Origin: Opitutaceae bacterium
Lineage (GTDB): Bacteria > Verrucomicrobiota > Verrucomicrobiia > Opitutales > Opitutaceae
Assembly (NCBI GenBank): GCA_023269565.1
Contig: JAHFTD010000013.1
Coordinates: 1 to 40,540 of the forward strand
Length of the DNA stretch: 40,540 nucleotides
Direction of reading: 5' to 3'
The notes beneath the pieces were generated by a model, which was not told where the DNA came from, searched no databases, and saw only the letters and a program-made list of their open reading frames with translations. Position 1 is the stretch's first letter. Each line of letters starts with the position of its first letter. The translations under genes and the position numbers were made by a program. Positions 1 to 40,540 of this stretch are shown piece after piece.

Positions 1-758
1 CGCTGAAGAATGTCGGCATCGACTTTGAAAAAGTGAAGGACAGCGGCAGCGAATTGAAGAACGCCGCGGCCTACCTCGAGCTGCACATCGAGCAGGGGCC
101 GGTGCTGCTCGACCTCGGGCTGCCGCTCGGCCCGGTGCTCGGGACGTTCGGCGTGGAGCGGCATGCGATCACCTTCCACGGCCAGGCCGCGCACTCGGGC
201 AGCACGCCGATGAACCGCCGCAAGGACGCGTTCCTCGCCGCCGGCAAGATGAGCCGGGAGATTTACCAAATCACAGACCGGCACGGCGGCGTGTGCACCA
301 TCGGCTCGTGCACGACCAAGCCCGGCATCGTCACCAGCGTGGTCGAGGAGTGCCGGATAACGCTCGACCAGCGGCACCTCGACGCCGCGGCGCTGGCCCG
401 GATGTGGCAGGAGGCGCAGGACGCGGCCCGACGCTTCGCAGAGGAAGGCAAAGTCACGGTTTCAATGGAGCGGCTCTGGCACATCGAGCCGCGGCCGTTC
501 CACCCGGAACTGATCGGCCTGTGCGAGGCGGCGATCAAGGAGACCTGCGGGCGGTCGCACCGGCTGCCGTCGGGCCCGCTGCACGACGCCGCCGAGGTGT
601 GCGGCGCGGGCGTGCCGACGGTGATGATGTTCGTGCAGAGCCTGCACGGCATCAGCCACAACAAGATCGAGGACACCAAGGAGGAGCACCTCGCGCTGTG
701 CGTGCAGGCTTTCGACCGGCTGGCAGACAAGGCGATGGCGTGGATGACGCGCGGGTAG
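1..758 (+). CDS. M20-family hydantoinase/carbamoylase-type amidohydrolase, 3' part (5' truncated)
   Basis: This is the C-terminal part of a zinc-dependent M20 amidohydrolase of the allantoate amidohydrolase / N-carbamoyl-L-amino-acid hydrolase group, which cleaves carbamoyl or ureido groups from small molecules in the cytoplasm. The reading frame is open from base 3, upstream of the first possible GTG at 33, so the true start lies outside the window. Visible family signatures are the LELHIEQGPVL metal-ligand segment, the HSGSTPMNRRKDA dimerisation-domain motif, and the C-terminal LHDAAEVCGAGVPT and GISHNKIEDT segments that carry metal and substrate ligands. The exact substrate (allantoate, N-carbamoyl amino acid or ureidopropionate) cannot be read from this fragment. 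The gene converges with the bPH2 gene that ends at 793. Confidence 0.85.
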   Translation, partial: LKNVGIDFEKVKDSGSELKNAAAYLELHIEQGPVLLDLGLPLGPVLGTFGVERHAITFHGQAAHSGSTPMNRRKDAFLAAGKMSREIYQITDRHGGVCTIGSCTTKPGIVTSVVEECRITLDQRHLDAAALARMWQEAQDAARRFAEEGKVTVSMERLWHIEPRPFHPELIGLCEAAIKETCGRSHRLPSGPLHDAAEVCGAGVPTVMMFVQSLHGISHNKIEDTKEEHLALCVQAFDRLADKAMAWMTRG

Positions 759-792
759 CCGGCTGCGGGACGCTGCCGTCCGTGCCGCAGCA

Positions 793-1737
793 TCAACCCA
801 ATGCCGAACGGAGGACGCGGGCCTCGGCGAGGAGCTCGCATGCGGCGGCGAGGGCGTCGGTGCCCCCGGCGGATGGATCGCCGGACGCAAGCGCGCCACC
901 CGCGGCCGCCTGATCACGGTGGTCGTCGGGATCGCCAAGGCCGGCCTGCCGGAAGTGGCGGAGGCGTTCGAGGATAAGGTCGCGGATGTCGGTGGCGTTG
1001 TCCACGCTGTGGAACACGCCGGTGTGCAGCGAGTCACCGCCCCCGCCGTGGTGGGGGTCATGGTCGCCGCCACCGCCCGCGGACTGGACGTGCACGTCGG
1101 CGAGTCCGAGCAGGCGCTGGAGCGGGCCCTGCTGGACCTCGACCTGCTGGAGGTTGGCGAAGCTCATGGTGGACTCCTGCAGACGCAGCAGCCCGGTGCG
1201 GATGCGGAGGCTGCGGTCCGTGACGATATACCAGCGCAGCTCGTAATCGAGCCGGCGCATCATGTAGGTGAACGGGACCTGCCCGAGAAAAAGGGCGAAG
1301 CCGGACACCTTGACCACCCAGATCACCGGGAAGGCCCAGTCGGGCAGCCGCAGGGCAATCTCGACCAGGCCGCCCTTGAATCCGGCCCAGCCTCCGGTGC
1401 GGGTTCTCTTCCGCCGGGTGCTCCTCTCGGCGGTCGCCGGGGGCGCATCGGCCGGCCTGATGGCCGCCGCCGGAGCCTCGCGGCCGGGGGGCGGTGCGGA
1501 AGCCCGGCGCTGTTTTTCCGCGCGGGCGAGATTCTCGACATCGAACAGCACCACGGCCCAGAAAACTATGCCCGCGAGGACCAGCAATTGCGCGCCGCTC
1601 CAGCGGAAAAGCTGCAGCTTGAAATAATTCCGGCCGGCGCGAAAGACGCGGATGGAACCCGTCGCACCGAAGGGCGGCTCGGGATCGTGCGGCACGCGCA
1701 TGATGCGCAGCACCCAGGAGCGGAACCGGTCATACAT
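793..1737 (-). CDS. bPH2 (YdbS/YdbT-like) domain membrane protein
   Basis: The product is about 314 residues and carries a bacterial pleckstrin-homology-like (bPH2) domain behind two hydrophobic segments. The first is GAQLLVLAGIVFWAVVLF; the second lies around WAFPVIWVVKVSGFALFLGQV. The core bPH2 signature follows: YELRWYIVTDRSLRIRTGLL, then MSFANLQQVEVQQGPLQRLLG and VDNATDIRDLI. A Gly/His-rich insertion (AGGGGDHDPHHGGGG) sits in the domain, as in many relatives. I chose ATG 1737 because residues further upstream in the frame are Arg/Ala-rich shadow of the preceding gene. The start overlaps the end of the upstream bPH2 gene by 8 bases, so the two are probably translated as a pair. Function of such pairs is not well defined; membrane-associated, possibly stress-related. 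Confidence 0.8.
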   Translation of the reverse strand: MYDRFRSWVLRIMRVPHDPEPPFGATGSIRVFRAGRNYFKLQLFRWSGAQLLVLAGIVFWAVVLFDVENLARAEKQRRASAPPPGREAPAAAIRPADAPPATAERSTRRKRTRTGGWAGFKGGLVEIALRLPDWAFPVIWVVKVSGFALFLGQVPFTYMMRRLDYELRWYIVTDRSLRIRTGLLRLQESTMSFANLQQVEVQQGPLQRLLGLADVHVQSAGGGGDHDPHHGGGGDSLHTGVFHSVDNATDIRDLILERLRHFRQAGLGDPDDHRDQAAAGGALASGDPSAGGTDALAAACELLAEARVLRSALG

Positions 1738-2272
1738 GGCGGGGATCCTTGGCGCCGGCCTGGCGCGACTGCAGCGCCAGGCGGGTCTCGCGGAGCTCGC
1801 GGGCGACCTCGCGCAGCGCGGCGGCGAGCTCGGCATCGCGGCCCGTGGCGGCCGCGACGGGCTTCTGCGCGGGATCCTTCACCCCGCGCATCCGGGAATA
1901 AAGAAAATCGCGCACCATCTCGAATTCCTTGAATCCCTCCAGCGTCATCTCGGCGCCGGCGCTGCCGCTGGCCGTCTGGATCAGGACACGGGCGAGGCCG
2001 AACCAGCGTTCGACGAGATTGGAGCGGAGGTGGATGTCCTGGATGCGGGCGTAGTTGATGATGATCTGCCGTCGGAACAGGATGCCCCAGCTCATCGAGA
2101 TGCCCTCTTCGGTGAACTTGTAGCGCATCGTATGGTAGCGAAAATACAGATAGGGAGCGAGGAAGGGAAACGCCGGCGGGAAGGCCAGGCAGCTCAGGAG
2201 GTAATACGTCAGCAGGTCGCGATGCGGACGTTCCAAGGCCAGGATGGCGGCGTTGTCCGGCGCGGGGTTCAC
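1730..2272 (-). CDS. Short bPH2 domain membrane protein
   Basis: A second bPH2 protein of about 180 residues. It has a hydrophobic segment (LTYYLLSCLAFPPAFPFLAPYLYF), then the characteristic YKFTEEGISMSWGILFRRQ, IINYARIQDIHLRSNLVERWFG and VLIQTASGSAGAEMTLEGF motifs, and a charged, probably coiled-coil C-terminus. The frame is open up to ATG 2440, but that extension is proline- and arginine-rich and overlaps the promoter side of the divergent gene at 2427, so I prefer GTG 2272 just before the NPAPDNAAILALERP stretch. No Shine-Dalgarno sequence is visible at either start. It precedes the longer bPH2 gene with an 8-base overlap, which suggests a two-subunit membrane complex; no biochemical role can be assigned. 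Confidence 0.72.
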   Translation of the reverse strand: MNPAPDNAAILALERPHRDLLTYYLLSCLAFPPAFPFLAPYLYFRYHTMRYKFTEEGISMSWGILFRRQIIINYARIQDIHLRSNLVERWFGLARVLIQTASGSAGAEMTLEGFKEFEMVRDFLYSRMRGVKDPAQKPVAAATGRDAELAAALREVARELRETRLALQSRQAGAKDPRHV

Positions 2273-2426
2273 GGCTGGAGCGATGACAGGCCGCGGGCGC
2301 CGCGACAATACCGGAGACGGGAAATCGGCGGATTTGCGAGCCGGCGTCCGCCCGGCCAAATTACCGGATTGCCGGCGACCGGGATGTCCCCATGTTCGGC
2401 GCGACGGGCCACCCATACTGCTGCGC

Positions 2427-2699
2427 ATGAGTGGAAACAATCTTTTCGCCTTTCAGACGGGCCTCGGGCCCGGCTTCCTGCTGCTGGCCGGCTCGCTGCT
2501 GCTGAGCGCGGGTTGCTGGCTGCGCAGCCAGTCCGTCCATGTGCGCATGGCGCTCGAGGAGGACGTGAAGAGCCGCAAGCTCACCGGCGAGGCGGCGGAC
2601 CGCCGGATGCGCATTTGCTCGGGCACCTGCGCGGGGCTGCTCCTGCTCGGCGCGCTGCTGCTGGTGGTGGCGCTGGCTTTCCTGCTGCGGGGAAATTGA
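2427..2699 (+). CDS. Small two-helix membrane protein, unknown function
   Basis: A 90-residue protein from ATG 2427. It has two predicted transmembrane helices, roughly residues 13-33 (GPGFLLLAGSLLLSAGCWL) and 67-87 (GTCAGLLLLGALLLVVALAFLL). A charged loop between them contains LEEDVKSRKLTGEAADRRMR. I do not recognise the family. It is transcribed divergently from the bPH2 pair, with about 150 bases between the starts, and its stop codon is one base from the end of convergent hemN. The hydrophobic pattern and the amphipathic loop support a real gene, but it has no motif from which to infer activity. Confidence 0.6.
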   Translation: MSGNNLFAFQTGLGPGFLLLAGSLLLSAGCWLRSQSVHVRMALEEDVKSRKLTGEAADRRMRICSGTCAGLLLLGALLLVVALAFLLRGN

Positions 2700-2700
2700 C

Positions 2701-4104
2701 TCAGACGACGCGCGAGAAGCCCGTGCGCTTCTTCGGCAGGTGGGCGTCGAACCGCATGGCGATGATGCGGAGGAAGAGCTGGCCGAGCCCGGTGACGGTG
2801 ACGCTGTCGTCGAGCCGGACGAGCAGGCCGTCGAATTCGAGGTCGGCAAGCGAGGCGAGCTCGGCGGCGTAGGTTGTCGCGAAATCGACGCCGAGGCGGC
2901 GCGAGAGGTCGGGGAAGTCGAGCTGGCCGCGGCACATGATGTCGGAGATGATGGCGCGGCGGCGCTTGTCGTCGTCGGTCAGCAGGTAGCCGCGCTCGAT
3001 GGGCAGGCGGCCGGCCGCGAGGGCGGCGGTGTAGGCGTCGAGTTCCTTCTCGTTCTGGCGGAAGGAGCCGTCGGTCTGCGCGATGGAGGACATGCCGAAG
3101 CCGTAGAGCGAGGCGCCGGCGCGGGTGGTGTAGCCTTGGAAGTTGCGGTAGAGGGTGCCGTCGGCGAGGGCGAGGGCCAGCTCGTCGTCGGGCCGGGCGA
3201 AGTGGTCCATGCCGATGTGCACGTAGCCGGCGGCCGTAAGCTGGCCGATGGCGGTGACGAGCATCGCGAGCTTGGCCTCGGTGTCGGGTAACTGCTGGCG
3301 GTCGTCGAAGATTTTCTGCGCGGGCTTGATCCACGGCACGTGCGCATAGCTGAAAACTGCAAGCCGGTCGGGGTCGAGGGCGATAACCTCGTCGACAGTC
3401 TTGGCGAACGACGCAGGCGTCTGGAGGGGCAGGCCGTAGATGAGGTCGACGCTGACGGACTTGAAGCCCTCGGCGCGGAGCCACTCGATGGCCTGGGCGG
3501 TCTGGTGGAGCGGCTGCCAGCGGTGGACGGCGATCTGCACCTGCGGATTGGTGTCCTGCACGCCAAGCGACGCGCGGTTGCAGCCGAGCCGGCGGAAAGC
3601 CCGCACGTGCTCCAGCGTCAGGCGGCGCGGATCGATCTCGACGGAGTTCTCGGAGTCGACGGCGAACTGGAAATGCCGGTGGATGGCCGCGCCGAGGCGG
3701 TCGATCTCAGCCGGGGGGAGGAAAGTCGGAGTCCCGCCGCCGAAATGCAGCTGGGTGACGCAGCGGGCGGGGTTGAGGAGAGGCGCGGTGAGCGCGAGCT
3801 CCTTCTCCAGCCAGTCCACGTATTCGCCAGCGGCCGAATGTCGACGGGTGATGACGGTCGTGCAACCGCAATACCAGCAGAGCGACTCGCAGAACGGCAG
3901 ATGGAAATAGAGCGACAGGGGCGAGAAGGCGTCGGTGTTGTCAGCGGCGATTTCCTCCCGGAGCAACTGGCGGTCGATTTCAGCCGAGAACTGCGGCGCG
4001 GTCGGGTAGGACGTGTAGCGCGGCCCGGGGATGTTGTATTTCCGAACAAGCTCGAGGTCGGGCCCGACGGAGGTGGCAGGGGCGGTGTTGCGTGGTGACA
4101 CCAT
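2701..4104 (-). CDS. hemN: Oxygen-independent coproporphyrinogen III oxidase (radical SAM)
   Basis: The 467-residue product matches the length of classical HemN (about 457). HemN oxidatively decarboxylates coproporphyrinogen III to protoporphyrinogen IX without oxygen, in the cytoplasm, for heme synthesis. The radical-SAM motif is seen as Cys72, Cys76 and Cys79 with the extra HemN-type Cys81 (FCESLCWYCGC). Other family marks are the N-terminal YNIPGPRYTSYPTAPQF, the HFGGGTPTFL glycine-rich SAM segment, GCNRASLGVQD and the C-terminal HemN domain starting around YLLTDDDKRRR. The frame extends further upstream, but ATG 4104 gives the family N-terminus. A perfect 12-base palindrome lies 45 bases upstream. 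This is true HemN rather than a HemW-like homologue because of Cys81 and the N-terminal tyrosine-rich segment. Confidence 0.95.
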   Translation of the reverse strand: MVSPRNTAPATSVGPDLELVRKYNIPGPRYTSYPTAPQFSAEIDRQLLREEIAADNTDAFSPLSLYFHLPFCESLCWYCGCTTVITRRHSAAGEYVDWLEKELALTAPLLNPARCVTQLHFGGGTPTFLPPAEIDRLGAAIHRHFQFAVDSENSVEIDPRRLTLEHVRAFRRLGCNRASLGVQDTNPQVQIAVHRWQPLHQTAQAIEWLRAEGFKSVSVDLIYGLPLQTPASFAKTVDEVIALDPDRLAVFSYAHVPWIKPAQKIFDDRQQLPDTEAKLAMLVTAIGQLTAAGYVHIGMDHFARPDDELALALADGTLYRNFQGYTTRAGASLYGFGMSSIAQTDGSFRQNEKELDAYTAALAAGRLPIERGYLLTDDDKRRRAIISDIMCRGQLDFPDLSRRLGVDFATTYAAELASLADLEFDGLLVRLDDSVTVTGLGQLFLRIIAMRFDAHLPKKRTGFSRVV

Positions 4105-4148
4105 GGTGCCGACAGGGTAACCAAACCGCGTCCGGCCCGCTGCGCAGA

Positions 4149-4160
4149 TATTGCGCAATA
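4149..4160. promoter_or_regulatory. Perfect AT-flanked palindrome upstream of hemN
   Basis: TATTGCGCAATA is a perfect 12-base palindrome 45 bases before the hemN start codon, inside an otherwise GC-rich 190-base gap between sufS and hemN. It could be a dimeric-regulator half-site pair or overlap a -10 element (CAATAT on the minus strand), but no good -35 is visible. It does not match the FNR consensus. Confidence 0.25.
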
Positions 4161-4294
4161 AATGGCTCCGGTTGCCGCTGCGGTAGGAGGGGCGGGGGGA
4201 GCGGCGTGAGATCCACCGAATCCGGGCACGAGCCCTGAGCGGAGCCCAGAAAACGTGTTGGGGGCAACGCGTTCCACCCCAAACAAGCGGCCCC

Positions 4295-5527
4295 TCACTC
4301 CGCGAAGAATTTCTGAATCTTCTGCAGCGAGGCGATGAGGCGTTCGATCTCGGCCTCGGTGTTGTAGAGGTAGAAGCTGGCGCGGGCGGTGGAGGGCAGA
4401 CCGAGCTTGCGCATGAGCGGCTGGTTGCAGTGGTGGCCGCCGCGGAGCGCGATGCCGTCGCGGTCGGCGAGCGTGACGACATCGTGCGCGTGCGCGCCGG
4501 GCAGGGCGAAGGAGATGACGCCGCTGCGGTGTTGCGCGGGCCCGAGCATGCGGATGCCGGGGACTTCCGTGGCCATGCGCGCGTAGGCGTGGGCGGCGAG
4601 CTTCTCGTCGTGCCGGGCGATGGCTTCACGGCCGAGGCCGTCGAGGTAGTCCATGGCGGTAGCGAGCCCGATGACGTCGGCGATGTTGGGCGTGCCGGCC
4701 TCGAACTTGGCGGGGGCGGGCGCCCACTTGCTCTCGAAATACTCGACGGAGGAGATCATGGAGCCGCCGCCACGGTAGGGCGGCATGTTGTCCAGCAGGG
4801 GCGCGCGGCCGTAGAGGACGCCGACACCGGTGGGCCCGCACATCTTGTGGCCGGAGACGGCGAGGAAATCGCAGCCGATGGCGCGGGTATCGAGCGGCAG
4901 GTGGCCGGCGCTTTGCGCGGCGTCGATGACGGTGAGCGCGCCGACCTTCTTCGCGGCGGCGCAGAGGTCGGCGGCGGGGTTGATGACGCCGAGGGTGTTC
5001 GAGACGTGCGTGAACGCGAAGATCTTCACCTCGGGGGTGAGCACCGAACTGAGCTGGTCGAGGTCGAGCAGGCCGGTGTCGCCGGGGACGATGGGCAGGT
5101 AGCGGAGCTTGGCGCCGGTGCGGCGCGCGAGAAGCTGCCAGGGCACCATGTTCGAGTGGTGCTCCATCTCGGTGAGGAGGATGACGTCGCCCTTCTTCAG
5201 GTTCTCGTCGCCCCAGGCGTGGGCGACAAGGTTGATCGAGTCGGTGGTGCCAGCGGTGAAGACGATCTCGGCGGGCGAGCCGGCGTTGAGGAACTTGGCG
5301 GAGCGCTCGCGGGCGGCCTCGTAAGCGGCGGTGGCGCGGATCGAGAGCGTATGGATGCCGCGGTGGACGTTGGCATTGTCGCGCTCGTAATAGCGCACGA
5401 GGGCGTCGATGACGCAGCGGGGCTTCTGGGTCGTGGCGGCGTTGTCGAGGTAGACGAGCGGCTGGCCGTTGATCCGCTGGTCAAGGATCGGGAAGTCGGC
5501 GCGGAGATTTTTCCAGGAGGCGTTCAT
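4295..5527 (-). CDS. sufS: SufS-type cysteine desulfurase
   Basis: The 410-residue PLP enzyme removes sulfur from cysteine and passes a persulfide to a scaffold or transfer protein for Fe-S cluster assembly in the cytoplasm. Group II (SufS) features are clear: YLDNAATTQKP near residue 27, MEHHSN with His124, the Schiff-base lysine Lys228 in SGHKMCGPTGVGVLYGR, and the active-site cysteine Cys367 in LRGGHHCNQPLM. ATG 5527 overlaps the sufU stop by one base (TGATG), so translation is coupled. The adjacent sufU supports the SufS assignment over NifS/IscS. No sufBCD genes are in the window. Confidence 0.95.
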   Translation of the reverse strand: MNASWKNLRADFPILDQRINGQPLVYLDNAATTQKPRCVIDALVRYYERDNANVHRGIHTLSIRATAAYEAARERSAKFLNAGSPAEIVFTAGTTDSINLVAHAWGDENLKKGDVILLTEMEHHSNMVPWQLLARRTGAKLRYLPIVPGDTGLLDLDQLSSVLTPEVKIFAFTHVSNTLGVINPAADLCAAAKKVGALTVIDAAQSAGHLPLDTRAIGCDFLAVSGHKMCGPTGVGVLYGRAPLLDNMPPYRGGGSMISSVEYFESKWAPAPAKFEAGTPNIADVIGLATAMDYLDGLGREAIARHDEKLAAHAYARMATEVPGIRMLGPAQHRSGVISFALPGAHAHDVVTLADRDGIALRGGHHCNQPLMRKLGLPSTARASFYLYNTEAEIERLIASLQKIQKFFAE

Positions 5528-5982
5528 CAGTCGCTGGTCTTTTCGGTGGTGGCGGGGGCGGGCTCGCCGTGGACGGCGTTGAGGGCGGCGTGCCAGCTGA
5601 GGGTGGCGCACTTGATGCGGGCAGGAAACTGATGCACGCCGGCGAGCGCGGAGAGATCGGAGAACTCATCGTCCTTCACGTCGCCGCTGGTGATCAGCTT
5701 CAGGACGTCGCCGGCGATGGCCTCGGCTTCCGGGATGGTCCGGCCCTTGAGGTTGAGGGTCATAAGCGAGGCGGAGGCCTGGGAGATGGCGCAGCCGCTG
5801 CCTTGGAAAGTGACGTCCTTGATGCGGTCGCCGTCGAGCTCGACGTAGATGGTGACCTCGTCACCGCAGAGGGGATTGTTGCCAGAGCCAACGCGATTGG
5901 CGGTGGGCAGGACCCGGTAGTTCCGCGGGCGGCGGTTATGGTCGAGGATGACAGTCTGGTAGAGGTCGGTGAGATCGTGCAT
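5527..5982 (-). CDS. sufU: SufU-type zinc sulfurtransferase for Fe-S assembly
   Basis: A 151-residue IscU-fold protein. SufU proteins accept persulfide sulfur from SufS by zinc-ligand swapping and pass it to the SufBCD scaffold. The conserved ligands are present: Cys39 and Asp41 in NPLCGD, Cys64 in FQGSGCAISQAS, and Cys125 in IKCATLSW. The insertion between the second and third cysteines (residues about 75-120) is the SufU-type rather than the IscU-type pattern. It is the first gene of a two-gene sufU-sufS unit. The 74 bases between it and the upstream NADH dehydrogenase gene on the same strand leave room for its own promoter, though no clear -10/-35 is seen. Confidence 0.93.
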   Translation of the reverse strand: MHDLTDLYQTVILDHNRRPRNYRVLPTANRVGSGNNPLCGDEVTIYVELDGDRIKDVTFQGSGCAISQASASLMTLNLKGRTIPEAEAIAGDVLKLITSGDVKDDEFSDLSALAGVHQFPARIKCATLSWHAALNAVHGEPAPATTEKTSD

Positions 5983-6056
5983 CGGCCGATGGCAGGGAAG
6001 GCCGAAGCTACCCCGGTGGGCGCGTTTGGCAAACAGACTTTCGATCGCGGCGGGTG

Positions 6057-8096
6057 TTAGGCCGGCTTTGGCGGGGCACTGGTCGGGCCGACCTTCTGCA
6101 GGACGCCCGCGAGGAGCCGGCGGGCGCGGATGAAGCCGACGAGCCGCAGGCTCTGCTTGTCGGCGACGACGGGGAGAAATTTCAGGCCGTGTTCGCGGAA
6201 GGCCGCCGCAGCGACTATGCAGGTGTCGTCCTGCGTGATGGCGACGGGGGACTTGGTCATGAACTGCGTTACTGGCGTTACGGCGGGCGAACCCTGCGCG
6301 CGGAGAATGTCGGTGAGGGTGACGATGCCGTCGAGCCGGGCGCCGCCGGATGAGACATAGAAGAAATCCGGCGTATAATGCGCGAAGACGCGCGTGGCCT
6401 CGGAGAGCGTGTCGGTGGGTTTGAGCAGCGGCTGGGGGACGGGTTCAATGAAGTCGGCCAGCGTGGCGTCGCGCAGGGCGGCCATGATGTCGGGTTGCTG
6501 CTGCCAGTAGCTCGGGGCGCGCCGGGTGATGGCGGCGGTGAGCGCGGCGCGGAGCGGCGCGAGGGACTTGGAAATGGTGGTGAAGACGTTGCGGCCCATG
6601 ACGACGACCTCGAGGGGCGTGCGGGCGCGGACCGAGGCGCCGCGCGGCTGGTTGTTGATCAGCGCGGCTTCGCCAAAGAAGTTGCCCGGGCCGATGACGG
6701 CGATGACCTCGCCCTGCGGCGTTTCCGGCGCGACACGGAAGATCTCCACCTCGCCCTTTTCGATGACATAGAAGCTGGAAGGCGCCTCGCCCTGCCGGAT
6801 GACATAGTCGCCCGGCTCGTAGTGGGCGTGCGAGATGCGGTCGGTGACATCGGTCTTGAGGTGGGAAAGGTCGCGGGGAAAGAACAGCAACCAGGCCCAG
6901 TCCATGCCGACCTGGATGCGCCGGGACCAGTCGGGCAGCTTGAAGAGGTAGACGCCGCGCCAGGTGAACCACGCCAAAAAGCCGGAGAGGCGGAAGCCGA
7001 ACATCTCGGCGACCGCGCAATGGCCGCCGATGGAGCAGAGCTGGCCGAGGACCTTGAAGGAAAAGGGGCGGGTCGGCTCGCCGCCGAGCACACGCCCGAT
7101 GTTCTCGGCGCACTGGCGACCCTGCCGCTCGGCGAACTGCCCGGTGGGCGGCGAGGGCTGCTGGTCGTGGGCGTTGATGATGCAGGCGCAGTCGCCGATG
7201 GCCCAGGCGTTGGCGCGGCCGCGCAGGCGCAGGTCGGACTCGGTGAGGAGGCGGCCCTTTTCCTTGGGCGAGTCGAGGCGGTCGACAACGGGCGAGGTGG
7301 TGCTGCCGATGGTGCAGACGATGGTGCCGCCGCGGACGAAGTCATCCTTCAGGCCCACGCCTTCGCCGGTGGCGAGCTGCACGCGGGCGTTGAGCTTCAT
7401 GGTGACGCCGGCGTGTTCCATCTCCCGGCGGGCGAATTCGCGGAGCGGCGGGCTGATCTCGGGCAGCAGCTGGTCGCGCGAGTGGATGAGCGTGACGGTC
7501 ATCTCGTCGGGGCTGATGTTGCGGTAGAAGCGGGCGCTGGTGCGGACGAGGTCGTTGATTTCGCCGGCGGTCTCGACGCCGCTGTAGCCGCCCCCGACGA
7601 CGATGAAGGAGAGCAGCCAGCGGCGGTGCGCGGGATCCTCGCAAACCTCGGCCTTCTCCATCTGCTGCAGGATCTGCGTGCGGAGGACGGCGGCGTCGCC
7701 GACGGTCTTCAGCGGGAAGGCGTGGTCGGCCATGCCCGGCACAACGTTGAGGTTGGAGATGTTGCCGCAGCCGATGACGACATGGTCGTAGGCGAGGCGG
7801 CGGGGCTTGCCGTCGTAGCCCTCGAACTCGACCTCGTTGGCGGCGAGGTCGATGTGCCGGATCTCCTCGGTGCGGCAGAGAACGCCGGGCAGGAGCTGGC
7901 GCAGCGGCACGATGACGTCGAGGATGTTGAGCGAGGAGCCGACGGCATCGGCGAGCAGCGGGCTGAAGACAAGGTGGTTTTCCTTGTTGAACAGGACAAT
8001 CTCGGCGTCGCTATCGCGGAAGCGGGCGCGCAGGGTGCGGGCGCACTTCACGCCGCCGAAGCCGCCGCCAATGATAATGATGCGTTTGGTGCCCAT
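6057..8096 (-). CDS. Type II NADH dehydrogenase fused to cNMP-binding and CBS domains
   Basis: This 679-residue protein combines three modules. Residues 1 to about 415 form a pyridine nucleotide-disulfide oxidoreductase of the NDH-2 type: the first dinucleotide motif is IIIIGGGFGG (6-15), the second is VVGGGYSGVETAGE (166-179), the FAD-contact motif is AIGDCA (299-304), and an amphipathic C-terminal membrane anchor lies around 371-413. Residues about 425-525 are a cyclic-nucleotide-binding (CAP_ED) fold with FFGEAALINNQPRGASV; Glu476 and Arg485 sit where phosphate-binding residues lie in true cNMP binders. Residues about 545-670 are two CBS repeats. NDH-2 transfers electrons from NADH to quinone at the inner membrane without pumping protons. 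The added domains suggest allosteric control by cyclic and adenine nucleotides, which is inference. Confidence 0.88.
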   Translation of the reverse strand: MGTKRIIIIGGGFGGVKCARTLRARFRDSDAEIVLFNKENHLVFSPLLADAVGSSLNILDVIVPLRQLLPGVLCRTEEIRHIDLAANEVEFEGYDGKPRRLAYDHVVIGCGNISNLNVVPGMADHAFPLKTVGDAAVLRTQILQQMEKAEVCEDPAHRRWLLSFIVVGGGYSGVETAGEINDLVRTSARFYRNISPDEMTVTLIHSRDQLLPEISPPLREFARREMEHAGVTMKLNARVQLATGEGVGLKDDFVRGGTIVCTIGSTTSPVVDRLDSPKEKGRLLTESDLRLRGRANAWAIGDCACIINAHDQQPSPPTGQFAERQGRQCAENIGRVLGGEPTRPFSFKVLGQLCSIGGHCAVAEMFGFRLSGFLAWFTWRGVYLFKLPDWSRRIQVGMDWAWLLFFPRDLSHLKTDVTDRISHAHYEPGDYVIRQGEAPSSFYVIEKGEVEIFRVAPETPQGEVIAVIGPGNFFGEAALINNQPRGASVRARTPLEVVVMGRNVFTTISKSLAPLRAALTAAITRRAPSYWQQQPDIMAALRDATLADFIEPVPQPLLKPTDTLSEATRVFAHYTPDFFYVSSGGARLDGIVTLTDILRAQGSPAVTPVTQFMTKSPVAITQDDTCIVAAAAFREHGLKFLPVVADKQSLRLVGFIRARRLLAGVLQKVGPTSAPPKPA

Positions 8097-8152
8097 GACC
8101 GCGTGGTTGGCGGCGAGTGTGGCGGGGTCGCCGCGGATTGCAATGCGGCGTT
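8024..8152. repeat. Copy A of a roughly 130-base repeat: start and leader of the NDH-2 gene
   Basis: This segment covers the first 24-25 codons of the NDH-2 gene plus about 55 bases upstream. It aligns with 12177-12308 in the same orientation; by hand I count about 86% identity over the coding part, and clear blocks of identity in the leader (for example the shared GCCGCATTGC on the minus strand). Confidence 0.8.
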
Positions 8153-8177
8153 AATCTGATGGGGGGCGGCTCGGACG

Positions 8178-8675
8178 CTATTCCAGCCTAGGCTCGTAGC
8201 TCTCCGCCGGGCGGGGCGTGAGATGGTGGCCCACGATGAGCCGCGCGCAGGCGTTCCAGCGGAGGAGCGCATCGTCGTTGCCGGGCGGGCGGATCTTTTC
8301 CGCCTGCTCATACGAGTCCATTGCCTCGCGCAACAGTTCGAAGGCGGCGAAACCCGAGTCGGTCGCGCCCTGCGTGAGCTGGAACTTGCCGCGGCGCTCG
8401 CGGGCGATGCCGGTGTAGTAGCACCGCTCGTAGTCGTCGCGCAGCCGGGCGAGCACCTCCTGCACCCGCGTGGTGCTCACGGCGTAGCCCTTGCCGAAAC
8501 GATCGGTCATCGCCAGCAGCAGCAGCACGAGCGCCTTCTGATTTTCGGGCTCCACGGCCAGCACGTCGAGGCAAATGCTCTCGGCCTCGCCGGGTTCGTT
8601 GAGGAGGCGGTAGCGCATCGCCTTCTCCAGCGCGGCGGAAATGGCGTCCGGGTGCAATGGCTTGAGATCGAACAT
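8178..8675 (-). CDS. TPR-like protein of unknown function
   Basis: A 165-residue soluble protein with no signal peptide. Its helical pattern, including AISAALEKAMRYRLLNEPGEAESICLDVLAVEPENQ (split here as AISAALEKAMRYRLL and GEAESICLDVLAVEPENQ) and AMDSYEQAEKIRPPGNDDALLRWNAC, resembles tetratricopeptide repeats, which usually mediate protein contacts. It lies between the NDH-2 gene and sdhB on the same strand, with 81 and 86 bases of spacing, so co-transcription with the sdh genes is possible. I do not recognise a specific family and no catalytic residue is apparent. Confidence 0.65.
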   Translation of the reverse strand: MFDLKPLHPDAISAALEKAMRYRLLNEPGEAESICLDVLAVEPENQKALVLLLLAMTDRFGKGYAVSTTRVQEVLARLRDDYERCYYTGIARERRGKFQLTQGATDSGFAAFELLREAMDSYEQAEKIRPPGNDDALLRWNACARLIVGHHLTPRPAESYEPRLE

Positions 8676-8761
8676 GGGGAAGGGCGAGGCGTCGCGGAAC
8701 GGATGATGCCCGCGAACGCTTTTCGTTTATAATTTGGCGCAGGGACTAAAGTGCCGCCACC

Positions 8762-9514
8762 TCAGCGCTTCAACGCATTTCTCGCCTGCTTGGCCAGCCA
8801 GCCGAGCGGGTCGTAGAACTCGTCCACCACGCGCTCCTTCAGCGGGATGATGGCGTTGTCGGTGATCGTGATGTTTTCCGGGCAGACGGTGGTGCAGCAC
8901 TTGGTGATGTTGCACAGGCCGACGCCGTGCGCCTGCTTGAGCTCGGGGAGGCGATCCTCCGTGTCGAGCGGGTGCATCTCCAGCGCCGCCGTGTAAACGA
9001 GGAAACGCGGTCCGATGAAATCGTCGTGCCGGTGGTGGTCGCGCAGCACGTGGCACACGTCCTGGCAGAGGAAACACTCGATGCACTTGCGGAATTCCTG
9101 CACGCGGTCGACGTCCGCTTGCGCCATGCGCCAGGTGCCGTCCGGTGCGTCGGGCGCGCGCGGCTTGAAGGGCTTGATCTTTTTCTTCACCCGATAGTTC
9201 CACGACACGTCGGTGGCGAGATCCCGCACAACGGGGAAGGCCTTCATCGGCTCGATGATCACCGGTCGGTCGAGCGGGATGGCGCTGAGCCGCGTCATGC
9301 ACATCAGCTTCGGCATCCCGTTGACTTCGGCGGAACACGAACCGCACTTGCCGGCCTTGCAATTCCACCGGCACGCGAGGTCATGGGCGTGCTTCGCCTG
9401 AAGCTGGTTCACCGCATCGAGCACGACCATGCCTTCGCTGACTTCCACGGGGTAGTCGCGGAACTCACCGCCCTGCGCGTCGCCGCGCCAGATTCTGAAC
9501 GTAGCCGTGCTCAT
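8762..9514 (-). CDS. sdhB: Succinate dehydrogenase/fumarate reductase iron-sulfur subunit
   Basis: The 250-residue subunit carries electrons from the flavoprotein to quinone through three Fe-S clusters. All ligands are visible with standard spacing: [2Fe-2S] at Cys52, Cys57, Cys60 and Cys72 (plus a nearby Cys48); [4Fe-4S] at Cys144, Cys147, Cys150 and Cys211; [3Fe-4S] at Cys154, Cys201 and Cys207. ATG 9514 overlaps the sdhA stop in an ATGA, and a GAGGAG sequence lies shortly upstream within sdhA, one of the few good ribosome sites in the window. Gene order C-A-B is that of type B succinate:quinone reductases. The enzyme functions at the inner membrane in the TCA cycle. Confidence 0.95.
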   Translation of the reverse strand: MSTATFRIWRGDAQGGEFRDYPVEVSEGMVVLDAVNQLQAKHAHDLACRWNCKAGKCGSCSAEVNGMPKLMCMTRLSAIPLDRPVIIEPMKAFPVVRDLATDVSWNYRVKKKIKPFKPRAPDAPDGTWRMAQADVDRVQEFRKCIECFLCQDVCHVLRDHHRHDDFIGPRFLVYTAALEMHPLDTEDRLPELKQAHGVGLCNITKCCTTVCPENITITDNAIIPLKERVVDEFYDPLGWLAKQARNALKR

Positions 9515-11337
9515 TTCATCTCCTCGATGACTTGCTTCAGATGCGCTGGCAGGTCCGGGAGCGGTTCGCGGTTTACCTGCATCGAGCCGTCGGCACCTTT
9601 GTGGATGATGACACTCTGCTGGCCGAGCGTGGCGTCCTTGTTGGGAAAGTCGTCGCGGAACTGTGCGCCGCGGCTCTCTTTGCGCTCGAGCGCCGCGCGC
9701 GTGATCGCCTCGGAGACGGTGAGCAGGCTGCGCAGGTCGAGCGCGGTGTGCCAGCCGGGGTTGAAGTCGCGGTGGCCGGTCACGCCCACGCGGCGCGCGC
9801 GGGCGTTCAGCCGCGCGAGGCCGTCGAGCGCGCGGAGCATCTCGTCCTCGCGGCGCACGATGCCGACGAGGTTCTGCATCATTTCCTGCAAGTCGAACTG
9901 CACCTGGTAGGGACCCTCGAAATCCGCGCTTGCGGTGACGTTGCGGCCAAACGGTTCGAGCGCGCGCCGGGTCGCCTCCTCGACCTGCGCGGAGTTGATC
10001 GAGCCGGCGAGGTTTTCCTTCGCAAACTTCGCCGCGAATTCGCCGGCCCGTTGGCCGAAGACAAGCAGGTCGGAGAGCGAATTGCCGCCGAGCCGGTTCG
10101 CGCCGTTGATGCCCGCCGCGCATTCGCCGGCGGCGAACAGGCCGGGCACGCTCGACATCTGCGTGTCGGCGTCGACCTTCACGCCGCCCATGATGTAGTG
10201 CGTGGTCGGGCCGACCTCCATCGGTTCGCGGGTGATGTCCACGTCGCCGAGTTGTTTGAACTGGTGATACATGCTTGGCAGCTTGCGCTTGATGTGCTCC
10301 TCCGCGTGGGCGAGGCGCTGCTGGATCCACGAAATGTCGAGGAATACGCCGCCGTGCGGGCTGCCGCGGCCCTCCTTGATTTCGCGCACGATGCAGCGCG
10401 CGACGTGGTCGCGGGTGAGCAGCTCCGGCGGACGGCGCGCCTCCTTGTCGCCCTGCGTGTAGCGCCAGCCTTCCTCCTCGTTGTCGGCGGTCTGCGCCTT
10501 GTAGTTGTCCGGAATAAAGCCGAACATGAACCGCTTGCCGTCCTTGTTCGTGAGGATGCCGCCCTCGCCGCGCACACCCTCGGTCACGAGCATCCCGCAC
10601 ACGCTCGGCGGCCAGACCATGCCGGTGGGATGGAACTGGAGATATTCCATGTCGATGAGAGCGGCGCCGGCATGATACGCCAGCGAGTGGCCGTCGCCCG
10701 TGCAGTCCCAACTGTTACTCGTGATCTTGTAGGCCTTGCCGACGCCCCCGGTGGCGAGCACGACCGCCTTGGCGCGGAAAATCCTGAACTTGCCCCGCTC
10801 GCGATCGAAACCGAGCGCGCCGACCACGCGCCCGCCCTCCTTGAGCAACTCGATCACGCAAACCTCCATGTGCACGTCGATCCCTTGGTGGACGCCGCGA
10901 TCCTGCAGCGTGCGGATCAGCTCCAGCCCCGTGCGGTCGCCGACGTGCGCGAGGCGCGGATATTTGTGCCCGCCGAAATTCCGCTGGAGGATGCGGCCGT
11001 CCGGCGTGCGGTCGAACACCGCGCCCCAGGCCTCGAGTTCGCGCACGCGTTCCGGCGCCTCCTTCGCGTGCAGCTCGGCCATGCGCCAGTTGTTGACGTA
11101 TTGGCCGCCGCGCATCGTGTCGGCGAAGTGGACCTGCCAGTTGTCGCGGTCATCCACATTCGCCAGCGCCGCGGCGATGCCGCCCTCGGCCATGACGGTG
11201 TGGGCTTTTCCAAGCAGGCACTTGCAGACCATGCCGACGGAAACGCCCGCGGCCGACGCCTCGATCGCCGCGCGCAGGCCCGCGCCGCCGGAGCCGATGA
11301 CCAGCACGTCGTGTTCGATTGTTTCGTAGTCAGGCAT
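9511..11337 (-). CDS. sdhA: Succinate dehydrogenase/fumarate reductase flavoprotein subunit
   Basis: The 608-residue catalytic subunit interconverts succinate and fumarate. The N-terminal FAD fold shows VLVIGSGGAGLRAA (residues 11-24) and KAHTVMAEGG, where His46 occupies the position of the covalent-FAD histidine. The dicarboxylate site is represented by LQFHPTG, LVTEGVRGEGGIL and PTTHYIMGGV, followed by GGNSLSDLLVFGQRAG near the FAD. The C-terminal domain is of the usual length. ATG 11337 was chosen because it precedes the family N-terminus; the longer open frame upstream is a shadow of sdhC. It lies 14 bases after sdhC and overlaps sdhB by four bases. Whether the complex works mainly as dehydrogenase or reductase cannot be told from sequence. 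Confidence 0.95.
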   Translation of the reverse strand: MPDYETIEHDVLVIGSGGAGLRAAIEASAAGVSVGMVCKCLLGKAHTVMAEGGIAAALANVDDRDNWQVHFADTMRGGQYVNNWRMAELHAKEAPERVRELEAWGAVFDRTPDGRILQRNFGGHKYPRLAHVGDRTGLELIRTLQDRGVHQGIDVHMEVCVIELLKEGGRVVGALGFDRERGKFRIFRAKAVVLATGGVGKAYKITSNSWDCTGDGHSLAYHAGAALIDMEYLQFHPTGMVWPPSVCGMLVTEGVRGEGGILTNKDGKRFMFGFIPDNYKAQTADNEEEGWRYTQGDKEARRPPELLTRDHVARCIVREIKEGRGSPHGGVFLDISWIQQRLAHAEEHIKRKLPSMYHQFKQLGDVDITREPMEVGPTTHYIMGGVKVDADTQMSSVPGLFAAGECAAGINGANRLGGNSLSDLLVFGQRAGEFAAKFAKENLAGSINSAQVEEATRRALEPFGRNVTASADFEGPYQVQFDLQEMMQNLVGIVRREDEMLRALDGLARLNARARRVGVTGHRDFNPGWHTALDLRSLLTVSEAITRAALERKESRGAQFRDDFPNKDATLGQQSVIIHKGADGSMQVNREPLPDLPAHLKQVIEEMK

Positions 11338-11351
11338 GGGTGGTCGGTCGA

Positions 11352-12152
11352 TCAGAGGAGGCGCACGTCGTGCCACACGCCCATGGCGCAAAGCCGGATG
11401 TAAACGTCGCTGAAGCCGACCCAGAACAAACTCATCCAGGCCCAGAGCAGGTGGCGGCGGTTGAGGCCGCTCACGCAGCGCCACGCGTGCTGGCACGTGG
11501 GCGCGCACGACACTTCGTCGAGCCCGCCGCCGACCAGGTGCCGCAGCGAATGGCAGCCGAAGGTGTAGCCGCCGAGCAGGCAGACGTTCACCGCCAGCAC
11601 GAGCGTGCCCACACCGATGCCAAACGTGGTCTGGCCCGCCGCGCCGGCAAACCACAGCGCCTTCCACACGTCGTGCGCCAGCACCAGGATGAACAGCAGC
11701 GCCAGATAGAGGAAGTAGCGGTGGACATTTTGCAGGATGAGCGGCAAAGAGTTTTCGCCCAGATAACTCTTCCGCGGCTCGCCGACCGCGCACGCCAGCG
11801 GATCGGCCCAGAATGATTTGTAGTAGGCGCCGCGGTAGTAGTAGCACGTCATCCGGAAGCCGGCCGGAATCCAGAGGATCAACAGCGCCGGCGAAAACGG
11901 CAGCCACGACGGCCACGCGGCGGGTTTCGGTCCAAGCAAGGCGTGCGGCGAATCGCCGAAAATCTCCGGCGAATAAAACGGCGAGAGATACGGTCCGAAG
12001 TTATAGTCCTTCCCTTGGAAAGCGGCCCACGTCGAGTAGAGGACGAACGCCGACAAGCCGGCGAAAACGAGCAACGGCTGCGCCCACCACGCGTCGGGGC
12101 GCGTCGTTTCGCCAAAGCGCCGGGGCGCCGGGGACCATTCAACTTGGGCCAT
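11352..12152 (-). CDS. sdhC: Succinate dehydrogenase membrane anchor (cytochrome b-type subunit)
   Basis: A 266-residue integral membrane protein with about five helices, near residues 26-45, 85-105, 143-165, 175-198 and 235-257. Position at the head of the sdhCAB operon identifies it as the single-polypeptide anchor expected in type B complexes. Candidate heme ligands are His144 (QNVHRYFLYL), His160 (VLAHDVWK), His201/His205 (FGCHSLRHLVGG) and His234. It also has an unusual loop with four cysteines (Cys200, Cys216, Cys220, Cys226) between helices four and five. Its sequence is far from the E. coli SdhC/SdhD type, so the assignment rests mainly on context and topology. Its start codon lies inside the truncated ndh reading frame described at 12139-12249. 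Confidence 0.85.
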   Translation of the reverse strand: MAQVEWSPAPRRFGETTRPDAWWAQPLLVFAGLSAFVLYSTWAAFQGKDYNFGPYLSPFYSPEIFGDSPHALLGPKPAAWPSWLPFSPALLILWIPAGFRMTCYYYRGAYYKSFWADPLACAVGEPRKSYLGENSLPLILQNVHRYFLYLALLFILVLAHDVWKALWFAGAAGQTTFGIGVGTLVLAVNVCLLGGYTFGCHSLRHLVGGGLDEVSCAPTCQHAWRCVSGLNRRHLLWAWMSLFWVGFSDVYIRLCAMGVWHDVRLL

Positions 12153-12249
12153 GGTTCAGTGGGGGGCGGAGGGGCCGGGCGCGCAGGGTGCGGGCGCACT
12201 GAACGCCGCCGAAGCCTCCGCCGACAATGACGATGCGTGTGGTGACCAT
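12139..12249 (-). pseudogene. Truncated start of a second type II NADH dehydrogenase gene (or leader peptide of sdhC)
   Basis: ATG 12249 opens a 36-codon frame whose first 25 residues include RIVIVGGGFGGVQCARTLR. Twenty of these 25 residues match the N-terminus of the intact NDH-2 at 6057-8096, and the DNA differences include several silent or conservative ones. After this the frame diverges and stops at 12139, 13 bases inside sdhC. The product would contain only the first dinucleotide-binding loop and cannot be an enzyme. It may be a relic left when sdhCAB was joined to the start of an ndh paralogue, and may still act as a translated leader coupling to sdhC. Confidence 0.75.
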
Positions 12250-12308
12250 GCGCGCGTGGGGTAGGCCGCCGAGTGTGGCGGGCGCGCCGCGGAAAGCAAT
12301 GCGGCGTT
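12177..12308. repeat. Copy B of the ndh start/leader repeat, upstream of sdhC
   Basis: This copy aligns with 8024-8152 in the same orientation and includes both ndh codons and the non-coding leader. Its left edge joins sdhC sequence at about 12177, and its right edge stops about five bases from the 3' end of the tRNA-Ser gene. Confidence 0.8.
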
Positions 12309-12312
12309 GAAG

Positions 12313-12402
<90 letters not shown>

Positions 12403-12424
12403 GGAACACTGGAAAAGGGGCCGA

Positions 12425-12453
12425 GTTAAGGGTGAAGTCGCACGGGCGGTCAA
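12425..12453 (-). promoter_or_regulatory. Promoter of tRNA-Ser
   Basis: On the minus strand TTGACC (12453-12448) and CTTAAC (12430-12425) are separated by exactly 17 bases, fitting a housekeeping sigma-70-type promoter. Transcription would start around 12418, some 15 bases before the mature tRNA 5' end. Confidence 0.55.
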
Positions 12454-12495
12454 CGGAAATTCCTTTCCTGCTGCGCCGCCACTAATAGCCGCGGC

Positions 12496-12522
12496 CCCGC
12501 GCGTAAAAGCTCCTTGCGCGGG
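12496..12522 (+). other. Possible stem-loop in the nuo operon leader
   Basis: CCCGCGC (12496-12502) and GCGCGGG (12516-12522) can pair around a 13-base loop, 44 bases before the nuoB ATG. No T-run follows, so it is not an intrinsic terminator. It could affect nuo mRNA stability or expression, or be a chance match in GC-rich DNA. Confidence 0.25.
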
Positions 12523-12565
12523 TGGGGTAGGGTGGTAGCTTGGCTTGATTTTTTCTCTTCCTCCC

Positions 12566-13081
12566 ATGGTCTCCGCCAACCGCGAGTTCGCCTATGACAG
12601 CAAAATCGAGGGCGACGTCATTGTCACCCGGGCCGACGCCGCGATCAACTGGGTCCGCACCAACTCCATGTGGCCCATGCCGATGGGCCTGGCCTGTTGC
12701 GCCATCGAGATGATGGCCACCGCGGCCAGCCGTTACGACATCGCGCGATTCGGCGCGGAGGTCATGCGCTTTTCCCCCCGACAGTCCGACTGCATGATCG
12801 TGGCCGGCACCGTCACCTACAAGATGGCCACGGCGCTCCGCCGCATCTACGACCAGATGACCGAGCCGAAATGGGTCATTGCCATGGGGGCCTGCGCCTC
12901 CACCGGTGGCATGTATCGCAGTTACGCCGTGCTGCAAGGGGTCGACCGCATCGTGCCGGTGGACGTCTATGTCAGCGGCTGTCCGCCGCGCCCCGAGGCA
13001 CTGTTGGACGCCCTCCTGAAGCTCCAAAACAAGGTCAAACGCGAGCGTTCGGCCTCCAAACTCTTCCAGCAGTCGGCTTGA
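12566..13081 (+). CDS. nuoB: NADH-quinone oxidoreductase subunit B (N2 cluster)
   Basis: The 171-residue subunit holds the terminal [4Fe-4S] cluster N2 that passes electrons to quinone in complex I. The four ligands are seen as the tandem Cys44-Cys45 ([10 protein letters not shown]), Cys110 (MGACASTGG) and Cys139 (VSGCPPRPE). ATG 12566 is preferred to the upstream TTG; the sequence before it is pyrimidine-rich and has no Shine-Dalgarno element. It is the first gene of the nuo operon here. nuoA, which normally precedes nuoB, is not between it and tRNA-Ser. Confidence 0.96.
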
Positions 13082-13109
13082 GCCGCCGCCAGTCCGTGCG
13101 CCCCACGCC

Positions 13110-13721
13110 ATGACCGACGTCACCGCCGCCGTCCCACTGGAGTTTCCGCAGGCCACGCCCCGCGCCAGCCTCGACTGCCCGGCGTTCAACCTCCCCGCCG
13201 CCACCGCGCCCGCGCTGCTGCGCCATCTGCGCGACCAGCACGCTTTCGATTTCCTGATGGATATAACGGCCATCGACTGGACCGCCGCGAAGTCCCCGCG
13301 CTTCACTGTCGTGTGGCACCTGTATTCCTCCACCGCGCACGGCTACGTCCGCGTCGCCGCCGATTGCCCGGATGATGCCGCGCCCGCCGTGCCGAGCGTC
13401 TGCAGCCTCTGGCCCGGCGCCAACTGGCACGAGCGCGAGACTTGGGACATGTTCGGCATCCGGTTCACCGGCCACCCCGACCTGCGGCGCATCCTGATGT
13501 GGGAGGGCTACCCGTATCACCCGCTCCGCAAGGAATTCCCGCTTGCCGGCATCGAGACCGAGCTGCCCGACGCCGACATCGCCGCCGAGACGGGCGCCAA
13601 GGTGAAGCCCGCGCCGATGGCCGGCGGCCCGTTCGCCGCCACTCCCGGCGAGCCGATGAGCGAGGCCGAGCCCCGCGCTCGCGACGAGAGCTGGGATGAG
13701 CAGCGCGAGAAACCCGAATGA
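13110..13721 (+). CDS. nuoC: NADH-quinone oxidoreductase subunit C
   Basis: The 203-residue peripheral-arm subunit is identified by the 30 kDa-subunit signature: NWHERETWDMFGIRFTGHPD followed by LRRILMWEGYPYHPLRKEFPL. It lacks cofactors and helps form the connecting module between the Fe-S chain and the membrane arm. The C-terminus after residue 150 carries a tail rich in Ala, Pro and charged residues (EAEPRARDESWDEQREKPE) that looks flexible. It starts 28 bases after nuoB and ends in an ATGA overlap with nuoD; it is a separate gene, not a nuoCD fusion. Confidence 0.95.
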   Translation: MTDVTAAVPLEFPQATPRASLDCPAFNLPAATAPALLRHLRDQHAFDFLMDITAIDWTAAKSPRFTVVWHLYSSTAHGYVRVAADCPDDAAPAVPSVCSLWPGANWHERETWDMFGIRFTGHPDLRRILMWEGYPYHPLRKEFPLAGIETELPDADIAAETGAKVKPAPMAGGPFAATPGEPMSEAEPRARDESWDEQREKPE

Positions 13722-14956
13722 CAATGGCGAACGAATTCACCTTTCCCGATGCCGCCGCCAAGGCCGCCACCGTCCCGAAGGAATTCGAGCCGGAGCGGAT
13801 GTCGCTGTCGATGGGCCCGTCGCATCCGTCCACCCACGGCGTGCTGCGCATCCAGTTCGAGCTCGAAGGCGAAATGGTGACGAAGGCCGATCCGGTCGTC
13901 GGCTACCTGCACCGCGGCGACGAGAAGATCGCCGAAAACATGACCTACAACCAGTTCGTGCCCTACACGGACCGGCTGGATTACCTCGCCCCGCTCGCCA
14001 ACAACATGGCTTACGCCATCGCAGTCGAGCGCCTCGCCAAGCTCGAACTGCCGCCCCGCGGCCAGGCCATCCGCGTCCTCACGGCGGAGATGGCGCGCCT
14101 CTCGTCGCACCTGATGGGCCTCGGCGCCTATGGCATCGATGTCGGTGCGTGGACGGTGTTCATGTATTGCTTCGAGGAGCGCGAGAAACTCTACACGCTC
14201 TTCGAGAAGCTCACCGGCGCGCGCTTCACCACCAGCTATACGCGCATCGGTGGCGTCGCACGCGACGTGCCACCGGGGTGGCTCAAAGAGGTGGGCGCGT
14301 TTTGCGACCAATTCCTGCCCATCCTCGACGAGATCTTCTCACTCCTGACGCGCAACAAGATCTTCCTCGACCGCACGGTCGGCGTCGGCGTCATCTCGCG
14401 GGCGGACGCCATCGCCTACGGCCTCACCGGCCCGAACCTCCGCGGCTCCGGCGTGCCGCTCGACCTGCGCAAGGACCGGCCCTACTCGGGTTACGAGCAA
14501 TACGAGTTCGACGTGCCCGTCGGCGCCACTGGCGACTGCTACGACCGCTACCTGGTCCGCGGCGAGGAGATGAAGCAGTCCGTCCGCATCATCCGGCAGG
14601 TGCTCGCGAAGTTTCCGGAGGGCGACTGGTTTACCCGCGACGCACGGCGCATCTTCGCCCCGCCGAAGGACAAGATCCTCACGAGCATGGAGGAACTGAT
14701 CAACAACTTCATGCTCGTCACCGAGGGCCCGCAGATGCCCGCCGGCGAGGTCTATTTTGAGGCCGAGAATCCGAAGGGCGCACTTGGATTCTACGTGGTG
14801 AGCACCGGCGGGGGCGTGCCGTGGCGCCTGAAGATCCGCAGCCCGTCGTTCTGCAACCTCTCCATTCTGCCCAAGCTCTGCGTCGGCCACTTGGTGTCCG
14901 ATGTCGTCTCCATCCTCGGCTCGCTCGATTTTGTCATGGGCGAGTGCGACCGCTGA
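13718..14956 (+). CDS. nuoD: NADH-quinone oxidoreductase subunit D
   Basis: The 412-residue 49 kDa-type subunit forms the quinone site with NuoB. It contains the SMGPSHPSTHGVLRIQFELEG signature near residue 30, with the His and neighbouring residues at the quinone head-group site, and the YTDRLDYLAPLANNMAYAIA segment. ATG 13718 overlaps the nuoC stop by four bases; a second in-frame ATG lies two codons later. The C-terminal FCNLSILPKLCVGHLVSDVV and GSLDFVMGECDR end matches the family. Confidence 0.96.
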   Translation: MTMANEFTFPDAAAKAATVPKEFEPERMSLSMGPSHPSTHGVLRIQFELEGEMVTKADPVVGYLHRGDEKIAENMTYNQFVPYTDRLDYLAPLANNMAYAIAVERLAKLELPPRGQAIRVLTAEMARLSSHLMGLGAYGIDVGAWTVFMYCFEEREKLYTLFEKLTGARFTTSYTRIGGVARDVPPGWLKEVGAFCDQFLPILDEIFSLLTRNKIFLDRTVGVGVISRADAIAYGLTGPNLRGSGVPLDLRKDRPYSGYEQYEFDVPVGATGDCYDRYLVRGEEMKQSVRIIRQVLAKFPEGDWFTRDARRIFAPPKDKILTSMEELINNFMLVTEGPQMPAGEVYFEAENPKGALGFYVVSTGGGVPWRLKIRSPSFCNLSILPKLCVGHLVSDVVSILGSLDFVMGECDR

Positions 14957-14962
14957 ACTGCC

Positions 14963-15457
14963 ATGAACCTGAAACCCGCGACACTCCGGCAGATCGACGA
15001 GGTCATCACCCATTATCCGGTGAAACGCAGCGCCGCGCTCCCGCTGCTTCATCTCGTGCAGGAGGACCAGGGTTACATTTCCCGCGAGGCCATTGAATGG
15101 ATCGCGGCCAAGCTCGAGCTCCAGCCGATCAACATCTACGAGCTCGTCACCTTCTACCCGATGTTCCGGCAGCACCCGATTGGCCGCCGCCACATCCGGG
15201 TCTGCCGCACCCTCTCCTGCGCGCTCACCGGCGGTTACCACGTGTGCGCGCGGTTCCAGCAGGAGCTCAGCTGCCCGCCCGGCGGCACCTCCGCCGACGG
15301 CGAGGTTACCATCGAGTTTGTCGAGTGCCTTGCGAGTTGCGGCACCGGCCCGGTCGTCATGATCGACGACGACCTGCACGAGAAAGTCGATCTCACCAAG
15401 GCCACCCAGCTCTCCCAGCAAATCAAAGCCGCGGCGAAGACCCGCAATCCTCCATGA
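14963..15457 (+). CDS. nuoE: NADH-quinone oxidoreductase subunit E ([2Fe-2S] N1a)
   Basis: The 164-residue 24 kDa-type subunit belongs to the NADH-dehydrogenase module. Its thioredoxin-like fold ligates cluster N1a through Cys81 and Cys86 (RVCRTLSCALTGG) and Cys122 and Cys126 (FVECLASCGTGPVV). The N-terminal helical domain shows ELVTFYPMFRQHPIGRRHIRV. The stop overlaps the start of the next small membrane-protein gene in an ATGA. Confidence 0.95.
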   Translation: MNLKPATLRQIDEVITHYPVKRSAALPLLHLVQEDQGYISREAIEWIAAKLELQPINIYELVTFYPMFRQHPIGRRHIRVCRTLSCALTGGYHVCARFQQELSCPPGGTSADGEVTIEFVECLASCGTGPVVMIDDDLHEKVDLTKATQLSQQIKAAAKTRNPP

Positions 15458-15768
15458 AAAAACACCGCCTCATGCAAGTCCCGCCGCTGCGCTTCGGCAT
15501 CGTCATCGGCCTGATCAACGGCTTCGTCGGGTTGCTCGTCGCACCTGTGCTGCTGCTCACCCTCGGCGCGGCCGCCACCGCGGCCGATCTGAATTACGCG
15601 CCGAAGCTGCTGGGCATCCCCTGGCTCTTCGCCGGCGCCGCCTCGCTGTTCATGCCCATCATCCACGCACTCGGCGGCTTTCTCTTCGGCGTCGTTCTCG
15701 CCATGCTCTACAACTTCGCCGCCCGCTGGACCGGCGGCATCGTGTTCTACACGGACGATTCCGAGTAA
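15454..15768 (+). CDS. Small membrane protein inside the nuo operon, unknown function
   Basis: A 104-residue protein with two or three hydrophobic helices. The first is FGIVIGLINGFVGLLVAPVLLL, and the second region runs through LFAGAASLFMPIIHALGGFL into FGVVLAMLYNFAARWTGGI. It ends in a short acidic tail. The LYNFAARWTGGI ending resembles small DUF3566-like membrane proteins, a tentative match from memory. Its ATG overlaps the nuoE stop and its stop is nine bases before nuoF, so it is embedded and probably translationally coupled in the operon. It is not a canonical complex I subunit (it is not NuoA, which has three helices with a conserved acidic loop). It could be an assembly factor or lineage-specific accessory subunit. 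Confidence 0.75.
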   Translation: MKKHRLMQVPPLRFGIVIGLINGFVGLLVAPVLLLTLGAAATAADLNYAPKLLGIPWLFAGAASLFMPIIHALGGFLFGVVLAMLYNFAARWTGGIVFYTDDSE

Positions 15769-15777
15769 CCCGACCCG

Positions 15778-17127
15778 ATGCCTGCTCCCGTCCAACGCCG
15801 CCTGATCTTCGCCCACATCGACGAGCCGGGCTACACGCCCGACCTCGCCTGCTACCGGCGGCACGGCGGCTACGAGGTCATGAAGCGTGCCTTCGCCCGC
15901 CCGCCCGCCGAGCTGATCGACGAGGTCAAGAAGTCCGGCCTGCGCGGCCGTGGCGGCGCCGGTTTCTCCTGCGGCCTCAAGTGGACGCTCGTTGACCGCA
16001 AAAGCGGCAAACCCATCTACCTTGTTGTCAACGCCGACGAGTCCGAGCCCGGCACGTTCAAGGACCGCTACATCATCCACCAGGATCCGCACCAGCTCAT
16101 CGAGGGCGCCATGATCACCTGCTGGGCGAACAACGTGCAGCAGGCCTACATCTACATCCGCGGCGAGTTTCCCCACGGCGCCCGCATTCTGGAGAAGGCC
16201 ATCGCCGAGGCCCGCGCCGCCAACCTCGTGGGCAAAAACATCCTCGGCACCGCCTATTCGTGCGACCTCTTCGTGCACCGCGGCGCCGGCGCCTACATCT
16301 GCGGCGAGGAGACCGGCCTCATCGAGTCGCTCGAGGGCAAGCGTCCCTATCCGCGCATCAAGCCGCCGTATTTCCCCGCCGTGCTCGGCCTCTACCAGTG
16401 CCCGACCATCGTCAATAATGTCGAGACACTCTGCCACGTGAAGCACATCGCCGACCTGGGGGGCGACGCCTACGCGCGCATCGGCACGCCCAACAACACC
16501 GGCACGCGCATCTACTGCGTCTCCGGTCATGTGCAGCGCCCCGGCTACTACGAGTTCGAGTGCGGCAAGATCACGATGGGCCAGCTGCTCCATGAGGTCT
16601 GCGGCGGCCCGCTCCCCGGCCGGAAGTTCAAGGCCGTCATCCCCGGCGGCTCCTCGGCCAAGGTCCTCCGTTTTGGCGAGAAATTTAATATTAAGCAGAA
16701 GGACGGCTCGATGAGCGAACTCGGCGTTGAGGATTTGCCGCTGGACTTCGACACCCTCGCCGCCGCCGGCACGATGGGCGGCTCCGGCGGCATCATCGTG
16801 ATGGACGATTCCGTCAACATGGTCGAGGCGCTCGCCAACCTCAACGCGTTCTACGCTCATGAGAGCTGCGGCCAGTGCACACCCTGCCGCGAGGGCTCGC
16901 TCTGGATGAAGAAAATCTCCGCGCGCATGGTCCACGGCGGTGCGCGCCCGCAGGATGGCGAGCTGCTCAAGAACGTCGCCGACCAGATCGCCGGCCGCAC
17001 CATCTGCGCCTTCGGCGAAGCCTGCGCGTGGCCGACGCAGAGCTTCGTCCAGAAATTCGGCGACGAATTCGCGGGCTATTCCGCGGCAAAGAAAGAACCG
17101 CCCGCCGAGAGCGTCCCGCTCATCTGA
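15778..17127 (+). CDS. nuoF: NADH-quinone oxidoreductase subunit F (NADH/FMN, N3 cluster)
   Basis: The 449-residue 51 kDa-type subunit oxidises NADH through FMN. The glycine-rich nucleotide motif GLRGRGGAGFSCGLKW (residues 54-69), ADESEPGTFKDR (87-97) and AYICGEETGLIESLEG (172-187) are present. The N3 [4Fe-4S] cluster is ligated by Cys364, Cys367, Cys370 (ESCGQCTPCREG) and Cys410. Length and motifs match standard NuoF. Nine bases separate it from the preceding small gene and nine from nuoG. Confidence 0.96.
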   Translation: MPAPVQRRLIFAHIDEPGYTPDLACYRRHGGYEVMKRAFARPPAELIDEVKKSGLRGRGGAGFSCGLKWTLVDRKSGKPIYLVVNADESEPGTFKDRYIIHQDPHQLIEGAMITCWANNVQQAYIYIRGEFPHGARILEKAIAEARAANLVGKNILGTAYSCDLFVHRGAGAYICGEETGLIESLEGKRPYPRIKPPYFPAVLGLYQCPTIVNNVETLCHVKHIADLGGDAYARIGTPNNTGTRIYCVSGHVQRPGYYEFECGKITMGQLLHEVCGGPLPGRKFKAVIPGGSSAKVLRFGEKFNIKQKDGSMSELGVEDLPLDFDTLAAAGTMGGSGGIIVMDDSVNMVEALANLNAFYAHESCGQCTPCREGSLWMKKISARMVHGGARPQDGELLKNVADQIAGRTICAFGEACAWPTQSFVQKFGDEFAGYSAAKKEPPAESVPLI

Positions 17128-17136
17128 TTTTCCGCG

Positions 17137-18840
17137 ATGTCTGCCCCCGCCAAACCCGACCTCGTTACCGTCAACATCGACGGGCGCGATCTCGCCGTGC
17201 CCAAGGGCACCAACGTCATCGAGGCGGCGCGGCAGCTCGGCATTGAGATCCCGCATTACTGCTACCACCCGAAGCTCTCCGTCGTTGGCAACTGCCGCAT
17301 GTGCCTTGTCGAAATGGGCCTCCCCGCGGTGGACCCCGCGACCAGGCAGCCGTTGCTGAATCCGGCCACGGGCCGGCCGCGCGTCAACTGGATGCCGCGC
17401 CCGCAGATCGGCTGCGCCACCAACGCCATGCCGGGCCTGCACATCCGCACCAACACCCCGCTAGTCAGGGAGTGCCGCGAGGGCGTGACCGAGTTTCTCC
17501 TCCTCAACCACCCGCTCGACTGCCCCATCTGCGACCAGGCGGGCGAGTGCCGGCTCCAGGAATTCTCCACCAGCTACGGGCGCGGCTACTCGCGCTTCGT
17601 CGAGCAGAAGAATGTCAAGCCCAAGCAGACCCGGCTCGGCCCGCGCGTCATGCTCGACGACGAGCGCTGCATCCTCTGCTCGCGCTGCGTCCGCTTCTGT
17701 CAGGAGGTCGTGCACGACGACGTCCTCGGTTTCACCGATCGCGGCAGTTACAGCACGCTGACCTGCTACCCGGGCCGGCAGCTGGAGAACAATTATTCGC
17801 TCAACACCGTCGACATCTGCCCGGTCGGCGCGCTCACCTCGACCGACTTCCGCTTCAAGATGCGCGTCTGGTTCCTGAAGGCCACCCCCGGCATCGACCC
17901 GGAATCCTCCGTCGGTGCCAACACCGAGGTCTGGAGCCGCGAGGGCGTCATCTACCGTATTACCCCGCGGCGTAACGACGAGGTGAACGACACTTGGATG
18001 GCCGATTCCGGCCGCACGCTCTACCAGCAGGTCCACGCTGCTGACCGCCTGGCCGGTTACACCATCGACGGCCAGGCCACCGCGCCCGACATGGCGCTCA
18101 AGGCTGCCGCCGACCTCCTCGGGAGCGGCCGCGCCGCCGTCGTCGGCTCCGGCGGGAATAGCGTCGAGGAACAGTTTCTCGCGAAAAAGATTTCCGCGGC
18201 GCTCTCCGCACCTGCCATGCTCGTCAGCCGGGTGGGGCAGGGCGACGGCCTCCTCGTCTCCGCCGACCGCAACCCGAACGTCCGCGGCGCGCTTGTCACC
18301 GGGCTCATCTCCGCGCTGCCGGCGCCGCAACTCGCCGCCCTCGGTGCCGACATCGATACGGGCAAGGTAAAGATCATCCTCACTCTCGGCGAAGACCTCA
18401 CCGCCGCCGGCCTCACCTCCGCGCAGCTGGCGAAGGTTGCCATCGTCTACCTCGGCACGCACCGGAACGCCACGAGCGCCGCCGCGCGCGTCGTCATTCC
18501 GACCCTGACCGTGTTCGAAAAGAACGGCATGTTCATCAACCAGCAGTTCCGCCTGCAAAAATTCGCCCGCGCCGTCCCCGGGCCGCACGGCGTGGCCGAC
18601 GACCTTGTTACGCTCAGCCGCCTGCTCGCCGCACTCGGCGGCGGAACAATTGTCCCCGACCTTCACTCGCTCTGGGCCGTGCTCGCCGTCGAGGTGAAGC
18701 CGCTCGCGGGCATCTCCTACGCCAGCCTGTCCGCGACCGGACGGGTGCTCGACGCCAGCCCGTGGGCCGGCCTGCCCTTTGTCGAGGGCGAGTCGCTCCA
18801 CTTCAAACCCGCCGCGCAACCCGCGGCCGCCACCGCCTGA
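17137..18840 (+). CDS. nuoG: NADH-quinone oxidoreductase subunit G, short form
   Basis: At 567 residues this subunit is much shorter than E. coli NuoG (about 908). The N-terminal Fe-S domains are complete: [2Fe-2S] N1b at Cys42, Cys53, Cys56 and Cys93; the His-ligated [4Fe-4S] N5 at His125, Cys129, Cys132 and Cys138; N4 at Cys178, Cys181, Cys184 and Cys228. The following segment resembles the molybdopterin-oxidoreductase lead-in (YRITPRRNDEVNDTWMADSGR) but lacks all cysteines for the extra cluster N7, with Ala where the WLCD-type cysteine normally sits. The remaining C-terminal domain is a reduced, non-catalytic version. Confidence 0.94.
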   Translation: MSAPAKPDLVTVNIDGRDLAVPKGTNVIEAARQLGIEIPHYCYHPKLSVVGNCRMCLVEMGLPAVDPATRQPLLNPATGRPRVNWMPRPQIGCATNAMPGLHIRTNTPLVRECREGVTEFLLLNHPLDCPICDQAGECRLQEFSTSYGRGYSRFVEQKNVKPKQTRLGPRVMLDDERCILCSRCVRFCQEVVHDDVLGFTDRGSYSTLTCYPGRQLENNYSLNTVDICPVGALTSTDFRFKMRVWFLKATPGIDPESSVGANTEVWSREGVIYRITPRRNDEVNDTWMADSGRTLYQQVHAADRLAGYTIDGQATAPDMALKAAADLLGSGRAAVVGSGGNSVEEQFLAKKISAALSAPAMLVSRVGQGDGLLVSADRNPNVRGALVTGLISALPAPQLAALGADIDTGKVKIILTLGEDLTAAGLTSAQLAKVAIVYLGTHRNATSAAARVVIPTLTVFEKNGMFINQQFRLQKFARAVPGPHGVADDLVTLSRLLAALGGGTIVPDLHSLWAVLAVEVKPLAGISYASLSATGRVLDASPWAGLPFVEGESLHFKPAAQPAAATA

Positions 18841-18845
18841 CGTTC

Positions 18846-19988
18846 ATGAACGAACTCTGGACCAGCCTTCCTCCCGTCGTGCAGCTCTTCGTGAAGGGCG
18901 TCGCGGTGATCGCGATCATCTTCCCGCTGGCGGGGGCGTGCTCGCTGGCCGAGCGGAAGGTCTCTGCGTGGATCATGGGCCGGCCGGGTCCGAACCGCGC
19001 CATTCCGTTCTGGTTCGAGTGGGTGCCGGTGCTCGGCCCGTTCCTGCAGAAACTCGGCGTCTTCCACTTGATGTCCGACGGCCTGAAGATGCTCTTCAAG
19101 GAGGACTCGCTGCCCGGCCACGTCAACAAGCCTTACTTCATCCTCGCGCCGGTGCTGGCGATGGTTCCTGCGTTCACCACGGTCACGGTCGTGCCGTTCG
19201 GCGCCTACCTCGACTCCGCCGGCCGGCTCGTGCCGCTGATGCTGGCCAACGTCGACGTCGGCATCCTCGCGGTGTTCGCGGTAGGCTCGCTCGGCGTCTA
19301 CTCGCTCATCATCGCCGGCTGGTCGTCGAACTCGAAGTATCCCTTCCTCGGCGGCGTGCGCGCGTCGGCCCAGCTTATTTCCTACGAGCTCTCGATGACG
19401 CTCGCCGTGCTGCCCGTCTTCCTCTGGACCAACGCCCCCGGCGCCGCCGGCTCGCTCAGCCTCGTGCGCGTGGTCGAATTCCAGAGCGGCACCGGCCTGT
19501 GGAGCGGGATGTGGTTCGCGTTCCTCATGCCGCTCTCGGCGTTCATCTTCCTCGTCACGCTCTTCGCCGAGACGAACCGCCTGCCGTTCGACATGGCCGA
19601 GGGCGAGGCGGATCTCGTCGGCGGCTTCCACACCGAATACGGCGCGTTCAAGTGGTCGCTCTTCTTCGTCGCCGAGTATTCGCACATGCTCGTCGGCTCG
19701 GGCGTGTTCGTGCTGCTGTTCCTCGGCGGCTGGAACCCGCTGCCGTGGGTGCCGCTCGCGCGCGCCGCGGAGTGGCTGCACCTCGCCGGCCAGCCCGTGC
19801 TGCTCGGCCTGCTCTCCGTCGCGATCTTCCTCGGCAAGATCATCCTGATGATTTTCCTCTTCATGTGGGTGCGGTTCACGTTGCCGCGCTTCCGCTACGA
19901 CCAGGTGATGAAGCTCGGCTGGCAGCGACTGTTGCCCCTCGCCATCGCCAACCTCATCGTCTACGCGATCCTCATCGCTTCCCTGTAG
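18846..19988 (+). CDS. nuoH: NADH-quinone oxidoreductase subunit H
   Basis: The 380-residue membrane subunit joins the peripheral and membrane arms and lines the quinone channel. It has about eight helices and the family motifs AERKVSAWIMGRPGPNRA, QLISYELSMTLAVLPVF and FAETNRLPFDMAEGEADLVGG, which hold conserved acidic residues of the E-channel. ATG 18846 lies five bases after nuoG; upstream in-frame sequence is a shadow of nuoG. The protein is somewhat longer than E. coli NuoH (325) through extended loops and C-terminus. Confidence 0.95.
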   Translation: MNELWTSLPPVVQLFVKGVAVIAIIFPLAGACSLAERKVSAWIMGRPGPNRAIPFWFEWVPVLGPFLQKLGVFHLMSDGLKMLFKEDSLPGHVNKPYFILAPVLAMVPAFTTVTVVPFGAYLDSAGRLVPLMLANVDVGILAVFAVGSLGVYSLIIAGWSSNSKYPFLGGVRASAQLISYELSMTLAVLPVFLWTNAPGAAGSLSLVRVVEFQSGTGLWSGMWFAFLMPLSAFIFLVTLFAETNRLPFDMAEGEADLVGGFHTEYGAFKWSLFFVAEYSHMLVGSGVFVLLFLGGWNPLPWVPLARAAEWLHLAGQPVLLGLLSVAIFLGKIILMIFLFMWVRFTLPRFRYDQVMKLGWQRLLPLAIANLIVYAILIASL

Positions 19989-20006
19989 CCCCTTGCCCCG
20001 AACGCC

Positions 20007-20546
20007 ATGGCCGTCATTCCCGTCCAACGCCAACCTCTCAGCCTCGCGGAGCGCACCTACGTCCCGCAGATCCTGGCCGGCCTGCGCGTCACGCTGCGGC
20101 ATTTCTTCGCCCCGAATGTCACCCTCTCATATCCCGAGCAGCGCCCGGCCATCCCGCCCGGCTACCGCGGCGTTCCCACCTTGGTGAAGGACCCGCTTGG
20201 CCGCGAAAAATGCGTCTCGTGCCAGCTCTGCGAGTTCGTCTGCCCGCCCAAGGCCATCCGCATCACGCCGGGCGCGATCCCCGCTGGCACGCCGGCCGCC
20301 CACGTCGAGAAGGCCCCGCAGGCCTTTGACATCGACATGCTGCGCTGCATCTACTGCGGCCTCTGCGAGGAGGTCTGCCCCGAGGAGGCCATTTTCCTGC
20401 AGAACCAGTTCTCGATGTCCGGCTACAGCCGTGACGAGATGGTCAACCACAAGGACCGCCTCTACGAACTCGGCGGCACGCTGCCCGACTCGCATTTCAA
20501 GTGGGACAAGAAGAAGGAGGCCGCGGCCCACGGCAACGCGCACTGA
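20007..20546 (+). CDS. nuoI: NADH-quinone oxidoreductase subunit I (2x[4Fe-4S])
   Basis: The 179-residue ferredoxin-like subunit carries clusters N6a and N6b. Two CxxCxxCxxxCP motifs are present: Cys69, 72, 75 and 79 (CVSCQLCEFVCP) and Cys114, 117, 120 and 124 (CIYCGLCEEVCP). The N-terminal helix region (ILAGLRVTLRHFF) is the usual membrane-surface anchor. It follows nuoH by 18 bases and precedes nuoJ by three. Confidence 0.95.
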   Translation: MAVIPVQRQPLSLAERTYVPQILAGLRVTLRHFFAPNVTLSYPEQRPAIPPGYRGVPTLVKDPLGREKCVSCQLCEFVCPPKAIRITPGAIPAGTPAAHVEKAPQAFDIDMLRCIYCGLCEEVCPEEAIFLQNQFSMSGYSRDEMVNHKDRLYELGGTLPDSHFKWDKKKEAAAHGNAH

Positions 20547-20549
20547 GCC

Positions 20550-21059
20550 ATGACCGACACGTTCTTCACCCTCTTCGCCACCCTCACCGTCGTCAGCGCG
20601 GCGCTCGTCGTCGTGCATAAGAACGCCGTGAACGCCGCCATGTGCTTCCTGCTCAGCCTCGTCGGCGTCGCGGGTCTCTTCGTGCTGCTCGACGCCTACC
20701 TGCTGGCCTTCGTGCTGCTCCTCGTCTACGCGGGCGCCGTCGTCTCGCTGTTCCTCTTCATCATCATGCTGCTCGACACCCGGCCGGAGGAGCAAAAACC
20801 GTTCCGGCTGATGACGGTCGCCGGCGCGACGCTGGGCGGCGCGCTGCTGCTGGTGTGCGGCTCCTCCCTGTTTGCCCGCGCCCAATTCAGCGGCGCCAGC
20901 GCCGTCGAGCCGGTCGGTGCCGCGCTTAAACCCTACGCCGAGCAGCTCTTCACCACCTACCTCCTGCCGGTGCAGGTCGTGGGCTTCCTGCTCCTTGCCG
21001 CCATGCTCGGCGTCGTCGTGCTCAGCCGGAAATACGAAAAAACGGAGGGCGCGTCATGA
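20550..21059 (+). CDS. nuoJ: NADH-quinone oxidoreductase subunit J
   Basis: The 169-residue membrane subunit has about five helices. Its most conserved part, [32 protein letters not shown] (here [16 protein letters not shown] and [19 protein letters not shown]), contains the TM3 glycine/tyrosine region whose pi-bulge contributes to coupling in complex I. It starts three bases after nuoI and overlaps nuoK in an ATGA. Confidence 0.94.
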
Positions 21060-21364
21060 TTCACCCCACGCTCACCGCCTACCTCGTGGTCAGCGCGCTG
21101 CTCTTCGGGCTCGGCTTCTTCGGCGTGCTGCTGCGCAAGAACACCCTCATCATCTACCTTTGCCTCGAGCTGATGCTGGTGGCCTCGATGGTCGCGCTTG
21201 TGGCCTTCTCGCGCTTCAACGGCACGCTCGACGGCGATGTCTTCGTCTTCTTCGTCCTCACCATCGCGGCGGCCGAGGTCGCCGTCGGCCTCGCCCTCAT
21301 CGTCGCGCTCTTCCGCCGCCGCCATACCGTCCAAGTCGAAGAACTTAACTTCCTGAAGCACTGA
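21056..21364 (+). CDS. nuoK: NADH-quinone oxidoreductase subunit K
   Basis: The 102-residue three-helix subunit resembles the MrpC antiporter family. [17 protein letters not shown] contains the conserved TM2 glutamate, and a second acidic position lies in [27 protein letters not shown] sequence inside nuoJ, a few bases before the ATG, is one of the few clear ribosome-binding sites in the operon. Length is standard. nuoL begins one base after its stop. Confidence 0.95.
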
Positions 21365-21365
21365 C

Positions 21366-23237
21366 ATGTCGCTCGCCCAAATGGTCCTCGCCATCCTCCT
21401 GCTGCCGCTCGGCGCCGCAGCAGTGATCGCACTGTTCCTGCGGAAACAGGGTGCGCTGGCCTCCTGGGTCTCCGTTGCCGCGGCCGGCGCCGTGGTTGCG
21501 CTGACCCTCCCGCTCGTGTTCCTCCAGGCCGGTGCAACCGGCTCAGTCGAGTGGCTTCGCCTCGGCTCACTCACCGTCTCGCTGGGCTTCAAGCTCGACG
21601 ACCTCGCGCGGCTCATGCTCTTCGTGGTCAGTTTCGTCGGCTTCCTGATCCACGTCTTCTCGCTCGGTTACATGCGCAACGACCCGGCCCGGGCGCGCTA
21701 CTTTGGCGGCTTGTCCATTTTCATGTTCTCGATGCTGGGCATCGTGCTCGCCGACAATCTTTTCATGCTTTTCGTCTTCTGGGAACTGGTCGGCTTCAGC
21801 TCCTGGCTGCTCATCAACCACTGGCACGAGCGGCAGTCCGCGGCCGACGCCGCGAAGAAGGCCTTCATCGTCAACCGCGTCGGCGACTTCGGGTTTCTGC
21901 TCGGCATCGTGATGTGCTGGTGGCTCAACGGCACGGTCAATCTTTCCGAGCTCGACGCGCGGCATATCGTCAGCGCCGCGGTGCCGCTGCTGCTCTTTTG
22001 CGGTGTGCTCGGCAAATCCGCGCAGATGCCGCTGCACGTCTGGCTGCCCGACGCGATGGAGGGCCCGACGCCGGTCTCCGCGCTCATCCACGCCGCGACG
22101 ATGGTCGCCGCCGGCATCTACCTGCTCTGCCGCGTCAACGTCCTCATGGTGCCCGAGGCACTCAACATCATCGCCAGCGTCGGCACCGTTACCGCCGTCT
22201 ACGCCGCGCTCTGTGCGGTCGTGCAGCGCGACATCAAGAAAATCCTCGCTTACTCCACGCTCTCCCAGCTCGGCTACATGGTCGCCGCGTTCGGGTTGGG
22301 GTCGACACACATTGTATTGCGCAAAGTGGGCGTAGTAGTGGTGGATCTTTGGGCGTCCTTCGGCGTCGGTGCCGCGATGTTCCACCTCACGACCCACGCT
22401 TTCTTCAAGGCGCTGCTCTTCCTCGGCGCCGGCTCGGTCATCATCGGCTGCCACCACGAACAGGACATCTTCAAGCTGGGCGGACTGCGGAAGAAGATGC
22501 CGCTGACTTTCGCCACCTTCACCATCGGTGTCCTCGCGATCATCGGAATGCCTGGTCTCGCCGGCTTCTTCTCCAAGGACGCCATTCTCTACTTGGCGAT
22601 GGAGAAGAGCACCCCGATCTTCCTCGCGCTCGCCTTCACCGCCGTGCTGACCGCGTTCTACATGGTCCGCCTGTGGAAGATCACCTTCTTTGGCGAGGCG
22701 CGCTCCGCTGAGGCCAAGCACGCCACTGAAAACGGAATCAGCATGACAGTTCCGTTGCTTGTTCTCGCCATCCTGTCCGTAGTCGGCGGCTACAGCGGCG
22801 TGTTCGGCAGGCTCGCCGGCCGCGTGGCGGATCTGGTGCCCGACGCGGAAGGTTCCGCGCATACGACCATCCTGCTCGTCTCACTCGGCGTCATGTCGCT
22901 CGGCGCCGGTGCGGCGTGGTTCTTCTATCCGGCCGCGGGCACCGACGCGCTCGAGGCGAAGTCCTCCGTCGTGTTCAGCTTCTTCGTGGCGCTGAAGGAG
23001 TCCTTCGATCGGGTCTACGGCTACTACGTCGCGAAAATCCAGCAGCGCTTCGCCATGGTGCTGAACTTCCTCGATAATATCGTTCTCGCCGGGTTCATCA
23101 TCCGCGGCCTGGCCGGGCTCGTCGGCCTGCTCGGCTACGGCGCCCGCGCGCTGCATACCGGCAACCTGCACGCCTACGTCTACTGGTTCCTGCTCGGCAC
23201 CGTGCTCCTCTGGGCTTTCGCCACCGGCTTCTTCTGA
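21366..23237 (+). CDS. nuoL: NADH-quinone oxidoreductase subunit L
   Basis: The 623-residue antiporter-like subunit lies at the distal end of the membrane arm and contributes to proton translocation. Family motifs include VFWELVGFSSWLLINHW with the conserved TM5 glutamate, PLHVWLPDAMEGPTPVSALIH with TM7-8 residues, and FHLTTHAFFKALLFLGAGSVI. Between GYMVAAFGLGS and FGVGAAMFHLTTHAFFK there are 18 extra residues (about 314-331, THIVLRKVG...DLWAS) not found in the NuoL proteins I know; their codons (GTA, CTT, TTG, ATT, ACA) are unlike those around them. The C-terminal lateral-helix region follows. The frame stays open across the insertion. Confidence 0.95.
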   Translation: MSLAQMVLAILLLPLGAAAVIALFLRKQGALASWVSVAAAGAVVALTLPLVFLQAGATGSVEWLRLGSLTVSLGFKLDDLARLMLFVVSFVGFLIHVFSLGYMRNDPARARYFGGLSIFMFSMLGIVLADNLFMLFVFWELVGFSSWLLINHWHERQSAADAAKKAFIVNRVGDFGFLLGIVMCWWLNGTVNLSELDARHIVSAAVPLLLFCGVLGKSAQMPLHVWLPDAMEGPTPVSALIHAATMVAAGIYLLCRVNVLMVPEALNIIASVGTVTAVYAALCAVVQRDIKKILAYSTLSQLGYMVAAFGLGSTHIVLRKVGVVVVDLWASFGVGAAMFHLTTHAFFKALLFLGAGSVIIGCHHEQDIFKLGGLRKKMPLTFATFTIGVLAIIGMPGLAGFFSKDAILYLAMEKSTPIFLALAFTAVLTAFYMVRLWKITFFGEARSAEAKHATENGISMTVPLLVLAILSVVGGYSGVFGRLAGRVADLVPDAEGSAHTTILLVSLGVMSLGAGAAWFFYPAAGTDALEAKSSVVFSFFVALKESFDRVYGYYVAKIQQRFAMVLNFLDNIVLAGFIIRGLAGLVGLLGYGARALHTGNLHAYVYWFLLGTVLLWAFATGFF

Positions 23238-23240
23238 CCG

Positions 23241-24776
23241 ATGAACTTTCCCGACAACGCCCGCCTCCTCCAGCTCGCGATCGCTACACCGCTCGTGTCG
23301 GCGCTGGTCATTGCGCTCGGGCGGCCCAAGCGCCACGCGCTCAAGCTGGCCGCCGCCGCCTTCGCGCTGCCGGCGCTCATCGCGATCAGACTCTGGGCGC
23401 AGTTCCCGGCCGGGGCGGGTGCCGATTACCAGTTTGCCAGCCGGCTCGACACCGGGCTGGCGGGCTTCGGCATCAGCCTGCAGCTCGGGCTCAATGGCGT
23501 CTCGATGCCGCTGTTTGTGCTCGCCGGCATCGTCGGGCTGGCCGCCGGGCTCTACGCGCTGCGCTCCGGCGCCGAACGCCTGAAAATCTATCTGCTGCTG
23601 CTGCTCGTCATGCAGGGCGGCCTGCTCGGCATGTTCGCGTCGGTCGACCTGTTCTATTTCTACTTCTTCCACGAGCTGGCGCTCATCCCGACGTTCCTCA
23701 TGGTCGGCGTCTGGGGCGGGCGCGACCGCAACTACGCGGCGATGAAGATGACCATTTACCTGACCGTGGGCGCGATGCTCTCGCTCGCCGGCCTGATCGC
23801 CATCTACGTGCAGAGCGGCGCGCAATCCTTCGATCTGGTCACGCTGCGCGCCGAGCTGGCGGCGCACCCGCTGCCCTTCACGGTGCAAAAGCACCTCTTC
23901 GGCCTGCTGCTGTTTGGCTTCGGCACGCTCGTCTCGCTCTGGCCGCTGCACACCTGGGCGCCGCTCGGCTACGGCGCCGCGCCCAGCTCCACCGCCATGC
24001 TGCACGCCGGCGTGCTGAAGAAATTCGGTCTCTACGGCCTGCTGCAGGTCGGCCTGCCGCTGCTCCCGCAGGGCGCCCAGCACTGGGCCTGGACGCTCGC
24101 GCTGCTCGCCGGGCTCGGCAACGTGCTGGGCCTCGGCTTCGTGACGATGGCGCAGCGCGACCTCAAGCAGATGCTCGGCTACAGCTCGGTTATGCACATG
24201 GGTTACTGCTTCCTCGGCATCGCCAGCCTCTCGGTCATCGGCGCCGGCGGCGTCGTGCTGTTGATGGTGGCACACGGGCTTTCGGTGGCGCTGCTCTTCC
24301 AACTCGCTACCTGCATCCACCATCGCACACAGACCTTCGACCTGACCGAAATGGGCGGGCTCGCGCGCAAGGCGCCCGTGCTGGCCGCGTTCTTCGCCGC
24401 CGCCATCTTCGCCAGCATCGGCCTGCCGGGCTTCGCCAACTTCTGGGGCGAGCTGGCGATCTTCGTCGCGCTGTGGAAATTCTCGCCGTGGATCACCGCC
24501 GTAGCTGTCGCCGGAGTCGTCATTTCCGCCGTCTACGGTCTTCGCGCCGCCGCGCGCATCTTCTACGGTCCGCCGAGCGAGGCCTTCCAGCGCGCCGCTG
24601 CCGCGCAGCCGCCGGCCGACCTCGACTGGAAGGAGCGCCTGCCTGCGCTGTTGCTGCTGGCGACGCTGCTGTTCATCGGCTTCTGGCCGCGCGCGGTCTC
24701 CGACGCCGCCGACGCCGCGCTGCGCGCCAGCCTCCCGGCTGTCGTGCCGACCGCCACCGTCACCTTTCACCGCTGA
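23241..24776 (+). CDS. nuoM: NADH-quinone oxidoreductase subunit M
   Basis: The 511-residue antiporter-like subunit shows YFYFFHELALIPTFLMVGVWGG, with the TM5 glutamate used in proton transfer, and LWPLHTWAPLGYGAAPSSTAML followed by HAGVLKKFGLYGLLQ with the TM7 lysine. QRDLKQMLGYSSVMHMGYC is another typical segment. It starts three bases after nuoL, and nuoN follows nine bases after its stop. Length is close to the family norm. Confidence 0.95.
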   Translation: MNFPDNARLLQLAIATPLVSALVIALGRPKRHALKLAAAAFALPALIAIRLWAQFPAGAGADYQFASRLDTGLAGFGISLQLGLNGVSMPLFVLAGIVGLAAGLYALRSGAERLKIYLLLLLVMQGGLLGMFASVDLFYFYFFHELALIPTFLMVGVWGGRDRNYAAMKMTIYLTVGAMLSLAGLIAIYVQSGAQSFDLVTLRAELAAHPLPFTVQKHLFGLLLFGFGTLVSLWPLHTWAPLGYGAAPSSTAMLHAGVLKKFGLYGLLQVGLPLLPQGAQHWAWTLALLAGLGNVLGLGFVTMAQRDLKQMLGYSSVMHMGYCFLGIASLSVIGAGGVVLLMVAHGLSVALLFQLATCIHHRTQTFDLTEMGGLARKAPVLAAFFAAAIFASIGLPGFANFWGELAIFVALWKFSPWITAVAVAGVVISAVYGLRAAARIFYGPPSEAFQRAAAAQPPADLDWKERLPALLLLATLLFIGFWPRAVSDAADAALRASLPAVVPTATVTFHR

Positions 24777-24785
24777 GCTGACGCC

Positions 24786-26303
24786 ATGACCACCGACCTG
24801 CTCCAAGCCGCCGCTGCTTCCAACCACTGGCTGGCCATCGCGCCCGAGCTGATCCTCGGTTGCGCGGCGCTGGTGCTGCTCGTGTTGGAGATGGCGCTAC
24901 CGCGCGAACAGCACGGCTGGATCCCGCGCTTCGCTGTGCTGGCGCAGACGGTGGTGCTCGCCGGCGTGCTGCTGAATTTCGAGACCCGTTGGCTCGGCGA
25001 AACGACCTTCGGCGGTTTGCTGCGCCACAGTCTGCCCGGGCAGATCGGTCGCGTGTTCTTCCTCCTGTCTTCGCTGCTCGTGTCGTTCCTCGCCTCGGTC
25101 TGCCTACCGCGCACACGGATGCCGCGCACCGAGTTTTACCACCTTATCCTCGTCGTCACCGCGGCTCTCATGCTGTTGGCGCAGAGCAACAGCTTCGTGA
25201 TGCTTTTCGTGGCGCTCGAGACCGTGACGGTCGGATTCTACATTCTCGTGAGCTACTTCCGCGACAACCCGCTCACGCTCGAGGCCGGGCTGAAATACCT
25301 CGTGCTCGGCGCGCTCAGCTCGGCGATCATGCTCTTCGGCATCGTGCTGCTCTATGGCGCGGTCGGGCGCGTCACGGGCGCGGACGGCGCGGTGCACACC
25401 GGCTTCGAGTTCGGCACGGTGGCGACCTTCCTGCAGAACAATCCGGGCAATTTCCTCGCCACCGCCGGAGCGCTGCTGGTGCTCAGCGGCGTGGCGTTCA
25501 AGATCGGCGCGTTCCCGTTCCAGATCTGGATCCCCGACGTCTACCAGGGCGCGCCGACGCCCGTGACGGCCTTTCTCGCCGTCGCCTCCAAGGCTGCGGG
25601 CTTCGCCGTGCTGCTCACACTCGTGCGCAATGTCTTCCCGCCGCTCGCCGGTGTGCTGGTGCCGGTGCTCTCGCTGCTGGCGGCGGCGACCATCCTCTTC
25701 GGCAACCTCGCCGCGCTGACGCAGCGCAACACCAAGCGCCTCATGGGTCTCTCCGGCGTCTCGCACGCCGGCTACCTGCTACTGGGCGTCGGGGCGTCGT
25801 TCACCGTGCCGTGGGCGGCGGGCGCGGTGTGGTTCTACCTCTTCACCTACCTGCTGGCGGCGATGGCGGTGTTCGGCGTCATGGCGTATTGCGCGGGCGC
25901 TGACGACACCGCACAGGACCTCGACGCCTACGAGCGCCTCGCCAAGGACCAGCCGCTGCTCGGCGCCGTGCTGGCGGTGGGAGTCGGCTCGCTGGCGGGC
26001 ATCCCGCCGCTGGCCGGATTTCTCGGCAAGCTGCTCATCTTCATTGCGGCATTCGAGGCGCACCTCTACGGACTCCTGGCTGTGGCCATCATCGGTGTGG
26101 TGGTTTCGATCTATTATTATTTCGGTTGGATCAAGACGGCGTTCTTCGTGGATTGGCACCCGCCCGGCACGACCGAACCCCCCGCGTTCTCGCGCTCTGC
26201 GCCCGGCTGGGTGGGAGCTGCCACGCTGGTGCTCCTCACGCTGGCGACCGTCCTGCTCGGCTTCTACCAAGCGCCGCTCGCCGGCTGGCTGGCGTTGAAG
26301 TGA
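24786..26303 (+). CDS. nuoN: NADH-quinone oxidoreductase subunit N
   Basis: The 505-residue antiporter-like subunit is the last gene of the nuo operon. It has LFVALETVTVGFYILVSYF with the TM5 glutamate, then GLKYLVLGALSSAIMLFG, and FQIWIPDVYQGAPTPVTAFLA followed by ASKAAGFAVLL with the TM7 lysine. The C-terminus ends in a helix region typical of NuoN. No T-tailed terminator on the plus strand was found downstream; the hairpin at 26358-26379 has its T-run only on the opposite strand. Confidence 0.95.
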   Translation: MTTDLLQAAAASNHWLAIAPELILGCAALVLLVLEMALPREQHGWIPRFAVLAQTVVLAGVLLNFETRWLGETTFGGLLRHSLPGQIGRVFFLLSSLLVSFLASVCLPRTRMPRTEFYHLILVVTAALMLLAQSNSFVMLFVALETVTVGFYILVSYFRDNPLTLEAGLKYLVLGALSSAIMLFGIVLLYGAVGRVTGADGAVHTGFEFGTVATFLQNNPGNFLATAGALLVLSGVAFKIGAFPFQIWIPDVYQGAPTPVTAFLAVASKAAGFAVLLTLVRNVFPPLAGVLVPVLSLLAAATILFGNLAALTQRNTKRLMGLSGVSHAGYLLLGVGASFTVPWAAGAVWFYLFTYLLAAMAVFGVMAYCAGADDTAQDLDAYERLAKDQPLLGAVLAVGVGSLAGIPPLAGFLGKLLIFIAAFEAHLYGLLAVAIIGVVVSIYYYFGWIKTAFFVDWHPPGTTEPPAFSRSAPGWVGAATLVLLTLATVLLGFYQAPLAGWLALK

Positions 26304-26350
26304 AGCAGGTGGGACTTCCCTCAGAGCCGCACTTGTCAACCGCGCGGGCA

Positions 26351-26379
26351 TAAAAAAATCCCCGGCCAGCGCCGGGGAT
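26351..26379 (-). terminator. Intrinsic terminator of the Tricorn protease gene
   Basis: On the minus strand ATCCCCGGC (26379-26371) pairs perfectly with GCCGGGGAT (26366-26358) around a 4-base loop, and a run of seven T follows (26358-26352). It lies 15 bases after the Tricorn stop codon. It is the clearest intrinsic terminator in the window. Confidence 0.9.
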
Positions 26380-26393
26380 CGTGACAGACAGGT

Positions 26394-29300
26394 TCAATTG
26401 CCCGGTTGTTTTTTGACCGGGTAGGGTGGGATGGGCGGAATGTCGACAGCCTTGGTCTTGAGCTCCTCGAGGATGACCTCGATGGCCTTGTCGAGCTGCT
26501 GGTCCTCGCCCTTGAATTCGTGGGCCGGATCGTTGTCGACGACGATGTCGGGGTCGACGCCGTGGCCCTCGATCATCCACTGCTTGCCGTCGGTGCTCAT
26601 GCCGTTGGCGAACTCGGGCCGGTTGAGCGTGCCGCCGTCGACGAAGGGCAGAGAGCCGCGGATGCCGACGATGCCGCCCCAGCTGCGTTTGCCGATGAGC
26701 TTGCCGAGGCCGAGCTTCTTGAAGCGGTAGGGAAAGATGTCGCCGTCCGAGGCGGAAAATTCGTTCAGCAGGAGAACCTTCGGTCCCAGCATGACACCGC
26801 CGGGGTTGGGGTTGGGCGGGCCGTTGCGGAGCACGGTGTAGAAAATGAGCTGGCGGGCAAGGCGCTCGGTGATCTGCGGCGAGACGTTGCCGCCGCCGTT
26901 GCCGCGGTCGTCGATGATGAGCGCCTTCTTGCCCAGCTGCGGGTAATAACGCTTCACGAATTCATTGAGTCCGCCGGGACCCATGTCGGGGATATGGATA
27001 TAGCCGACCTGCCCGCTGGTCTTCCTGTTCACATAGTCGATGTTCTTCTCGACCCAGTTGTTGTAGTAGAGCGAACTCTCGTCGGCGCTGGGCACAACGG
27101 TGACTTCGCGGGCACCTTCGTCGACGGGCTTGCTGTTGAGCTTGAGCGTGACCTGGCGCCCCACGGTGCCGATGAGCGCCTCGAAGATGTTAGCCATGCC
27201 GCTGACAGGCCGGCCGTTGACGGCGAGAATGTAATCACCCTCGCGGGCGTTGACGCCGATCTCAGTGAGCGGCGAACGCGTGCCGTCCTGCCAGTTCTCT
27301 CCACGAAGGATGCGGTCGATGCGGTAGGCCCGGCTGGCCGGGTCGCGCGACAGCTCGGCGCCGAGCAGGCCCATGGGGATGCGGGGCGCCTCGTTTGCGC
27401 GTTCGCCGCCGCCGACATAGGTGTGGCCAGTGCTCAACTCGGCGATCAGTTCGCCAATGAGATAAGTAAGGTCGTTGCGATGCGCGACGTGGGGCAGGAG
27501 TGCGGCGTATTTCGTCTGCACGGCCGGCCAGTCGACGCCGTGCATGTTGGGCGCGTAGAAATAATCGCGCATCTGTCGCCAGCTTTCGTGGTAGATCTGG
27601 TTCCACTCGGCGTGGTGGTCGAGGCGCATCTCGAGCGTGCCAAAGTTGAGCTTGTCCTTCGGGTCGATCTTGGCGGTGGGCAGGTCGACGATGGCGTAGT
27701 CGCGGTCGCGGGTGCGGCCGACGAGCATCTTCTTGTTGTCGGCGGTGAGCTGGAAAGTGTTGTAGGCGCCGAGCTCGGTTTCCTTCTGGTCCTTGAGGCT
27801 GTAGAGGAACAAGGTCGAGGAGGGCGGCTGGCCGACGGTGTTGCCGCCATAGGTGCGGCGGTAGTAGACCTTGTCGCCAACCATACTGACCTGCGGGTAA
27901 TTCGAGGCCTCGACGGGCAAGCCGATGAGCCGGTCCTTCAAGCCGTCGAGGTCCACTTTGACGACAATCGGTTTCTTTTTGCTGTCTTTCTTTTCAGGGG
28001 TGGCGGGGGCCGCGTCCTTCTTTTCTGGTTCCTTGGCCGGGGTCGGCGTGGCGACTGGCTCGCTGGCGTCGGCGACCTTGACGTCCGGCGCCTTGTCCGC
28101 GGGCTTCTCCTCTTTTTTCTCGTCGTCCTTGGCGATCTCGACCTCGTCACTCTTGGGCTTGAAGGGCGACTCGGTGCTCTTGGCGAGCGCGAGGAGGTAG
28201 ACTCTTTCCTGGTCGAGGTAGACGTGGTTGAACTCGAGATTGCCGTAGGTTGGCGTGAAGTTGCGGGCGGACGCGAAGAGAAGGAACTTGCCGTCGTCGC
28301 TGAACTCGACGGAGTGGGCCGAATACCACCCGTCGGTGGCGTCGTAAGCCTTCTGCTCGTCGAGCGAGTAGAGGCGGGCCTTGTTGTTGGTGAAGCGCTC
28401 GGGCGAAATGTAGGCGACCCACTTGCTGTCGGGCGACCAAGCGTAGTCGGTGATCTCGAAGGTCGCGCTCGTCTCAATGAGCGTCACGGTCTTAGAGTCG
28501 AGGTCGACGTAGCGGAGGCGCTGGGCCCGGTCGCCCCAGAGCAGTTTCTTGCTGTCGGGCGACCAGGCGGGGGCGTAGTAATATGAATCGGCGTCCTTGG
28601 TGACTTGCACGGCGGCGCCGCGGCCGTCCTGCGGGCTGATCCAGATTTCATTTTCGCCGGACTGGTCGGAAACATAGGCGACCCACTTGCCGTCGGGCGA
28701 CCAGACGGCGTTGCGCTCGTGCGCGCCGGAAGTGTTCGTGAGGTTGCGGACCGGACCGTTTTTTGCCGGCACGCTGAAGACTTCCCCGCGGGCGACGACA
28801 GCCGCGCGCTTGCCATCGGGTGACGGCTGGACGCTGGTGACCAACTTTGAAACGTTGACCAAACTTTCGCGGGCAACGGCGGCGTCCTCCTTGACCATCA
28901 CGGGCACTTGACGGGCCTTTTCGGTCTTCAGGTCGAAATGCCAGATGTTACCGGCCTGCTCGAACACGATGCCGCCCTTGCCGAGCGAGGGAAACTTGAT
29001 GTCGAATTCCTTGAAGGTCGTGTGCTGTGCCGTCTTCTTGGTCGCGAGGTCGTAGGAGTAAAGGTTGAAGCGTCCGTCGCGCTCGGAGACGTAATAGATT
29101 TTATTGTTCGGCGCCCACATTGGCATGATGTCCTGTGCCGGGTTGTTGGAGACGTTTTCGATCGCACCGGTCTTGAAATCGAAGATCCAGATTTCGTCGG
29201 CCATGCCGCCCTGATAGCGCTTCCAGGTGCGGAATTCCCGGAACACCCGATTGTAGGCCATCTTTGAGTCGTCGGGCGAAAACGACACGAAGCCGCCGCG

Positions 29301-29810
29301 CGGCACGGGCAGTTGCTTCGGCACGTCGGCGTCGAGTCCGACCGTGTAGAGCTGGCCGATGAAGTCGTTGAACGTCCGCATGCGCGAACGGAACGCGATC
29401 TCGTTGCTCGTGTTCTTCCACGACATGACGAGATTGTTCGGACCCATGCGGTCGGAAACGTCGTCGCGGTTGAGGGTCGCGGTGTAGGTGAGGCGCTTCG
29501 GCGCGCCGCCATCGGCCGGCATGACGTAGACCTCGGTGTTCCCGTCATACTGGGCGGTGAAGGCCAGTTGCGAGCCGTCCGCGGAGAAGCGCGGGAACGT
29601 CACGTAGCCCGGCGCGCTGGTGAGCCGGCGGGCAGTGCCACCGTCCATCCCGACCGCGTAGAGCTGGCCGGCGTAGCTGAAGACAATTTCAGAGCCGTTG
29701 GTGGCGGGGAAACGAAGCAGGCGCGTCGGGGACGCGTCTGAAGCACTCTGGGCGAGCAGGCCGCCGGCGGACAGTGCCAGCGCGAACAGGAGACGGGATG
29801 GTTTGGTCAT
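26394..29810 (-). CDS. Tricorn-type protease (S41-like), secreted
   Basis: The 1138-residue protein is a Tricorn protease homologue, a large peptidase that degrades oligopeptides. ATG 29810 gives a signal peptide (RLLFALALSAGGLLAQS), which places it outside the cytoplasm, unlike archaeal Tricorn. The N-terminal half is a beta-propeller with repeated WSPDGKWVAYVS-type blades. A Lys/Glu/Ala/Pro-rich linker (about residues 570-650) precedes the catalytic half, which holds a PDZ domain (REGDYILAVNGRPV). Catalytic residues align by spacing: His796 (STGHTYVGGG), Ser1021 (SASDGDIFPYRF) and Glu1081 (IEGHGVDPD). The residue before His is Gly, not the Ser of the archaeal enzyme. DDRGNGGGN supplies the oxyanion region. 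A terminator follows. Confidence 0.93.
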   Translation of the reverse strand: MTKPSRLLFALALSAGGLLAQSASDASPTRLLRFPATNGSEIVFSYAGQLYAVGMDGGTARRLTSAPGYVTFPRFSADGSQLAFTAQYDGNTEVYVMPADGGAPKRLTYTATLNRDDVSDRMGPNNLVMSWKNTSNEIAFRSRMRTFNDFIGQLYTVGLDADVPKQLPVPRGGFVSFSPDDSKMAYNRVFREFRTWKRYQGGMADEIWIFDFKTGAIENVSNNPAQDIMPMWAPNNKIYYVSERDGRFNLYSYDLATKKTAQHTTFKEFDIKFPSLGKGGIVFEQAGNIWHFDLKTEKARQVPVMVKEDAAVARESLVNVSKLVTSVQPSPDGKRAAVVARGEVFSVPAKNGPVRNLTNTSGAHERNAVWSPDGKWVAYVSDQSGENEIWISPQDGRGAAVQVTKDADSYYYAPAWSPDSKKLLWGDRAQRLRYVDLDSKTVTLIETSATFEITDYAWSPDSKWVAYISPERFTNNKARLYSLDEQKAYDATDGWYSAHSVEFSDDGKFLLFASARNFTPTYGNLEFNHVYLDQERVYLLALAKSTESPFKPKSDEVEIAKDDEKKEEKPADKAPDVKVADASEPVATPTPAKEPEKKDAAPATPEKKDSKKKPIVVKVDLDGLKDRLIGLPVEASNYPQVSMVGDKVYYRRTYGGNTVGQPPSSTLFLYSLKDQKETELGAYNTFQLTADNKKMLVGRTRDRDYAIVDLPTAKIDPKDKLNFGTLEMRLDHHAEWNQIYHESWRQMRDYFYAPNMHGVDWPAVQTKYAALLPHVAHRNDLTYLIGELIAELSTGHTYVGGGERANEAPRIPMGLLGAELSRDPASRAYRIDRILRGENWQDGTRSPLTEIGVNAREGDYILAVNGRPVSGMANIFEALIGTVGRQVTLKLNSKPVDEGAREVTVVPSADESSLYYNNWVEKNIDYVNRKTSGQVGYIHIPDMGPGGLNEFVKRYYPQLGKKALIIDDRGNGGGNVSPQITERLARQLIFYTVLRNGPPNPNPGGVMLGPKVLLLNEFSASDGDIFPYRFKKLGLGKLIGKRSWGGIVGIRGSLPFVDGGTLNRPEFANGMSTDGKQWMIEGHGVDPDIVVDNDPAHEFKGEDQQLDKAIEVILEELKTKAVDIPPIPPYPVKKQPGN

Positions 29811-29934
29811 AACAAAGAAGTGCGACACCAGAGCGGGTTTCCGTTTTCCGGGCAACCCAAATACCGTCGAATCGTCCACGGGACGGGTTCATTGCGGCTC
29901 GCGGGCGGCGGGCCGGGCAAACCGGCGGCACTTC

Positions 29935-31779
29935 TCAGATCGATTCGAGTAGCTTGTTCAGGCGCGTGATCATCCGCGAAGGATCCTCCAGCAGCCCTGC
30001 GGCGATGAGGGCGTTGTCGAGCAGTTGTCCGGCGACGAGCCCGGCCTTGTCGGGATCGGTTGTGCGAAGAGCCGCGAGCTTCCGGATGATGGCATGGCGC
30101 GGATTGATCTCGAGGTTCACCTTCACAGGCTCGGCGGCCTCGTCCGGTTTTTTCATGGCGCGCATCATGCGGCGCATCTGGGCGTTCATGAGTTTGTCGG
30201 CGTTGGTCGCGAGCGCGGGCGAGCCGACGAGGCGGTCGCTCGTCTTCACGTCGGCGACCTGGGCGCCGAGCGTGTCCTTGAGCCACGCGACCAGATCTTT
30301 GGCGGCGCTCTCGCTCAGGGAGTCGCCCTGCTGCGGGATGTCCTCAAGCTTCACATCGGCGTGGTCGGCGGCGCGGAACTTCTTGCCGTCAAATTCGCGG
30401 ATGTTGCTGAACACGTATTCGTCCACGGGCTCGTGGCAGAAGAGCACCTCGAGGTTGCGGGCCTTGAAGCCCTCGAGGTAGGGGCCCGACTCGATGGCCT
30501 CGCGGTTCGGGGCGACGAGATAATAAATCTCCTTCTGCCCGTCCTTCATGCGCGAGACATAGTCGGCGAGGCTGGTGGTCTTGCCGGCGTCGGTGAGCGA
30601 GGACTCAAAGCGGAGCAGTTTCACGAGCTGGTCCTTGTGCATGAAGTCCAGCGCCGCGCCTTCCTTGAGGAAAATGCCGAAGGCGGCGTAGAATTCCGTG
30701 TAGGCGTCGGGGCGTTGGGCGGCTTCCTCCTCCAGCATCTTCAGGAAACGCTTCGTGACGACCTTGCCGAGTTTGTCGAGCAGCGCCTTGTCCTGCATCG
30801 TCTCGCGCGAGATGTTCAGCGGCAGGTCCTCGCTGTCGACGACGCCCTTGAGGAAACGCAGCCACTCGGGCAGCAGATCCTTCGGCGCCGCGTCGATGAG
30901 CACCCGGCGGCAGTAGAGCGCGACGGAAGGTTCGAGCCGGGCGAAGCCGAGCCGCTCGGTGTTCTCCTGCGGGACAAAGAGCAGTGCGTTGATCGAGCGC
31001 GGGGCGTCGGCGGAGAAATGCAGGCGGTAGCGCGGGGTGTCGTGGACGTGCGCTTGGAATTTGTAGAACTCGGTGTATTCCTCGTCCTTGATCTCGGCCT
31101 TGCCGCGCAGCCAGAGTGCCTGGACGGTGGTGAGTTTGGTGCCGTTGAGCGTAATGGGGAAGCCGACGAACGCACTGTAGCGGGTGAGGATTTCCTTCAG
31201 GCGCCATTCCTTGGCGAACTCGGCGCAGTCGTCCTTCAGCGTAACGACGATCTTGCAGCCGCGGCGCTGACCCTCGCTCTCCTCGATCTCGTAGCTGCCG
31301 GAGCCGTCGCTGGTCCAGAGCTGGCCGGGTTCGGCGGTGCGCCACGAGTGCGTATAGACCTTCACGGACTTGGCGACCATGAAGGCCGAGTAGAAGCCGA
31401 CGCCGAACTGGCCAATCAGGCTGGTGTTCTTTGCCCCGCCCTCGCCCAGCGCCTTGAGAAAAGCCTTCGAGCCCGAGTGGGCGATGGTGCCGAGGTTCTC
31501 GACCAGCTCGGCGCGCGTCATACCGATGCCGAAGTCCTGGAAGGTGACGGTCTTCGCCGCCTCGTCCGTGGTGATGTTGATCTCCAGCGGCAGGTTGTCG
31601 TCGTGGACATCCTTCTCGGTCAGCTGGAGGTGGCGGAGCTTCTCGAGGGCGTCGGAGGCGTTGGACACCAGCTCGCGGGCAAAGATTTCCTTCTCCGTGT
31701 AGAGCGAGTGGATGACGATATCGAGCAGCTGCTTGATCTCGGCTTGGAATTCGAATTTCTGCGGTGCGGCGGTGGGCAT
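29935..31779 (-). CDS. htpG: Chaperone HtpG (Hsp90)
   Basis: The 614-residue cytoplasmic chaperone uses ATP to fold client proteins. Its N-terminal GHKL ATPase domain shows ELVSNASDALEKLRHLQ, DFGIGMTRAELVENLGTIAHSG and GQFGVGFYSAFMVA. The middle and C-terminal dimerisation domains are complete, ending in RLNKLLESI, with no eukaryotic MEEVD tail. Length fits bacterial HtpG. A strong inverted repeat around a possible -10 lies just upstream (31793-31828), which could give stress regulation. Upstream gene spacing (89 bases) suggests its own promoter. Confidence 0.96.
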   Translation of the reverse strand: MPTAAPQKFEFQAEIKQLLDIVIHSLYTEKEIFARELVSNASDALEKLRHLQLTEKDVHDDNLPLEINITTDEAAKTVTFQDFGIGMTRAELVENLGTIAHSGSKAFLKALGEGGAKNTSLIGQFGVGFYSAFMVAKSVKVYTHSWRTAEPGQLWTSDGSGSYEIEESEGQRRGCKIVVTLKDDCAEFAKEWRLKEILTRYSAFVGFPITLNGTKLTTVQALWLRGKAEIKDEEYTEFYKFQAHVHDTPRYRLHFSADAPRSINALLFVPQENTERLGFARLEPSVALYCRRVLIDAAPKDLLPEWLRFLKGVVDSEDLPLNISRETMQDKALLDKLGKVVTKRFLKMLEEEAAQRPDAYTEFYAAFGIFLKEGAALDFMHKDQLVKLLRFESSLTDAGKTTSLADYVSRMKDGQKEIYYLVAPNREAIESGPYLEGFKARNLEVLFCHEPVDEYVFSNIREFDGKKFRAADHADVKLEDIPQQGDSLSESAAKDLVAWLKDTLGAQVADVKTSDRLVGSPALATNADKLMNAQMRRMMRAMKKPDEAAEPVKVNLEINPRHAIIRKLAALRTTDPDKAGLVAGQLLDNALIAAGLLEDPSRMITRLNKLLESI

Positions 31780-31792
31780 GGAGGATGGAAAG

Positions 31793-31828
31793 GGACGGCC
31801 AACTTACGGGCCGTCCGTCAAAAATCAA
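31793..31828 (-). promoter_or_regulatory. Possible htpG promoter with inverted-repeat operator
   Basis: GGACGGCC (31793-31800) and GGCCGTCC (31809-31816) form a perfect 8-base inverted repeat with an 8-base spacer. On the minus strand a TTGATT (31828-31823) is followed after 16 bases by TAAGTT (31806-31801), which lies exactly in the spacer. This would place a repressor site over the -10, 14 bases from the htpG ATG. It is not the CIRCE sequence. A weak -10 makes this tentative. Confidence 0.4.
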
Positions 31829-31868
31829 GAGGAGCGGTGCACCCGGCGGGGGCGGCAGCGTGTGAGGG

Positions 31869-32024
31869 TCAGCGTTCGTCGACCTGGTCGTCGTGCACGG
31901 GCTCGATGTGGCCGAGGTCGTGGCCGGGCTCCTGCGTGGTAAGCACCTTCCAGACGCACCAGACCAGCAGGCCGGTGACGGAGCCGACCGAAAGGATGAG
32001 GGAGATCCAGCCGCCGGGGGTCAT
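31869..32024 (-). CDS. One-helix small subunit of the NSS transporter (MetS-like)
   Basis: A 51-residue protein, TPGGWISLILSVGSVTGLLVW plus an acidic/His tail, with a single transmembrane helix. It overlaps the stop of the NSS symporter gene by four bases (ATGA). In the known MetP-MetS pair of Corynebacterium, a short one-helix partner encoded beside the NSS transporter is needed for transport; position, size and topology here match that arrangement. The sequence itself is too short for a firm family call. Confidence 0.72.
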   Translation of the reverse strand: MTPGGWISLILSVGSVTGLLVWCVWKVLTTQEPGHDLGHIEPVHDDQVDER

Positions 32025-33625
32025 GGTTGTTTCTCCAGAGGGTTGGCTGTCCAGCGCTTGCCGGCCAGGTGCATCAGCAGGACAGAAAAGCCGACGCAGA
32101 GCAGGATGAAGATGAAGGCCAGCCGCGCCACATCGCTGTGGTGGCTCCCCACCAGATCGGTGATGCGGCCGGTCGGCGCGAAGTGCGGCCGGGCGAAGCT
32201 GAAGTTCCAGCCAAAGACGCTGTTGAGCACAAACATCAGCAGCACGATGCCGAGGAAGACCGGCGAGACCCATTGCATGATGAATTTGAAGACGCGCGGG
32301 ATGCGCATGGCGGCGCCCTCGTGCGCCTCCCGCCAGCCGCGCTCGATGCCCATGCCCTTGCTCCAGCCAAAGACGATGATCAGGATGAAGCCCTGCAGGT
32401 AGATCATCATCGTGCCGATCCAGAAATCGATCGTGTCGAGCGCCTTCAGGTCCTTGCTGAACCACCAGCAGATGAGCGTGCCGAAGGAGGAGATCAGGCC
32501 GAGGAGCGCGAGGGCGGGCTTGCGGGCCAGCCCCAGCCCTTCCTCGAGGAACGCGGCGCCCGGCTGCAGCATCGAGAGCGAGCTGGTGAACGCGGCGAGG
32601 AACAGCAGCGTGAAAAAACTGAAGGCGAAGAAGTTTCCGTAGGGCATCTGCGCGAAGACCGCCGGCAGCACGTTGAAGCCGAGGCCGAAGGTCCCCATGC
32701 CGACGATGCCCGCCGTGCCGAGAAACACAAACGCCGCCGGCACCGTGATCAGGCCGCCGAGGCCGACCTCGCAGAATTCGTTGGCGGCGGCGGCGGTCAG
32801 GCAGCTGAGCACGACGTCGTCCTTTTTCTTCAGGTAGCTTGCGTAGCAGCAGATGGCGCCGAAGCCGACCGTGAGCGTGAAGAAAATCTGCCCGGAGGCG
32901 GCGAGCCACAGCTCGGGGTTCTTCAGGCCGGCCCACACGTCCTGCGGATTCCACATGAAGCCGAGGCCGTTGAGGACATTCTGAGACGGCTTCAACGGGT
33001 CGGGTGTGCCGAGCGTGAGGACGCGGCCAAGAATGATGAGCGCGATGACGATGAGCAGCGGCATACCCCACTTGCAGGCCAGCTCAATGCCCTTCGAGAC
33101 GCCGCGGTAGATGAAGTAGAAGTTGACCGCGTAGCAGATGACCAGCCAGAAGCCGACGCTCTCGAGCCCGAAGTGCACCGCGGTGCCGTCCTGCGCGATG
33201 CCGGTGTAGCTGGCGAAGATGGCGCCGAAGTGGGCGCCGGCGGATAGTTTACCCGTCACGGCGAGCCAGGCGTAACCGAGGCACCAGGCCTCGACGTAGA
33301 CGTAATACATGAAAACCATCACCGGAATCAGGAAGCCGAGCATCCCGAGATATTTCCCGGCGGGGGTTTGCATCACGACGTGGAAGATGCCCGGCGCCGA
33401 GTGGTAGCCGCGCACGCCGCCGCTGCGGCCCAGCGTCCACTCGGCCCAGCCGATGGGGATGCCGATGAGCAGCAGCGCCGTGAAGTAGGCGATCATGAAC
33501 GCGCCGCCGCCGTATTGCGCGGCGAGGCCGGGGAAGCGGAGGAAGTTGCCCAGGCCCACCGCGCTGCCGGCGACGGCGAGGATGACGCCCATGCGCGAGC
33601 TCCAGGCTTCCTTGGTTTGCGACAT
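32021..33625 (-). CDS. Neurotransmitter:sodium symporter (NSS/SNF) family transporter
   Basis: The 534-residue inner-membrane protein has about twelve helices. The family signature is the unwound first helix AVAGSAVGLGNFLRFPGLAAQYGG, which forms the sodium and substrate sites, followed by GIPIGWAEWTLGR. Bacterial NSS proteins import amino acids such as methionine, alanine, tryptophan or tyrosine with Na+; the substrate here cannot be told. The accompanying one-helix protein (31869-32024) favours the MetP-like group. It starts 63 bases after the livF stop on the same strand, so a link to the liv operon is possible but not shown. Confidence 0.93.
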   Translation of the reverse strand: MSQTKEAWSSRMGVILAVAGSAVGLGNFLRFPGLAAQYGGGAFMIAYFTALLLIGIPIGWAEWTLGRSGGVRGYHSAPGIFHVVMQTPAGKYLGMLGFLIPVMVFMYYVYVEAWCLGYAWLAVTGKLSAGAHFGAIFASYTGIAQDGTAVHFGLESVGFWLVICYAVNFYFIYRGVSKGIELACKWGMPLLIVIALIILGRVLTLGTPDPLKPSQNVLNGLGFMWNPQDVWAGLKNPELWLAASGQIFFTLTVGFGAICCYASYLKKKDDVVLSCLTAAAANEFCEVGLGGLITVPAAFVFLGTAGIVGMGTFGLGFNVLPAVFAQMPYGNFFAFSFFTLLFLAAFTSSLSMLQPGAAFLEEGLGLARKPALALLGLISSFGTLICWWFSKDLKALDTIDFWIGTMMIYLQGFILIIVFGWSKGMGIERGWREAHEGAAMRIPRVFKFIMQWVSPVFLGIVLLMFVLNSVFGWNFSFARPHFAPTGRITDLVGSHHSDVARLAFIFILLCVGFSVLLMHLAGKRWTANPLEKQP

Positions 33626-33688
33626 GGCGGGGAGCTTGCGGGGGCGGATGCGCCCGGCAATCGCGAAGTTAGCGTCCGGTGGCGCCGC

Positions 33689-34396
33689 TCACCCGCCGAG
33701 GTAGGCGGCCTTCAGCTCGGGGTTGGCCCGAAGTGTCCGGGATTCGCCGGCCATGACGATGCGACCGGTCTCGAGCACGAAGGCGCGGTGCGAGATCTCG
33801 AGCGCGAGGTTGGCGTTCTGCTCGACGAGCAGGATGGTGACGCCGTGGCGGCGGTTGATCTCGACGATCTTCTCGAAGATGGTGCGGATGAGTTTCGGGG
33901 CGATGCCGAGCGACGGCTCGTCGAGCATGAGCAGCTTCGGGTTGCCCATCAGCGCCCGGCCGATGGCGAGCATCTGCTGCTCGCCACCGGAAAGCGTGCC
34001 GGCGGGCTGCAGCAGGCGCTCCTGCAGGCGCGGAAAGATGCCGAAGACGTAGTCGCGGTTGGTGGCGATCCGGGCCTGGTCCTTCTGCAGGTAGGCGCCC
34101 ATCGCGAGGTTCTCATCCACCGTGAGATTGGAGAAGATCATGCGGCCCTCGGGCACGTGGCAGAGGCCGCGGGCGACGATCCTGTGCGGGGCGAGGTTGG
34201 TGATATCGGCGCCGGCGAAGGTGACGCGGCCGCCTTTCGCCCGCACGAGGCCCGAGAGTGCGCGCAGCGTGGTGGTCTTGCCCGCGCCGTTGGCGCCGAT
34301 AAGCGTGACGATGCTGCCTGCTTCGATGGAAAACGAGATGCCGCCGAGCGCCGAGATAGCGCCGTAGGAAACGGAAAGGTCGGTGACTTCCAACAT
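33689..34396 (-). CDS. livF: Branched-chain amino acid-type ABC transporter ATP-binding protein
   Basis: The 235-residue ATPase has Walker A GANGAGKTT (residues 34-42), signature LSGGEQQML, Walker B LLMLDEPSLG and the switch region ILLVEQNANLAL. The LDEPSLGIAPKL and LEISHRAFVLETGRIVMAG features are LivF-type. It is the last gene of livK2-livK1-livH-livM-livG-livF and lies three bases after livG. Substrate could be branched-chain amino acids, other amino acids, urea or amides, since this family is broad. Confidence 0.92.
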   Translation of the reverse strand: MLEVTDLSVSYGAISALGGISFSIEAGSIVTLIGANGAGKTTTLRALSGLVRAKGGRVTFAGADITNLAPHRIVARGLCHVPEGRMIFSNLTVDENLAMGAYLQKDQARIATNRDYVFGIFPRLQERLLQPAGTLSGGEQQMLAIGRALMGNPKLLMLDEPSLGIAPKLIRTIFEKIVEINRRHGVTILLVEQNANLALEISHRAFVLETGRIVMAGESRTLRANPELKAAYLGG

Positions 34397-34399
34397 GGC

Positions 34400-35188
34400 T
34401 CAGTGATGGACGATGCTTTGGTGGTGGTCCTCGCCGAGATAGGCCTCGATGACCTTCGGGTCGTTCTGGATGGCGACGGGCGCGCCCTCGGCGATCTTCA
34501 CACCGTAATCGAGCACGGCGATGCGCGAGCAGCAGCCCATGACGACCTTCATCGAGTGCTCGACCAGCAGGACGGAGAGACCGAACTGCTGCTGCACGCG
34601 GCCGATGAGCCGGATGAGCTCGACCTTCTCGCCAGCGTTCATGCCGGCGGCGGGCTCGTCGAGCAGGAGTAGTTGCGGACGGGTGGCGAGACAACGGACG
34701 ATCTCGAGCCGGCGCTGTTCGCCGTAGGGCAGACTCTTGGCGGGCGCGTCGCGGAAGCGGAGCAGGTTGAAGAGTTCCAACAGTTCGTCAACGCGCCGGG
34801 CGACGGCCCGTTCCTCATCCTGGAACCGACCGAGCCGCAGCAGCGCATGCACGGGATGCGTGGTGCGGTGGAGGTTCAGGGCGGCACGGACGTTGTCGAA
34901 CACCGAGAGCGAGCCAAACAGACGGATGTTCTGGAAGGTCCGCGCGATGCCAAGCCGGGCGATCTGCCACGACTTCAGGCCGGCCAGCGACCGGCCGGCG
35001 AAAGTGATGCCGCCCTCGCTCGGCGGATAGACACCGGTGACGAGGTTGAACACGGTGGTCTTCCCCGCGCCGTTCGGGCCGATGAGTCCGCACAACTCGC
35101 CTTCGTTGACGGTGAGATCCACGCTGCTGACGGCGGTGAGGCCGCCGAAGCGGAGGATGACGCGGTCGAGCTGGAGCAGCGCAGGCAT
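34400..35188 (-). CDS. livG: Branched-chain amino acid-type ABC transporter ATP-binding protein
   Basis: The 262-residue ATPase has Walker A GPNGAGKTTVFNLVTG, the LivG-type NIRLFGSLSVFDNV insertion after the Q-loop, signature LPYGEQRRLEIVR, Walker B LLLLDEPAAGMN and the switch VLLVEHSMKVVMG. ATG 35188 overlaps the livM stop by one base (TGATG). It pairs with LivF as the second cytoplasmic ATPase. The C-terminal YLGEDHHQSIVHH tail is family-like. Confidence 0.93.
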   Translation of the reverse strand: MPALLQLDRVILRFGGLTAVSSVDLTVNEGELCGLIGPNGAGKTTVFNLVTGVYPPSEGGITFAGRSLAGLKSWQIARLGIARTFQNIRLFGSLSVFDNVRAALNLHRTTHPVHALLRLGRFQDEERAVARRVDELLELFNLLRFRDAPAKSLPYGEQRRLEIVRCLATRPQLLLLDEPAAGMNAGEKVELIRLIGRVQQQFGLSVLLVEHSMKVVMGCCSRIAVLDYGVKIAEGAPVAIQNDPKVIEAYLGEDHHQSIVHH

Positions 35189-36126
35189 CAGTGGTGGGTT
35201 TTCCAGAAGCGGAGGTTGAAGAGGCCCTGCGGTCGCACAATCATGAGCAGAATGAGAAGCAACGAATAGAGGATCATCCGGTATTCGGCGACGGGGCGCA
35301 GCACCTCGGGCAGCAGCGTCAGCAGCACGGCGGCGAGAATGACGCCGATAGTGTTGCCCATGCCGCCAAGGATGACCATGACGACGATCTCAATGGAGCG
35401 GTTGAAGTCGAAGCCGCCGGGCGTGATGGTCTGCTTGAAGTGGCCGTAGAGTCCGCCCGCGATGCCGGCGAAGAACGCCGCGACGACGAACGCCACGGTC
35501 TTGTAGCGCGTGGTATTGAGCCCGATCGCCTCGGCGGCGATCTCGTCGTCCTGTGTGGCGATGAAGCCGCGGCCGTAGGTCGAGTGCACGAGGCAGGCGA
35601 CGGTGAAAACGGTGAACGCGGCGAAGGCCAGCACCCAAAAAATGTTCGTGTAGGCCGGGATGCCGTTCAGACCAAGCGCGCCGCCGAGCGGCTCGAAGTT
35701 CTGGAAGATAACGCGGATGATCTCGCCAAAGCCGAGTGTGACGAGCGCGAGGTAGTCGCCCTTGAGTCGCAGCGATGGCACGCCGACGAGCAGGCCGGCA
35801 ACCGCGGCGCCGAGGCCGCCCGCCATGAGCGCGGCGAGGAAAAGCGAGTTCTGCTGCCACGCACTGCTGTCCCCGCCGAAGAGCCGCGGGCCCAGGAGCA
35901 TTGTGACCGCGGCGGAGAGGTAGGCGCCCACCGACATGAAGCCCGCGTGGCCGAGCGAGAACTGGCCGGTGTAGCCGTTCACCAGGTTGAGGCTAACGGC
36001 GAGGATGACATTGATGCCGATGCCGACGAGGACGTCGAGATGGTAGGGATCGATGCGGTCGGAGAAAGCGAAGATGCCGTAGGCGGCGGCGAGGGCGGCG
36101 AGGAGTCCGAGGTGCGGGCGCGGCAT
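35188..36126 (-). CDS. livM: Branched-chain amino acid-type ABC transporter permease
   Basis: The 312-residue inner-membrane permease shows ILAVSLNLVNGYTGQFSLGHAGFM, GLLVGVPSLRLKGDYLALVTLGFGE and GRGFIATQDDEIAAEAIGLNT, the EAA-like loop that contacts the ATPases. About eight to ten helices are predicted. ATG 36126 was chosen because the longer frame upstream is a shadow of livH. It starts one base after the livH stop and overlaps livG. It forms the translocation pore with LivH. Confidence 0.93.
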   Translation of the reverse strand: MPRPHLGLLAALAAAYGIFAFSDRIDPYHLDVLVGIGINVILAVSLNLVNGYTGQFSLGHAGFMSVGAYLSAAVTMLLGPRLFGGDSSAWQQNSLFLAALMAGGLGAAVAGLLVGVPSLRLKGDYLALVTLGFGEIIRVIFQNFEPLGGALGLNGIPAYTNIFWVLAFAAFTVFTVACLVHSTYGRGFIATQDDEIAAEAIGLNTTRYKTVAFVVAAFFAGIAGGLYGHFKQTITPGGFDFNRSIEIVVMVILGGMGNTIGVILAAVLLTLLPEVLRPVAEYRMILYSLLLILLMIVRPQGLFNLRFWKTHH

Positions 36127-36127
36127 G

Positions 36128-37018
36128 TCAGACCTTTTCGACGGTGAACCGGCCGAGCAGGCCGGCCGGCCGGAAGAGCAGGATGAGGATGAGCACGGCG
36201 AAGGCGATGGCGTCCTTGTAGGTCGACCATTCGCTGCCGTTGACAAAGGTCTCGATGACGCCGAGCAGCAGGCCGCCAAGCGCCGCGCCGGGGATGTTGC
36301 CGATGCCGCCCAGCACGGCCGCGACGAAAGCCTTGAGGCCGGGCAGCGTGCCCATGATCGGATCGATCGACGGATAGTTGAGCGCGTAGAGGACGCCTCC
36401 GGCGGCCGCCAGCGCCGAGCCGAGGCCGAAGGTGAAGGAGATGACGACGTCGATGTTGATGCCGACGAGCGCCGCAGCCTTGGGATTGAGCGAGAGCGCC
36501 CGCATCGCCGTGCCGATCTTCGTCCGCAGCACGATAAAGCGCAGCGCAAGGAGCAGCGCCAGTGTGACGACCACGACGGTGACCTGATTGCTGGAGACGA
36601 CGATGCCGCCGAGGTTGTAGTTGGCGGCCGGGAACAGCTCGGGGTAGGGCCGCGGGGTCGCCCCCCAGAAATATTGCGCCAGGTTCTGCAACAGCAGCGA
36701 CACGCCGATGGCGGTAATGAGGACGTTGAGGGTCGGCGCGCCGCGCAGAGGGCGGTAGGCGAGGCGCTCGATGACGATGCCGAGCACGGCGCTCGCGGCC
36801 ATCGCGCCGGCGAGCGCCAGCAAACCGCCACTCATGCTGTGAGCCGGCACGTGCTGGCCGATGAAGTAGCCGGTGAACGCGCCGACCATGAAGACTTCGC
36901 TGTGGGCGAAGTTGATGAACCGCAGCACGCCGTAGACCATGGTGTAGCCCAGCGCGATGAGCGCGAAGATGGCGCCGAGTGATACGCCGTTGACCAGTTG
37001 CTGGAGAAATTCCGTCAC
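36128..37018 (-). CDS. livH: Branched-chain amino acid-type ABC transporter permease
   Basis: The 296-residue permease has the LivH N-terminus LQQLVNGVSLGAIFALIALGY with TMVYGVLRFINFAHSEVFMVG, and the cytoplasmic loop IGTAMRALSLNPKAAALVGIN. It starts at GTG 37018, with no visible Shine-Dalgarno sequence. About 100 bases separate it from the first binding-protein gene, a region with an imperfect inverted repeat. Together with LivM it forms the membrane channel. Confidence 0.93.
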   Translation of the reverse strand: MTEFLQQLVNGVSLGAIFALIALGYTMVYGVLRFINFAHSEVFMVGAFTGYFIGQHVPAHSMSGGLLALAGAMAASAVLGIVIERLAYRPLRGAPTLNVLITAIGVSLLLQNLAQYFWGATPRPYPELFPAANYNLGGIVVSSNQVTVVVVTLALLLALRFIVLRTKIGTAMRALSLNPKAAALVGINIDVVISFTFGLGSALAAAGGVLYALNYPSIDPIMGTLPGLKAFVAAVLGGIGNIPGAALGGLLLGVIETFVNGSEWSTYKDAIAFAVLILILLFRPAGLLGRFTVEKV

Positions 37019-37061
37019 GATCTGGATGGTGGATTAACCATGGATTACCCGAGGGCGCACG

Positions 37062-37099
37062 GATAAAAGCACCGGGACGCTCCGTAACTCCGTTTTATC
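37062..37099. other. Inverted repeat between binding-protein gene and livH
   Basis: GATAAAA (37062-37068) and TTTTATC (37093-37099) form a perfect 7-base inverted repeat around a 24-base GC-rich spacer in the gap between livK and livH. Such structures can stabilise the upstream binding-protein mRNA and lower expression of downstream permease genes. There is no T-run tail typical of a terminator. Confidence 0.3.
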
Positions 37100-37118
37100 G
37101 CCACCATGGCCCTTGAGC

Positions 37119-38237
37119 TCAGGGTGCGACGGTTGCGATGAATTTATATTTACCGTCCTTGATGGTAAGAATGACGGCGGATTTGGAGGCGTTGCGCTTG
37201 GTGTCGATGGTGATGTTGCCGGTGACGGCGGGGAAATCCTTGGTGGCGGCGAGGGCGTCGCGGATCGCCTTCGGTTCGGTGCTGCCGGCGCGGCGGATGG
37301 CGTCGGCGAGCACAAACGCGGAGTCGTAGCCGAGCGCAGCCCACGCGTCGGGCAATTCGCCCCAGCGGGCAAGGTAGCGATGGTTGAATTCCTGCACAAC
37401 TGGACTCGGGTTGTCCGGCGAGTAGTGCGTGCTGAAATAGGTGCCCTCGACCGCCTGGCCACCAATCTCGATGAGCGGCGGGGCGTCCCAGCCGTCGCCG
37501 CCAAAGATCGGCATGTCCAGCCCGAGCTGGCGCGCTTGCCGGCAGATGAGCGCGGCCTCGGTGTAGTAGCCGGAGGCGAAAATGGCGTCGGCACCGGCGG
37601 CCTTGACGGCGGTGAGCTGCGCGCGGAAATCCTTGTCGCCCTCGGAGTATTTCTGCTCGGCCACGACCGTGCCACCGTCGGCGACGAAGCGCCCCTTGAA
37701 GATACGCGTCATGCCGACGCTGTAGGCGTTGGAGACGGAGGTAAGGATGGCGACGCGGCGAACGTGGAGCGTTTCCTGCACGAACTTGGCGAGCACGTTG
37801 CCTTGGAAGGCATCGACAAAGCAAACGCGGAAGATGTAGTCGCCGACCTCGGTGATCCGGGAGTTGACCGACGAGGGCGCGATCATCGGGATCTTGGCGT
37901 TCTGGATGACGGGCGCGGCTTCGAGCGAACGGATGGACGCGACCTCGCCAAGGAGGGCGACCACCTGGTCGCGCGAGATGAGCTTCTTCACCGCGGTGGC
38001 GGATTCGCCCTGCTTGGATTGGTTGTCCTCGGTGAGCAACACGAGTGGACGGCCGAGGGCACCACCGCGGGCGTTCAGCTCCTCGATGGCGAGCAGCGTG
38101 CCCTTATGCGAGGTCTGGCCGTAAGCGGCCTCCTTGCCAGTAAGCGAGGCATATTCACCGATCTTGATCGGATCGGCGGCGTGGAGCGACGCGGCGAGCA
38201 GACCAAACGTGGAGAGCAAGAGGGAGGGGAGGCGCAT
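37119..38237 (-). CDS. livK: ABC transporter substrate-binding protein, Leu/Ile/Val type, copy 1
   Basis: The 372-residue periplasmic protein has a signal peptide (LLLSTFGLLAASLHA, probable cut before ADPIKIGEYA) and the type I periplasmic fold. Motifs are EDNQSKQGESATAVKKLISRD, APSSVNS and YIFRVCFVDAFQG. The ligand-contacting loop around SSVNS is similar to amino acid binding members. It is closely similar to the protein of the next gene, and both lie in one operon with livHMGF. The N-terminus lacks a lipobox cysteine, so it is soluble. Confidence 0.92.
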   Translation of the reverse strand: MRLPSLLLSTFGLLAASLHAADPIKIGEYASLTGKEAAYGQTSHKGTLLAIEELNARGGALGRPLVLLTEDNQSKQGESATAVKKLISRDQVVALLGEVASIRSLEAAPVIQNAKIPMIAPSSVNSRITEVGDYIFRVCFVDAFQGNVLAKFVQETLHVRRVAILTSVSNAYSVGMTRIFKGRFVADGGTVVAEQKYSEGDKDFRAQLTAVKAAGADAIFASGYYTEAALICRQARQLGLDMPIFGGDGWDAPPLIEIGGQAVEGTYFSTHYSPDNPSPVVQEFNHRYLARWGELPDAWAALGYDSAFVLADAIRRAGSTEPKAIRDALAATKDFPAVTGNITIDTKRNASKSAVILTIKDGKYKFIATVAP

Positions 38238-38300
38238 GAGGTAAAGGAGAGGCGTGGGAGCTAAGCGGCGGCGGGCGGAAAATTCAACGGGAGACTGGCG

Positions 38301-39437
38301 TCACGGCGCGACGGACTCGACGAACTGGAACCGGCCGTCCTTGACGGTGAGAATGACGGCGGGCTTGGCGGCGTTGCGCTGGGCATCGATGGTGATGCGG
38401 CCGGTGACGCCGGCGAAATCCTTCGTCGCGGCGAGGGCCTCGCGCAGCCGGACGGTCTCGGTGGTGCCGGCGCGGCGCAGGGCGGCGACGAACAATAACA
38501 CGGCGTCGTAGCCGTTGGCCGAGATGCCGTCGGGGGTTTCGCCATTCCAGCGGGTGCGGAATTTCTTGATGAAGTTGACGACCTCGGGCGCGGGGGAATC
38601 CTTCGAGTAATGCGCCGAGTAGTAAGTGCCCTCGACCGCGGCGCCGCCGAGGGTGATGAGTTCGGGTGCCTCCCAGCCGTCGCCGCCGAAAATGATGGCG
38701 CTGATCCCGAGGTCGCGGGCCTGCTTGCAGATGAGGGCACCCTCGGTGTAGTAGCCGGAGGCGAAGATGGCGTCGGGTCCGGCGGCTTTGATGGCGGTGA
38801 GCTGCGCGCGAAAGTCCTTGTCGCCCTCGGCGTATCTCTGCTCGGCGACAATCTCGCCGGCGGCGGCGGTGAACTGCTTGCGGAAGACGTTGGAGAGCCC
38901 GACCGCGTAGGGGTTGGAGACGGAGGTGAGGATGGCCACGCGGCGCGCCCCGAGGCGCCCGTGCGCGAATTTCGCCAGCACGGCGCCCTGAAACGGATCG
39001 ATGAAGCAGACGCGAAAAATATAATCGCCCATCTCGGTGACACGCGGATTGGTGGAGGAAATGGCAATCATCGGCACACGGGCGTTCTGGCAGATGGGCG
39101 CGGCCTCGAGCGAGTTGGTGGAGGCGTTGCCCCCGAGCACAGCGACGACCTTGTCGCGGGCGATGAATTTCTTCACAATGGTGGCGGATTCGCCCTGCTT
39201 CGACTGGTTGTCCTCCGAGAACAGCTCGAGCGGCCGGCCGAGGACGCCGCCGGCGGCGTTGACCTCCTCGACGGCGAGGATGACGCCCTTGCGGGCCGCG
39301 GAGCCAAAAGCGCCGTCCTTGCCAGTGAAGGCGCCATAATGACCGAGCTTGATGGAGTCCTGCGCGCGAACGGCGGGGACGAGCCACAGGGCGCCGAACA
39401 GTGCGGCGGAAAGAAAACGGAGAAGGCGGGGAAACAT
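38301..39437 (-). CDS. livK: ABC transporter substrate-binding protein, Leu/Ile/Val type, copy 2
   Basis: The 378-residue protein starts at ATG 39437 with a signal peptide (LLRFLSAALFGALWLVPAVRA, cut before QDSIKLGHYG); the open frame upstream of it is alanine/lysine-rich and not signal-like. Shared blocks with copy 1 include SEDNQSKQGESATIVKKFI, SLEAAPICQNARVPMIA and GDYIFRVCFIDPFQG, showing tandem duplication. It differs near the ligand pocket (AISSTNP against APSSVNS), so the two may bind different amino acids but share the same permease. Sixty-three bases separate the two genes. A divergent promoter region lies upstream. Confidence 0.91.
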   Translation of the reverse strand: MFPRLLRFLSAALFGALWLVPAVRAQDSIKLGHYGAFTGKDGAFGSAARKGVILAVEEVNAAGGVLGRPLELFSEDNQSKQGESATIVKKFIARDKVVAVLGGNASTNSLEAAPICQNARVPMIAISSTNPRVTEMGDYIFRVCFIDPFQGAVLAKFAHGRLGARRVAILTSVSNPYAVGLSNVFRKQFTAAAGEIVAEQRYAEGDKDFRAQLTAIKAAGPDAIFASGYYTEGALICKQARDLGISAIIFGGDGWEAPELITLGGAAVEGTYYSAHYSKDSPAPEVVNFIKKFRTRWNGETPDGISANGYDAVLLFVAALRRAGTTETVRLREALAATKDFAGVTGRITIDAQRNAAKPAVILTVKDGRFQFVESVAP

Positions 39438-39550
39438 CGCCGGGTGAATGAAGAGAAACTCCGCGGCGGTGCAAACCGCAAACGCGGCATGGCCGGCGGC
39501 ATCCGCTTTGGGCTTTGCCTCCGGGGCGGCGCTTGCTTTGCTCACCCCGC

Positions 39551-40540
39551 GTGAACCTGCTTGACCGCTACCTCCTGCGCGAATGGCTGAAGATGCTGGC
39601 CCTGCTGCTCACGGCCACCGTTGGGCTCCTGCTGATGCAGGCGCTCTACGACAATTTCCGCGATCTGATCGAGGTCGGCGCGTCGGTGCCGGACATGGCG
39701 TTCTACTACGCGGTGACGCTGCCGAGCTACTTCTCCATCGTGCTGCCGCTGGCGCTGCTGCTCTCGTTGCTGTTTGTGCTGACCAAACTGCACCGGAACA
39801 ACGAAATCACCGCGATGCGCGCAGCCGGCCTCAATATCTTCAGCACCACCCGCGCGCTCTGGCTGGCCAGCTTCCTCTTTTGTGGCGTGTCGCTGCTGCT
39901 CAACGCTCGCGTTGTGCCGTGGTCGGTCGAGACCTCACGGCGGCTGCTCGAGAGCTTTACCTACCGCGCCGAGGCGAGGAAAACCACCAGCGGTGTGCTC
40001 GGGTTGGTCAACAGCGTGGCGTTCGACAACCAGCAGCAGCGCCGCATTTGGTATATCAACCGCTACAGCCGCTTCGCGGAGCGCGCCTACGGCATCAGCG
40101 TCTCCGAGCTCGACGCCCAGCGCCGCGAGCGCACGCGGCTGCTCGCCCGCGAGGGGCGCTACGACTCCTTGCGCCGCTGCTGGGTGTTCACCGGCGGCCG
40201 CGAGCTCTGGTTCAACCCCGAGACCGGCGAGCTGGTGCGCTCGGCGGTCTTCGCCGAGAAGACCGTGCCGCACTACCGGGAGGACCCTGCGCTCATGCTG
40301 CTGATCGACCGCCACCCGCGCGACCTGTCGTTCTTCGAGCTGCGGCGCATCGTCCGGTTTTTCTCCGCGGAGGACAACCCGAAGTTCGCCCGCTACGCCG
40401 TGCGCTACTACGGGCTGATTGCCGACACGCTCGGGCCGCTCATCATCCTCGCCATCGCCATCCCGTTCTCGGTGACCGGCGTGCGCGTGAGCCCGGCGGT
40501 CGGTGTGTCGAAGTCCATCGGCCTGTTCTTCCTCTACTAC
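39551..40540 (+). CDS. LptF/LptG (YjgP/YjgQ) family permease, 3' end beyond window
   Basis: From GTG 39551 the frame is open to the window end (330 codons) and begins NLLDRYLLREWLKMLALLLT. The N-terminal helix, YYAVTLPSYFSIVLPLALLL and HRNNEITAMRAAGLNIF, match the LptF/LptG family, whose members form the inner-membrane part of the lipopolysaccharide exporter. A periplasmic beta-jellyroll region follows (about residues 125-255), then a second helix bundle begins (YYGLIADTLGPLIILAIAIPF). The N-terminal in-frame ATG alternatives lie far inside, so GTG is preferred. LptF and LptG cannot be told apart with certainty here. Transcribed divergently from livK copy 2 with 113 bases between starts. Confidence 0.87.
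   Translation, partial: MNLLDRYLLREWLKMLALLLTATVGLLLMQALYDNFRDLIEVGASVPDMAFYYAVTLPSYFSIVLPLALLLSLLFVLTKLHRNNEITAMRAAGLNIFSTTRALWLASFLFCGVSLLLNARVVPWSVETSRRLLESFTYRAEARKTTSGVLGLVNSVAFDNQQQRRIWYINRYSRFAERAYGISVSELDAQRRERTRLLAREGRYDSLRRCWVFTGGRELWFNPETGELVRSAVFAEKTVPHYREDPALMLLIDRHPRDLSFFELRRIVRFFSAEDNPKFARYAVRYYGLIADTLGPLIILAIAIPFSVTGVRVSPAVGVSKSIGLFFLYY

Follow-up and report, generated by a model that had tools for sequence, protein, structure and literature searches.

An NDH-2-like respiratory flavoprotein of Opitutaceae carrying a cyclic-nucleotide-binding domain and a CBS pair, probably a regulated enzyme

Control of NDH-2, a common non-proton-pumping respiratory enzyme, is usually ascribed to expression and substrate supply. 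A gene in the window (the whole stretch of 40,540 nucleotides of an Opitutaceae contig analysed here) raises the question whether such an enzyme can carry a second-messenger sensor of its own. The first-pass annotation had read its product as an NDH-2 core followed by a CAP_ED domain, here called the cyclic-nucleotide-binding domain (CNBD), and two CBS repeats, and this domain order has been borne out by the open reading frame, Pfam and structure comparison (Table 1). Pyr_redox_2 was matched by residues 5-326 (E 1.7e-35), the NDH2_C match was above the cut-off (E 7.3e-9), the CNBD was matched by the cNMP_binding family, and CBS was matched by residues 609-663 (E 2e-13) and, when the stringency was lowered, by one more stretch. 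The full-length AlphaFold2 model, built from a 41-row alignment, has a pLDDT of 86.8 and a pTM of 0.60; its hinge at residues 412-415 is ill-defined (pLDDT <50) and its interdomain placement uncertain; the tail alone (residues 405-679) was modelled with a pLDDT of 81.2. How the domains are placed relative to each other is not to be read from these models. The CNBD and CBS folds of the modelled tail were matched separately to solved structures, all with Z ~15-16. Scanning for promoters and terminators gave no usable signal. As many relatives have kept the same fusion, the protein is probably a real, regulated version of the common enzyme.

Table 1. Positions of the fusion gene, its encoded domains and the neighbouring genes in the window.
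Feature	Position	Strand	Details and basis
Whole fusion gene	6057..8096	-	679 aa, ATG start, intact ORF
NDH-2-type core, two dinucleotide-binding domains	7062..8096	-	Residues 1-345; Pyr_redox_2; structural Z 47-50
NDH2_C membrane-binding domain	6870..7049	-	Residues 350-409, helices 373-384 and 390-405; PF22366; model
CNBD	6573..6824	-	Residues 425-508; PF00027, E 2.4e-22; Z ~15
Phosphate-binding cassette	6624..6674	-	Residues 475-491, with Glu476 and Arg485; clade alignment
CBS1	6291..6461	-	Residues ~546-602, with T593xxD596; low-stringency Pfam, structure comparison, motif scan
CBS2	6108..6272	-	Residues 609-663, without [S/T]xxD; PF00571, structure comparison, motif scan
sufU-like (NifU_N) gene, conserved downstream neighbour	5527..5982	-	Pfam; synteny
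sufS-like class V aminotransferase gene, conserved downstream neighbour	4295..5530	-	Pfam; synteny; start inferred
165-aa ORF between sdhB and fusion gene	8178..8675	-	No family match
sdhB and sdhA (succinate dehydrogenase/fumarate reductase)	8762..11259	-	NCBIfam
Complex I (nuo) operon, divergent from fusion gene	12545..26303	+	nuoB, C, D, F, G, H, L by NCBIfam; remaining subunits from ORF order only

The core model has shown close likeness to the NDH-2s of C. thermarum (4nwz) and S. aureus (5na1), with an rmsd of ~2 Å over ~385 residues, and shares with them the fold, the C-terminal NDH2_C membrane domain and the GxGxxGxE motif with its catalytic Glu. This second dinucleotide motif (G168-x-G170-x-x-G173-x-E175) is invariant, and E175 aligns with E172, the catalytic Glu motif residue of the S. 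aureus enzyme (PMC5299459). In comparison to those NDH-2s, the fusion protein has GQxAxR for AQxAxQ, C261 for W261, Ser-Arg for Glu and an extra sensor tail of 260 residues. Its quinone-site motif (GQFAER) is closest to the AQxAxR variant found in 15% of NDH-2s (PMC5299459), the A to G replacement being a further change. Every clade member in which this motif could be located has C261xxG264 in place of W261xxG264, so that an element 99% conserved across NDH-2s (PMC5299459), a hallmark rather than a definition of the class, is missing.

Nearly all clade members have Ser206 where beta-2 ends in the second Rossmann domain, and Arg207 next to it, whereas most plain NDH-2s in the alignment have Glu at the position of Ser206. 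In yeast Ndi1 the residue at this position is E272, for which a role in keeping NADPH from interacting has been proposed (PMC11670749). NADPH use may be possible since the acidic NADH-specifying residue has given way to Ser-Arg and Trp261 to Cys. The core could thus prefer NADPH, or work with another acceptor, the sensor then controlling NADPH turnover; this is the alternative that survives best, though rather unlikely, and it can hold together with what the favoured reading says of the sensor. An uncharged residue is no guarantee of NADPH use, as O. parapolymorpha Ndh2-3, with Gln at that site, did not oxidise NADPH (PMC11670749), and the occurrence of the AQxAxR motif type among NDH-2s may also speak against this alternative. 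On account of Ser206-Arg207 and C261, the protein was therefore classed as an NDH-2-like branch and not as a strict NDH-2, one that may use NADH or NADPH. The earlier name of NADH dehydrogenase has thereby become uncertain.

The nearest named loci belong to Opitutaceae (Verrucomicrobiota), among which the window protein sits in the tree, and full-length relatives occur in Melainabacteria/Obscuribacterales at 48-51% identity. A database search for the same domain order, suggested along with the first-pass annotation, has thus found it in Verrucomicrobiota and Melainabacteria. One Verrucomicrobiales relative (L055) has kept the CNBD and has no CBS. Using an NDH2_C plus CNBD profile, single-frame fusions were found in 28 of 388 Verrucomicrobiota genomes and 4 of 349 Pseudomonadota genomes, and the phylum of the Obscuribacterales locus gave one full and one contig-end match among 244 genomes; the counts include the seed genomes, and as the genomes were sampled the frequencies are rough.

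A tree of the core only splits the relatives into clades A, B and C, with 94% bootstrap each for A and B. Clade A, to which the window protein belongs, has the cassette FGExALxxxxPRxASVRA. Clade B has the same domain order with the cassette FGERALLxDxxWRFxATA, in which Arg is displaced by one position, and clade C has a short, degenerate CNBD-like stub with neither the GE motif nor CBS. Clade C forms one group apart from L030, whose mis-extracted frame gives a long branch and which was disregarded. With a permissive threshold (E up to 1), each of the 26 aligned relatives matched PF00027; CBS was matched by 15 of them. The clade B fusions (L014, L017, L024, L029 and relatives among L132-L146) share the non-canonical cassette and may bind another ligand.

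In the cassette of the window protein (FGEAALINNQPRGASVRA), Glu476 and Arg485 stand at the spacing seen in PKA, as had been noticed at first reading. The nearest sequence relatives of the CNBD include cAMP/cGMP-binding domains of known structure from PKA and PKG, and its nearest folds in the tail model include cAMP-bound CRP, PKA and Bd1971. Residues G475, E476, L479, R485, R490 and A491 are invariant in all 11 clade members aligned (48-80% identity), and no other part of the clade A CNBD is as well conserved as the cassette: 8 of its 19 columns are invariant, compared with 7 of 53 in the part preceding it. The Glu/Arg pair is kept throughout the clade of the window protein except for one clade-A-like member, L141, with His at the Arg485 site. 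As sister clades with the same fusion have lost the Arg or both residues, the CNBD fold can evidently persist without the pocket, and the conservation in clade A argues that the pocket is functional there. The same clades bear on the possibility that the tail is mainly structural, positioning or oligomerising the enzyme at the membrane with no ligand switch: in clade B the pocket is non-canonical although the fusion has been kept, and in clade C a degenerate stub is left. Such a role appears improbable for clade A, in which conservation within the CNBD is highest at the ligand-contacting residues.

A supply of ligand is suggested by the genome of the window (84% complete), which has 11 class III cyclase matches, the best with KIKTIGD...WGDTVN-type sites. 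The two best cyclases look adenylyl-cyclase-like, having Lys and Asp at what we take to be the base-recognising positions of adenylyl cyclases. Because of this, and because the residue after Arg485 varies freely (G/T/S/V/A/N), cGMP seems less likely than cAMP as the ligand. Six proteins with a CNBD are present in this genome. By eye, L003 (G000:C102:8191-11442) is an NrfD/PsrC-like polytopic membrane protein of ~640 aa with a canonical-looking CNBD (FGEISALAGTPRTASA) in its middle, and may be another cNMP-responsive respiratory protein; L006 (G000:C3:2611-5868) looks like a SulP-type transporter with a C-terminal CNBD, and two CNBDs are present in L004 (G000:C87:47552-50809), a membrane protein of 656 aa.

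Residues ~539-669 match solved tandem CBS pairs (Z ~16), some of which bind AMP, ATP or c-di-AMP, and structure comparison shows two paired repeats, i.e. a tandem CBS (Bateman) arrangement. The ribose-binding motif [S/T]xxD, which is not required of both repeats, is present in CBS1 in 17 of the 18 sequences scanned and is absent from CBS2. Of the CBS part as first annotated, the tandem pair stands and the nucleotide motif is confined to CBS1. A conservation count for the repeats was set aside because two members in which the CBS part is missing or broken had skewed it. In a Lacunisphaera MAG (L051:7623-8012) the CBS part runs on in another frame, perhaps through a frameshift or sequencing error. 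The tail may also sense a small molecule other than cAMP or cGMP, or the CBS pair may be the real sensor (of AMP, ATP, c-di-AMP or SAM), in view of its likeness to nucleotide-binding pairs and of CNBD-fold proteins with altered pockets which bind e.g. haem, as CooA does (PMC2246266); this is more improbable still, given a cassette canonical as in PKA and abundant cyclases in the genome. Trivial origins were ruled out, i.e. a chance ORF or annotation artefact by the same architecture at 70-80% identity in Opitutaceae and ~50% in another phylum, accidental joining of two genes by a single frame without internal stop also in relatives, and a fusion unique to one MAG by its wide occurrence.

On the minus strand a putative membrane-protein ORF (11352-12152) comes first, then sdhA, sdhB and the 165-aa ORF; the fusion gene is next, before sufU, sufS and hemN. 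The 165-aa ORF gave no Pfam or NCBIfam match; by eye it looks helical and TPR-like. The sufU and sufS genes lie 3' of the fusion gene in L046-L052, and the Melainabacteria loci are without this shared neighbourhood. The fusion gene had been placed beside a complex I operon. Such an operon does lie in the window, with sdhA/sdhB and the 165-aa ORF intervening; it is the next, divergent neighbour in the Opitutaceae loci L050-L052, and in L049 it is ~4 kb away. The genome, 84% complete, gave no NDH2_C match beyond the fusion protein.

Considering these results, we put at about one in two the probability that the fusion protein belongs to the NDH-2 type as a monotopic NAD(P)H:quinone reductase that pumps no protons and has a cytoplasmic tail sensing cAMP and perhaps adenine nucleotides. 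Control by cAMP would be the most likely function because of the covalent fusion, the pocket conservation and the cyclase supply; the varied residue after Arg485, the His in L141, C261 and the uncertain interdomain placement count against the reading as a whole. The architecture, folds, pocket conservation, synteny and presence of cyclases are seen directly; we infer ligand binding, the direction of its effect, quinone as the acceptor and the role as a bypass. In the proposed mechanism, the core would reduce quinone via FAD at the membrane surface, with the CNBD placed directly after the two membrane-binding helices and joined to them by a flexible hinge (residues ~410-416). Binding of cAMP by Glu476 and Arg485 would shift the post-pocket helix (502-525) leading into the CBS pair, which would alter how the enzyme is accessed, oriented or assembled, and CBS1 may supply an extra AMP/ATP readout. 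The cell could then move the entry of electrons from proton-pumping complex I to a bypass through the fusion protein, or back.

Separate CNBD-flavoprotein and CNBD-tandem-CBS families were already reported by Kannan et al. in 2007 (PMC2246266). 'Bact_Pyrredox' likewise has the CNBD C-terminal to a flavoprotein of the pyridine nucleotide-disulphide oxidoreductase type; it has tandem CNBDs and the cassette GEMGLISGRRRGATVRA, with CBS unmentioned, whereas the fusion protein has one CNBD only and falls outside that family (PMC2246266). The 'CBS' family shares the CNBD followed by tandem CBS, but its listed cassette GERALLAGGPYSLTARA is without the canonical Arg and a flavoprotein is undescribed (PMC2246266). 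Full-text literature searches found no report of a three-part NDH-2/CNBD/CBS protein, which is weak evidence as they covered open-licence papers only. The EAL phosphodiesterase Bd1971 (6hq3-6hq7) is a bacterial enzyme with a CNBD, solved with cAMP and cGMP, whose catalytic domain is unrelated. The EF-hand NDH-2s of plants and fungi (NDB type) are analogous in joining an NDH-2 to a second-messenger sensor, although that sensor is a calcium EF-hand and not homologous to the CNBD-CBS tail (PMC5877776, PMC4587368).

A sensor-bearing NDH-2-like enzyme would parallel the calcium-sensing NDH-2s of plants. The attached second-messenger sensor would allow fast control of the proton-motive force yield per NAD(P)H. 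More tentatively, direct gating by cAMP through the enzyme's own CNBD, together with an adenylate signal through CBS1, might give Verrucomicrobiota and Melainabacteria a real-time choice between coupled electron entry by complex I and uncoupled entry. The sister clades, with the pocket intact or lost, provide a natural test of the importance of the sensor.
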